From a virus: a DNA stretch of 38,276 bases. Below, one piece after another: positions 1-38,276 of the stretch. The translations under genes and the position numbers were made by a program. Below the pieces are notes generated by a model. The model was given only the letters and a program-made list of their open reading frames with translations. It was not told the origin of the DNA and did no database searches. The stretch covers positions 1-38,276 of the IMG/VR virus record IMGVR_UViG_3300042887_002362. One strand, given 5' to 3'. How positions within the stretch are numbered: position 1 is the first letter of the stretch; each line of letters opens with the position of its first letter.

Positions 1-1446
1 TTGTGTTTCTGTTACTCCTGTACATACGTTAATTCTGGTTTGAGGAAAAGAAACACCATCACATTCAGTAGAAACATCTGGTGTCCATGGAGAAAAAGTG
101 AGAGGTTTTGTTCCAGGTATGGTTTGGGTTTCTATATCACCAGAACAGGACTTGGTCCTCTGTTGAGGACAAGGTGTTCCTGCACAAACAGTAGATTCAT
201 CTGGTGTCCATGCAGACCAAGTGTCTGGTCTTGTTCCGGTTGCATTTTGTGTTTCAACTGTATTGGTACATCCTAATACTCTAGTCTGAGGAAAAGAAAC
301 ACCGTCACATATGGTAGAAGCATCTGGTGTCCATGCAGATGCATTATTAGGTGCTGTTCCTGTTGCCGTTTGGGTTTCTGTAGCACCAGAACAGGACTTA
401 GTCCTGTTCTGCGTAAAGGTAGTTCCTGCGCATACTGTATTCGTGGAAGGTGTCCATGCAGACCAAGTGTCTGGTCTTGTTCCGGTTGCATTTTGTGTTT
501 CAACTGTATTGGTACATCCTAATACTCTAGTCTGAGGAAAAGAAACACCGTCACATATGGTAGAAGCATCTGGTGTCCAAGGTGATGCATTGTTAGGTGC
601 TGTTCCTGTTGCCGTTTGGGTTTCTGTAGCACCAGAACAGGACTTCGTTCTGTTCTGCGTAAATGTGGTTCCATCACAGACTGTAGAAGCATCTGGTGTC
701 CATGCAGACCAAGTGTCTGGATTTGTTCCTGTTGCTGTTTGTGTTTCAACTGTATTGGTACATCCTAATATTCTGGTCTGAGTAAAGGAAATGCCGTCGC
801 ATATAGTAGACGCATCTGGTGTCCATGCAGATGCATTATTAGGTGCTGTTCCTGTTGCAGTTTGGGTTTCTGTTACACCAGAACAGGACTTAGTCCTGTT
901 CTGCGTAAAGGTAGTTCCTGCGCATACTGTATTCGTGGAAGGTGTCCATGCAGACCAAATATCTGATCTTGTTCCTGTTGCTGTTTGGGTTTCAACTGTA
1001 TTGGTACATCCTAATACTCTAGTTTGTGTAAAAGAAACACCATCACATATAGTAGAAGCATCTGGTGTCCAAGGTGATGCATTGTTAGGTGCTGTTCCTG
1101 TTGCTGTTTGGGTTTCCGTAGCACCAGTGCAAATATTGGTTCTGGTCTGTGAAAAAGAAATACCTGCACAAACGGTATTAGTGGCTGGTGTCCAAGGAGA
1201 AAAAGTAAGAGCCTTTGTTCCGGTTGCTGTTTGGGTTTCTGTAGCACCAGAACAGGACTTGGTCCTGTTCTGTGTAAATGTAGTTCCTGCGCAGACTGTA
1301 TTCGTGGCAGGTGTCCATGCAGACCAAATATCTGATCTTGTTCCTGTTGCTTGCTGAGTTTCTGCTACTGATGTGCAAAGATCAATTCGAGTTTGAGCAA
1401 AGGATACACCATCGCACACAGTAGACGCATCTGGTGTCCATGCACT
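1..1446 (-). repeat. 123-bp coding tandem repeat with 246-bp super-period
   Basis: Eleven full units and one partial unit of 123 bp encode the 41-aa module. Copies two units apart are closest: 203-333 and 449-579 are identical over 131 bp at an offset of 246. This suggests recent expansion by unequal recombination of a two-unit block. The period is a multiple of three throughout, so changes in copy number would keep the reading frame. Confidence 0.9.
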
Positions 1447-1518
1447 ATATCCGCTAGTACACACAGCGGGTGGTTTAAATATTGGTGGTGGTGGGAGTAA
1501 TGATGGTCCTGGTGGCAT
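1..1518 (-). CDS. Tandem 41-aa cysteine-repeat surface protein (C-terminus beyond window)
   Basis: A minus-strand reading frame with no stop runs from the ATG at 1518 through the left edge (506 codons visible). It opens with a proline-rich leader (MPPGPSLLPPPPIFKPPAVC) and then has 11 complete 41-residue repeats and a partial twelfth. The consensus is roughly SAWTPDASTVCDG, then SFTQTR, a second Cys and ETQTATGT, with two Cys per unit. Units alternate between two types, so the DNA has a 246-bp higher-order period. The W..W, CxG and TQxR spacing faintly recalls thrombospondin type 1 repeats, but I would not assign that family. The start lies 12 nt after the stop of the upstream fibre gene, so they are probably co-transcribed. 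The function is inferred as an elongated, possibly disulfide-bonded virion-surface or fibre protein. A similar module occurs in the adhesin at 12467-13711. Confidence 0.85.
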   Translation of the reverse strand, partial: MPPGPSLLPPPPIFKPPAVCTSGYSAWTPDASTVCDGVSFAQTRIDLCTSVAETQQATGTRSDIWSAWTPATNTVCAGTTFTQNRTKSCSGATETQTATGTKALTFSPWTPATNTVCAGISFSQTRTNICTGATETQTATGTAPNNASPWTPDASTICDGVSFTQTRVLGCTNTVETQTATGTRSDIWSAWTPSTNTVCAGTTFTQNRTKSCSGVTETQTATGTAPNNASAWTPDASTICDGISFTQTRILGCTNTVETQTATGTNPDTWSAWTPDASTVCDGTTFTQNRTKSCSGATETQTATGTAPNNASPWTPDASTICDGVSFPQTRVLGCTNTVETQNATGTRPDTWSAWTPSTNTVCAGTTFTQNRTKSCSGATETQTATGTAPNNASAWTPDASTICDGVSFPQTRVLGCTNTVETQNATGTRPDTWSAWTPDESTVCAGTPCPQQRTKSCSGDIETQTIPGTKPLTFSPWTPDVSTECDGVSFPQTRINVCTGVTETQ

Positions 1519-1530
1519 AATAGTGTTTAA

Positions 1531-3555
1531 TTATTGAATAAATGGAAACAAATCAGCAGCTATTTGAAAATTATTATTTGTTATTTTACATAATATTGAT
1601 CTATCTCCGTATTGAACATTATTTACACATAATAAATATTTTTCTCCTTGAATTAATTTTGAATTTCCGTTTGTATTCATACATTTGACTAAAAACCATT
1701 TATATGTACTTAATATCATATATGGTTCAATTGATCCGGAATAATAAATTGGTGTTGGTCCTGTAATATTGATCCCATTTACACCCCGTATTGGTGTAAT
1801 AGTGTCATTAGAAAGAGTTAATAAACTTCCTCTGGACATAGAACTTTCCGCTTGGCGCAATGAATCATCAAGGTCATTATATGTTGCTGAATTGAAAGGA
1901 GATTTTGCATCAGGTGAAAAAGCAACCTGAAATAAACAAGTATCATCTATTCTTGATTGTGACCACAATGAAGCAAGAGGTAACTTTACAGTCAATGGTT
2001 TTATACCAATATCTGTGTAACCTATTTTAGTTTTCTTTGATGCACCTGCAGTATAATCTTCATAAATTGCTACACCATTATCTCTTGATACCGCAACCCA
2101 ATCAAATCCATAATTTTGCACAAAAAATGATGTCCAATTTTGAATAGGAGGTAATGTAGCAAGAGTATGAATATATTGCCCAGTGCCACAAGTTGTTGCA
2201 AATAATCCACGAACTTCATCTAAAATTTCAATTGTTTCTCCTCCATTTGATAAACCTTCATATGCCTGATGTGTACCAGTATATTTTAAATTACCAATTA
2301 CCTCTTTTGTAAAAAGTAAAGTTTGTGTTGTATTATCAAAAACAACAGGCTTTTCATTATTTTCAAGTTTTAAATTTGTTATATCTTCAAAATAATTTGG
2401 GATAGTAATAATATTTCCATAAAATGTATTTTGAATTTTAAATAAACATTTTTGATTAATAGAACTTGTTTGTATAAAAAGTGTACCGGATTCGGTTTTG
2501 GGGTTATTCCCACCAATATAAATTATATCATTATCTGGACTTTGATTATTTTTTAAAACAAAAAAACAAAAGTAACTACTTCTACTATCACCGGGTGAAA
2601 TATCTACTGATAACAGTTCAACACTAATTAAATCAGTCAATCTTGAAGGAAGTTGTAGATTGTTTCCTATAAATTCGGAGAAACTATACGTGATATTAGC
2701 GGGATCTCCACCTGAAGTAATTCCCTCTATTTTTAAAAAACTAGCATTTGTAATAGGAGAACTAAAAGTTATAATATTATTATTAAAACTATAATTACTT
2801 GGACTTATTAATGTTCCATTTCTATATACCGCCGTTATAGAACTCCAAAATATTTTTGGTATAGAAAAATAATCTCTTTGGATATATGGACCATTAAAAT
2901 TTAAAACAACTTTTCCCGATACGTTTGATTTTGCATGTACCTTTGCTCCACCATTAATATCAACTTTATTTTTTATAAAAACTGTAGCTAACGTATTATC
3001 ATAATAAAAATCACATTCTTTTAGTCCTTCTTGTAAACTACTTAAAGTTACAGATGTTACTAAATTAATATCAATTGTTGTGTTTGTTAATGATGCATTC
3101 GATATTTGGTTTGTTGCTGATAATTGAAACGGAAAAGAATTGTAAGTACAATAACCAGTGTAAGTTACATCACCACTAGTTTGATTATTTAAAAAATAAA
3201 ATATTTGTCTGTCCTCATAAAAAACATAATCTACATCTTGTATTAAAGATGTATCGTCTAATGATACACTATTTATGTTATTGATCCACCCTCTTTCATC
3301 TGGTAAATTTATAGAATAAGGTCTATGAAAAGCTACCGTACCGTTTATATCTTCCGAAAAATTTAAAATAGTTTTTGTTGCGTTTTCACTCGTCAGAATT
3401 TTTTTAATAGGTAACAAAAAATCATTTTGTTTGTTTACAAAATCAACTATATGATCTCCTTTAGATGTAAAATTATCAGAATCTCGTACAATAGGAAAAC
3501 TATCATCCGATTTGAAATCTGATGTTTGAGGCAACTGAGAAAATTTTATCGACAT
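1531..3555 (-). CDS. Probable tail-fibre or baseplate-associated structural protein (674 aa)
   Basis: The N-terminus (MSIKFSQLPQTSDFKSDDSF, then PIVRDSDNFTSKGD) matches the short attachment module that begins many phage fibre proteins, of the type K-x-SQLP...DxFPIV. The rest is a long beta-rich protein with repeated segments of the kind IxSPSNYSFNNNIITFSSPI that look like small beta-sandwich units (about residues 30-440). It ends in a C-terminal domain (about 440-674) with phrases such as WTSFFVQNYGFDWVAVSRD. No enzyme motif is visible. It ends 12 nt before the start of the repeat protein at 1518 and follows the small gene at 3576. No Shine-Dalgarno sequence precedes the ATG; ACTAAATA, a near match to the late-promoter box, lies at 3570-3563. 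The structural role is inferred from the N-terminal module and neighbours. Confidence 0.65.
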   Translation of the reverse strand: MSIKFSQLPQTSDFKSDDSFPIVRDSDNFTSKGDHIVDFVNKQNDFLLPIKKILTSENATKTILNFSEDINGTVAFHRPYSINLPDERGWINNINSVSLDDTSLIQDVDYVFYEDRQIFYFLNNQTSGDVTYTGYCTYNSFPFQLSATNQISNASLTNTTIDINLVTSVTLSSLQEGLKECDFYYDNTLATVFIKNKVDINGGAKVHAKSNVSGKVVLNFNGPYIQRDYFSIPKIFWSSITAVYRNGTLISPSNYSFNNNIITFSSPITNASFLKIEGITSGGDPANITYSFSEFIGNNLQLPSRLTDLISVELLSVDISPGDSRSSYFCFFVLKNNQSPDNDIIYIGGNNPKTESGTLFIQTSSINQKCLFKIQNTFYGNIITIPNYFEDITNLKLENNEKPVVFDNTTQTLLFTKEVIGNLKYTGTHQAYEGLSNGGETIEILDEVRGLFATTCGTGQYIHTLATLPPIQNWTSFFVQNYGFDWVAVSRDNGVAIYEDYTAGASKKTKIGYTDIGIKPLTVKLPLASLWSQSRIDDTCLFQVAFSPDAKSPFNSATYNDLDDSLRQAESSMSRGSLLTLSNDTITPIRGVNGINITGPTPIYYSGSIEPYMILSTYKWFLVKCMNTNGNSKLIQGEKYLLCVNNVQYGDRSILCKITNNNFQIAADLFPFIQ

Positions 3556-3575
3556 ATATACATATTTAGTTTAGT

Positions 3576-4154
3576 TTATTCTGGTATTAATATTTTTTCA
3601 TCAATTTCTGTAATAAAAAGTTCTAAAATATTTTGTTCCAATGCAAACCCATCTTCTGGTGCTAGTGTATTTTCTATTACAGAATTTTTAGTAGAAACAT
3701 TTAAGGTATCAACACTAGCAAACAATTTTTCTCTGATTTCTGGTATATTTAATTTTTTTGTAGGTTCTTGATCAGTTGTATTTATTGTTTTTACATTTAA
3801 GGTTTTTGTAGGAATTACCGGATCTATTGCGGTTTTGTTATCTATTACATTTAAGGTTTTTGTAGGAATTACCGGATCTATTGCGGTTTTATTATCTATT
3901 ACATTTAAGGTTTTTGTAGCAATTACCGGATCTGTTTTTGTTTTGTTATCTATTACATTTAAGGTTTTTGTAGCAATTACCGGATCTGTTTTTGTTTTGT
4001 TATCTATTACATTTAAGGTTTTTGTAGGAGTTTGTTTGGTAAAAGTTTTTAAATTCTTTACATATTCATCTAAAGATACAGTAGAACTACGATTTTCAGG
4101 TTTATTATAACTAGATTTAAAACCGTATTTTAAAATAGTTATCTCACGATCCAT
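3576..4154 (-). CDS. Unknown small protein with 18-aa tandem repeats
   Basis: This 192-aa hydrophilic protein has three parts. The N-terminus (about residues 1-40) is charged. The centre has four exact or near-exact 18-residue repeats, TKTLNVIDNKT-x-x-DPVI-x, plus a fifth partial copy; weaker copies follow (KTINTTDQEPTKKLN, SVDTLNVSTKNS). The C-terminus is acidic (LFITEIDEKILIPE). There is no signal peptide, membrane segment or catalytic motif. The repeats probably form an extended linker. Its start is 2 nt after the stop of the 141-aa gene, so it belongs to that operon. I do not recognise the family; a minor structural or assembly protein is only a guess. Confidence 0.6.
   Translation of the reverse strand: MDREITILKYGFKSSYNKPENRSSTVSLDEYVKNLKTFTKQTPTKTLNVIDNKTKTDPVIATKTLNVIDNKTKTDPVIATKTLNVIDNKTAIDPVIPTKTLNVIDNKTAIDPVIPTKTLNVKTINTTDQEPTKKLNIPEIREKLFASVDTLNVSTKNSVIENTLAPEDGFALEQNILELFITEIDEKILIPE
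3793..4029 (-). repeat. 54-bp tandem repeat, four units plus partial fifth
   Basis: Units begin at 3793, 3847, 3901, 3955 and 4009, spaced exactly 54 bp. The first two share one variant (GGATCTATTGCGG) and the next two another (GGATCTGTTTTTG), so a pair appears to have duplicated after an earlier duplication. The repeat lies in frame inside the 192-aa gene. Confidence 0.9.
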
Positions 4155-4156
4155 TT

Positions 4157-4582
4157 TTATGTTAGATATGCCAATATTTCATATTTGGACTTTTTATCAT
4201 CGATTGCTAGATTTTCATATGCAAAGCGAACCTGGCAGTTTTCGATCTCAACACCTTCCATGAATTGGTTATCGGTTTTTCTTGAAAATGACAGCATCAA
4301 TATACCTTTGTTAATATCTCTTAACATATTACCACTAATCATTTGTAAATTAAACCCACAAGAATATAATATATCTACTAGTTCTGATAGCCCTTCTTCG
4401 ATCTTATCAACTTTTTGATTACCATTTAAAATCTTACTATGAACAATTTTTTTCATTATATTGTTTCTTTCTTTACTAGAAAGATTTGGATTTTCGTTAT
4501 CAAAATCGTTGATTTTAAATCTATTACTTTCGGTAATATTATTAGATATGATTTGTTCGTATCTTTGTTTTAATGTTTTCAT
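4157..4582 (-). CDS. Hypothetical phage protein (141 aa)
   Basis: A compact protein with a basic, helical N-terminal half (MKTLKQRYEQIISNN; SSKERNNIMKKIVHSKI) and a mixed alpha/beta C-terminal half (ISGNMLRDINKGILMLSFSR, then NCQVRFAYENLAIDDKKSKYEILAYL). Small proteins with this kind of C-terminal half occur in T4-like marine phages, but I cannot attach a function. It sits between the 298-aa gene (1-nt gap) and the repeat-bearing gene (2-nt gap), so translational coupling is likely. No Shine-Dalgarno sequence is visible. Confidence 0.6.
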   Translation of the reverse strand: MKTLKQRYEQIISNNITESNRFKINDFDNENPNLSSKERNNIMKKIVHSKILNGNQKVDKIEEGLSELVDILYSCGFNLQMISGNMLRDINKGILMLSFSRKTDNQFMEGVEIENCQVRFAYENLAIDDKKSKYEILAYLT

Positions 4583-4583
4583 A

Positions 4584-5480
4584 TTATAATGGTTTCTTGG
4601 TAGTCATACCCTTTTTACCGCCCATTGAATATAGTGCCTGATTATCTGGATTTGGAACAGTTCTGACAAGACCTGTTGTTGGATCTTTTTGTTGAGTTTC
4701 TGGTGGATACATTTTTAAATGTGCGGCTTTTGCCTCATCATGATTCAATGCATCTTTAACAAATTCAAAGCTTTGTCCTCTAAGTGCTTTTGGGTTATAT
4801 TGTGGAGGCATTTCCTCTCCATCTATTTGATAGGCTGGTGGAGGAAGTCTCAAGGTTCTACCCATGACCTTGGAATATGCTCTATTAACATCGCTTTGTG
4901 TTAAAATACCAGTACCTACATTACCATCTTTAACCGAAACGAATGTTCTATATGGTTTTCCATCAGAACCAAAATAGTATAAATCATATTGTCCATCAGC
5001 ATGTTCTTTAATATTTCTACCTTGGGTTATTCCATTTAGATAGTTTATAATTTCTTTTAAAACATCATAATATTGTTTTGCTCCACCGTCACCTATCATG
5101 GTTTTCCATTGATCGACCGTGATACCCTTTCCTCCCAATTCCTTTGGTAATATAAGAGTATAATCTCTACCTGTTTTAGCTGCTATTTGTAATGCGGCAG
5201 TTATAAATTCATTTTTTGTATATCTATTACCAATCAATCCAGTATCTGGAAATTCTCTGGCGGTATTAAAAAGATCCAAAAGAATATTAGAATCTTCTGG
5301 ATCTTTTTTAAATGAATTATATAAAGATATTAATTGTTTTTCTGCATTTTCTGATTGTTTTTCTGGTATATTTGAACCTAGACGTGTTCCAGCACCACTC
5401 ATTACAGATGGTCTTTTGGATCTATAAACAGCTTCGCTATAAAGATTCAACAACTGGTTGGTTAATATATCATATCTCAT
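4584..5480 (-). CDS. Hypothetical phage protein (298 aa)
   Basis: First gene of the minus-strand unit ending at the left edge. It encodes a soluble 298-aa protein that is largely helical in the first half (YDILTNQLLNLYSEAVYRS; NAEKQLISLYNSFKKDPEDS), followed by a mixed region (DGQYDLYYFGSDGKPYRTFV) and a proline-rich C-terminus (LPPPAYQIDGEEMPPQYNPK). No catalytic or membrane motif is visible and I do not recognise the family. A TATAAATA box lies 12 nt upstream of its ATG, consistent with late expression with the structural genes that follow. Confidence 0.6.
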   Translation of the reverse strand: MRYDILTNQLLNLYSEAVYRSKRPSVMSGAGTRLGSNIPEKQSENAEKQLISLYNSFKKDPEDSNILLDLFNTAREFPDTGLIGNRYTKNEFITAALQIAAKTGRDYTLILPKELGGKGITVDQWKTMIGDGGAKQYYDVLKEIINYLNGITQGRNIKEHADGQYDLYYFGSDGKPYRTFVSVKDGNVGTGILTQSDVNRAYSKVMGRTLRLPPPAYQIDGEEMPPQYNPKALRGQSFEFVKDALNHDEAKAAHLKMYPPETQQKDPTTGLVRTVPNPDNQALYSMGGKKGMTTKKPL

Positions 5481-5492
5481 ATTATTATAATA

Positions 5493-5500
5493 TATTTATA
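5493..5500 (-). promoter_or_regulatory. T4-like late promoter box TATAAATA
   Basis: On the minus strand TATAAATA (5500 to 5493) lies in the 45-bp intergenic gap 12 nt before the ATG at 5480. It matches the T4-type late promoter consensus, which needs only a -10-like octamer. In DNA this AT-rich the octamer also occurs by chance, so the position is the main support. Confidence 0.4.
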
Positions 5501-5525
5501 CCAAACCGCATCAATTGTCTATTAT

Positions 5526-6047
5526 TTATTTTATCCAGTACCAAACATCGACATCTGTCAAAAATATTTGTTTTTGTCCAGATTTTATCGCAAATTCTTT
5601 CACTGCTTTCTGAACATCGACTATGATATTATAATCATGACCGGAAAACAAACCTCCTTTTTTAATTTTTGAGTAGTAGTTTTCGCAATCTTTTTTTACC
5701 TGTTCGTAGGTATGAATACCATCTATGAAAATGAAGTCTAAAGTTTCGTCTTCGAAACTAGAAACCGCATCATCAGATTTTTGTCTGTATAATTTAAACC
5801 TATCACCAAATACTGTTGTGTTTTCTATTAGTGTTTTATATGTATTTTCTCTTTCATATAATCTATTAGAATTCCAATCTATATAATTTTCAAATGGATC
5901 TATTCCATATAATTGAATATCCGGTAATGTTTGTAGTAAATGAACTGTGGTTGTTCCCATATCACAACCAATTTCAATTCCTTTAATCTTTCCCTTATCT
6001 TTTAAAAGTTCAACTAAACCATGTCCTGAGCATTTATTATTTTCCAT
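5526..6047 (-). CDS. Class I SAM-dependent methyltransferase (Methyltransf_24-like)
   Basis: A 173-aa single-domain Rossmann methyltransferase. The SAM-binding glycine loop is EIGCDMG (residues 25-31), the acidic residue after strand 2 is D50 in YGIDPF, D109 lies in FIDGIHTY (109-114), and the late motif GGLFSGHDY is at 131-139. The D-G-x-H and G-H-D-Y pair is typical of the Methyltransf_24 family, small methyltransferases often found with sugar-modifying genes. The substrate is unknown; a glycan or a small molecule is plausible. It follows the 81-aa gene with a 1-nt gap and lies among small non-structural genes. All expected motifs are intact and the length is normal for the family. Confidence 0.85.
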   Translation of the reverse strand: MENNKCSGHGLVELLKDKGKIKGIEIGCDMGTTTVHLLQTLPDIQLYGIDPFENYIDWNSNRLYERENTYKTLIENTTVFGDRFKLYRQKSDDAVSSFEDETLDFIFIDGIHTYEQVKKDCENYYSKIKKGGLFSGHDYNIIVDVQKAVKEFAIKSGQKQIFLTDVDVWYWIK

Positions 6048-6048
6048 A

Positions 6049-6294
6049 TTATTTCCATTCTAAATTGTGTTTTCTTGCTTCTTCACTAAATCCTTCTTTT
6101 TGCAAATAATCTCCAATATAATCTAAAAATTGTTGAGAAAGTGTTTTTTTAGAAGTTACCTCGAATTTAAATTTATTATATGATTCGTTGATAATTCTAA
6201 CATTACACTTAATTCCTCTGATCACTATATCAATGTTATAATGTCCATTTGGATTTGGTTGATAACTGCCTTTATTTTTTGCTTTTTTCATCAT
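6049..6294 (-). CDS. Hypothetical small basic protein (81 aa)
   Basis: The gene overlaps the end of the zinc-ribbon-like gene by 23 nt and stops 1 nt before the methyltransferase, so it is almost certainly co-translated. The protein is lysine-rich (MMKKAKNKGSYQPNPNGHYN) with beta-prone strands (IDIVIRGIKCNVRII; FKFEVTSKKTLS) and a short C-terminal helix. A second Met at residue 2 is an equally good start. No family is recognised. Confidence 0.55.
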   Translation of the reverse strand: MMKKAKNKGSYQPNPNGHYNIDIVIRGIKCNVRIINESYNKFKFEVTSKKTLSQQFLDYIGDYLQKEGFSEEARKHNLEWK

Positions 6295-6796
6295 AATATT
6301 TTGAAAATTTTTTAATACGACAAGAACAACATCTTCTCAGACTACACATATCACATGTTCTATCATTATCCAAGAAGATATCTGGTCGAATACACATATT
6401 TCTCGTATACTCCGAACAAGCTTTGTCATCTTTGGTTAAGTCTATCACTGTTCTTTCTTTATTTAAATCTATTTTTGGTAGAGATGCTCTAATTTGTTCT
6501 ATTCTTCTTTCTCTTTCCTCTATTGTTTCCGGTATAAATTCTTTTTTTTTCTTTTCTTCTGGATAAAATTCTTTTTTACATTCTTTACAGATACACTGAG
6601 TTAATATTTTTTGTATATCATTTTCGAAAGAATCAAATATAATTTTTTTGCCTCTACCTTTTAAAGATATTGTTAAAAATTTACATTTAGAGCAAATTAT
6701 TTTATCATGTGGTAACTTATTATTTGTTTCATAATATGTTATCCATTTTTTAATATCATCAAATTGATTAACAGGTAAAGTTTTTTTCTTTCTCAT
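6272..6796 (-). CDS. Cysteine-rich zinc-ribbon-like protein (174 aa)
   Basis: Two Cys clusters are visible. The first is C35-x2-C38 paired with C70-x2-C73 about 30 residues later, a classic zinc-ribbon spacing. The second is a dense C-terminal cluster (about 127-159) with C127, C135, C148-x2-C151, C156, C157 and C159. A charged helical region separates them (FIPETIEERERRIEQIRASL). The first cluster predicts one zinc ion; the second could bind another or be a redox cluster. A role in nucleic-acid or protein binding is inferred from the fold only. Its end overlaps the downstream 81-aa gene by 23 nt; a 59-bp gap lies upstream. Confidence 0.6.
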   Translation of the reverse strand: MRKKKTLPVNQFDDIKKWITYYETNNKLPHDKIICSKCKFLTISLKGRGKKIIFDSFENDIQKILTQCICKECKKEFYPEEKKKKEFIPETIEERERRIEQIRASLPKIDLNKERTVIDLTKDDKACSEYTRNMCIRPDIFLDNDRTCDMCSLRRCCSCRIKKFSKYYDEKSKK

Positions 6797-6855
6797 TTAT
6801 TAACACTTATCCATTTCTAATTGAAATTGGGATAATATTATTTTATATGTGGTTT
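6797..6855. other. Short intergenic gap
   Basis: Fifty-nine bases between two minus-strand genes. I see no convincing promoter octamer, terminator hairpin or RNA gene in it; a few short AT palindromes are expected in DNA of this composition. Confidence 0.4.
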
Positions 6856-7056
6856 TTACCCAAGCATTTTTATCAATTCGAATTTAATACTTGCAGTTAA
6901 ACTATTTTTAGTCATTATTGAATGACTTACAACCGTAAACCCTTTTCTATTATAAGAATCTATAATTTTTTGAATTTCGGTATTTATAAACTTTTCTCTA
7001 TCAGAAAAGTTTAAATTTTTGTTTGGTATTTTTATTTTTACTATTTCTTTTATCAT
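6856..7056 (-). CDS. Hypothetical small protein (66 aa)
   Basis: A short soluble protein with an apparent beta-alpha-beta-beta pattern: strand IKEIVKIKIP, helix INTEIQKIIDSYNRKG, strands FTVVSHSIMT and LTASIKFELIKML. It starts 4 nt after the stop of the 252-aa gene, which supports translation as part of that unit. No family is recognised. AATAAATA at 7069-7062 lies too close to the start to be a credible promoter. Confidence 0.45.
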   Translation of the reverse strand: MIKEIVKIKIPNKNLNFSDREKFINTEIQKIIDSYNRKGFTVVSHSIMTKNSLTASIKFELIKMLG

Positions 7057-7060
7057 AATT

Positions 7061-7819
7061 TTATTTATTAAACAACTTGGAAAATGGACATTTTGATTCT
7101 GTTACTATTTTATAACTTTTTGGTGTATGAAAGTAATCTTTATATCTGTCTAATGCCTGTGTTGTAGCTTTTCTCCATTTATAATAAAAGCCATCAAATT
7201 TCGTAGTTATGTGAGCAACAAAGTTTTTCCTTTTAATTGGAATACATTGAACAAATGGTGTTCCTTTAGGTAAAAACCCTGTAAAATCTTTTTTAATAAA
7301 AAATGGGAACGCTATAGGTGCTGGGTGTTTATCTGTATCTACTAGACCTGATAATGTTTGAAATGGTAAATCTTGATGCATGGGACTTACAAACAATGTA
7401 GACCAATTACGAGGCGTTTGAATTATCCATGGATTATTCCATTTAAGCAGTGCCGCATCGTATCCTTCTGGTATAGGATACATGAAATATTGTTCTATAT
7501 CGTGTTCATGAATTAATTTGAATTCTCCTTCATAAGAACAATTAACTATTAATTTATTATTAGTCCGACTAAAATAGCAGTCAAAAGGAGTGGATATCAT
7601 ATATCCACAAAACATAGAATCTCTAAATGGAACACATCTTTTTACTGTTAAATTTGGATTTCCATTTGAACCTATCTTTTTTTGGTCTTCTGTTTGTGTG
7701 TAATTATAGAAATTTGGCATCTCCTTGTACCAAGACGGAGGAAAACTATTAGAAGGTTTCGGCGGCGTGAAATCTCTAAAGACTTCATCATTAAAGGCTA
7801 CAAAATTTATTTTTGACAT
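7061..7819 (-). CDS. Conserved phage protein of unknown function (possibly DUF6065-like, 252 aa)
   Basis: The protein has features I associate with a roughly 240-aa family scattered through marine phages and bacteria: an early PPSWYKEMP segment, then TVKRCVPFRDSMFCGYMI, then WNNPWIIQTPRNWSTLFVSP, a GLVDTDKHPAPIAFPFF segment, and LPKGTPFVQCIPIKR. The Trp/Pro/Phe pattern suggests a beta-barrel or cupin-like fold. From memory this resembles DUF6065; I cannot verify that and no activity is established. It heads a short leftward unit; a TTGACA-containing sequence lies just upstream. There are no transmembrane segments or signal peptide. Confidence 0.6.
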   Translation of the reverse strand: MSKINFVAFNDEVFRDFTPPKPSNSFPPSWYKEMPNFYNYTQTEDQKKIGSNGNPNLTVKRCVPFRDSMFCGYMISTPFDCYFSRTNNKLIVNCSYEGEFKLIHEHDIEQYFMYPIPEGYDAALLKWNNPWIIQTPRNWSTLFVSPMHQDLPFQTLSGLVDTDKHPAPIAFPFFIKKDFTGFLPKGTPFVQCIPIKRKNFVAHITTKFDGFYYKWRKATTQALDRYKDYFHTPKSYKIVTESKCPFSKLFNK

Positions 7820-7832
7820 GTTGTATATGTAA

Positions 7833-7861
7833 ACAATACTATAAAAATATTTTTATGTCAA
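7833..7861 (-). promoter_or_regulatory. Possible sigma70-type promoter
   Basis: On the minus strand TTGACA (7861-7856) is followed after 17 nt by TATTGT (7838-7833), upstream of the ATG at 7819. The -35 is perfect and the -10 has two mismatches. The implied leader is very short (about 7 nt). This could give expression independent of late transcription, but the evidence is weak. Confidence 0.25.
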
Positions 7862-8304
7862 CCTACTTTTTTGTATATAAATTTCACAGTCTTGTAATCA
7901 TCATCATTAGACTCTTCTTTAGAATTTAAAGTATATCCATCATATTCTATAAAATCAATCTTATGACCTTGTAAAAAGTTTTGATTTAATTGTTCTTGGC
8001 AATTACATTTTTTTTCATTTATTTCTTTTTGTTTTTCTAAATGGTCAAAAATATATCCGAGGTCTTTTAATTCTTGAGTATACTTTTCATTTCTTTCTTG
8101 TATAGAAGAAAAATAAAATTTCCAAATTGGCAACGGAAAAAACAAATTTAAAATATATGCTCTTTGAGAACAAGAAGAACACTGTTCTTCTTTTCTTGTT
8201 ATAAATTTTACTAATATACTTATATATTTAGAATGTAGAATGCAGGTCAATACATCTCCTAATCCTGACGCATATCTAAACTTATATTTGGGTTCTTTTT
8301 TCAT
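7858..8304 (-). CDS. Hypothetical protein with Cys pair (148 aa)
   Basis: The N-terminus contains FRYASGLGDVLTCILHSKYI followed by EEQCSSCSQRAYILNLFFP. The arrangement GLGD, then a basic helix, then C-x2-C...R...LN...P recalls small proteins of tailed phages whose function I do not know. A hydrophobic stretch (LNLFFPLPIWKFYF) may touch a membrane but is short. The C-terminal half is charged and contains KKCNCQEQL, a second Cys pair. The start overlaps the upstream gene stop by 4 nt (ATGA), which shows coupling. Confidence 0.5.
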   Translation of the reverse strand: MKKEPKYKFRYASGLGDVLTCILHSKYISILVKFITRKEEQCSSCSQRAYILNLFFPLPIWKFYFSSIQERNEKYTQELKDLGYIFDHLEKQKEINEKKCNCQEQLNQNFLQGHKIDFIEYDGYTLNSKEESNDDDYKTVKFIYKKVG

Positions 8305-8675
8305 ATTTTATTAGTATATCTCAATAATTCCATATATATTTCGGGTGTTTCAAAAGAATGAATGAAATTTTTTGTCAAATCTTTATACTCTTCAGTGAGT
8401 GTATTATTTTTTTTACTTGTTATATATAACTGTTTTAAAAGTATTGACATAAATGTATGAAATGGATATGTATATTCAAATGAATTTACATTATTAACAT
8501 TATTATAATCAGACTTTTCTAACTCAACCATTTTTCCATTATCATAATCTCCAGACCATCCCCATAATAAAAGATTTGTTTTGTCTTCTGGTATTTTTAA
8601 ACTCAGAAAGTTTCCATCCATTTTTTGTTCGGAATAACTTAAAAATTTTTTTTCTAAATTGAAAATAGCATACAT
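8301..8675 (-). CDS. Hypothetical protein (124 aa)
   Basis: A soluble alpha/beta protein beginning MYAIFNLEKKFLSYSEQKMD, with a central tryptophan-rich strand (LLLWGWSGDYDNGKM) and a helical C-terminus (FHTFMSILLKQLYITSKK; LTKNFIHSFETPEIYMELL). The N-terminal half looks like a small beta-sheet domain. It starts 13 nt after the stop of the glycine-rich gene and shares ATGA with the next gene. No family is recognised. Confidence 0.5.
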   Translation of the reverse strand: MYAIFNLEKKFLSYSEQKMDGNFLSLKIPEDKTNLLLWGWSGDYDNGKMVELEKSDYNNVNNVNSFEYTYPFHTFMSILLKQLYITSKKNNTLTEEYKDLTKNFIHSFETPEIYMELLRYTNKI

Positions 8676-8688
8676 GATTTAGATATTA

Positions 8689-9999
8689 TTATATAAATTT
8701 AAAAAATGTCCAACTTTTTGTTATTGGATCTATAATAAATCTACCAACTTTTATTGATTTGATATATATATCATCTTTGCTGTTATTAACATTGAATATT
8801 TTAGTTGTTTGTACTTGACCACTTGGTTGTTTTTGAATAACTAAAACAATACCAGAGCCTCCTCTTGCACCATCCCCTTGATCTCTTGCTGCTCCTCCAC
8901 CACCACCCCCTGTATTATTTAAACCATTGGCTGCTAAATAAGCAGAAATACCATTCGCATAAGAGCTATGTCCTCCGTTTCCACCTCCACCAAGTCCTCC
9001 GGTAGTAATTCCTTTGTAATCGTTTCCTCCTCCACCACCACCTCCATAATATTTATTGTTTAAATTAAAAAAATATCCATTTCCTCCATTTTGAGCCGAT
9101 CCAATAGTAGAATATTGTCCTATTCCTCCGTTGCCTGTTGAATTTCCAGTTACCGCAACCCCTCCATATAAATCACCACCAACACTAGAATGTCCACCAT
9201 TTCCACCCACTATAGAATGTAAACCAAATGTAGTAGTTTCCCCATTATTACCATAAGAATAAGGATATCCACCATTTCCCCCCTTTCCTATTTTTATATT
9301 AATTTTTTGATATGGTGTAACCGTTAAATTTTGTAAATATAAAATACCTCCACCTGATCCACCACCACCACCTGATCTTTGTCCGTGTCCACCACCACCA
9401 CCTCCTGCGCCTACTATTAATACATCTATGTTTGTTACCTCGGATGGGACAATATATTCTCCATCAGTTAAAAACTCAACAATTACAGGATTTATTTCAG
9501 ATGCTATTTGAGATGATGTTTTTTCTATAATATATTTTTTTCCTATGTTGCTATACAAGAAAAAATTAATATTTGATACCGTTCCGAGTAAAAAATTAGT
9601 TTCTGGATAGAATTTCTTTAATCTATTAATTCCCCAATTTTGAAATACTTCTTCTGAGGTATTTTCATCCAAATAAAATTTAGTAGTGGAATCTTCGTAT
9701 ATGTTTATAGGGAATGTGAAATTCAATTCTGTAGTATTCCAAAATGAACTCATATATTTTGTTGCCGTTGATGCTTGATTTAATTTTGTTGGAAATTCAA
9801 AATAATCTGCAAAAGCATTGAATTTGTTTATGTTTGCACATAAATCTTTAAAGGTGCTAAAAATGTTATCAGGAACACTAAAAAATCTAGATGATAAGTC
9901 ACATATATTTTGATCCAAAGACAAATAGTTATAATTGTGTTTTCCTAATGAATCTCCAACACAATCACTTTCGTTGATTTTTTTTATAATTTTACTCAT
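8689..9999 (-). CDS. Structural protein: shared N-terminal module plus glycine-rich domain (436 aa)
   Basis: Residues 1-165 are related to the two upstream genes: an initial SDCVGDSLGKHNYNYLSLDQ segment (consensus G-D-x-L-x3-N-x-N-Y-x2-L), a middle region and NWGINRLKKFYPETNFLLGT. Residues 170-400 form a glycine-rich domain starting VIVEFLTDGEYIVPSEV, then IDVLIVGAGGGGGGHGQRSG, repeated GGNGG motifs, ending GGSGIVLVIQ. That is the typical layout of the Gly-rich surface domain seen in many bacterial and phage proteins (IxVPxGVTxVDVLVVGGGGGGG...GGSGIVIV). A short C-terminal tail follows. It is probably a virion-exposed protein; the N-terminus would attach to the particle. The ATG overlaps the upstream stop by 4 nt. 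Confidence 0.7.
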   Translation of the reverse strand: MSKIIKKINESDCVGDSLGKHNYNYLSLDQNICDLSSRFFSVPDNIFSTFKDLCANINKFNAFADYFEFPTKLNQASTATKYMSSFWNTTELNFTFPINIYEDSTTKFYLDENTSEEVFQNWGINRLKKFYPETNFLLGTVSNINFFLYSNIGKKYIIEKTSSQIASEINPVIVEFLTDGEYIVPSEVTNIDVLIVGAGGGGGGHGQRSGGGGGSGGGILYLQNLTVTPYQKINIKIGKGGNGGYPYSYGNNGETTTFGLHSIVGGNGGHSSVGGDLYGGVAVTGNSTGNGGIGQYSTIGSAQNGGNGYFFNLNNKYYGGGGGGGNDYKGITTGGLGGGGNGGHSSYANGISAYLAANGLNNTGGGGGGAARDQGDGARGGSGIVLVIQKQPSGQVQTTKIFNVNNSKDDIYIKSIKVGRFIIDPITKSWTFFKFI

Positions 10000-10787
10000 A
10001 TAACATCAATTTCTACCCATTCGCAATTTTTAACAGCTAATCTTATACAAATTAATTCGGTTTTTTCTGATCTGTCATTAAAATATGAATTGACATTTGC
10101 TATACCATATCTTGTAATTGCTTTTAAATTGTTTTCATAATTACAATTCATTGTAAAATTTCTAACACAACTAGGAGATGTTGGATATTCTGCTTTGGTT
10201 TTATCGTATCTATTACAAGCATTTTTATTATCGTAACATGCAATGTTTCGATTCCAAGTAACCCAACAATTAACGGCTGTTGAACTATCATGAGTAGAGC
10301 AATTGGTAGTTTCTATTTTTTGATATAAATTATTTATTTTTAAATTTTCTTCATATAATAAACAATATATCAACGCTTTAGTATTTTCTACAAAATTTAC
10401 GGTCCCATTAAGATTTGTAATTGGATAAACGGAGTTGAACCATTCTAATGCATTTGTTTTAACGTTTGATAAACTGTTTGAATCATATTTGGTTATAGCA
10501 GGATAATAAAATATTAGTGGACTTATCCATTTTGCACTATTTTCGGTAACCAGTGTTGTTAAATTTTTTAATCGCGGTATAGCACTTATAGATTCTGAAA
10601 AATTTATGGTATTTTTCCAAAAATCACCATAAAACAAATAAAAATTAACCAATGGATCGAAATATTTTTTTGCACTATTAACCAATTCTAATGTTAACGT
10701 TTCAAAGTTTTCATAATTGGTATTTACTGATGGTAAATCATCTCCTATATATCCGGTTGGTTGTATTAATGTAAATTGGTAAGACAT
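9996..10787 (-). CDS. Structural protein, middle member of a three-gene paralog set (263 aa)
   Basis: The N-terminus FTLIQPTGYIGDDLPSVNTN, then YENFETL, carries the G-D-x-L-x3-N-x-N-Y-x2-L module. Residues about 85-155 (TENSAKWISPLIFYYP, NALEWFNSVYPITNLNGTVN) align with both neighbours. The C-terminal third contains scattered cysteines (NCWVTWNRNIACYDNKNACN; CVRNFTMNCNY) that could form disulfides, as in the 270-aa neighbour. It overlaps its upstream neighbour by 1 nt (TAATG) and its downstream neighbour by 4 nt. A virion component is inferred from context and homology within the set; no enzymatic motif is seen. Confidence 0.6.
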   Translation of the reverse strand: MSYQFTLIQPTGYIGDDLPSVNTNYENFETLTLELVNSAKKYFDPLVNFYLFYGDFWKNTINFSESISAIPRLKNLTTLVTENSAKWISPLIFYYPAITKYDSNSLSNVKTNALEWFNSVYPITNLNGTVNFVENTKALIYCLLYEENLKINNLYQKIETTNCSTHDSSTAVNCWVTWNRNIACYDNKNACNRYDKTKAEYPTSPSCVRNFTMNCNYENNLKAITRYGIANVNSYFNDRSEKTELICIRLAVKNCEWVEIDVI

Positions 10788-11599
10788 TATATTGATATAA
10801 AACTATTGTTTTGTTTTTGAAATCTTAGTGTAATTACTTTGCACGTGTATTTATCAGATAACAATGGATTGCCGCTATTGTTAAATTCATTTGTTGTTTG
10901 TATATTGAAACTTACATCTCTCTTACCTACATTTGGACATTTTACATTATCTTGTCCCTCAGATTCTTGACCAATTATACGACAATAATTAGCCAATGAA
11001 TTACAAGAAGATAAAAGTTGTCCCGTTATCCAATTCCATATTTTATTACAATTATATGCCGGAAAACCACAATTGCAATTACCATTTAATGATGTTTTTG
11101 GTGGAACACAGTTTTCAAAATATGTTTTAACATATTCCCAAGAAAAAATATAGTTATAACTCAAATATAAATCAACATTTAAAATTTGTTTTTCTGGGTA
11201 ATATTCTAAAAAATATGTATTTAGCCAATTTGCTATAGCGGTTTTTGTTGGTGTTGAGTTGCTATTATATGTTAATATGTCTACTATTTTTGTGTAAATT
11301 ATACTTTTATCTTGTTGCCAATATGAACTTAAATTTCTACACGTTGTTTCCGAACTAAACCAATCAGCAGAAAGAGTTTGAAAATTACTAATGGACAAAA
11401 TCCACCTGGCACTATTTGCTGAAAAATTAGAATATAATTTATTAAACTCATTACCATATACATTTAAATTTTGTATATTTGCAGTTAAGGTTTTTGTATT
11501 TGTATTAAAAATTTCATATGAATTTTTCAAACAAAGTCTCTCATCTACGAGATATAAGTTAGAACAAGTATCATCAATTTTGTCAAATTCTAGTGCCAT
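10787..11599 (-). CDS. Structural protein, first member of the paralog set (270 aa)
   Basis: Begins MALEFDKIDDTCSNLYLVDE, then RLCLKNSYEIFNTN, a variant of the N-terminal module of the next two genes. SANSARWILSISNFQ parallels ENSAKWISPLIFYY in its neighbour, and NWLNTYFLEYYPEKQILNVD parallels EWFNSVYPITNLNGTVN. A Cys-rich stretch (NCVPPKTSLNGNCNCGFPAY, then NCNKIW) lies near residues 160-190, followed by a beta-rich C-terminus ending VITLRFQKQNNSFISI. The set probably arose by tandem duplication. The precise virion location is unknown. Confidence 0.6.
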   Translation of the reverse strand: MALEFDKIDDTCSNLYLVDERLCLKNSYEIFNTNTKTLTANIQNLNVYGNEFNKLYSNFSANSARWILSISNFQTLSADWFSSETTCRNLSSYWQQDKSIIYTKIVDILTYNSNSTPTKTAIANWLNTYFLEYYPEKQILNVDLYLSYNYIFSWEYVKTYFENCVPPKTSLNGNCNCGFPAYNCNKIWNWITGQLLSSCNSLANYCRIIGQESEGQDNVKCPNVGKRDVSFNIQTTNEFNNSGNPLLSDKYTCKVITLRFQKQNNSFISI

Positions 11600-11636
11600 T
11601 ATGTAATATATTTAATTAAAAGTATATAAATATCAA

Positions 11637-12437
11637 TTAATATCTTTTGATTGTTTCTTTTTCATCTGTCCAATTTGGATATCTGGTATTAAATCCAACA
11701 CCACAGTCCAATGCTGGATACTCTGCGCCCGTTCCGTATGTGATCTTCCAACGTTTGTTGATGGTTCTGTTGTTTTGTTGCTGTGCTTTATTTTGATTTT
11801 GTTGTTGTAATCTTTTCCAGGAATTCATTATTGCACCAGATGCTGGATTTGGTTTATTTGTACTTTGAATTATCCATTGTTTGAGTGCTGCATTATATAC
11901 ATTGATACCAGATTTAGTTTTAATCTGTTCTCCGTCGTTCGGTACTTGTCTAATTTGTTGCTGCTGTTGTTGCTGTTGTTGTGGGTTTCTATTATTTGGA
12001 TCAATGTGATCGGCAAGCAATTGATTCAAGGTTGTTATTATTCCTTCTGGGTATTTAGTTGTTTCAAAATATGAATATATTGTACCTGGATTTTTATTTA
12101 TAATTTCAATATCCCATTGTCCGGTTTTTGAATCTATCTTGGTTAATACTTTTCCATATATTTTAACGTCTCCTTGTTCAGTAACAATAATTTGACCTAT
12201 TTTGGGTGGATTTTTAAAACCTATGGTATCAGCTTTCTCTTTAGTATTAGACCATTGCCCTTTCATTCCTTGTTGAAAGCCAGTAGAAACATTTTGAGCA
12301 AATTTTGCAGCACCAGTAACTGCTTTTCCAACACCAGTAGCCGCTTTTCCTATTGCTGAAAATACACCTTCTTGGAATAAATCAACATCTTTAGTTACTT
12401 CTCTATAAATAGTATTAAACGAATCTTCGTTATTCAT
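11637..12437 (-). CDS. PolyQ-containing hypothetical virion protein (266 aa)
   Basis: I choose the ATG at 12437 (MNNEDSFNTIYREVTKDVDL) rather than a longer start at 12545, because the extension would run antisense through the start of the divergent gene and looks non-coding (FFLQPQSYQNFLFLLPYIRL). A Gly/Ala helix (about 27-50: FSAIGKAATGVGKAVTGAAK) looks like an amphipathic, membrane-active or packing helix. Then come a small beta domain (PKIGQIIVTEQGDVKIYGKV), a run of nine Gln (about residue 145), and a QNQNKAQQQNNR stretch before a C-terminal domain containing YPALDCGVGFNTRYPNW. Function unknown. Confidence 0.6.
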   Translation of the reverse strand: MNNEDSFNTIYREVTKDVDLFQEGVFSAIGKAATGVGKAVTGAAKFAQNVSTGFQQGMKGQWSNTKEKADTIGFKNPPKIGQIIVTEQGDVKIYGKVLTKIDSKTGQWDIEIINKNPGTIYSYFETTKYPEGIITTLNQLLADHIDPNNRNPQQQQQQQQQIRQVPNDGEQIKTKSGINVYNAALKQWIIQSTNKPNPASGAIMNSWKRLQQQNQNKAQQQNNRTINKRWKITYGTGAEYPALDCGVGFNTRYPNWTDEKETIKRY

Positions 12438-12442
12438 AAATA
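12435..12442 (+). promoter_or_regulatory. T4-like late promoter box CATAAATA
   Basis: CATAAATA ends 24 nt before the ATG at 12467, the spacing expected for a NATAAATA late promoter with a short leader. It overlaps the start codon of the divergent gene. Chance occurrence in AT-rich DNA cannot be excluded. Confidence 0.45.
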
Positions 12443-12466
12443 TAATTACCGCATTTAATCTAATAT

Positions 12467-13711
12467 ATGGCAATAAAAATAGAAAATTTTGATAACTTTG
12501 AGGTTGCAGGAAAAACCTATGTTGGAAATTTTCCATTGTATTCATCTGATATAGTGTGTTCTATTCCTTCTGCTGTAGATGAAGAAGAAAATAATTTATT
12601 TTTAACCAGCGAGGGGGATTTTGTTAATTTTTATACTCCAACTCCTACAGTAACACCAACGAATACGCCAACGATTACACCAACTCCAGAATGGACAGGT
12701 TTTTTACCTCTTGCTTCTACTGTTTGTGTTGGTGTATCTTTCACACAAACAAATACAGATTTGAATGGTAATTTTCCAGATATAACACAAACTGCTATCG
12801 GAACAAAACAACCAACATGGACAGCATATTCTCCTGATGCATCTACTATACCATTAGGTGAGTCTTTTCAACAAACACGAACAAATGATTGTGGTGAAAC
12901 CGATACTATTACATCCATTGGTACAAAACAGCCAGAGTTTTTTGAATATTCTATAATAATATCAGCTAATGTTAATAACTACAATAATATATTACCTACG
13001 TTAACAAATAATGGTTGGAATGGTACAAAAAAAGTAAAGCTAACATTAACAGTAAATTCTGGTGTAACTGTTGGATCTACTGTCGCAACAACTGCCGCAT
13101 TAACAATACCAGCGATGCCTACTAATAGTTTGGTTTTTTTAATAAACAATGGTAATATTTATGGTGCTGGTGGTACTGCTGGTCTTGGAGGCGTTGGGGT
13201 AGCAGGTGGTGATGGTGGTAATGGTGGAACTGCATTGTCTATATCAACCCCAACAACAATATCAAATTATGGAAACATAAAAGGTGGTGGTGGCGGTGGT
13301 GGTGGCGGTGCTGGTTATTCTCAAACATATTTTCATTGTATGTGTGCTAATGCACCAATTGTATGTGGATATGGTTGTCAACCTCCTGGTTGTGTTTGTG
13401 GAAATCATAATAATGATCCAGCCTGTGCTTTCTGTGGACAGCAAACTTGGCCAACCAGAACTTATACAGGCGGAAATGGCGGAATCGGACAAGGATCGGC
13501 AAATGCTGCCGGTGTTGGTTTAAATGAAACTAGTGGTAAACTAGGTGGTGCCGGAGGTTCATTTGGAAATACCGGTTCAAATGGATCAGCTTATAATGCA
13601 ATACTTGGTGGCACAGGTGGATTGGCTGGATATTATATTAAACTATCAACAGGCGGAACATATGTTTTTGCCACAGGCTTAACAGGTAATGTTGCCGGTA
13701 GAATTGGTTAA
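12467..13711 (+). CDS. Mosaic glycine-rich adhesin with 41-aa-type repeats and Cys-rich insert
   Basis: Domains in order: an N-terminal region (1-54); a Thr/Pro linker (about 55-75, TPTPTVTPTNTPTITPTPE); two diverged copies of the repeat found at 1-1446 (about 75-165, including PLASTVCVGVSFTQTNTD and SPDASTIPLGESFQQTRT); and a domain shared with the two adhesins at 27145-30041 (ANVNNYNNILPT...NNGWNGTKKVKL...FLINNGNIYGAGGTAG). Then follow a nine-glycine run (about 273-281), a Cys-rich insert with eight Cys (about 285-330), and GGNGGIGQG with further GG turns. INNGxIxGAGG followed by poly-Gly is typical of phage receptor-recognition adhesins of the T-even Gp38 kind, packed as polyglycine helices. 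The role is inferred as host binding at a fibre tip. Confidence 0.75.
   Translation: MAIKIENFDNFEVAGKTYVGNFPLYSSDIVCSIPSAVDEEENNLFLTSEGDFVNFYTPTPTVTPTNTPTITPTPEWTGFLPLASTVCVGVSFTQTNTDLNGNFPDITQTAIGTKQPTWTAYSPDASTIPLGESFQQTRTNDCGETDTITSIGTKQPEFFEYSIIISANVNNYNNILPTLTNNGWNGTKKVKLTLTVNSGVTVGSTVATTAALTIPAMPTNSLVFLINNGNIYGAGGTAGLGGVGVAGGDGGNGGTALSISTPTTISNYGNIKGGGGGGGGGAGYSQTYFHCMCANAPIVCGYGCQPPGCVCGNHNNDPACAFCGQQTWPTRTYTGGNGGIGQGSANAAGVGLNETSGKLGGAGGSFGNTGSNGSAYNAILGGTGGLAGYYIKLSTGGTYVFATGLTGNVAGRIG
13283..13309 (+). repeat. GGN trinucleotide tract (poly-glycine)
   Basis: A run of GGT/GGC codons encoding nine consecutive glycines forms a GC-rich island in AT-rich DNA. Similar tracts lie near 28674-28706 and 29608-29645 on the other strand. 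Slippage in units of three would change the glycine number without frameshift. Confidence 0.75.
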
Positions 13712-13770
13712 TATATATTTCATAATTTAAAAGATATTATGAATACTTGACTCTATATTTTAAATTAAAA

Positions 13771-13778
13771 GATAAATA
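13771..13778 (+). promoter_or_regulatory. T4-like late promoter box GATAAATA within a small hairpin
   Basis: GATAAATA ends 20 nt before the ATG at 13799 in the 87-bp gap between two plus-strand genes. It is embedded in a perfect 7-bp inverted repeat (AAAGATA-AA-TATCTTT). It may be the promoter of the 1501-aa gene; the hairpin could be incidental. Confidence 0.4.
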
Positions 13779-13798
13779 TCTTTAATTGAAATATTATC

Positions 13799-16700
13799 AT
13801 GTCCGATAAACAAAATCCATATAGTTATAAAATTTGGTTCTCTTTACAAGAGAATAATTTAACAGAAGATCCACAAACTTTATACATGGAGTATTTAAAA
13901 GATTGGTATTTTGCTAATAATAAACAATTAATAAATCCTAAACAAAAAATTAAAGAAGAATATATTCAGTTGATAAAAGATCTGAGTTTTCTTTTTAATA
14001 AAGATGATAAAGATAGATTTTTACAATCAATAGATTATAACAATAAAGAAGAATTAATTTATAATATTCCATTATTTGCAAAAAAATTAAAAGAGATAGC
14101 CAGAGTTTTAAATGCAAAAAGAACATCTATTAAAAATTCTAAATTAAAATATAATTTGATAGGTTCTAATGATGGTATAGAAACTTTATTTTACGAGTAT
14201 CTTTTGAGATCTTTTACTAAAAGTGATAATGCAATCACTCAATTACCTACATCTAATTTAAAATATGAATTTCCGTCTTTATCCGCAGTAAAAGATGATT
14301 TTTTTATAGAAATAGAAGAATTATATGATACTAATGTATATCATGATTCTGATCCAGGTGTTGATATAAACCAATATGTAAGCGTAGAAGATATATTAAA
14401 CGAATATCCGTTTGAAGATCTAAGTGATGAACAAATGGTGGGAATATTAAATTCCAGGTTCATTCCTAGATCAACTAATAATTTTTTAAGTAAAGTTTAT
14501 CAAGCATATATAACATCGTTAACAGGTGATGTAACAACAGATGCAGAAAAAACAAAACTTTTTAATTACGAGGTAAATGCATCAGAAAAATATATGGGAG
14601 AAACCGTGTATGGTTTAACTGCAATCAGATTGATAGACACCGGAAGACCTGATTATGTATTACAAACAGATTTTTCAACCGGTAATAATTGGTTTGTATG
14701 GCCCAGTGGTAGTAGAGTTATAAATGATACTAATAGTGATAACTATTTAGATACAATTTTATTAAATGATTCTAATTTAGTAGGTTCTGGTGCTACTGGT
14801 GGAAACTCATATAAAAATTCCGATTTAATTTTTACAGATAAAAATGGTTATGTTGAGGGTGCGTGGTTAAAAGGTCCTAGAACATATACGGTTAGCACTT
14901 CCACGAGTGTAAACATTTTACCTAATGCTGTTAGAGAGTTTATATACCCATATGTTGGGTATAATTTATCAACAAAAGGATTAAATTGGATCGGTTTTAG
15001 TTTAACCGATCATGACTATAAAAATTATGATTTACTAAGCAATGAGCAAAAACTTAATTTAATGATGAAATACTATACGGAAAACCTTCCGTTGAGTACC
15101 TCTAATTCATTTTATTTAAATCAGTCCACTTTAGTCGAATTGGGAGCAGAGTCAGGAGACAATGTATTAACAGGTGATACAATTTTAAAAAGACCTCATA
15201 GAAATGTTATAACACAACTTTCAAATGAAAGTAACGATGGCACAACAGAAGCGGCATTTTTGTATAAATTTCAAAAAACCGATATACCAATATCATTAGG
15301 ATTGAATAATATATATTGGCCAATTAAATCTTTTGATTCATCTGAAAATATACCAATAACAATAAAAAAAGATAATTGCCTTCCTTCCCATTTAATAAAT
15401 TTTAAAATATCTGAGGTGATGAATGGTGCTATAGCAGGATTAACATTCAATACATCAGACGTTATATATAAATTAAATAGTAGATTTTCCGATCCAATAG
15501 AAGCAGCATGGTTAGGGTCTGGATCTATTCAAAATTTGGACGTACTTACCGATGCTATACAAATATATGATAGCGATGCAACAAATTGTGCAAAATACAT
15601 AGATGGTCCAACACAAGCAGCATTAAATTTAAAAATCTCACCATCTGAAGCAGTTTCTTTCATTTGGTGTGATATAGATACAAAAGCAGATGATGTATTT
15701 AAAAACTTTGAACATGCACCAAATTGTGAATATGGTAAAAAAAATCACGACTATTACTCAGATCAAAATTATTTAAATCCCGAACAGTTAAATCAAACAA
15801 ATTATTGGAAAACTTGTACATGCAAAGCATTACATTATTCACCGATTGGAAATATCGGGGATTTACCAACCGATTATCATTCCATAGCAGATTATCTTTT
15901 TGCTGATCCACAGGGAGTGATGGAAAAATTTACATTAAAAACATGGAAAGATACTAGAGGATTTGATGCTTATTCAAGTCCTCAATTTGCTCATTATAAA
16001 ATAGATGGAAAATCCGATACTCCGATTGGTTGGGGAGACGGTTTCTGGAAAACCGGAAATGGTAAACCGTTTATATTAAAAACTGGTAGAAGATATACCT
16101 ATATAAGATCTTCATTAAGAAAAGATGATACATCTAGTTTAGAAGGTAATGACATATCACCGTTTTATGTTGTAAAATACAGTTATAAAAAATTAAGAGG
16201 TTATTGTAAACAAGATGAAACAGCTATCAATAATTGTTACGATTTATACATATTATTAGATACTAGTAAATCTCAAATACTGTCAATAGAGGATACCAAA
16301 GAGTTAGTTTCGAATATTTCTAAAACTATATTAAATAATTCCGAAAACAAAAATATTCAAATTGGTGTTATAGCTTTTAATGATGCTCCAACCATGTTGT
16401 CATATTTGACAAATTCATCTGGTGCATTGGAATTTTATGTTAGAAACGTTGTAGTAAATGAAAACTTTCCAGATTATAGAACCGATATATATGAGGCGTT
16501 TGTAACAGCCGATCATTTTTTATACCAAGAATATCCCGAAAATGCAAGCTCGGAATTTAATTATACAGATTTATGTAGAAATATTAATACTTTAATAATA
16601 GACAGAAATTTAAAATCTAAAACCTTAAATTTGCCACAACAAAATTGTAAAAAGAAAATATTGATAGTTAGTGATGGAGAAGAAAATGAAAATATAACAG

Positions 16701-18304
16701 AAGTTTTAACATATGCTAATAATTTAAAGAAAAACAAAAATATAGAAATTTATGGGGTTGATATAGGTATAAGGTCAAATAACAACACATTAATAGAAGA
16801 CATAGTGAGTGATTCTTCCAAATATTTTAATTTAGAAGGATATTTAAAAGAAGGAAACGGAGATGTTATAACTTTTGCTCAAATAATAGCATCACAAATA
16901 AATGGATGTGCATCGGTTGTTCCAAGTTGGAAAAAGGCAATTAAAAACGAAAACGGTATATGGGAAGGTGTGAACGAGAAATCTGATATGATATTAAGAC
17001 CAGGTGATTTCTTAATATATGTACATTCTTCTCAAATAGATTATATCGGAGAAGATATAAATTCTAATTTTTCACAAAATGGTGTTTCATTTACAATAAA
17101 TGCAAAACTTAATGGTTGGGATTATGATTTAAGAAAATTCGATCCGGAATTTATTGGTGATATATATGGCGCAAAACCATTTTGGGGAATGTCTGATACT
17201 ATACCATCAACCGAAAAAAACTTTAATAAAGAAACAAATCATTTTTCTGGTCAAATCAGATTTTATAATGATTATGTTCCGGTAAGACAACCAGAATTGT
17301 CTAATATGACAATAGATAATGGAAATTTCATACAGTACTTCAGAAGAGTAAACACATCTTTTGATTGGATTCAACCTATAACATTAACAACTACATTATC
17401 TAATTACGAATGGTGCAAAATAATATTTGATAGGTATACATCAAACTTAAGTGAAATATTAAAAAATGGAACTTTTGATTTTTATGGACAAAGTAGCGAT
17501 GAACCAAGTGATATGTTATTAGAAAGTTATTCCGATTTTAAAATATCTAGATATAACTATTTTGCAAGAACAGATTTTACATATACTCAAGATCTTTATA
17601 ATACAAATAGATGCGAAAATACATTTGTAGTATTTAATACCGGTTCAGTTTTAACGCCATCAGAACCATATGTAAATTTGTTAAATGTTCATTATCCGAC
17701 TATTGCAACTGTTTCTATTCCAAAATATTTAGTACCCGAAAAATATTTTGGTGGTTATTTGAATCCTCTTAATTTGGGTGTTTCATATTATAGAGGTAAA
17801 GGTTATGATATACAAATAAATAAAGATCAACTCACTGTTTATGATCAAACAAGTGCAGAAAGAACTTTCTTTGATATAGCAAAATATTCCAATAGAAATA
17901 GAGGACTTACTAAAAAAGATCAGGTGTCACCGACTACCATAAAGGATATAGATAATAGGTGGATGGTGGAGTCTTTCAATTCTGGAAACAGAATGGGAAT
18001 GAATATTAACACATTGGAAAATCAAAAGTTCACCCCATATCAAAGTTATTTTGAAATTCTTGGTAAGAACAACAATGGAGTAACCAGACAAAACGATTCT
18101 ATTGAATTTTGGAGTGATACACTGCCTGCTATATGGAACGACGAAAAAAATTATCCATTAACTTTCAGAAAAGAATTAATGGCTCAAACGTATGAACTAA
18201 GAAAATCTGGACTTTTAGTAGATAAGGGAATTATATCGAATTGGAGAACTGACATATTTGGTTATGAATATGGTTTATATAAACCAGAAAATGTTGTTTG
18301 TTAA
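13799..18304 (+). CDS. Giant virion structural protein with VWA domain (1501 aa)
   Basis: The N-terminus (1-140) is helical and charged, with YIQLIKDLSFLFNKDDKDRF and IPLFAKKLKEIARVLN followed by KYNLIGSNDGIETLFYEYLL, a pattern I associate with large structural proteins of T4-like marine phages. A beta-rich central part follows. A von Willebrand factor A domain spans about 815-1036 with a complete metal-ion-dependent adhesion site: D821-T-S-K-S825, Thr895 (RTDIYEAF) and Asp959 (IVSDGEEN). VWA domains bind ligands through a divalent metal, so the domain could mediate adhesion or virion assembly. The C-terminus (1040-1501) is another beta-rich region ending VDKGIISNWRTDIFGYEYGL. It ends overlapping the convergent gene by 4 nt. 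Exact position in the virion is unknown. Confidence 0.75.
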   Translation: MSDKQNPYSYKIWFSLQENNLTEDPQTLYMEYLKDWYFANNKQLINPKQKIKEEYIQLIKDLSFLFNKDDKDRFLQSIDYNNKEELIYNIPLFAKKLKEIARVLNAKRTSIKNSKLKYNLIGSNDGIETLFYEYLLRSFTKSDNAITQLPTSNLKYEFPSLSAVKDDFFIEIEELYDTNVYHDSDPGVDINQYVSVEDILNEYPFEDLSDEQMVGILNSRFIPRSTNNFLSKVYQAYITSLTGDVTTDAEKTKLFNYEVNASEKYMGETVYGLTAIRLIDTGRPDYVLQTDFSTGNNWFVWPSGSRVINDTNSDNYLDTILLNDSNLVGSGATGGNSYKNSDLIFTDKNGYVEGAWLKGPRTYTVSTSTSVNILPNAVREFIYPYVGYNLSTKGLNWIGFSLTDHDYKNYDLLSNEQKLNLMMKYYTENLPLSTSNSFYLNQSTLVELGAESGDNVLTGDTILKRPHRNVITQLSNESNDGTTEAAFLYKFQKTDIPISLGLNNIYWPIKSFDSSENIPITIKKDNCLPSHLINFKISEVMNGAIAGLTFNTSDVIYKLNSRFSDPIEAAWLGSGSIQNLDVLTDAIQIYDSDATNCAKYIDGPTQAALNLKISPSEAVSFIWCDIDTKADDVFKNFEHAPNCEYGKKNHDYYSDQNYLNPEQLNQTNYWKTCTCKALHYSPIGNIGDLPTDYHSIADYLFADPQGVMEKFTLKTWKDTRGFDAYSSPQFAHYKIDGKSDTPIGWGDGFWKTGNGKPFILKTGRRYTYIRSSLRKDDTSSLEGNDISPFYVVKYSYKKLRGYCKQDETAINNCYDLYILLDTSKSQILSIEDTKELVSNISKTILNNSENKNIQIGVIAFNDAPTMLSYLTNSSGALEFYVRNVVVNENFPDYRTDIYEAFVTADHFLYQEYPENASSEFNYTDLCRNINTLIIDRNLKSKTLNLPQQNCKKKILIVSDGEENENITEVLTYANNLKKNKNIEIYGVDIGIRSNNNTLIEDIVSDSSKYFNLEGYLKEGNGDVITFAQIIASQINGCASVVPSWKKAIKNENGIWEGVNEKSDMILRPGDFLIYVHSSQIDYIGEDINSNFSQNGVSFTINAKLNGWDYDLRKFDPEFIGDIYGAKPFWGMSDTIPSTEKNFNKETNHFSGQIRFYNDYVPVRQPELSNMTIDNGNFIQYFRRVNTSFDWIQPITLTTTLSNYEWCKIIFDRYTSNLSEILKNGTFDFYGQSSDEPSDMLLESYSDFKISRYNYFARTDFTYTQDLYNTNRCENTFVVFNTGSVLTPSEPYVNLLNVHYPTIATVSIPKYLVPEKYFGGYLNPLNLGVSYYRGKGYDIQINKDQLTVYDQTSAERTFFDIAKYSNRNRGLTKKDQVSPTTIKDIDNRWMVESFNSGNRMGMNINTLENQKFTPYQSYFEILGKNNNGVTRQNDSIEFWSDTLPAIWNDEKNYPLTFRKELMAQTYELRKSGLLVDKGIISNWRTDIFGYEYGLYKPENVVC

Positions 18305-18591
18305 TTTTTTATTTTATAATATATCTTATATAAAAAACAAGCAAACAAATGAACACATAGGCCACAAAAAGCATAAGATGTAACCCCCAATAAAACAAAA
18401 AGAGGATTATAAAATAAACTAGTGAACATTCCCATCCAAAAACTACTACATTCAGGACATAAAAAAGGTTTTCTTATGTATGGAATTTTTGCAATAAAAT
18501 TTCTTATAGGTGAGAATATTTCAGAAAAACTCCACATAAAACTGACTGAAATGCTTAACACTATATAAGTCAATAATTCAAAAAATATCAT
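18301..18591 (-). CDS. Small membrane protein with C-P-x-C motif (96 aa)
   Basis: Hydrophobic segments at about 3-25 (FFELLTYIVLSISVSFMW) and 51-92 (FWMGMFTSLFYNPLFVLLGV plus SYAFCGLCVHLFACFLY) predict two or three membrane spans. The loop between them holds PFLCPECSSFWMG (C45, C48), a pattern seen in small phage and bacterial membrane proteins of the DUF1360 type (CPxCxSFWxG). The product should lie in the host inner membrane; function unknown. The start overlaps the upstream gene stop by 4 nt, and its stop interleaves with that of the convergent giant gene in a TTAA palindrome. Confidence 0.6.
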   Translation of the reverse strand: MIFFELLTYIVLSISVSFMWSFSEIFSPIRNFIAKIPYIRKPFLCPECSSFWMGMFTSLFYNPLFVLLGVTSYAFCGLCVHLFACFLYKIYYKIKN

Positions 18592-19004
18592 AAAAAGAAA
18601 ACATCTACGGTTTCATCATCAACTCTAACAACAGAAAAATTTCTATATGCTGCCCTGTCTGTGATAGTTTGTTCAAAAAATTTTTTCCAATCCGAAATCT
18701 TTGTTCTTTTAACTGTCCCACTATAATTGACAAAAGAATATGTTGAATTTATTTGATCTAAATTTATTTTTGATTTAATGTTTTCAGACAACTCATTAAT
18801 AAAATTTGCACATTTTTCTCTGTTATTATTCACATAATTCTCAACTCGTCCTCTACAACTACAGTTTGGATTAGTTGCAGCGGATTCAATATCGGCATAC
18901 ATTTCTGGAGCGAATGCTTGAAATAATGGTTTAAATTCTGGTTCATTTGAAAGTAATTCAAGAAATATTTTAGAAAGGAATTCGTAATTTTTATCAATGT
19001 TCAT
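18588..19004 (-). CDS. Hypothetical protein (138 aa)
   Basis: A helical, acidic N-terminal half (NYEFLSKIFLELLSNEPEFK; LFQAFAPEMYADIES) leads to a short Cys segment (NPNCSCRGRVENYVNNNREK, then C) and a C-terminal beta part (YSFVNYSGTVKRTKISDW; FSVVRVDDETVDVFFL). It is coupled by a 4-nt overlap to the membrane protein downstream, which suggests the two act together. TTGACA at 19039-19034 with TAAAAT 16 nt later could be a sigma70-like promoter, but it would give an almost leaderless transcript. No family is recognised. Confidence 0.55.
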   Translation of the reverse strand: MNIDKNYEFLSKIFLELLSNEPEFKPLFQAFAPEMYADIESAATNPNCSCRGRVENYVNNNREKCANFINELSENIKSKINLDQINSTYSFVNYSGTVKRTKISDWKKFFEQTITDRAAYRNFSVVRVDDETVDVFFL

Positions 19005-19038
19005 ATATTATATTTTATATATGTGATATAAAATGTCA

Positions 19039-19046
19039 AATAAATA
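19039..19046 (+). promoter_or_regulatory. Possible late promoter box AATAAATA
   Basis: AATAAATA ends 35 nt before the ATG at 19082 in the divergent gap 19005-19081. A second match, CATAAATA at 19068-19075, is too near the start to leave a leader. Either could be chance in this very AT-rich gap. Confidence 0.3.
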
Positions 19047-19081
19047 TTTGAAAAAAAATAAAAAATTCATAAATATACTAC

Positions 19082-19555
19082 ATGAACAATGTTAATATAA
19101 CAATAATATCTAATGAAAATGGAATTGAAAATTCATTAGACTCTACTAGATCATTTGGAATATTTTTAAATAAGGCTATTTCAACTATAAAAATGATACA
19201 TTGGTATACAGAAGATTATAACAAACATAAAATTTTAGGTGAATTATATGATTCATTATCGGACCTTTTTGATAAACTCCAAGAAGAAGTGATCGGAACA
19301 TGTAAATTACAATCTAAACAATTTCCTCATATATCAAATGATATAAATTTTGAAGATATCCAATCTTATGTGTCTTCTTGTGCTTCTGATATGAAAACAT
19401 ATTACGATGTTTGTTCTGCTGTTTGTTCGTCTTTAACTTCTCAAGAATTTAACTCCTATATCGATTCTGTAATATCCGGAATAAATAATACCAAAGAAGA
19501 AATTTTATCATCTTTCAATAAAACAAATTATCTGCTATCTTTAGTCAAAGACTAA
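19082..19555 (+). CDS. Ferritin/Dps-like small phage protein (157 aa)
   Basis: An all-helical protein with a segment resembling the first helices of Dps-type ferritins: KMIHWYTEDYNKHKILGELY, then DSLSDLFDKLQEE. H49, D64 and E68 keep the +15 and +4 spacing of iron ligands H63, D78 and E82 of E. coli Dps as I recall them; H40 sits three residues closer than the equivalent of H51. Length is close to Dps (about 165 aa), but the C-terminal half carries five Cys (CKLQ; SSCAS; DVCSAVCSS), which Dps lacks. Related ferritin-like proteins of unknown function occur in T4-like marine phages. Whether it binds iron is inference. It starts a three-gene plus-strand group, 1 nt before the glycosyltransferase. 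Confidence 0.55.
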   Translation: MNNVNITIISNENGIENSLDSTRSFGIFLNKAISTIKMIHWYTEDYNKHKILGELYDSLSDLFDKLQEEVIGTCKLQSKQFPHISNDINFEDIQSYVSSCASDMKTYYDVCSAVCSSLTSQEFNSYIDSVISGINNTKEEILSSFNKTNYLLSLVKD

Positions 19556-19556
19556 T

Positions 19557-20768
19557 ATGAATGATTTGGTTTTTGTACAAATAGCATCATACAGAGACGA
19601 GCAATTAATACCAACAATAGACGATTGTATAAATAATGCCAAATATCCAGAAAATTTAAGATTTTGCATAGTTTGGCAACACGATGACACAGAAAATATA
19701 AACAAGTATAAAAACGATTCCCGTTTTAAAATTTTAGATATTCCTTATACTGAAAGCAAGGGAGTTTGTTGGGCAAGATATAAATCAAATCTAGAATATT
19801 CCGGAGAAGAATATACATTACAAATAGATTCACATAGTAGATTTATAAAAAATTGGGACGATGAGATAATAAAAATGTGGAAAGATATAAAAGATAATAA
19901 GGCTATTCTCACATCTTATCCACCAGAATTTTATCCAGATAAACCAAAAGAACAATGGAGTAATGCTTTGCATGTTATACATACACATGCGTTCTCAAAT
20001 GGTCAAACCGAACAACGTCCAAGAACGCCAGAAGGATGGCAAACCAGAACCAAACCATATAATGCTATACACGTTGCTGCCGGATTTATTTTTGGGAAAG
20101 GAGAATTTATAAATGATGTTACATATGATCCAGAATTTTATTTCAGTGGAGAAGAAACCGCATTAGCAGTCAGGTTATATACACATGGTTATAATTTATA
20201 TCATCCCCATAAAATTATATTGTGGCATTTTTATACAAGAAAAGATCATAAAAAACATTGGGATGATTGTCCACAATGGAAAAATATGGTTATATCCTCA
20301 ACTGATAGATTGAATTGTTTATTGAAAAGAAATAATAACCATGATTTAGGAAAATATAAACTGGGCAATATTCGTACACTAGAAGAGTTTCAAAATTATT
20401 CTGGTATAGATTATAAAAGAAACATATTGCATTTAGATACAGTGGAAGGTAAGGAAGCTCCTGTGAACTTGAATGAACCTGCGAGGTGGTCATATATTAC
20501 AAAAAAATTTAAATCCAAAATTACCTGGACTTGGGATGATATAGACCATAGTGAAGATTTAAGGTTTGTTGCTTTTATTTTTAAAGATAAAGGAAATCAT
20601 GATGTATATAGAGAAGATGTTTTATGCGAAGATATATTAACAGGTAAAAAAACAGAGTATATTTTTAATTTTAATTATTTCAGTCCTTCACAACTTCCAA
20701 CAACTCTTCTTATATGGCCGTATAGTAAAAATTTAAAATGGTTAAATTTAACAACTCATAATATATGA
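19557..20768 (+). CDS. GT60-like glycosyltransferase (GlcNAc-transferase family)
   Basis: The N-terminus FVQIASYRDEQLIPTIDDCI (from residue 5) opens a GT-A fold of the PF11397/GT60 type. SKGVCWARY (67-75) and LQIDSHSRF, with D91-S-H93 as the metal/nucleotide-binding motif, are the family hallmarks; FSGEETALAVRLYTHGYNLY and HFYTRKDHKKHWDD follow. Characterised GT60 enzymes add GlcNAc from UDP-GlcNAc to hydroxyproline of Skp1 in protists; bacterial and phage members are uncharacterised. The extra C-terminal region (about 300-403) is beta-rich (WTWDDIDHSEDLRFVAFIFK) and may bind the acceptor. It overlaps the next glycosyltransferase by 4 nt, so the two may act in sequence. The acceptor could be a host glycan or a virion protein. 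Confidence 0.85.
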   Translation: MNDLVFVQIASYRDEQLIPTIDDCINNAKYPENLRFCIVWQHDDTENINKYKNDSRFKILDIPYTESKGVCWARYKSNLEYSGEEYTLQIDSHSRFIKNWDDEIIKMWKDIKDNKAILTSYPPEFYPDKPKEQWSNALHVIHTHAFSNGQTEQRPRTPEGWQTRTKPYNAIHVAAGFIFGKGEFINDVTYDPEFYFSGEETALAVRLYTHGYNLYHPHKIILWHFYTRKDHKKHWDDCPQWKNMVISSTDRLNCLLKRNNNHDLGKYKLGNIRTLEEFQNYSGIDYKRNILHLDTVEGKEAPVNLNEPARWSYITKKFKSKITWTWDDIDHSEDLRFVAFIFKDKGNHDVYREDVLCEDILTGKKTEYIFNFNYFSPSQLPTTLLIWPYSKNLKWLNLTTHNI

Positions 20769-22234
20769 AAAAAGATATGTTGATTGTTGTTCCTTATCGA
20801 AACAGGGAAAGAGATTTAAAAAAATTTTTAATACAAACACCTCAATATTTCAACAATCAAAATGTAAGTTATGATATTTTGATTTGTGAGCTGGAACAAA
20901 ATTGTTCATGGAATGCTGGAATGTCTTGCAACTCTTTAATAGATTTTATTATAGACAAAGAATATGAATGGGTGTATATACATCATGTTGATATAACACC
21001 AATAACAGGAACTTGGAAGTTTCCAAATGAAAATGAGGCATATCACAATTTAGGTGATTTTGGAAGTTGTTTAATAAAAATGAAAACATTTTTAGAAGTA
21101 GGCGGATATTCAAATTCTTTTTGGGGATGGGGAGCAGAAGATAACGATTTATATGATAAATTAAGAAACAATGGTATAAAGGTTATTACATTAGACGATA
21201 ACTATCAGGTAAAATATGACACAGAGTTTCAAAATCATCCAAGAAAATTTGATGGTATAAATTATGCTAATAATGTAAAAACATTGTGTTTAACACCACC
21301 AAATAAAAAAAATAATATAAATAATTTTCAAGAATATGGTTACACTGATAAATTAGAGAAATTATCAGATAGTATATATAAACAAATTGTGTATTCCAAA
21401 AAACCAGATCCTAAACAACATAAAAACAAAAATTTGGTAATAAGTTATTTAAAAAACGAAAATGATCCAAAAAAATTAATGCCTTTCGTTAAGAGTGCTA
21501 TGATGTTATCATCGTATAATTTTGATTTGGTTATATGTGTTTCTGATGAAACACCCGATGAATATCTATTAGATCAATTAAGGACATTTGGAGTGAATGT
21601 TGTTAGACATATACCCGAACATAAAAATTTATTCATAGATCGTTATTTTGCATATAAAAATTTTTTAACTGCTACATCACAGTATGAAAATGTTTTACAT
21701 GTTGACTGTTTAGATTTAATATTTCAATCTGATCCATTCGAATTTATAAAAAATGAATTAATAATAAATTACGAAGATTTTTGTTCTCAAAATAATGAGA
21801 ATAGAAAAATTAAATTTGATACGATTTATCACAATGATCTTTTTTATAAAATAAAAGATAAAAAAGTTTTATCTGGTGCTGCTATTATTGGTCCGGTAGA
21901 TAAATTCATCAAATTGTGTGATAAAATTATACAAGAATCTATTATTTTAGATATACCAACAGATGGAGATTTTGATCAAACTATTTTAAATAAATTAACA
22001 TATGTTGATAATATTGATGTTGTTATAAAAGATTTTAATGATAATTTTTGTTGCAATATACCAACACATAAATTATGTGAAAAATTTAAAAATACAATAA
22101 TAGTTAGAAATAATTGCATTTTTTTAAACACAAAAATGCAAAAATTTTCAATAGTTCATCGATATACTATTGATATTGATATTAATAATAAAATATATAA
22201 TCATTTTAACACATATTATTATCCAACATTTTAA
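20765..22234 (+). CDS. Two-domain glycosyltransferase (GT7-like plus second GT domain)
   Basis: Residues 1-200 resemble beta-1,4-galactosyltransferase (GT7): VVPYRNRERDLKKFL, WNAGMSCNSLIDF, HHVDITP (73-79, where the canonical D-V-D is H-V-D with D76 kept) and VGGYSNSFWGWGAEDNDLYD, with FWGWGAED at 119-126, the sugar-nucleotide/acceptor motif. A second domain from about 221 (NLVISYLKNE) has YENVLHVDCLDLIFQSDPF with D314, D317 and D323, typical of a GT-A nucleotide-sugar domain that transfers onto glycans. It is thus a fused, probably bifunctional enzyme. It is coupled by an ATGA overlap to the GT60-like gene. The end lies in an AT-rich hairpin shared with the convergent gene. Donor sugars cannot be read from sequence. 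Confidence 0.8.
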   Translation: MKKDMLIVVPYRNRERDLKKFLIQTPQYFNNQNVSYDILICELEQNCSWNAGMSCNSLIDFIIDKEYEWVYIHHVDITPITGTWKFPNENEAYHNLGDFGSCLIKMKTFLEVGGYSNSFWGWGAEDNDLYDKLRNNGIKVITLDDNYQVKYDTEFQNHPRKFDGINYANNVKTLCLTPPNKKNNINNFQEYGYTDKLEKLSDSIYKQIVYSKKPDPKQHKNKNLVISYLKNENDPKKLMPFVKSAMMLSSYNFDLVICVSDETPDEYLLDQLRTFGVNVVRHIPEHKNLFIDRYFAYKNFLTATSQYENVLHVDCLDLIFQSDPFEFIKNELIINYEDFCSQNNENRKIKFDTIYHNDLFYKIKDKKVLSGAAIIGPVDKFIKLCDKIIQESIILDIPTDGDFDQTILNKLTYVDNIDVVIKDFNDNFCCNIPTHKLCEKFKNTIIVRNNCIFLNTKMQKFSIVHRYTIDIDINNKIYNHFNTYYYPTF

Positions 22235-22256
22235 ATTTGATAACTTTTAAAATGTT
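22225..22256. terminator. AT-rich hairpin between convergent genes
   Basis: A perfect 11-bp inverted repeat (AACATTTTAAA at 22225-22235 and TTTAAAATGTT at 22246-22256) with a 10-nt loop overlaps the stop codons of both converging genes. Its position suggests a bidirectional terminator. It lacks a U tract and GC-rich stem base, so it is not a textbook intrinsic terminator. Confidence 0.45.
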
Positions 22257-25200
22257 ATTGACACGTATTAATATATTCTATTGATTCGGTTTCTTTTTTA
22301 GTGGAATCCAACCAATTTATTTTATATAAATCTGTGTGTGCTGGTGTTATTTTTTTAATATTTGATCTTATAGAATTTTCTATTAATTTTTTAACATCAT
22401 CATTTGCTTTTAAATTATGTATATTGATATTGTAATATTTGCTTTTATTTGTTGGTAATTGCATTTGAAACCAATGTTTGATTTCTTCTATATAATTTCT
22501 AACACCGATAGGAACATTCCACTTGAGCGGGCCTTTATCTATTGATAAATCGGATGCAAAATATATTTGAGAAATTTCACCCTGCGTTAATGCTTTATTG
22601 TACATCACAATTTGGCCAACATCTGCTACTAATTTGTATGCATCATTTATTTGTATTAAATCGTTTAAAGATGTGTTCTTAACATTAGATGCACCAACCA
22701 GTAAAGATGACTTATAGTCATACTGTATTTGATATTTTGCTTTTTGAAATTCTACAGCATCTACTAAATAAGTATCTATATAATATTTGGCACATCCATT
22801 TGTTGAATCAAAAACAAATGTAAAATTATGCCAGCCTGGTGGTAATTCCGATATATCATGTGTTAATTTGCTTAGTTGTCCATCTTTGCCATTAGCAGAT
22901 GCTATTTTAAATTTCCAACTTAAATTCTTTTTTAATGCACCAAATTTTCTTAAATATTGATATGAACTAAAATCACCAATTGCTTTAAATGTGTGATTTT
23001 CTTGTACTGTGGAGACATCTACAGTTAATAAACCATATAAATTTAATCTAGACACAAGAACACCTTCAGAATTTATTAAATAAACTATTTTATCTGAATC
23101 GTCTATTAAGACTGCTAATTCTTCTGTTTTATTATTTGTTTCAATACATGTAACACTAGTTTTTGGTGCTCTTATAAAATTTAAAAACCTATATTGACCA
23201 TCATATACAAAACAATTTTCGTCTATTAAAGAATTTTTACCTATGCTTTTTGTAAATTCAAATTTATTATCATTTATATTAAATTTTGTCAAACCATCTT
23301 TAACATGAACTATCCATAAATTATTGTTAACATCACATGTTATTTGTTGAACTTGTCCTATGTTAGCATATATTTGTCTTTCTTTATAAAGATTTCCACC
23401 TATAACTTCCCACAAATTGTTATTATTATCTATACATGACGATTCTCCATATGAATATTTTAAAACATCATCCAACCCAACTTCAATTCTGTTATATGGA
23501 TATGTTAAAACCGATGTATTAATATAATTTCCATATGTATTTAATTTAACTACCAGTTTATTTTGTTTATCGTATAAATATAAATTTTCATTCGAATCAA
23601 TTTCAACTTGATCTATATAAGACATTCTATTAGAAATATTTTTTTCAATTGTAATTTTACCTTCTATACTGTATTTTCTTAATATTTTATTTTGTACATC
23701 AATAATCCAATATGTCAAATCTGCCATTCTTTGTACTATACAATTTGAATGGTATAAATCTTTTGGTAAATTTATATCGTCTAAATGTGATAATTTATAA
23801 TTTAAATTATAAGCAATTCCTGCCGTTTTATCTAATACAGTGAATATAGGTGTAGTTATGGATGCCTCATTTATAAAACCAAATCCACTGTCATAATAAT
23901 TTCCAAATATTTGTTGACCATTTATGTTTGCCCAATCATTAACTCTCAACCAAAACGATACAGTAAGATTGTTTTTTTCTAATAATGTATTTTTTGCCGG
24001 TAAAACTATGTGGTTTTTACCATCTAATGTTATATAATCATTATGAAAATTATTTTCATCATTATAAAATAATAATCCATTATTTTTATATGGACTATTA
24101 TCTATTAAAGGCGATGTATTAAAATTTGATATATCTAATATTTTTGAACCTAATGGATTATAAAAATCAGCACTCAAATAAGATAAAAATGTTTTAGAGT
24201 TTTCTTGACCTGATCTAAAATATATATATTGACAACCAGGTTCAAATACTAAAGTAGATGGTTCATCCCACACTTCAAAATCGACATTTGGATTTAATTT
24301 TTCATTATATAATAAATCAGTGTTTGTCAATTTTGTATCAACTGTATAATATGCTGAATTGAAATACCTATCAACCCAAAGTTTATCACCTGATTGATTT
24401 CCAGATAACCACGAGCATACCCATGTACCATCTTGTCTTTTAATAGATGTGGGTTGTGGTTGTCCAGGTGTTATTTCATCATATGGCATCTGTTTTGCGT
24501 ATATTCTATCTGAAACATACGGTAATTCACCAGAATATGCACCATCATCAGCTATACCAGAATTATGTACTGACAATCTTTTTGTGGTAGGGGGAAAATA
24601 AAAAACTGTATATTTATCTGGAGCAAATTCTCTTAAATATGTATTAGTAGAAAAACCTAAATGTACACTTTCTAAACCATGATGTTGATTAGTACCTGAA
24701 AAAATACCAGTATATTTTCTTCTTATAGATGGATAGTTTTCGATATATTCAACTCCTTCGGAATAATTGTATTCCGGTGTTTGGTAATTCTTCAAACCAT
24801 GTATTTGAAGTTTGTATGTTACTGTTTCAGTTTGATCATCAAATAATGGATTTTCATATGGAAAGAGTGCTAAATAATTTTGTAAATAATTTGCAGTCAA
24901 ACTTTCCTGTGTTGGTGTCAAATTTTTTTGAGATAATAATGGACTTGCTATATATTTTGTAAAATAACTATTTTTAACATTGTCATATATTAAATCTTGT
25001 TTTTTAAAAGATACAAATTTTAATATTGAACTTGTTGGTAATGCTGTATTTAAACTATATGAAATATTAGTTAATTGTAAGATATTTTTATTGCCAGTAT
25101 TTGCATAAACTATTTTAGAAAAATTACTATTATAAGAAAATAATACGATATTATCATCACCTAAAATATAGTTAAATCTTTGAGTATCTGATGGTGGTGA

Positions 25201-25677
25201 TATCTTAGTTGATGGGAATATATTATTGGATGTATCATACGTTATATATAAACCATCATTTGTTTCCAATGAAACACAATCATTATCATCATCAAACCAA
25301 ACTTTTATAGTGTCTAAATATGAATAATTAATATTGTTTGTTTTTACTAATCGAAGGTTGTTTTGATATGATGACAATGTTATTATGAAAGAATCTGTGG
25401 ATTTTAAAGGACTTTCTATTTTTGACAACTTTATTACATCTTGGGGTGTATTTTTATCTGCAAAAATATATTCAGAATTTAAAAAACCAGTTAGAAACAT
25501 ACCGGTTCTTTTGTTTATTTTTACATCTTTAGAGTTATTTAAAAATTCATAAATATTTGCTTTAAAACCATTTTCAAAAATAATAGGATGACCTATATTA
25601 TCTATTTTTTCTCCCATCACATCAAAATTAATAGGATACCAATATATATCTGATATTTTATTTGAATATAGTTCCAT
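22255..25677 (-). CDS. LamG-domain virion protein with inserted beta-propeller (1140 aa)
   Basis: The N-terminal half (1-540) is beta-rich with no recognised family. About residue 545 a concanavalin/LamG domain begins (YITLDGKNHIVLPA; NNLTVSFWLRVNDWANINGQ, then QIFGNYYDSGFGF). After GIAYNLNYKL it gives way to repeated short blades of an NHL/SMP-type propeller (about 650-870; IDSNENLYLYDKQNKLVVKL, IDNNNNLWEVIGGNLY, CDVNNNLWIVHVKDGL). The LamG fold resumes near 905 (LPPGWHNFTFVFDSTNGCAK; VADVGQIVMYNKALTQGEI), through about 1035. The C-terminus (KWNVPIGVRNYIEEIKHWFQ ... IRSNIKKITPAHTDLYKINW) looks like a virion-attachment module. A carbohydrate-binding, tail-associated role is inferred. First of several minus-strand genes from the convergent hairpin. 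Confidence 0.75.
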   Translation of the reverse strand: MELYSNKISDIYWYPINFDVMGEKIDNIGHPIIFENGFKANIYEFLNNSKDVKINKRTGMFLTGFLNSEYIFADKNTPQDVIKLSKIESPLKSTDSFIITLSSYQNNLRLVKTNNINYSYLDTIKVWFDDDNDCVSLETNDGLYITYDTSNNIFPSTKISPPSDTQRFNYILGDDNIVLFSYNSNFSKIVYANTGNKNILQLTNISYSLNTALPTSSILKFVSFKKQDLIYDNVKNSYFTKYIASPLLSQKNLTPTQESLTANYLQNYLALFPYENPLFDDQTETVTYKLQIHGLKNYQTPEYNYSEGVEYIENYPSIRRKYTGIFSGTNQHHGLESVHLGFSTNTYLREFAPDKYTVFYFPPTTKRLSVHNSGIADDGAYSGELPYVSDRIYAKQMPYDEITPGQPQPTSIKRQDGTWVCSWLSGNQSGDKLWVDRYFNSAYYTVDTKLTNTDLLYNEKLNPNVDFEVWDEPSTLVFEPGCQYIYFRSGQENSKTFLSYLSADFYNPLGSKILDISNFNTSPLIDNSPYKNNGLLFYNDENNFHNDYITLDGKNHIVLPAKNTLLEKNNLTVSFWLRVNDWANINGQQIFGNYYDSGFGFINEASITTPIFTVLDKTAGIAYNLNYKLSHLDDINLPKDLYHSNCIVQRMADLTYWIIDVQNKILRKYSIEGKITIEKNISNRMSYIDQVEIDSNENLYLYDKQNKLVVKLNTYGNYINTSVLTYPYNRIEVGLDDVLKYSYGESSCIDNNNNLWEVIGGNLYKERQIYANIGQVQQITCDVNNNLWIVHVKDGLTKFNINDNKFEFTKSIGKNSLIDENCFVYDGQYRFLNFIRAPKTSVTCIETNNKTEELAVLIDDSDKIVYLINSEGVLVSRLNLYGLLTVDVSTVQENHTFKAIGDFSSYQYLRKFGALKKNLSWKFKIASANGKDGQLSKLTHDISELPPGWHNFTFVFDSTNGCAKYYIDTYLVDAVEFQKAKYQIQYDYKSSLLVGASNVKNTSLNDLIQINDAYKLVADVGQIVMYNKALTQGEISQIYFASDLSIDKGPLKWNVPIGVRNYIEEIKHWFQMQLPTNKSKYYNINIHNLKANDDVKKLIENSIRSNIKKITPAHTDLYKINWLDSTKKETESIEYINTCQ

Positions 25678-25685
25678 TTTAATAC

Positions 25686-26417
25686 TTAACTGTAAAAATC
25701 AGTTTCTAATGATTTATTAAAATCGACATCAACGGTAATTGATTGTAAGGTGCTATAAGGTAATAAACAATTTATACTGTGAATATCCAAAACATCTTTC
25801 TTTTTAAGAAGAGTGCTTATAAGTCCAAATTCTTTATTCAAACCTCTTAATATAAAAGACACATCAAAACATCTAGTATCTAGATTATACGATATTTTAG
25901 GTGGTTCTAAAAATTTTGAAATATCAGGTTGTTCTAAGTAATAATTTTCACAAAATGTTAATGTTAGTGTATATGATAATTTAGAAGAATATGTGTTTTT
26001 AATTATATCAAATTGATGTACTGTTACATTGATTTTAGCAATATTTCCATATAATTCTTTTAAATTATTATAAACAACATAAATTTTTTTATTGACCTCA
26101 TCTAACCAATAATCTGGACTTTTATTTCCATCTAAGGTTGATATGAATCTATCATCATTATTAGCAGGATATATTTCATTTTCTTCATATTTTATTTTAT
26201 CGAAAATAAAACCATTTAGAGTTTCGATAAAAACAACATCGTAAAAACAATCAAATCTTTTAATTGCATTATTTTGTAAATCTGAATATATAGGAGAATA
26301 TATAGTGCTATATTTTAAATATAACGAAGACAAAGAAACATTTGACGGTAATATCTTACCAGAAGGTGTTCTCATCCAAAGTTCGCCTAATATATCTATA
26401 TCGTTTAGTTTACTCAT
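25686..26417 (-). CDS. Hypothetical beta-rich structural protein (243 aa)
   Basis: Begins MSKLNDIDILGELWMRTPSG and consists mainly of alternating hydrophobic strands (FDCFYDVVFIETLNGFIFDK; KINVTVHQFDIIKNT; SYTLTLTFCENYYL; RCFDVSFILRGLNKEFGLI). There is no catalytic motif, signal peptide or membrane span. It lies 8 nt after the 224-aa gene and 8 nt before the LamG protein, inside the large structural run, so a tail or baseplate component is likely. TGTAAATA at 26434-26427 is a weak late-promoter match. The family is unknown to me. Confidence 0.55.
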   Translation of the reverse strand: MSKLNDIDILGELWMRTPSGKILPSNVSLSSLYLKYSTIYSPIYSDLQNNAIKRFDCFYDVVFIETLNGFIFDKIKYEENEIYPANNDDRFISTLDGNKSPDYWLDEVNKKIYVVYNNLKELYGNIAKINVTVHQFDIIKNTYSSKLSYTLTLTFCENYYLEQPDISKFLEPPKISYNLDTRCFDVSFILRGLNKEFGLISTLLKKKDVLDIHSINCLLPYSTLQSITVDVDFNKSLETDFYS

Positions 26418-26425
26418 ATTAAATA

Positions 26426-27100
26426 TTATTTACAATCTGGATAATTTGGATCATCATCTGCTTCTTTTTGTTTATCAACAAAATCTATAGTATATGGATT
26501 TTCGTAATTTTTATTTTGAAAAGGCTGTAATACTGTATATGATCTATTAGATTTAGGTTGCAAGTTTAAGATATTTTCTTGTATTGGTTTCTTAGTCCAA
26601 TTCACAACTACCGGAAGGTAATAGCACGGATTTTTTGTTTCAAATACATACAAAATATCATTATTAACACCAAAAATTCTAGTATATAACAATTCTACAG
26701 CATCAAAAATAGCATTCGTAACTTGCCCATCCATTTTGGGTTTTGATAATATTAATTTAAATTCAATTTTAGTTGGATTCGCAACTGCGATTTGATATAC
26801 ATATGCACTTATACCATATGTTTGAGTAGATGCTGTCGATGTAAAATAAAATGTTTTATTTATTTTATAATTTCGTGGATCTCCTATTTCTAGTGGAAAA
26901 GGTATAGTATTGTTTGTTGTTGATTTATAAAAAAGCTTTTGTGTTATAGTCTCATCATCAAATATATAATCAATTTTGTATATTTTTTTAGAAACGTTTA
27001 AAGATGATGGATTCAAAGTTAATGTTAATGGAGCATAATCCGAAATTATGGTATTATTAATCGATGTTTTTAAATCTACTGTTCTTTCAAATTTTAGCAT
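26426..27100 (-). CDS. Hypothetical beta-rich structural protein (224 aa)
   Basis: Starts MLKFERTVDLKTSINNTIIS. The middle is beta-rich (YKIDYIFDDETITQKLFYKS; KTFYFTSTASTQTYGISAYV; KIEFKLILSKPKMDGQVTNA) and the C-terminus is hydrophilic and acidic (KQKEADDDPNYPDCK). NAIFDAVELLYTRIFGVNND forms a helix in the centre. It precedes the 243-aa gene by an 8-nt gap and follows the adhesin by a 44-bp gap. No family is recognised; a structural role is inferred from context. Confidence 0.55.
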   Translation of the reverse strand: MLKFERTVDLKTSINNTIISDYAPLTLTLNPSSLNVSKKIYKIDYIFDDETITQKLFYKSTTNNTIPFPLEIGDPRNYKINKTFYFTSTASTQTYGISAYVYQIAVANPTKIEFKLILSKPKMDGQVTNAIFDAVELLYTRIFGVNNDILYVFETKNPCYYLPVVVNWTKKPIQENILNLQPKSNRSYTVLQPFQNKNYENPYTIDFVDKQKEADDDPNYPDCK

Positions 27101-27144
27101 TTGTTTTATAATACTTAATAATAAATGTTAAATATTCCATTTTA

Positions 27145-29118
27145 TTATGTTAATGTTCTTGTTGTAATTGTTGTATATCCACAATAACTATACGTGTTAC
27201 CACTTTGACCGCAGAAACATCCACCATAGCATGGGTCACCATTAAATCCAGGTGGACAACCATCGATAGGATCATTATCAGTACACGTACATGTAACAAT
27301 CCCGTTACAAACTGTTGAAATATTTGTAACGATATTAACCGATAGTGTCGTAGAACAAGTTGCACCATTAATTGTAAGTGTCATGGTTTTAGTTCCTGCT
27401 GTAGATGTAGTAACATTTAATGTCAGTAGACCATATCCTTTATATAAAGCAAAATTTCCGGTTAAGCTTGCGCCATTTATATCTCCAGTAGTAACTCCTG
27501 TTATAGTATATGGTATATTTCCATCTTCTAATAAAGAAGTATCTAACTTGAACTCTACTGTTGATGCATTTATGTTTTTATTTAATATATATAAGTTTGG
27601 ATACACTCTCCAATTTTTATTCTTTGCCGTAATCCAATTACAAGAACATGTTCCCGTATTATCATTAACATAAATGCTCCATTCACTTGTTATAGATGGA
27701 GATTTGGTTGGCAATTGGTTAAATATGTCATTTATATTGGTTGCTGACATATTGTTATTTTTTATTGATATTACTCTGGTTTCATCATTTGGTGTATATA
27801 TATTAGATAATCCACTTAAATTTCCGCTTAAATTATTATTATCCACATATAATTTTTGAAATGAAACACAAGAAGTTAAATTTAAAGTTGATAAATTATT
27901 ATCATTAAAATTAATTGTTTTTAATTTTATACATTGTGATAAATTTAATGTTGTAATATTTTGTGTATTACAAGTTAAAGTTTCTAACAATAAACAATTT
28001 GTTAAATTTATTTGTCCTCCCAAATTTGTAGGAGAATTGACAACGATTGATGTTAACGATTGTCTTGGCTCAATTTGAAGATTATTACCATCAATTAATA
28101 ATGTTACACCAGCACCATTTGTTGGATTAGTTGTGATAGAAGGAGCAGAACTCCAGCCACTCCATAATACAGGTTGTGTTTGTGCTCCTGTACTAGAACA
28201 ACTATATCCTCTTTCATCGTTGCTACTTTGCAAACTTAAAAACTCTGAACCATCAATCCAACATCCACCTTCTCCCCCATTACCAAATGACGTAGTGGAA
28301 CCAGAAAGTCCATTTTGTCCATCTTGCCCCCAATCACCACCGTTGCCACCATCACCTGTAAATATACCTGCTTCGTATAATATACCATCTAATCCCAATC
28401 CAAAATTTTTATTATAACCTTGACCTCTTCCGCCGTTTGCCCCTGTATATGTTATACAGTTACGACTTTTAGTATTACATGTGCCAACTGTAGACGCATT
28501 ACAACTAGATGCATTAGTATAATATTGGCAATATGAACCACAATTACTTCCAACTGTACAGTCATTTGGAGTAGAACAGTAATTCACTCCTTGGCAATTA
28601 AGTATACAACATTTATTACAGTATTGGGCACCTCCGCAATTAGTAGATGATATTGATACCCAAGTTTTATACGCCCCTCCTCCCCCTCCGCCTCCCCCGC
28701 CTCCTCCATATATATTTCCAGTATTGGATATAATGATATTTCTTTTGGTATATATGGCAGTGCCGCCCTTTCCTCCGTTACTACCCGCTATGCTACCACC
28801 ACCTGACCCAATAGTTCCACTTGCCCCATATATATTCCCCTTGTTTATAATAATAACCTGATCATATGGTCTAAATGTAGTTGAACTATCAGCAGGAATT
28901 GTGATAGCTGGCGTTAATGGGTTTTCTGAATATATATTCACGCCCGAATTAATTGTGATTATACCTCTAAGTTTTTTTCCACCATTTCTATTCCATCCAT
29001 AATTAGTGGTTGCTAAATTATTTATACGTGTCCATAAATTTAAATTTTGTTGGTCTGTAGTTATCGTATCAACTACATTTAACCAACTACCATAATAACC
29101 TAATCCTAGTGATGCCAC
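27145..29118 (-). CDS. Glycine-rich adhesin with leucine-rich repeats and EGF-like tail (657 aa)
   Basis: The start is GTG at 29118, overlapping the upstream TAG by 1 nt. The N-terminus MASLGLGYYGSWLNVV matches the next adhesin. VIIINKGNIYGASGTIGSGG leads to a poly-glycine run (about 139-152), then a Cys-rich insert with 12 Cys (about 160-225) and TYTGANGGRGQG with more GG turns. From about 350 the protein differs from its paralogs: leucine-rich repeats of the type LTxCxxLxTLxxxxNNLSTLNL (for example LKTINFNDNNLSTLNLTSCV) to about 470, an Ig-like region, and a C-terminal Cys cluster (NGIVTCTCTDNDPIDGCPPG, then CYGGCFCGQ) resembling EGF-like modules. Probably a host-receptor-binding adhesin. 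Bacterial-type LRRs on a phage adhesin are unusual. Confidence 0.75.
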   Translation of the reverse strand: MASLGLGYYGSWLNVVDTITTDQQNLNLWTRINNLATTNYGWNRNGGKKLRGIITINSGVNIYSENPLTPAITIPADSSTTFRPYDQVIIINKGNIYGASGTIGSGGGSIAGSNGGKGGTAIYTKRNIIISNTGNIYGGGGGGGGGGGAYKTWVSISSTNCGGAQYCNKCCILNCQGVNYCSTPNDCTVGSNCGSYCQYYTNASSCNASTVGTCNTKSRNCITYTGANGGRGQGYNKNFGLGLDGILYEAGIFTGDGGNGGDWGQDGQNGLSGSTTSFGNGGEGGCWIDGSEFLSLQSSNDERGYSCSSTGAQTQPVLWSGWSSAPSITTNPTNGAGVTLLIDGNNLQIEPRQSLTSIVVNSPTNLGGQINLTNCLLLETLTCNTQNITTLNLSQCIKLKTINFNDNNLSTLNLTSCVSFQKLYVDNNNLSGNLSGLSNIYTPNDETRVISIKNNNMSATNINDIFNQLPTKSPSITSEWSIYVNDNTGTCSCNWITAKNKNWRVYPNLYILNKNINASTVEFKLDTSLLEDGNIPYTITGVTTGDINGASLTGNFALYKGYGLLTLNVTTSTAGTKTMTLTINGATCSTTLSVNIVTNISTVCNGIVTCTCTDNDPIDGCPPGFNGDPCYGGCFCGQSGNTYSYCGYTTITTRTLT

Positions 29119-30041
29119 TAACTCTGTCCTCCTAATACATTAGTTTGATTTAGTAATGTAATTAATGATATTCCTTCTACCCAATTTCCACCGTTTCCTT
29201 TAGTGCCACCACTTCTTATTGGACTAGAATTTCCATCAACACCATTTTGGCCCCATGTTCCTCCGTTACCTCCCGTTCCTCCGTTACCAACTCCAGCAAA
29301 CCCATTTTGTTGAGGTATACCGTATCCTTGTCCAACACCACCATATCCACCGGTTGCAGATGTCCATGTTTTTGTACTACAATAATATGTTTGTCCATCA
29401 GATAGTGTTTTCCCATTACCATCTCCATCACAGCATTCCGGACAATTAAAACAATCGCTACAATATTGGCTACATCCACTATTAGTGGAACTACAGTAAT
29501 AATTTCTTGTATCATTCCATTGAGGTAATAATTTACTAACCGGACAATCATCACAATTACTAGCACTACAACAACTCTTAACTTGTGCTCCTATCGTGTA
29601 AGTTTCTTGTCCACCGCCTCCACCGCCTCCGCCTCCGCCTCCACCATATATATTTCCATTATTATTTAAATATATATTTTTTAATACTTTTAATGCGGTT
29701 CCTCCATTTCCTCCATTTCCTCCGTTTGTTGGGGTTTGATCGCCTTCTCCTCCAATTCCAGCGGTTCCACTAGCACCTAAAATATATCCATTATTTATAA
29801 TAAATATTTGATCATATGATCTAAAAAGATTTTGTGGTACTAATAATGCAGGAATTGATGCACTTGTTGAATATATGCTGTTACCTGTTGGTATTGTTAT
29901 AAATGCTTTTAACTTTTTACTTGTATTAGACCATCCACTATTCGAGGTAATAAAATTGTATAAATTTACATTAGCTTGTGTTGTTAAATTAAGTACAACA
30001 TTATACCAGCTTCCATAAAAACCTAGACCTAGTGATGCCAT
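29118..30041 (-). CDS. Glycine-rich adhesin with Cys-rich insert (307 aa)
   Basis: Starts MASLGLGFYGSWYNVV, paralogous to the following gene. Residues 15-110 (LTTQANVNLYNFITSNSGWS ... YDQIFIINNGYILGASGTAG) are the conserved adhesin fold, then NNNGNIYGGGGGGGGGGGGQ (about 126-145). A Cys-rich insert with 12 Cys (about 152-222; KSCCSASNCDDC; CSQYCSDCFNCPECC) follows, then TGGYGGVGQGYG and repeated GGNGGTWGQNG turns. The fold is that of Gp38-like receptor-recognition proteins whose tips pack as polyglycine helices. It lies 4 nt after the tail-fibre-like gene, the usual order for fibre then adhesin in T-even phages. It probably sits at the fibre tip and sets host range. Confidence 0.75.
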   Translation of the reverse strand: MASLGLGFYGSWYNVVLNLTTQANVNLYNFITSNSGWSNTSKKLKAFITIPTGNSIYSTSASIPALLVPQNLFRSYDQIFIINNGYILGASGTAGIGGEGDQTPTNGGNGGNGGTALKVLKNIYLNNNGNIYGGGGGGGGGGGGQETYTIGAQVKSCCSASNCDDCPVSKLLPQWNDTRNYYCSSTNSGCSQYCSDCFNCPECCDGDGNGKTLSDGQTYYCSTKTWTSATGGYGGVGQGYGIPQQNGFAGVGNGGTGGNGGTWGQNGVDGNSSPIRSGGTKGNGGNWVEGISLITLLNQTNVLGGQS

Positions 30042-30045
30042 ATCA

Positions 30046-32169
30046 TTATGATAACAAATCTCCTACGAGATACCATGTACTACCTGTCCAGTATGCGCTT
30101 GCAGCTGAATTTTGAAATCCTAATTTTTTGAAATCATTAGTTGGTGTTGATGATAAACCAGGTGACCCGGTTCCTTGTGCAAATTGCACTATACCTGCTC
30201 CTACTCTTATTACAGATACTTGTGTACCTGCCTTTAATCCAGATGGTAAATTTATGTTTATAGTATTTGTTGCATGGTTTGCCAAAATTGTTTTATCGTG
30301 ATCTGATTGTGTTACACTATAATTAGTTGTTGTTGTTATCGGTGCGTTTGGATCTTTTGTTATGGTTCCATTTATAGTAAAATTACCTGTTGTGGATAAT
30401 GCACCAAAAATCGTAACAGTATTTGAATCTGCTCTTAACTTTTCAATGTTGTTTGAGAATAATGATACTATACCATTAGCGGCCCCACCCGCTCCTATTA
30501 TTGGACTAAATACACCAGTATCACCATCTGGTCCAAACGCATAACCATTTATGGAACTATCAACATTCGAAGGAACTCCCTGATAAGATCTAAATCCAGT
30601 AGCGGAAACTCTCCCATTTACTGTTAATTTTTCGGTTGGATTGGTTGAACCAATACCAACATTACCAGATGGATTTATTCGCATCGCTTCTTGTTCGGTT
30701 GATACTAAAAATTGTATATCCGCATTGGCATGATTTGTTGCTAGTTTTAAATCTAAGTTATCATGATTCCAACTTAAATAAGAACCATAAGCATTTGTTG
30801 GTCCTCCCATTACAACACCCGCATAATTTGAATTTGGCGATAATAATGATATATAACAATTAGCACTATTTTCAAATATTCCAACACTATTAGCCTGTGG
30901 TGTTACAGCACCAGCTGATCCATTTTTGACATGTAATAAACCTTCTGGTAAATTTTCACCGATTCCAACCTTTCCGTCATTTTTTATTACAAATGGTGTA
31001 GTGTCTGTATTATTAACATCTTCTACTACTAATACATCGCCTGTTCCATTAGTTTTTTGCGTAATTCTTACTGTTGGATTTGCATTTTCTGATTCAAAAA
31101 CATGATTACCTATTGCATTAACATTTCCTATGAAGTTGTGATTACTTCCATTTGCTGAAATATTTCCAACTATTGTTAATTTTTCATTAGGATTCATTGT
31201 TCCTATGCCTACGAATCCATTATCATTAAAAACTATATCGTCACCATTTGCATCTATGAAATGAGCAATTGGCTGTGCGCCAGATTGTGTAACCTTTAAT
31301 GCTGGACCAGTTCCCACATTATATATTTCTACAGCAGAAGTAATTTCAACTTCTGTGTTTAAATATGTCGTTGTTCCATCTACTGTTAGATTACCAGAAA
31401 TTTTTGCATCTCCGCAAACATTTAAATTTTTTGCAATACCAACACCACCATCTACAACCAATGCACCAGTAGTACAAGAGGTGCTTTGATCTGTATTATT
31501 TAAAAGCAAATTACCACATATGTTTACATCTTTTGCAATACCAACACCACCATCTACAACCAATGCACCAGTAGTACAAGAGGTGCTTTCTTCTGTTCCA
31601 TTTATATTAACTGTGCTAGTGGAAGCAGTACTACCAATCTCTATATTTGTTGCTGCTCCACCAAAATTAATAGTAGTAGTAGTAGTTGTATTAAGTAAAT
31701 TGAAATTGGCAGTAGATGCTGTTAAATCTCCTCCTTCTATGTCCACATCTCCAACTACATTTAAATTTCCATCCAAGTTAGTATCGCCCCCTACATCTAA
31801 AACATATCCAGTTGTTATGGTATTTTTATTAATACCAACTTTTCCGTGTAATAAATTTCTACCATATGCAGTAGATAGAGGTATATTTAAACTAAACGAT
31901 TCTATACCAACACTGGTGGTAGGATTTAAACCTCTGACGAATAAACCTCTATTTCCAGCTATTGCACACAAAGCAGTATTATTAGAATAAAAATATCCAG
32001 CAAATGCACTTGCTGGAGCAACTGCACATAATGATCCTTGTAATGAAAAATCACCTAAAAATGGCTGTTCTGGACTAGCAATCGGATCATGAGAAGCTTC
32101 TGGATTTGTTGCATTTCCATATGTATGATGGTTTTTTCTGTGGTATTTTGCGTGGAATCTATTACTCAT
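30046..32169 (-). CDS. Tail-fibre-like protein (707 aa)
   Basis: The N-terminus (MSNRFHAKYHRKNHHTYGNA ... EASHDPIASPEQPFLGDFSL) is His-rich and resembles the start of virion proteins in marine T4-like phages; it probably attaches to the particle. The body has fibre-shaft motifs: repeated NLDGNLNVVGDVDIEGG-type turns, two near-identical copies of ESTSCTTGALVVDGGVGIAK, and repeated VGIGTxNPxEKLTVxG segments (about 315, 400, 505) typical of trimeric beta-helical fibres. The C-terminus (IVQFAQGTGSPGLS ... AYWTGSTWYLVGDLL) is a small domain common at the ends of phage and bacterial fibre proteins. No chaperone peptidase domain is seen. The adhesin gene starts 4 nt downstream. A TATAAATA box lies 25 nt upstream. 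Confidence 0.8.
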   Translation of the reverse strand: MSNRFHAKYHRKNHHTYGNATNPEASHDPIASPEQPFLGDFSLQGSLCAVAPASAFAGYFYSNNTALCAIAGNRGLFVRGLNPTTSVGIESFSLNIPLSTAYGRNLLHGKVGINKNTITTGYVLDVGGDTNLDGNLNVVGDVDIEGGDLTASTANFNLLNTTTTTTINFGGAATNIEIGSTASTSTVNINGTEESTSCTTGALVVDGGVGIAKDVNICGNLLLNNTDQSTSCTTGALVVDGGVGIAKNLNVCGDAKISGNLTVDGTTTYLNTEVEITSAVEIYNVGTGPALKVTQSGAQPIAHFIDANGDDIVFNDNGFVGIGTMNPNEKLTIVGNISANGSNHNFIGNVNAIGNHVFESENANPTVRITQKTNGTGDVLVVEDVNNTDTTPFVIKNDGKVGIGENLPEGLLHVKNGSAGAVTPQANSVGIFENSANCYISLLSPNSNYAGVVMGGPTNAYGSYLSWNHDNLDLKLATNHANADIQFLVSTEQEAMRINPSGNVGIGSTNPTEKLTVNGRVSATGFRSYQGVPSNVDSSINGYAFGPDGDTGVFSPIIGAGGAANGIVSLFSNNIEKLRADSNTVTIFGALSTTGNFTINGTITKDPNAPITTTTNYSVTQSDHDKTILANHATNTININLPSGLKAGTQVSVIRVGAGIVQFAQGTGSPGLSSTPTNDFKKLGFQNSAASAYWTGSTWYLVGDLLS
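31429..31589 (-). repeat. Direct repeat inside the fibre gene (two 59-bp copies)
   Basis: 31429-31487 and 31531-31589 are identical and offset by 102 bp (34 codons). They encode the two STSCTTGALVVDGGVGIAK copies. The offset keeps frame, so recombination could add or remove one shaft unit. Confidence 0.9.
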
Positions 32170-32194
32170 AAGTTTATAATTTGAAGCTTTTTAA

Positions 32195-32202
32195 TATTTA
32201 TA
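32195..32202 (-). promoter_or_regulatory. T4-like late promoter box TATAAATA
   Basis: Minus-strand TATAAATA (32202 to 32195) overlaps the stop codon of the 1914-aa gene and ends 25 nt before the ATG of the tail-fibre-like gene, the expected geometry for a T4-type late promoter. This is the best-placed such box in the window. Confidence 0.5.
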
Positions 32203-35200
32203 TTAATGGTGACGCATATTCATTACAACAATTCGATACTGCATCTTTCCATTGTTTGGTAGGTGCGTAATTTACAGGAAATGTACTTGTTAATTCCGCA
32301 TATGTAATTGGATTTATACTACATAATCTAATCAAAGGTAGTGTTAAATCATAACAAGACATTGCTTTCCATGACCAACAAAATTCGCCGCCACAATTTG
32401 AACTGTTTGAACTACCATCAGAACTATTACTACTAGCGGGTGTGACATCTAAGTTTTCTTTTAATTTAAGCAATGAATTATATATTTTTGAAAGTTCTCG
32501 ATTTATTACACTTGGAACATGGAATTCATTAGTGCCAATTTTTAATTTTTCATATTCTACATCGTCTTCAAATATGGAAATATCATCATTTGATAGTGGT
32601 ATTAGAGAAAAATATTTAGCCATTCCTCTAGCTGTTTGTTCTGTAACTAATACAAATTTACCATTTAAAGAATTTCTAAATGTTTTTATGTTTTGTGCTG
32701 TTCTATTCAGGGCTAAATTGTAATTTAAATCTGTAGCAAATTCTTCTTTTTTTAATAAAATTTGATCTATTGTCCAATATTTTGCTTCCAATCCATCTCC
32801 AATTTTATAAAGTTGTACAAAATCTTGAAATCTCAATATAGATGTTTTTGTTGATATGTTTATTCCTCTATTTGAGGAAAATCTACATGATGTAAATTCT
32901 AATCCTGTTACTGTTGGTAAATTGAAAGTTGTTACATATTCTCCTAAAGATGTATATTTAAAAACATTCAATTTTGTTACGATGTATAAAAATTCACCAC
33001 TTTCATCAAATGATAATTTTACTATTTCGGATGTTCCAATTTCGGATGTTTCGAAAGTTGAATATACATTATCAGAAAAAGTATCAAATATGTGTACCTT
33101 TAAATTTTTTGTTATTATATATAATAGACCTGTTTCATGAACAGCCATGTTTAATATTTGATCATTTTCTAAAACATTATCATAGTATGTATGTACCCAT
33201 GATAAATCTGAGCTATATTGTTTTACGCAATTATTATTATAATCTAAAACATATACATAATCATTATTAAAACATAATTCAGATGGAAAATCAAATTTTG
33301 ATGTGTCATTTATTGCTCCAATTGTTCCGACAGATAAGACCAACGAAAATATCGGATTATCAATATCAGAAAAATCTAAATCGAATCTATATATTCTGTT
33401 TTTAATAGAATCTGCTACATATATAGTAGATTCATCTGAGTTCAATACTATAGATCTAGGATCAAAAAATAAATCATCCAGATCCGAAGCATTTAAAAAT
33501 TTTATTTCCTTACAATTTTTATCGGTTTCAAAAAGCCTAAATTTATTTTCATCTAAGACATAAATATATTTTCCAAAGAATATATCTTTTATATTTGTAA
33601 AATAAGAACTTCCAATGTTTGTAGTGTATGTTGGAACATCATAAAATTCAGAACCATATGATTGCGTATACCATCTTATACCACCTGATTGATTTTCTCT
33701 ATTAGAACCCATCCATCCATAATAATGACTAGGTGCAAAACTATTCATTGTTTGTATGTTATTTTTTAGATAATTTAAATTATCATTTATTCTTATTAAA
33801 GCTGTGTTAAAAATATCAGCATCACCAAATTCATTTGGCTGTATTTGTATATCATTTAATGTATATGGTAATTCCAAAATAGATTCGCTGATAATTCTAA
33901 CAGATTGTTCGTCGTAATTTTGCCATTTATTTTTTATCACGAATGGTATTTTTTCTATAAAAGTTTTTTTACTAGAATTTTGATATATGGCACTATATGT
34001 TACATAAAAAGTACCAAGGTCTGTAAATGTATTATAGAATGTTTCACTTTTTAATTTTATTTGATTTGTTTTTCCGCCAAAATTTACAGCATATGCTGAA
34101 ATTGGATTAACACTATATTCCGGTGTTTTAAATTGTACAAATACTGTATCTCCTGATAATGCATAAAAAGTGTTTAAAAATATCTCAGGTTGAGTTGATG
34201 TTGTATATGCTACAAGAGTTTCCCAGGTTGATCTATTATTAATATTAATTTGTTTAGAGTCCCATAAATCTCCACCATAACGAAGTCCTAAATTTCCGGT
34301 ATTGATAGTATCAAAAGTAGATTCTGGTATTTTTATATTTAGATTAGAACTTGCATTTAAATATAGTGTATTTTTATTAACATCGCTAACTCTTAAAGGA
34401 GACATATCATCTCCAGGTTTTATCGAAAAAACTTTATAAATACCATCAACCGCAGGTAGTTGTTTTTGAGAAATCCATTTAGGTGTAGATAATGTATATA
34501 CAACAGTAGAAGAATCTGTCAAAATTTTAGCTGGTGTATTTAAAGGATTTGTTTTAAATTTTTGCTGTATAAAAATATTTCTACTAAAATCTAAATCGAA
34601 TGATGTTATGATAGCACTAAAAGTATGAGTTATACCGTTATAGTCCACTATTTTTGGGTTTTGAAAAAATAATTGATTAGATGGTGTATTTAAATTATAT
34701 GGTATAGATTCAGCTGTTATGTTGTAACTTCTCGTTATCAATACGCCACTTTCTAATGCTCTATAATATAAAGGGGTATTATATGGATAATATTTATTAT
34801 ATGCTGATAAATATATTGTAGTGCCAGTAGTAGATTCTAAACGAGTACTATAATCTATAGTAATATTTTTTATATTATCATTATATATATAATTTTCACT
34901 ATCTTTTAATATTTTTTTAGTCGGTCCTTCTGCATATACAAATCTATCAAAAATACCATCAGAAGAAACCGAAAAACTTTCTGTTTTTGATTTCTTATAT
35001 GAATAAGCTGTCGGTGATGTTGCTAAGGTATAATTAGATGAATTTACGATAGTTATTTGATCACTATTTTTCCAAGTGTATTCTGGATATGTTATAAAAT
35101 TTAATTTTTTATTAAAAACAGATGCATCTATTTTATACAAAGTTACAGTTTTTGTTATATCGTGTCTAGAATTCCATGTTGGTGTTTTAGCACCTTTATA

Positions 35201-37942
35201 CGTGAGAGTTAATTCATATTTTCCGAGAGTTGTTAAATTATAAACAGGTTGTAATATGTTTTGTATTGTTGCCGCACCATTTGGGTCTTTCATTGACCAC
35301 TCTATAGAAGTATATGCGAGATTTGGATCAATGTATGGTATACATATATAATTTGTAGTTTGAGTAGATGACCTTGTTAATGTATTTTGTTGTTTTTTAG
35401 TATCTAGTAAAATTTCATTTTGAAATGCAAAATATGCTATTTTAAAATCTGCGCTTGCTACACTTTCAGCCGGAAAGTCATCAAGATCTATTTCATAATT
35501 TCCATATATATTATCAGATGTGTTTGTAGCATTTACTGTAATACTTATTTTATTTAAATTTGGGTTTGTTGATCTTTGAGGTTGTATGAAAAATTTTAAA
35601 CTACTCAATAATTGACTTTTTGATGATTCTCCTTTTTCATAATAATTTCCGTTCTGAAATCTAGCAGTAATCGGAGCAGTAATGCTACTAAATCCAGTTG
35701 GTGCATTATCAGGTGTATATGTATATGACCAATAAAGTTCTTCATTTAGTGGTAAATTCACAATTCGATTTTTATATGGTACTAATGCCTCTAAAGTTAT
35801 TGTTCTTATTTCACCAGAGTTATCTAAACTTATTTTTGGATTTATTAATAATTTTTTATCGACAAAAGCATTATAAAAAAATGTATCAGTAGTTATGCTG
35901 GCAGATTTATTTTGTTTTGTTGAATATAATGTTATGGTGGTCGGCGTTCCACCATATCCAGAAACTCTAACTGCCCATGATGTATTATTGTATGTAACTA
36001 ATGTATTATTTGTTAAATAATTTACAGGAGAGTATTTACCAGTAGAATCTTTAGAAAGATAATTTATTTTAACATTAGAATTAAATGGAGAAACTGTCCA
36101 TTTAATTGTCGTGTCTCGTAAATCAAGTCCTGGTGCTATTGCGTCTGTTACCATCGAATCCGCTGATATATCTATATAATCATTATCTTCTTTAATTGTG
36201 TTAACAACAAGATCATATGTTGGAGGTTGAAATTTTCCGGTTAATCTTATTTTAGATGCTAAAAACCCATCTTTTAAACCACACACTGTAGACATTTTTG
36301 GCCTGATTGTTAAAACTGGGTTACCTACATATGAAGGCGGATTCTCTATTTCTAAAACACTGGCATCATTAGCATCGAGCCAAGTTGGAGATGTGAGATC
36401 ATATATTGTTCGAACTCCTGCTTTTTTATAATAAACTGTTATATCAGACAATAAATCATCTGTAGTAAATTCAGGTTGAAAAAATATTTTTTCATCTACG
36501 TTTGAATATGTTGATAATTCAAGTTGCATCGTACCGTAATCAGCATAAAGAGAAGTTTTTGCTGAGAAAGATACTTGTGTTGTATCTGTAATTGGTTCTG
36601 TTACTAGATAAAAATCTAAATTTGATTTTTCGGTTGCATTTGTTAATGTATTACTTTTTATAGCGGCACTGTATGTGTAATAATATGGAGGATATTTTGT
36701 AACAAATGTTACTGTGTCATTTTTTTGAGATGTTGATAATGATACTGCTGCTCCTATATTTGTTTTAGTATATGCTGGTGTACCGTGTATATAATATGAA
36801 TCAAGAGTTCCTATTACACTTTCTCTGGAATATAAAAATGTATCAGAATCTAATATATATGAAAATCCCAATTCTTTATTTGTTGCACTCACAACACTAA
36901 CAGTTGTTGTTCCGACTTTTTTAGTTTTTTGGTAGTATTTAACTGTTCCTGAATTTAGATATACTACAGCACTTAACATTGAACATGAAGAATTTGTTAT
37001 CGGTATATTGACATTGTTAGATGATTGAACATATGAAAATGTTTGAACATTTTTATCAACTATGGGGTAATAATAAAATACTAAATTTGAAGTATATGGG
37101 TTAGTTGCCTCTAATTCGTCTGTATATTTATAAAGCAATGTTTCTAGATATATCTTATTATACGGGTTTCCATTCGCATCATCTTCAGTTAAGCTATTCC
37201 AGTATGAAAAACCACCATTTATAAAAAAGAAATCATTTCTTAATTTTTTATAATTTAATTCTGGTTGTAAATTTATATTAGAATAGTCTCCAACGGAAAA
37301 AGTTTTTTTAATTATAGTTTGATTTGCGCTAATATCATACATCAATGATACGGGATTGCTAACATTGTTATATATATAATCAAAATTTCCAGGTCCTTTT
37401 ATATAATTTTCATGTGCATTCGGCGCAGCGTTTTCAGATTCTGGTATAGGAACATTAAAATAGTTAACAACATTATCCATTATTACAGCAGATGTTGTTA
37501 ACACATAACTATCAACACCACCAACCGTTATTTTTTTTGCGCTTACTGGATATAGAAATAAACGTTTTGGAAAATTTACAAAACTATAAAGGGTTTTACT
37601 ATTATTCCCAAACATTTTAAAAAAATGACTGAATGGACCATATTCATTTTTTCTTATTTCTGATAAATCTAATGTTAATTTAGAAGATGCATCGTTCCAA
37701 GATATAAGGGTTTCTCCCCCGACTTCGGATTGACCTATATTAGTGTAACTAAAAAAAGATGCATTTTTATGTATATTATCAATTTCTATAGTCGGATTTT
37801 TAATATAAAAATATTTTGAGGTATAAGAATAGTCGTTGATAGCACCAAGACTAAACATATTTGGTGTTATGGGCGTTATGTCATATTTCTCATGTGGCCA
37901 TGATCCAACTACATTTATATTATATCCTTGCTCAAAACCCAT
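32198..37942 (-). CDS. Giant virion protein with Ig-like repeats and C-terminal beta-propeller (1914 aa)
   Basis: The longest gene here. Residues 1-1400 are a chain of beta-sandwich, probably Ig-like segments. Two related stretches are visible near 487-580 (FFQPEFTTDD ... YDLTSPTWLDANDASVLEI) and 1124-1220 (FIQQKFKTNP ... YTLSTPKWISQKQLPAVDG), which suggests internal duplication. About 1445-1710 forms an NHL-type propeller (DPRSIVLNSDESTIYVADSI, KNRIYRFDLD, FPSELCFNNDYVYVLDYNNN). Next come a coiled helical stretch (ELSKIYNSLLKLKENLD), a Ser-rich linker (SSNSSDGSSNSSNCGGEFCW) and a Cys-containing tail. No enzyme motif is visible. It is probably a long tail or baseplate appendage. TCTAAATA at 37962-37955 is a near match to the late box, 12 nt before the ATG. 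It is followed by the fibre gene. Confidence 0.75.
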   Translation of the reverse strand: MGFEQGYNINVVGSWPHEKYDITPITPNMFSLGAINDYSYTSKYFYIKNPTIEIDNIHKNASFFSYTNIGQSEVGGETLISWNDASSKLTLDLSEIRKNEYGPFSHFFKMFGNNSKTLYSFVNFPKRLFLYPVSAKKITVGGVDSYVLTTSAVIMDNVVNYFNVPIPESENAAPNAHENYIKGPGNFDYIYNNVSNPVSLMYDISANQTIIKKTFSVGDYSNINLQPELNYKKLRNDFFFINGGFSYWNSLTEDDANGNPYNKIYLETLLYKYTDELEATNPYTSNLVFYYYPIVDKNVQTFSYVQSSNNVNIPITNSSCSMLSAVVYLNSGTVKYYQKTKKVGTTTVSVVSATNKELGFSYILDSDTFLYSRESVIGTLDSYYIHGTPAYTKTNIGAAVSLSTSQKNDTVTFVTKYPPYYYTYSAAIKSNTLTNATEKSNLDFYLVTEPITDTTQVSFSAKTSLYADYGTMQLELSTYSNVDEKIFFQPEFTTDDLLSDITVYYKKAGVRTIYDLTSPTWLDANDASVLEIENPPSYVGNPVLTIRPKMSTVCGLKDGFLASKIRLTGKFQPPTYDLVVNTIKEDNDYIDISADSMVTDAIAPGLDLRDTTIKWTVSPFNSNVKINYLSKDSTGKYSPVNYLTNNTLVTYNNTSWAVRVSGYGGTPTTITLYSTKQNKSASITTDTFFYNAFVDKKLLINPKISLDNSGEIRTITLEALVPYKNRIVNLPLNEELYWSYTYTPDNAPTGFSSITAPITARFQNGNYYEKGESSKSQLLSSLKFFIQPQRSTNPNLNKISITVNATNTSDNIYGNYEIDLDDFPAESVASADFKIAYFAFQNEILLDTKKQQNTLTRSSTQTTNYICIPYIDPNLAYTSIEWSMKDPNGAATIQNILQPVYNLTTLGKYELTLTYKGAKTPTWNSRHDITKTVTLYKIDASVFNKKLNFITYPEYTWKNSDQITIVNSSNYTLATSPTAYSYKKSKTESFSVSSDGIFDRFVYAEGPTKKILKDSENYIYNDNIKNITIDYSTRLESTTGTTIYLSAYNKYYPYNTPLYYRALESGVLITRSYNITAESIPYNLNTPSNQLFFQNPKIVDYNGITHTFSAIITSFDLDFSRNIFIQQKFKTNPLNTPAKILTDSSTVVYTLSTPKWISQKQLPAVDGIYKVFSIKPGDDMSPLRVSDVNKNTLYLNASSNLNIKIPESTFDTINTGNLGLRYGGDLWDSKQININNRSTWETLVAYTTSTQPEIFLNTFYALSGDTVFVQFKTPEYSVNPISAYAVNFGGKTNQIKLKSETFYNTFTDLGTFYVTYSAIYQNSSKKTFIEKIPFVIKNKWQNYDEQSVRIISESILELPYTLNDIQIQPNEFGDADIFNTALIRINDNLNYLKNNIQTMNSFAPSHYYGWMGSNRENQSGGIRWYTQSYGSEFYDVPTYTTNIGSSYFTNIKDIFFGKYIYVLDENKFRLFETDKNCKEIKFLNASDLDDLFFDPRSIVLNSDESTIYVADSIKNRIYRFDLDFSDIDNPIFSLVLSVGTIGAINDTSKFDFPSELCFNNDYVYVLDYNNNCVKQYSSDLSWVHTYYDNVLENDQILNMAVHETGLLYIITKNLKVHIFDTFSDNVYSTFETSEIGTSEIVKLSFDESGEFLYIVTKLNVFKYTSLGEYVTTFNLPTVTGLEFTSCRFSSNRGINISTKTSILRFQDFVQLYKIGDGLEAKYWTIDQILLKKEEFATDLNYNLALNRTAQNIKTFRNSLNGKFVLVTEQTARGMAKYFSLIPLSNDDISIFEDDVEYEKLKIGTNEFHVPSVINRELSKIYNSLLKLKENLDVTPASSNSSDGSSNSSNCGGEFCWSWKAMSCYDLTLPLIRLCSINPITYAELTSTFPVNYAPTKQWKDAVSNCCNEYASPLI

Positions 37943-37978
37943 AGTATTATATAATATTTAGACAAATCATTCGATTTA

Positions 37979-38276
37979 TCAATCATCTAGCAGACCCAAA
38001 CCTTTATATAATTCATAGTTGAAAAATATATCCAATAGCCCTTCATCTTTATACCAATCATCTGTGGTTGAAAGTTGTCTACTAATTGTGGTTTGATCAC
38101 TATTCCAATCTATTAAATTTTCTATTATTCCACCATTCCAATGTGGTACAAAATTATAAAATTCATAATATAATTGCCATTCATCTCCCAAACCAAGAGA
38201 GGTCGCTAATGTATTTATTGTATATTCATTTGCAAAATCTATAGTACCTGTTTGTATTAATTTATAATCATTTATA
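37979..38276 (-). CDS. C-terminal part of a structural gene cut by the right edge
   Basis: The minus-strand frame is open from the right edge to the stop at 37979, about 99 codons. A TTG at 38191 could be read as a start but the frame continues upstream without a stop (INDYKLIQTGTIDFANEYTI), so the true start lies outside the window. The visible part is rich in Trp, Tyr, Asp and Leu (GLGDEWQLYYEFYNFVPHWN; LLDIFFNYELYKGLGLLDD) with no motif I recognise. It lies 36 bp before the giant gene and probably belongs to the same structural cluster. Confidence 0.6.
   Translation of the reverse strand, partial: INDYKLIQTGTIDFANEYTINTLATSLGLGDEWQLYYEFYNFVPHWNGGIIENLIDWNSDQTTISRQLSTTDDWYKDEGLLDIFFNYELYKGLGLLDD

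Follow-up and report, generated by a model that had tools for sequence, protein, structure and literature searches.

Locus and organization of the repeat gene

The DNA analysed here, referred to below as the window, comprises the 38,276 bases of an IMG/VR virus record. At its left edge the minus strand carries a gene fragment (1..1518) which begins with an ATG at 1518..1516 and runs for 506 codons to base 1, as described in the first-pass annotation of this DNA; a stop at the edge, which that annotation had named as evidence against the gene, was absent from the visible part. The N-terminal 26 amino acids (MPPGPSLLPPPPIFKPPAVCTSGYSA; 1441..1518, minus strand) are Pro-rich with no obvious signal peptide, and contain a Cys, C20 (1459-1461, minus strand), ahead of the first repeat. 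These are followed by eleven complete units of 41 amino acids (88..1440, minus strand; unit k spans 1318-123(k-1) to 1440-123(k-1)), termed TSR-like below for their likeness to thrombospondin repeats (TSRs). Each opens with WTP at a spacing of exactly 41 residues, and a twelfth unit is cut by the contig end after 29 amino acids (1..87, minus strand). The repeat ORF and its 41-residue array were therefore confirmed, including the eleven complete copies counted earlier. The C-terminus lies beyond the contig, and at least 12 copies are present in the visible part. The possibility of a circular contig, with the right-edge ORF as the lost C-terminus, was ruled out, the right-edge ORF having no repeat. 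Gene callers that allow genes to run past contig ends would call the repeat gene; the antisense and frame-shifted ORFs mentioned in the first-pass annotation do occur inside the array, without support as genes.

The repeat gene starts 12 nt past the stop of an upstream gene on the same strand (1531..3555, minus strand), which encodes 674 amino acids and had no PHROG match. The N-terminus of its product (MSIKFSQLPQTSDFKSDDSFPIVRD) is one that we take to be like those of phage tail fibres, and the gene may thus encode a fibre protein. Elsewhere in the window, the region 30049-32169 gave short matches to a tail fibre of cyanophage P-SSM2 (54% over 78 aa) and to tail-fibre PHROGs, and three Gly-rich genes matched tail-fibre, Gp38-like or related profiles. 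The repeat gene is thus probably located within a run of tail-fibre and adhesin genes, and the matches of this cluster suggest that the window probably belongs to a large tailed phage, distantly akin to aquatic T4-type phages.

Several other genes of the window have unusual features. In three adhesin-like Gly-rich proteins (12467-13711, plus strand; 27145-29118 and 29118-30041, minus strand) a Cys-rich stretch breaks the poly-Gly region, with 11, 29 and 12 Cys per protein, respectively, which suggests that the fibre tips carry variable loops with disulfide bonds. The first of these genes, an adhesin gene that also encodes TSR-like units (see below), adjoins a gene for a 1501 aa protein (13799-18304, plus strand) in which Pfam recognises a von Willebrand factor A domain (E 5.7e-8); this domain is known in combination with TSRs in the apicomplexan TRAP proteins. 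A protein of 1140 aa (22255-25677, minus strand) has a laminin-G/concanavalin-like domain at its C-terminus (Pfam E 3.2e-6), and one of 192 aa (3576-4154, minus strand) contains 4.4 copies of an 18-aa repeat (TKTLNVIDNKTKTDPVIA; 54 bp, 95% match). The best phage relatives of a 252 aa protein (7061-7819, minus strand) were from haloarchaeal tailed viruses, with about 29% identity (E 2e-20; PHROG 7084, function unknown).

Variation and constraint among the repeat units

Every one of the 12 units has Cys at positions 9 and 22, and unit 11 has an additional one at position 14. The alternation of A and B units with two Cys each, proposed in the first-pass annotation, thus stands for the Cys pair, while the order is imperfect (A B B A B A B A B A B A) and unit 11 departs from the count. 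The W-x2-W and TQxR spacing was likewise found in part only: W-x2-W occurs in 5 of the 12 units, the first position being Y, F or A in the rest, and TQxR varies as SQTR, PQTR, AQTR and PQQR.

Tandem repeat analysis (TRF) reported periods of 123, 246 and 492 bp with scores from 628 to 1710, and a two-unit block was therefore probably duplicated during the history of the array. Amino-acid identity between units ranges from 43 to 100%; units 8 and 10 do not differ in DNA sequence, and units 5 and 9 share 97% identity. Because pN among the units (0.24) is lower than pS (0.52), the array appears to be translated and under constraint at the protein level. The higher G + C content of the array was considered as a mark of recent transfer and set aside: the excess falls mostly at the second codon position and so reflects amino-acid content.

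Predicted fold and resemblance to thrombospondin repeats

AlphaFold2 gave a confident model for 4.3 units (pLDDT 92, from a shallow alignment) and an unchanged layout for one unit (pLDDT 89), and not the disorder that had been raised as the outcome against a folded repeat. The predicted unit consists of an irregular Trp strand with isolated bridges, a short turn, and a hairpin with two strands of 7-9 residues; in the 4.3-unit model the hairpin strands are at residues 25-32 and 38-45, with C21 ahead of the first strand and C34 in the turn.

Foldseek comparison of the 4.3-unit model with the PDB found properdin, a chain of TSRs, as the top match (E 1.1e-3, prob 0.82), and UNC5D was another high-ranking TSR match. 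TSRs made up 6 of 10 matches listed in one re-alignment and 6 of 12 in the other, with Z scores of 2.0-2.8 overall; TSR3 of BAI1 reached Z 2.8 with 41 of 44 residues aligned. One unit alone had no significant Foldseek match (E above 1). In a viral structure library the top match was a podovirus S-layer-homology fragment (E 7e-4, TM 0.27).

Like the TSRs of properdin, BAI1, UNC5D and thrombospondin-1, the phage unit is predicted to have a three-strand layout, with a Trp strand followed by the B-C hairpin, and it has W-x2-W in some units, Q-x-R-x-K where TSRs have R-x-R-x-R, and Cys in the A-B and B-C loops. It differs in length (41 residues versus about 55-60), in Cys content (two per unit versus three disulfides per domain) and in the absence of a third Trp. 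In terms of the WxxWxxW/RxRxR ladder of TSRs, strand B of the phage unit provides one Arg, and where W-x2-W is incomplete the first position is aromatic or Ala. At the sequence level the resemblance was not significant: Pfam TSP_1 matched neither the window protein nor its relatives, one plasmid relative reaching only TSP1_2 at E 0.085; the profile comparison with TSP1 suggested in the first-pass annotation failed, since in hhalign against TSRs 2 of 100 and 12 of 100 shuffles scored equally high; and a PDB sequence search gave no meaningful match. The low TSR scores may be partly due to the units being only 41 residues long. The thrombospondin-like design is thus upheld with moderate confidence at the level of the predicted fold, by structure prediction and fold comparison, but not by the Pfam and profile-profile tests; given the low fold scores and the failed profile tests, we describe the unit as TSR-like and not as a member of TSP_1.

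A second gene with TSR-like units

A unit profile search of the window, the only approach that detected them, found two further units in a Gp38-like adhesin gene (12467..13711, plus strand). The encoded protein comprises an N-terminal part, a Thr/Pro-rich linker, the two divergent TSR-like units and a Gly-rich region. The units were recovered by an HMM made from the long array only (E 3.3e-16; best shuffle 9.0 bits) and by one made from cellular units only (E 1.1e-8; see below). Unit 1 (12692..12814, plus strand) retains a sole Cys, in the A-B loop (12725-12727), and unit 2 (12815..12937, plus strand) a sole Cys in the B-C loop (12890-12892), with Pro at the A-B loop Cys site. The gene product matched a tail-fibre PHROG (6e-9) and, just short of the cut-off, Pfam GP38 (E 4.8e-5). 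Its Gly-rich tip region is similar to that of T-even Gp38 tail-fibre adhesins, to which the TSR-like dimer and the Cys-rich loop are additional.

Relatives in phages and cells

No comparable array was found in 50,697 phage records, and protein-guided scans of those IMG/VR records that could be searched found nothing closely related, in agreement with the earlier view that such a Cys repeat array is unusual in phages. Two degenerate DNA patterns matched IMG/VR by chance only, tblastn in phages gave no match or E above 0.5, and a search of the available literature found no paper on TSRs in phage tails. A domain of a tail-sheath-like protein from Pseudomonas phage BUCT553 and its relatives reached E 0.012 only and is not claimed as a relative; a match in Gordonia phage Skog was rejected.

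TSRs are usually treated as an extracellular module of animals and protists. Among species genomes, tandem units of the form WTP/WSP-x3-T-x-C-x-G-x2-F-x-Q are encoded in Pacearchaeota, Diapherotrites, Nanoarchaeota, Collierbacteria and one gammaproteobacterium, that is, in DPANN archaea, Patescibacteria and a single gammaproteobacterial genome. These cellular repeats (L005-L009, L020, L022, L028 and L029) share the phage unit by sequence, with 40-50% identity by tblastn and HMM, and are also in tandem. They usually have four Cys per unit, with CC or CxxC at the junction, and 2-7 copies, whereas the units of the phage array have two Cys each and number at least 12; the hairpin of the cellular units is mostly shorter. 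A unit HMM made solely from cellular copies detected the long array at E 4.2e-65, with shuffles at or below 9.0 bits. A 34-unit profile was carried by 5 of 87, 3 of 233 and 5 of 180 genomes in three related groups, counts that take in the genomes which supplied the profile, and the distribution is therefore patchy.

Weaker members were found in plasmid proteins adjoining pilus genes. A longer-loop relative of the unit on a Termitidicoccus plasmid (L065) adjoins a PilT/PilU ATPase gene, and on the Pseudomonas plasmid pSE5369-VIM (L066) a longer-loop unit is located in an Ig-like (Big_1) protein adjoining a prepilin gene; both may be adhesin modules associated with pili. The search of the Diapherotrites phylum yielded a protein (L030) with a WTP unit flanked by C-x3-YSNWGAC-NGTQTRN repeats, a further prokaryotic repeat that looks like a TSR and is not matched by Pfam TSP_1.

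The unit corresponds to no named family in Pfam or NCBIfam, except that the window protein matched Galaxin_repeat (PF24748) with 41.4 bits against a curated cut-off of 28. We consider it very improbable that the repeat protein is galaxin-like on this account. Galaxin repeats each have a di-cysteine motif, whereas the phage array has no CC, and the nearest cellular relative scored only 16 bits against the same family; the match is probably due to repetition and to a spacing around Cys-x-Gly that is common to both.

Cysteine register and proposed disulfides

The four Cys of the cellular unit are named here a (before the Trp strand), b (A-B loop), c (B-C turn) and d (after strand C); the CC or CxxC at the junction is made up of d from one unit and a from its successor. 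In the three-strand layout a and c are neighbours at one end, as are b and d at the opposite end, so that the junction CC or CxxC would provide two intra-unit bonds in the cellular form. The phage array lacks both a and d at all 11 junctions seen, and retains b at position 9 (C9) and c at position 22 (C22).

That each unit is held by its own C9-C22 disulfide, the array being a string of independent cystine-braced beads, would fit the presence of the pair in every unit, but we regard it as unlikely. Both models place C9 before the hairpin and C22 in its turn, about eight strand residues apart and at opposite hairpin ends, and within-unit pairing is therefore not expected. In addition, the second gene divides the pair across two units, and the junction Cys of the cellular units come in pairs, as though each bonds a different neighbour. 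The disulfide-stabilised spike of the first-pass annotation thus remains plausible, while pairing within the unit is contradicted by the predicted topology, which points to pairing between neighbours.

We propose that C9 of unit i pairs with C22 of unit i+1, as b of one unit would face c of the next once a and d are gone; the phage form would have dropped both junction Cys and bonded the leftover partners directly. Consistent with a joint loss, 20 of 21 cellular junctions have two Cys, one has none and none has a single Cys, the Cys-less junction being that of L022, a protein recovered in the Patescibacteria search. Adding the phage array and the second gene, each as one count, gives 20 junctions with both Cys, three with neither and none with a single Cys (Fisher 1/1771, for junctions that are not independent, several coming from one genome). 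Unit 1 has no predecessor and is preceded by a single Cys, C20, at position a, which would pair with its hairpin-tip Cys and so cap the start of the disulfide chain; L051, in which the tip Cys is present and the N-terminal Cys absent, is an exception to this cap rule, as is the third Cys of unit 11 to the staple pattern. In the second gene, b alone in unit 1 and c alone in unit 2 are the Cys set for one staple; the chance of this form with two Cys left from four is 1/6, which is support and not proof.

A similar junction is found in properdin, in which Cys132 and Cys133 are adjacent at the end of TSR1: Cys133 pairs with Cys93, a residue of the A-B loop of this same domain, and Cys132 with Cys170 in the B-C loop of the next domain, TSR2 (PMC6736995). 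As in our proposal, a disulfide runs from the end of a TSR to the B-C loop of the following one. In properdin this bond is made through a CC pair on top of complete intra-domain bonds, whereas in the phage the A-B loop Cys itself would be the partner.

Alternatively, the Cys could remain reduced as leftovers of a four-Cys cellular ancestor, the rod relying on hairpins and Trp/Arg stacking alone. Phage tail parts are assembled in the reducing cytoplasm, and half of the Cys of the cellular unit are missing from the phage units; yet the remaining Cys are kept in 12 of 12 units while other positions vary, and those missing are the junction pairs and not random ones. We therefore consider reduced Cys rather unlikely, though less so than a disulfide within each unit. 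The proposed inter-unit disulfides would close only once the protein leaves the cytoplasm, and the staples would stiffen the rod after lysis.

Possible function of the repeat protein

From its genomic context, the most likely function of the repeat protein is that of a stalk, with the TSR-like unit most likely a spacer. This reading is based on the position of the repeat gene in the tail-fibre and adhesin cluster, and on the second gene, in which TSR-like units precede the Gp38-like adhesin region. The repeat gene would be a long version of the pair set between the Thr/Pro-rich linker and the Gly-rich adhesin region of that gene. Each unit would comprise an irregular Trp-bearing strand A and a B-C hairpin with Q-x-R-x-K/L in strand B, and twelve units at about 3.3 nm each, as estimated from strand length, would form a rod of about 40 nm.

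Proteins closely related in sequence are cellular, of the surface type, and have fn3 domains or hydrophobic segments at the N-terminus, as would be expected if the protein were a host-derived surface adhesin carried as cargo and located outside the virion. This is distinctly improbable in our view: no signal peptide is apparent, the gene follows its upstream neighbour by 12 nt inside the tail-fibre and adhesin cluster, and the second protein with TSR-like units bears a Gp38-like tip. We slightly favour a long thin tail-fibre or adhesin stalk of at least 12 TSR-like units in series, with inter-unit disulfide staples capped by C20. The fuller account, in which the phage unit is a two-Cys variant of the four-Cys cellular bead with only inter-unit disulfides, forming a stapled beta-rod as fibre stalk and a miniature version in the second adhesin, is more tentative, at a little short of even.

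A compact TSR-like unit that occurs in DPANN archaea and Patescibacteria as well as in a phage adhesin cluster suggests either that TSRs have a prokaryotic branch not recognised so far or that the fold is convergent. The proposed switch of partners, from intra-unit to inter-unit bonds in the absence of the junction Cys pair, is simple and, if true, would offer a neat principle for designing stiff protein rods.

Follow-up and report, generated by a model that had tools for sequence, protein, structure and literature searches.

Three glycine-rich proteins (A, B and C) encoded in the window, a virus fragment of 38 kb (IMG/VR IMGVR_UViG_3300042887_002362, analysed over its full 38,276 nucleotides), are Gp38-type adhesins by fold, and C and B also by gene arrangement. 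Adhesins of this type are already known; the Cys-rich cassette that we find at the loop-B position is a real and, as far as our searches reach, undescribed variant, and our search of open-licence papers turned up none in which a Cys-rich insert is linked to Gp38 or to a tail fibre adhesin. We propose that A, B and C are probably tail-tip adhesins of a T4-like phage, in which loop-B has been enlarged to an exchangeable, disulfide-held and host-binding Cys-rich mini-domain. The genes and parts concerned are the following.

12467..13711 (+): adhesin A (414 aa), with a Gp38-type domain from about 12947 preceded by an N-terminal region of Thr/Pro and repeats
13316..13468 (+): Cys-rich cassette of adhesin A, 8 Cys
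13799..18304 (+): VWA-domain protein of 1501 aa, encoded downstream of A
27145..29118 (-): adhesin B (657 aa), made up of a Gp38-type domain, an LRR-like stretch and a C-terminal Cys module
27148..27315 (-): C-terminal Cys module of adhesin B, 8 Cys
28444..28671 (-): Cys-rich cassette of adhesin B, residues 150-225, 12 Cys
29118..30041 (-): adhesin C (307 aa), on a Gp38-type scaffold; its gene comes directly after that of the tail fibre
29352..29609 (-): Cys-rich cassette of adhesin C, residues 145-230, 12 Cys, at the loop-B position
29610..29645 (-): poly-Gly run of adhesin C, residues 133-144, which corresponds to polyglycine helix 3 in hhalign alignments with gp38 of S16 and PP01
30046..32169 (-): 707-aa tail fibre protein, encoded upstream of C and B, an order kept in relatives

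The Gp38-type scaffold suspected in the sequence-only reading was borne out by fold matches in the PDB and by profile alignment. Foldseek searches with AlphaFold models of C and A (built from 19 and 12 alignment rows, respectively) matched PDB 9V85 (E = 1.2e-8 and 7.4e-8) and PDB 6F45 (E = 3.5e-5 and 8.5e-6), and PP01 gp38 and S16 gp38 were the only significant matches in the PDB. Against viral models, the matches included several proteins named Gp38 as well as proteins of the phages P-SSM2 and MED4-213. The scaffold was modelled with confidence in both proteins. The cassette was modelled with low confidence (loop pLDDT about 35; below 50 at residues 147-228 of C and 135-162 of the A domain), and disulfide pairing read from these models was discarded as unusable. 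Models were made for C and A, and B is placed as Gp38-type through its sequence similarity to C (about 45-46% identity over the domain; 41% between C and A). Glycine-rich motifs with variable segments between them are present in all three. Scores against the Pfam family GP38 (PF05268) fell just under the cut-off of 25 bits for A (23.7) and C (23.3) and exceeded it in two relatives (L010, 38.0; L110, 26.5), while B had no match to this family. A sequence search of the PDB gave chance-like matches alone, mostly to poly-Gly.

Like Gp38 of the T-even phages (S16, PP01, T2; PF05268; PDB 6F45, 9V85), the proteins combine a beta-helix with a polyglycine-II sandwich, have a distal loop after a long run of Gly, and carry variable loops on a constant Gly framework. 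They differ from T-even Gp38 in the attachment region: C and B have a shorter one that cannot be recognised, and that of A is different. The profile alignment begins at residue 48 of C and residue 73 of PP01, no three-helix bundle was predicted before the beta-helix in the C model, and the N-terminal helical attachment domain of T-even Gp38 with its three conserved Trp was found neither in the C model nor in the PP01 alignment. B differs further by its additional LRR-like and Cys-rich C-terminal modules.

The genes of C and B lie directly after the tail fibre gene, as does gp38 after the distal tail fibre gene in T-even phages, and the order tail fibre, C, B is found in the window and in relatives. 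The stop of C and the start codon of B overlap by one base. C is absent from L013 and L060 (a contig of 3300032226), where B directly follows the tail fibre gene, and is thus optional. Adhesin A is sited apart on the opposite strand and does not follow the tail fibre gene; its arrangement with the VWA-domain protein, for which no PHROG match was obtained, recurs in the relative L048. Longer contigs of the relatives encode the T4 major capsid family Gp23. Another Gly-rich protein of a different kind (18% Gly; 8689-9999, -) matches the tail fibre assembly family phrog_863.

The three open reading frames, their coordinates and the Cys counts of their cassettes (8 in A, 12 in B and 12 in C) were confirmed as first read from the sequence, and so was the conserved order of poly-Gly, aromatic/Thr segment, Cys segment and TGxxGGxGQG. 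In each protein the cassette (51, 76 and 86 aa in A, B and C) is flanked N-terminally by the longest Gly run and C-terminally by the Gly block that follows. Cys makes up 1.2% of the window's other proteins, whose richest 76-aa stretch has 7 Cys. With binomial probabilities, for a given stretch, of 1.6e-7 (A), 1.5e-10 (B) and 5.9e-10 (C), the Cys density of the cassettes is therefore not due to chance.

To place the cassette, we aligned C with Gp38 of known structure by hhalign, and the start of its Gly run (residues 133-140) registered on residues 151-158 of S16 and PP01, which in S16 fall in polyglycine helix 3 (PMC6851490). The cassette consequently occupies the position of loop-B, which in PP01 comprises Q161-V170 at the distal tip (PMC12892980). 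In T-even Gp38 this loop has 8-10 residues and no Cys cluster, whereas here it has 51-91 residues with 8-12 Cys. Replacing residues 158-170 of PP01 by those of T2 abolished infection via its receptor OmpC; the main receptor contact of PP01 is loop-E, with loop-B in a supporting role and possibly touching LPS sugar (PMC12892980). The cassette thus takes the place of a known adsorption loop and, by analogy, is likely to contact a receptor.

Relatives of C and B were found in ten IMG/VR contigs. A single-protein scan with C retrieved none, alignments being needed, and a search of genome contigs yielded no relative. Independent sequences are fewer than contigs: the proteins do not differ among L006, L007 and L008, nor between L011 and L012, and the first adhesin is common to L110 and L111. 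The sequence-only reading had described a Cys-rich element that varies on a constant scaffold. For C this holds: identity between the adhesins of L006 and L009 drops from 99% ahead of the cassette to 50% inside it and rises again to 97% behind it (P = 1.4e-22), a clean swap that rests on one metagenome contig, L009. Both the extra variability of the insert and the retention of its Cys are thus seen for C, the reverse of the two outcomes named beforehand as refuting. Nucleotide identity between L006 and L009 falls from residues 133-156 and returns at about 222-234, with sharp boundaries, and the cassette difference includes indels. Synonymous difference within the cassette is 0.42 versus about 0.1, and nonsynonymous difference is raised too, as would be expected if the block had been replaced from another lineage and had not drifted in place. 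Features of the L009 cassette recur elsewhere, an AYGG-W insertion in L110 and a CNPPCCDP motif in both L010 and L110. Further, L110 and L111 carry two paralogues side by side whose N-terminal parts are 65% identical and whose cassettes are 36% identical.

For B, the claim of variability was not supported: its cassette is no more variable among relatives than the post-loop segment, and for B we therefore reject the idea that all cassettes are hypervariable. The same is seen between C of the window and of L006, whose cassettes are no more variable than the post-loop region. It is the C-terminal module of B that is swapped among relatives, with an 8-Cys module in the window, a 10-Cys module in L011 and a different domain in L004, L005 and L013. 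In L010-L012, C-type and A-type adhesin domains are fused in one 707-aa open reading frame (L010:6001-8121; L011:6001-8121; L012:5496-7616), each with its own Cys cassette and with a linker domain between them.

Among five distinct C-type cassettes, the ungapped Cys columns are invariant (10 of 10, compared with 10 of 63 other columns), with P = 3e-7 serving as a guide only because the sequences are related. In the alignment, extra Cys were gained in twos and at different sites in the window/L006 type, in L010 and in L110. The A-type cassette of L048 has 8 Cys, as in A of the window, and the second domain of L010 has 12. The even Cys numbers emphasised in the initial reading hold for A, B and C but not throughout: the second adhesin loop of L111 has 11, P-SSM2 has 9 and AG-345-F15 has 7, the latter two each with one further conserved Cys shortly C-terminal to the loop. 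Like knottins and other disulfide-rich mini-proteins, the cassettes combine a framework of Cys with intervening residues that vary freely; searched alone, they matched no Pfam family.

This pattern suggests disulfides more than metal, and a knottin-like, disulfide-bonded fold would be compatible with it. That the cassettes are instead zinc- or iron-binding mini-domains on the same scaffold we consider unlikely. Metals have structural roles in the fibre tips of other phages (T4 gp37), and the C-type cassettes contain CxxC spacings (CDDC, CSDC, CFNC, CPEC); however, the B cassette has a single CxxC, vicinal CC pairs fit disulfides better, several unrelated Cys frameworks occur on one scaffold, Cys were gained in twos, and no zinc-binding Pfam family was matched. 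Unlikely, too, is that the cassette stabilises or caps the polyglycine sandwich while specificity lies in other loops or in the LRR-like and C-terminal modules of B. The conservation of the B cassette among relatives beside an exchanged C-terminal part would suit such a role, as would the finding that PP01 specificity resides mainly in loop-E (PMC12892980), but in C it is the cassette that is replaced and not the remainder of the protein, and the sandwiches of S16 and PP01 exist and fold without an insert.

The cassette swap itself could have other origins. An assembly artefact is suggested by the fact that the swapped C cassette is on one contig, L009; yet its reading frame is undisturbed, all 10 core Cys are retained, its flanks carry differences of their own, its cassette is close to that of no other contig, and paralogues inside single contigs (L110/L111, the window) carry different cassettes on related scaffolds, so that we regard an artefact as very improbable. 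A module that varies while the rest of a presumed receptor-binding protein stays constant also brings to mind a diversity-generating retroelement, which we rejected and to which we give almost no credence: no reverse transcriptase (PF00078) was matched in ten records, one of them 114 kb long, and the L006-L009 difference includes indels and synonymous change across the whole block.

In the reading that we favour, an exchangeable host-binding mini-domain at loop-B, each of A, B and C would be a tail-tip adhesin of a T4-like phage and have the Gp38 fold, in which polyglycine-II helices project from a beta-helix and form a flat sandwich. Loop-B, after the third and longest polyglycine helix, would have grown to a Cys-rich mini-domain of 51-91 residues at the fibre tip, most likely held by disulfides formed outside the cell, and this mini-domain would bind a host surface structure. 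Recombination in the conserved flanking Gly-rich DNA may exchange the mini-domain while the scaffold stays constant, and such exchange would alter host specificity. Support for exchange comes from one clean pair (L006/L009) and from the paralogues. More tentatively, and at somewhat less than even probability, we envisage a widespread system of mini-protein display in environmental T4-like phages, in which one polyglycine scaffold would present interchangeable disulfide-rich mini-domains with several unrelated Cys frameworks at one loop position, and cassette exchange through flanking Gly-rich DNA would change host specificity. Known Gp38 adhesins vary by short loops, and a folded, Cys-stabilised domain at one of these would give the same scaffold a far larger binding surface; if cassettes are indeed exchanged between conserved Gly-rich flanks, this would be a simple genetic route to new specificity.

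The Cys-rich loop element is not confined to the phage of the window. The cultured Prochlorococcus phage P-SSM2 encodes a protein of the same architecture, PSSM2_035 (L121:36318-39761), annotated as hypothetical, as does the marine relative AG-345-F15; both phages belong to the cyanophage genus Salacisavirus. Like the adhesins of the window, PSSM2_035 (and its counterparts in P-SSM5 and AG-345-F15) carries a Cys-rich insert behind the Gly run of a Gp38-like polyglycine domain, and PSSM2_035 lies downstream of tail fibre-like genes. Its insert diverges faster than the part before it, with identities between P-SSM2 and AG-345-F15 of 58% before, 37% within and 46% after the insert. Unlike them, PSSM2_035 is a multi-domain protein of 1147 aa with another Cys framework. 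With this architecture present in a cultured phage, in a gene annotated as hypothetical, PSSM2_035 becomes a candidate for the receptor-binding protein of a Prochlorococcus phage, and the idea can be tested with an isolate.

CPMG_00082 of cyanophage MED4-213, taken as BFVD M4QDG1 from its length, likewise shows a Gp38-like fold match and an enlarged loop at the same place, but this loop contains two Cys only. L052, S16 and PP01 are without the cassette. A tblastn search of cultured phages with the A, C, L085 and L110 proteins returned nothing, probably owing to masking of the Gly core by the filter, and fold search took its place. A Gp38-like protein of another phage (L085:10094-10957) has 8 Cys at the cassette position and 5 more in the preceding loop. 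Within the window, a 506-aa open frame (1-1518, -) is built of repeats of about 40 residues in tandem, each containing two Cys (WSAWTPDASTVC...C), and similar repeats are also present in the N-terminal part of adhesin A.
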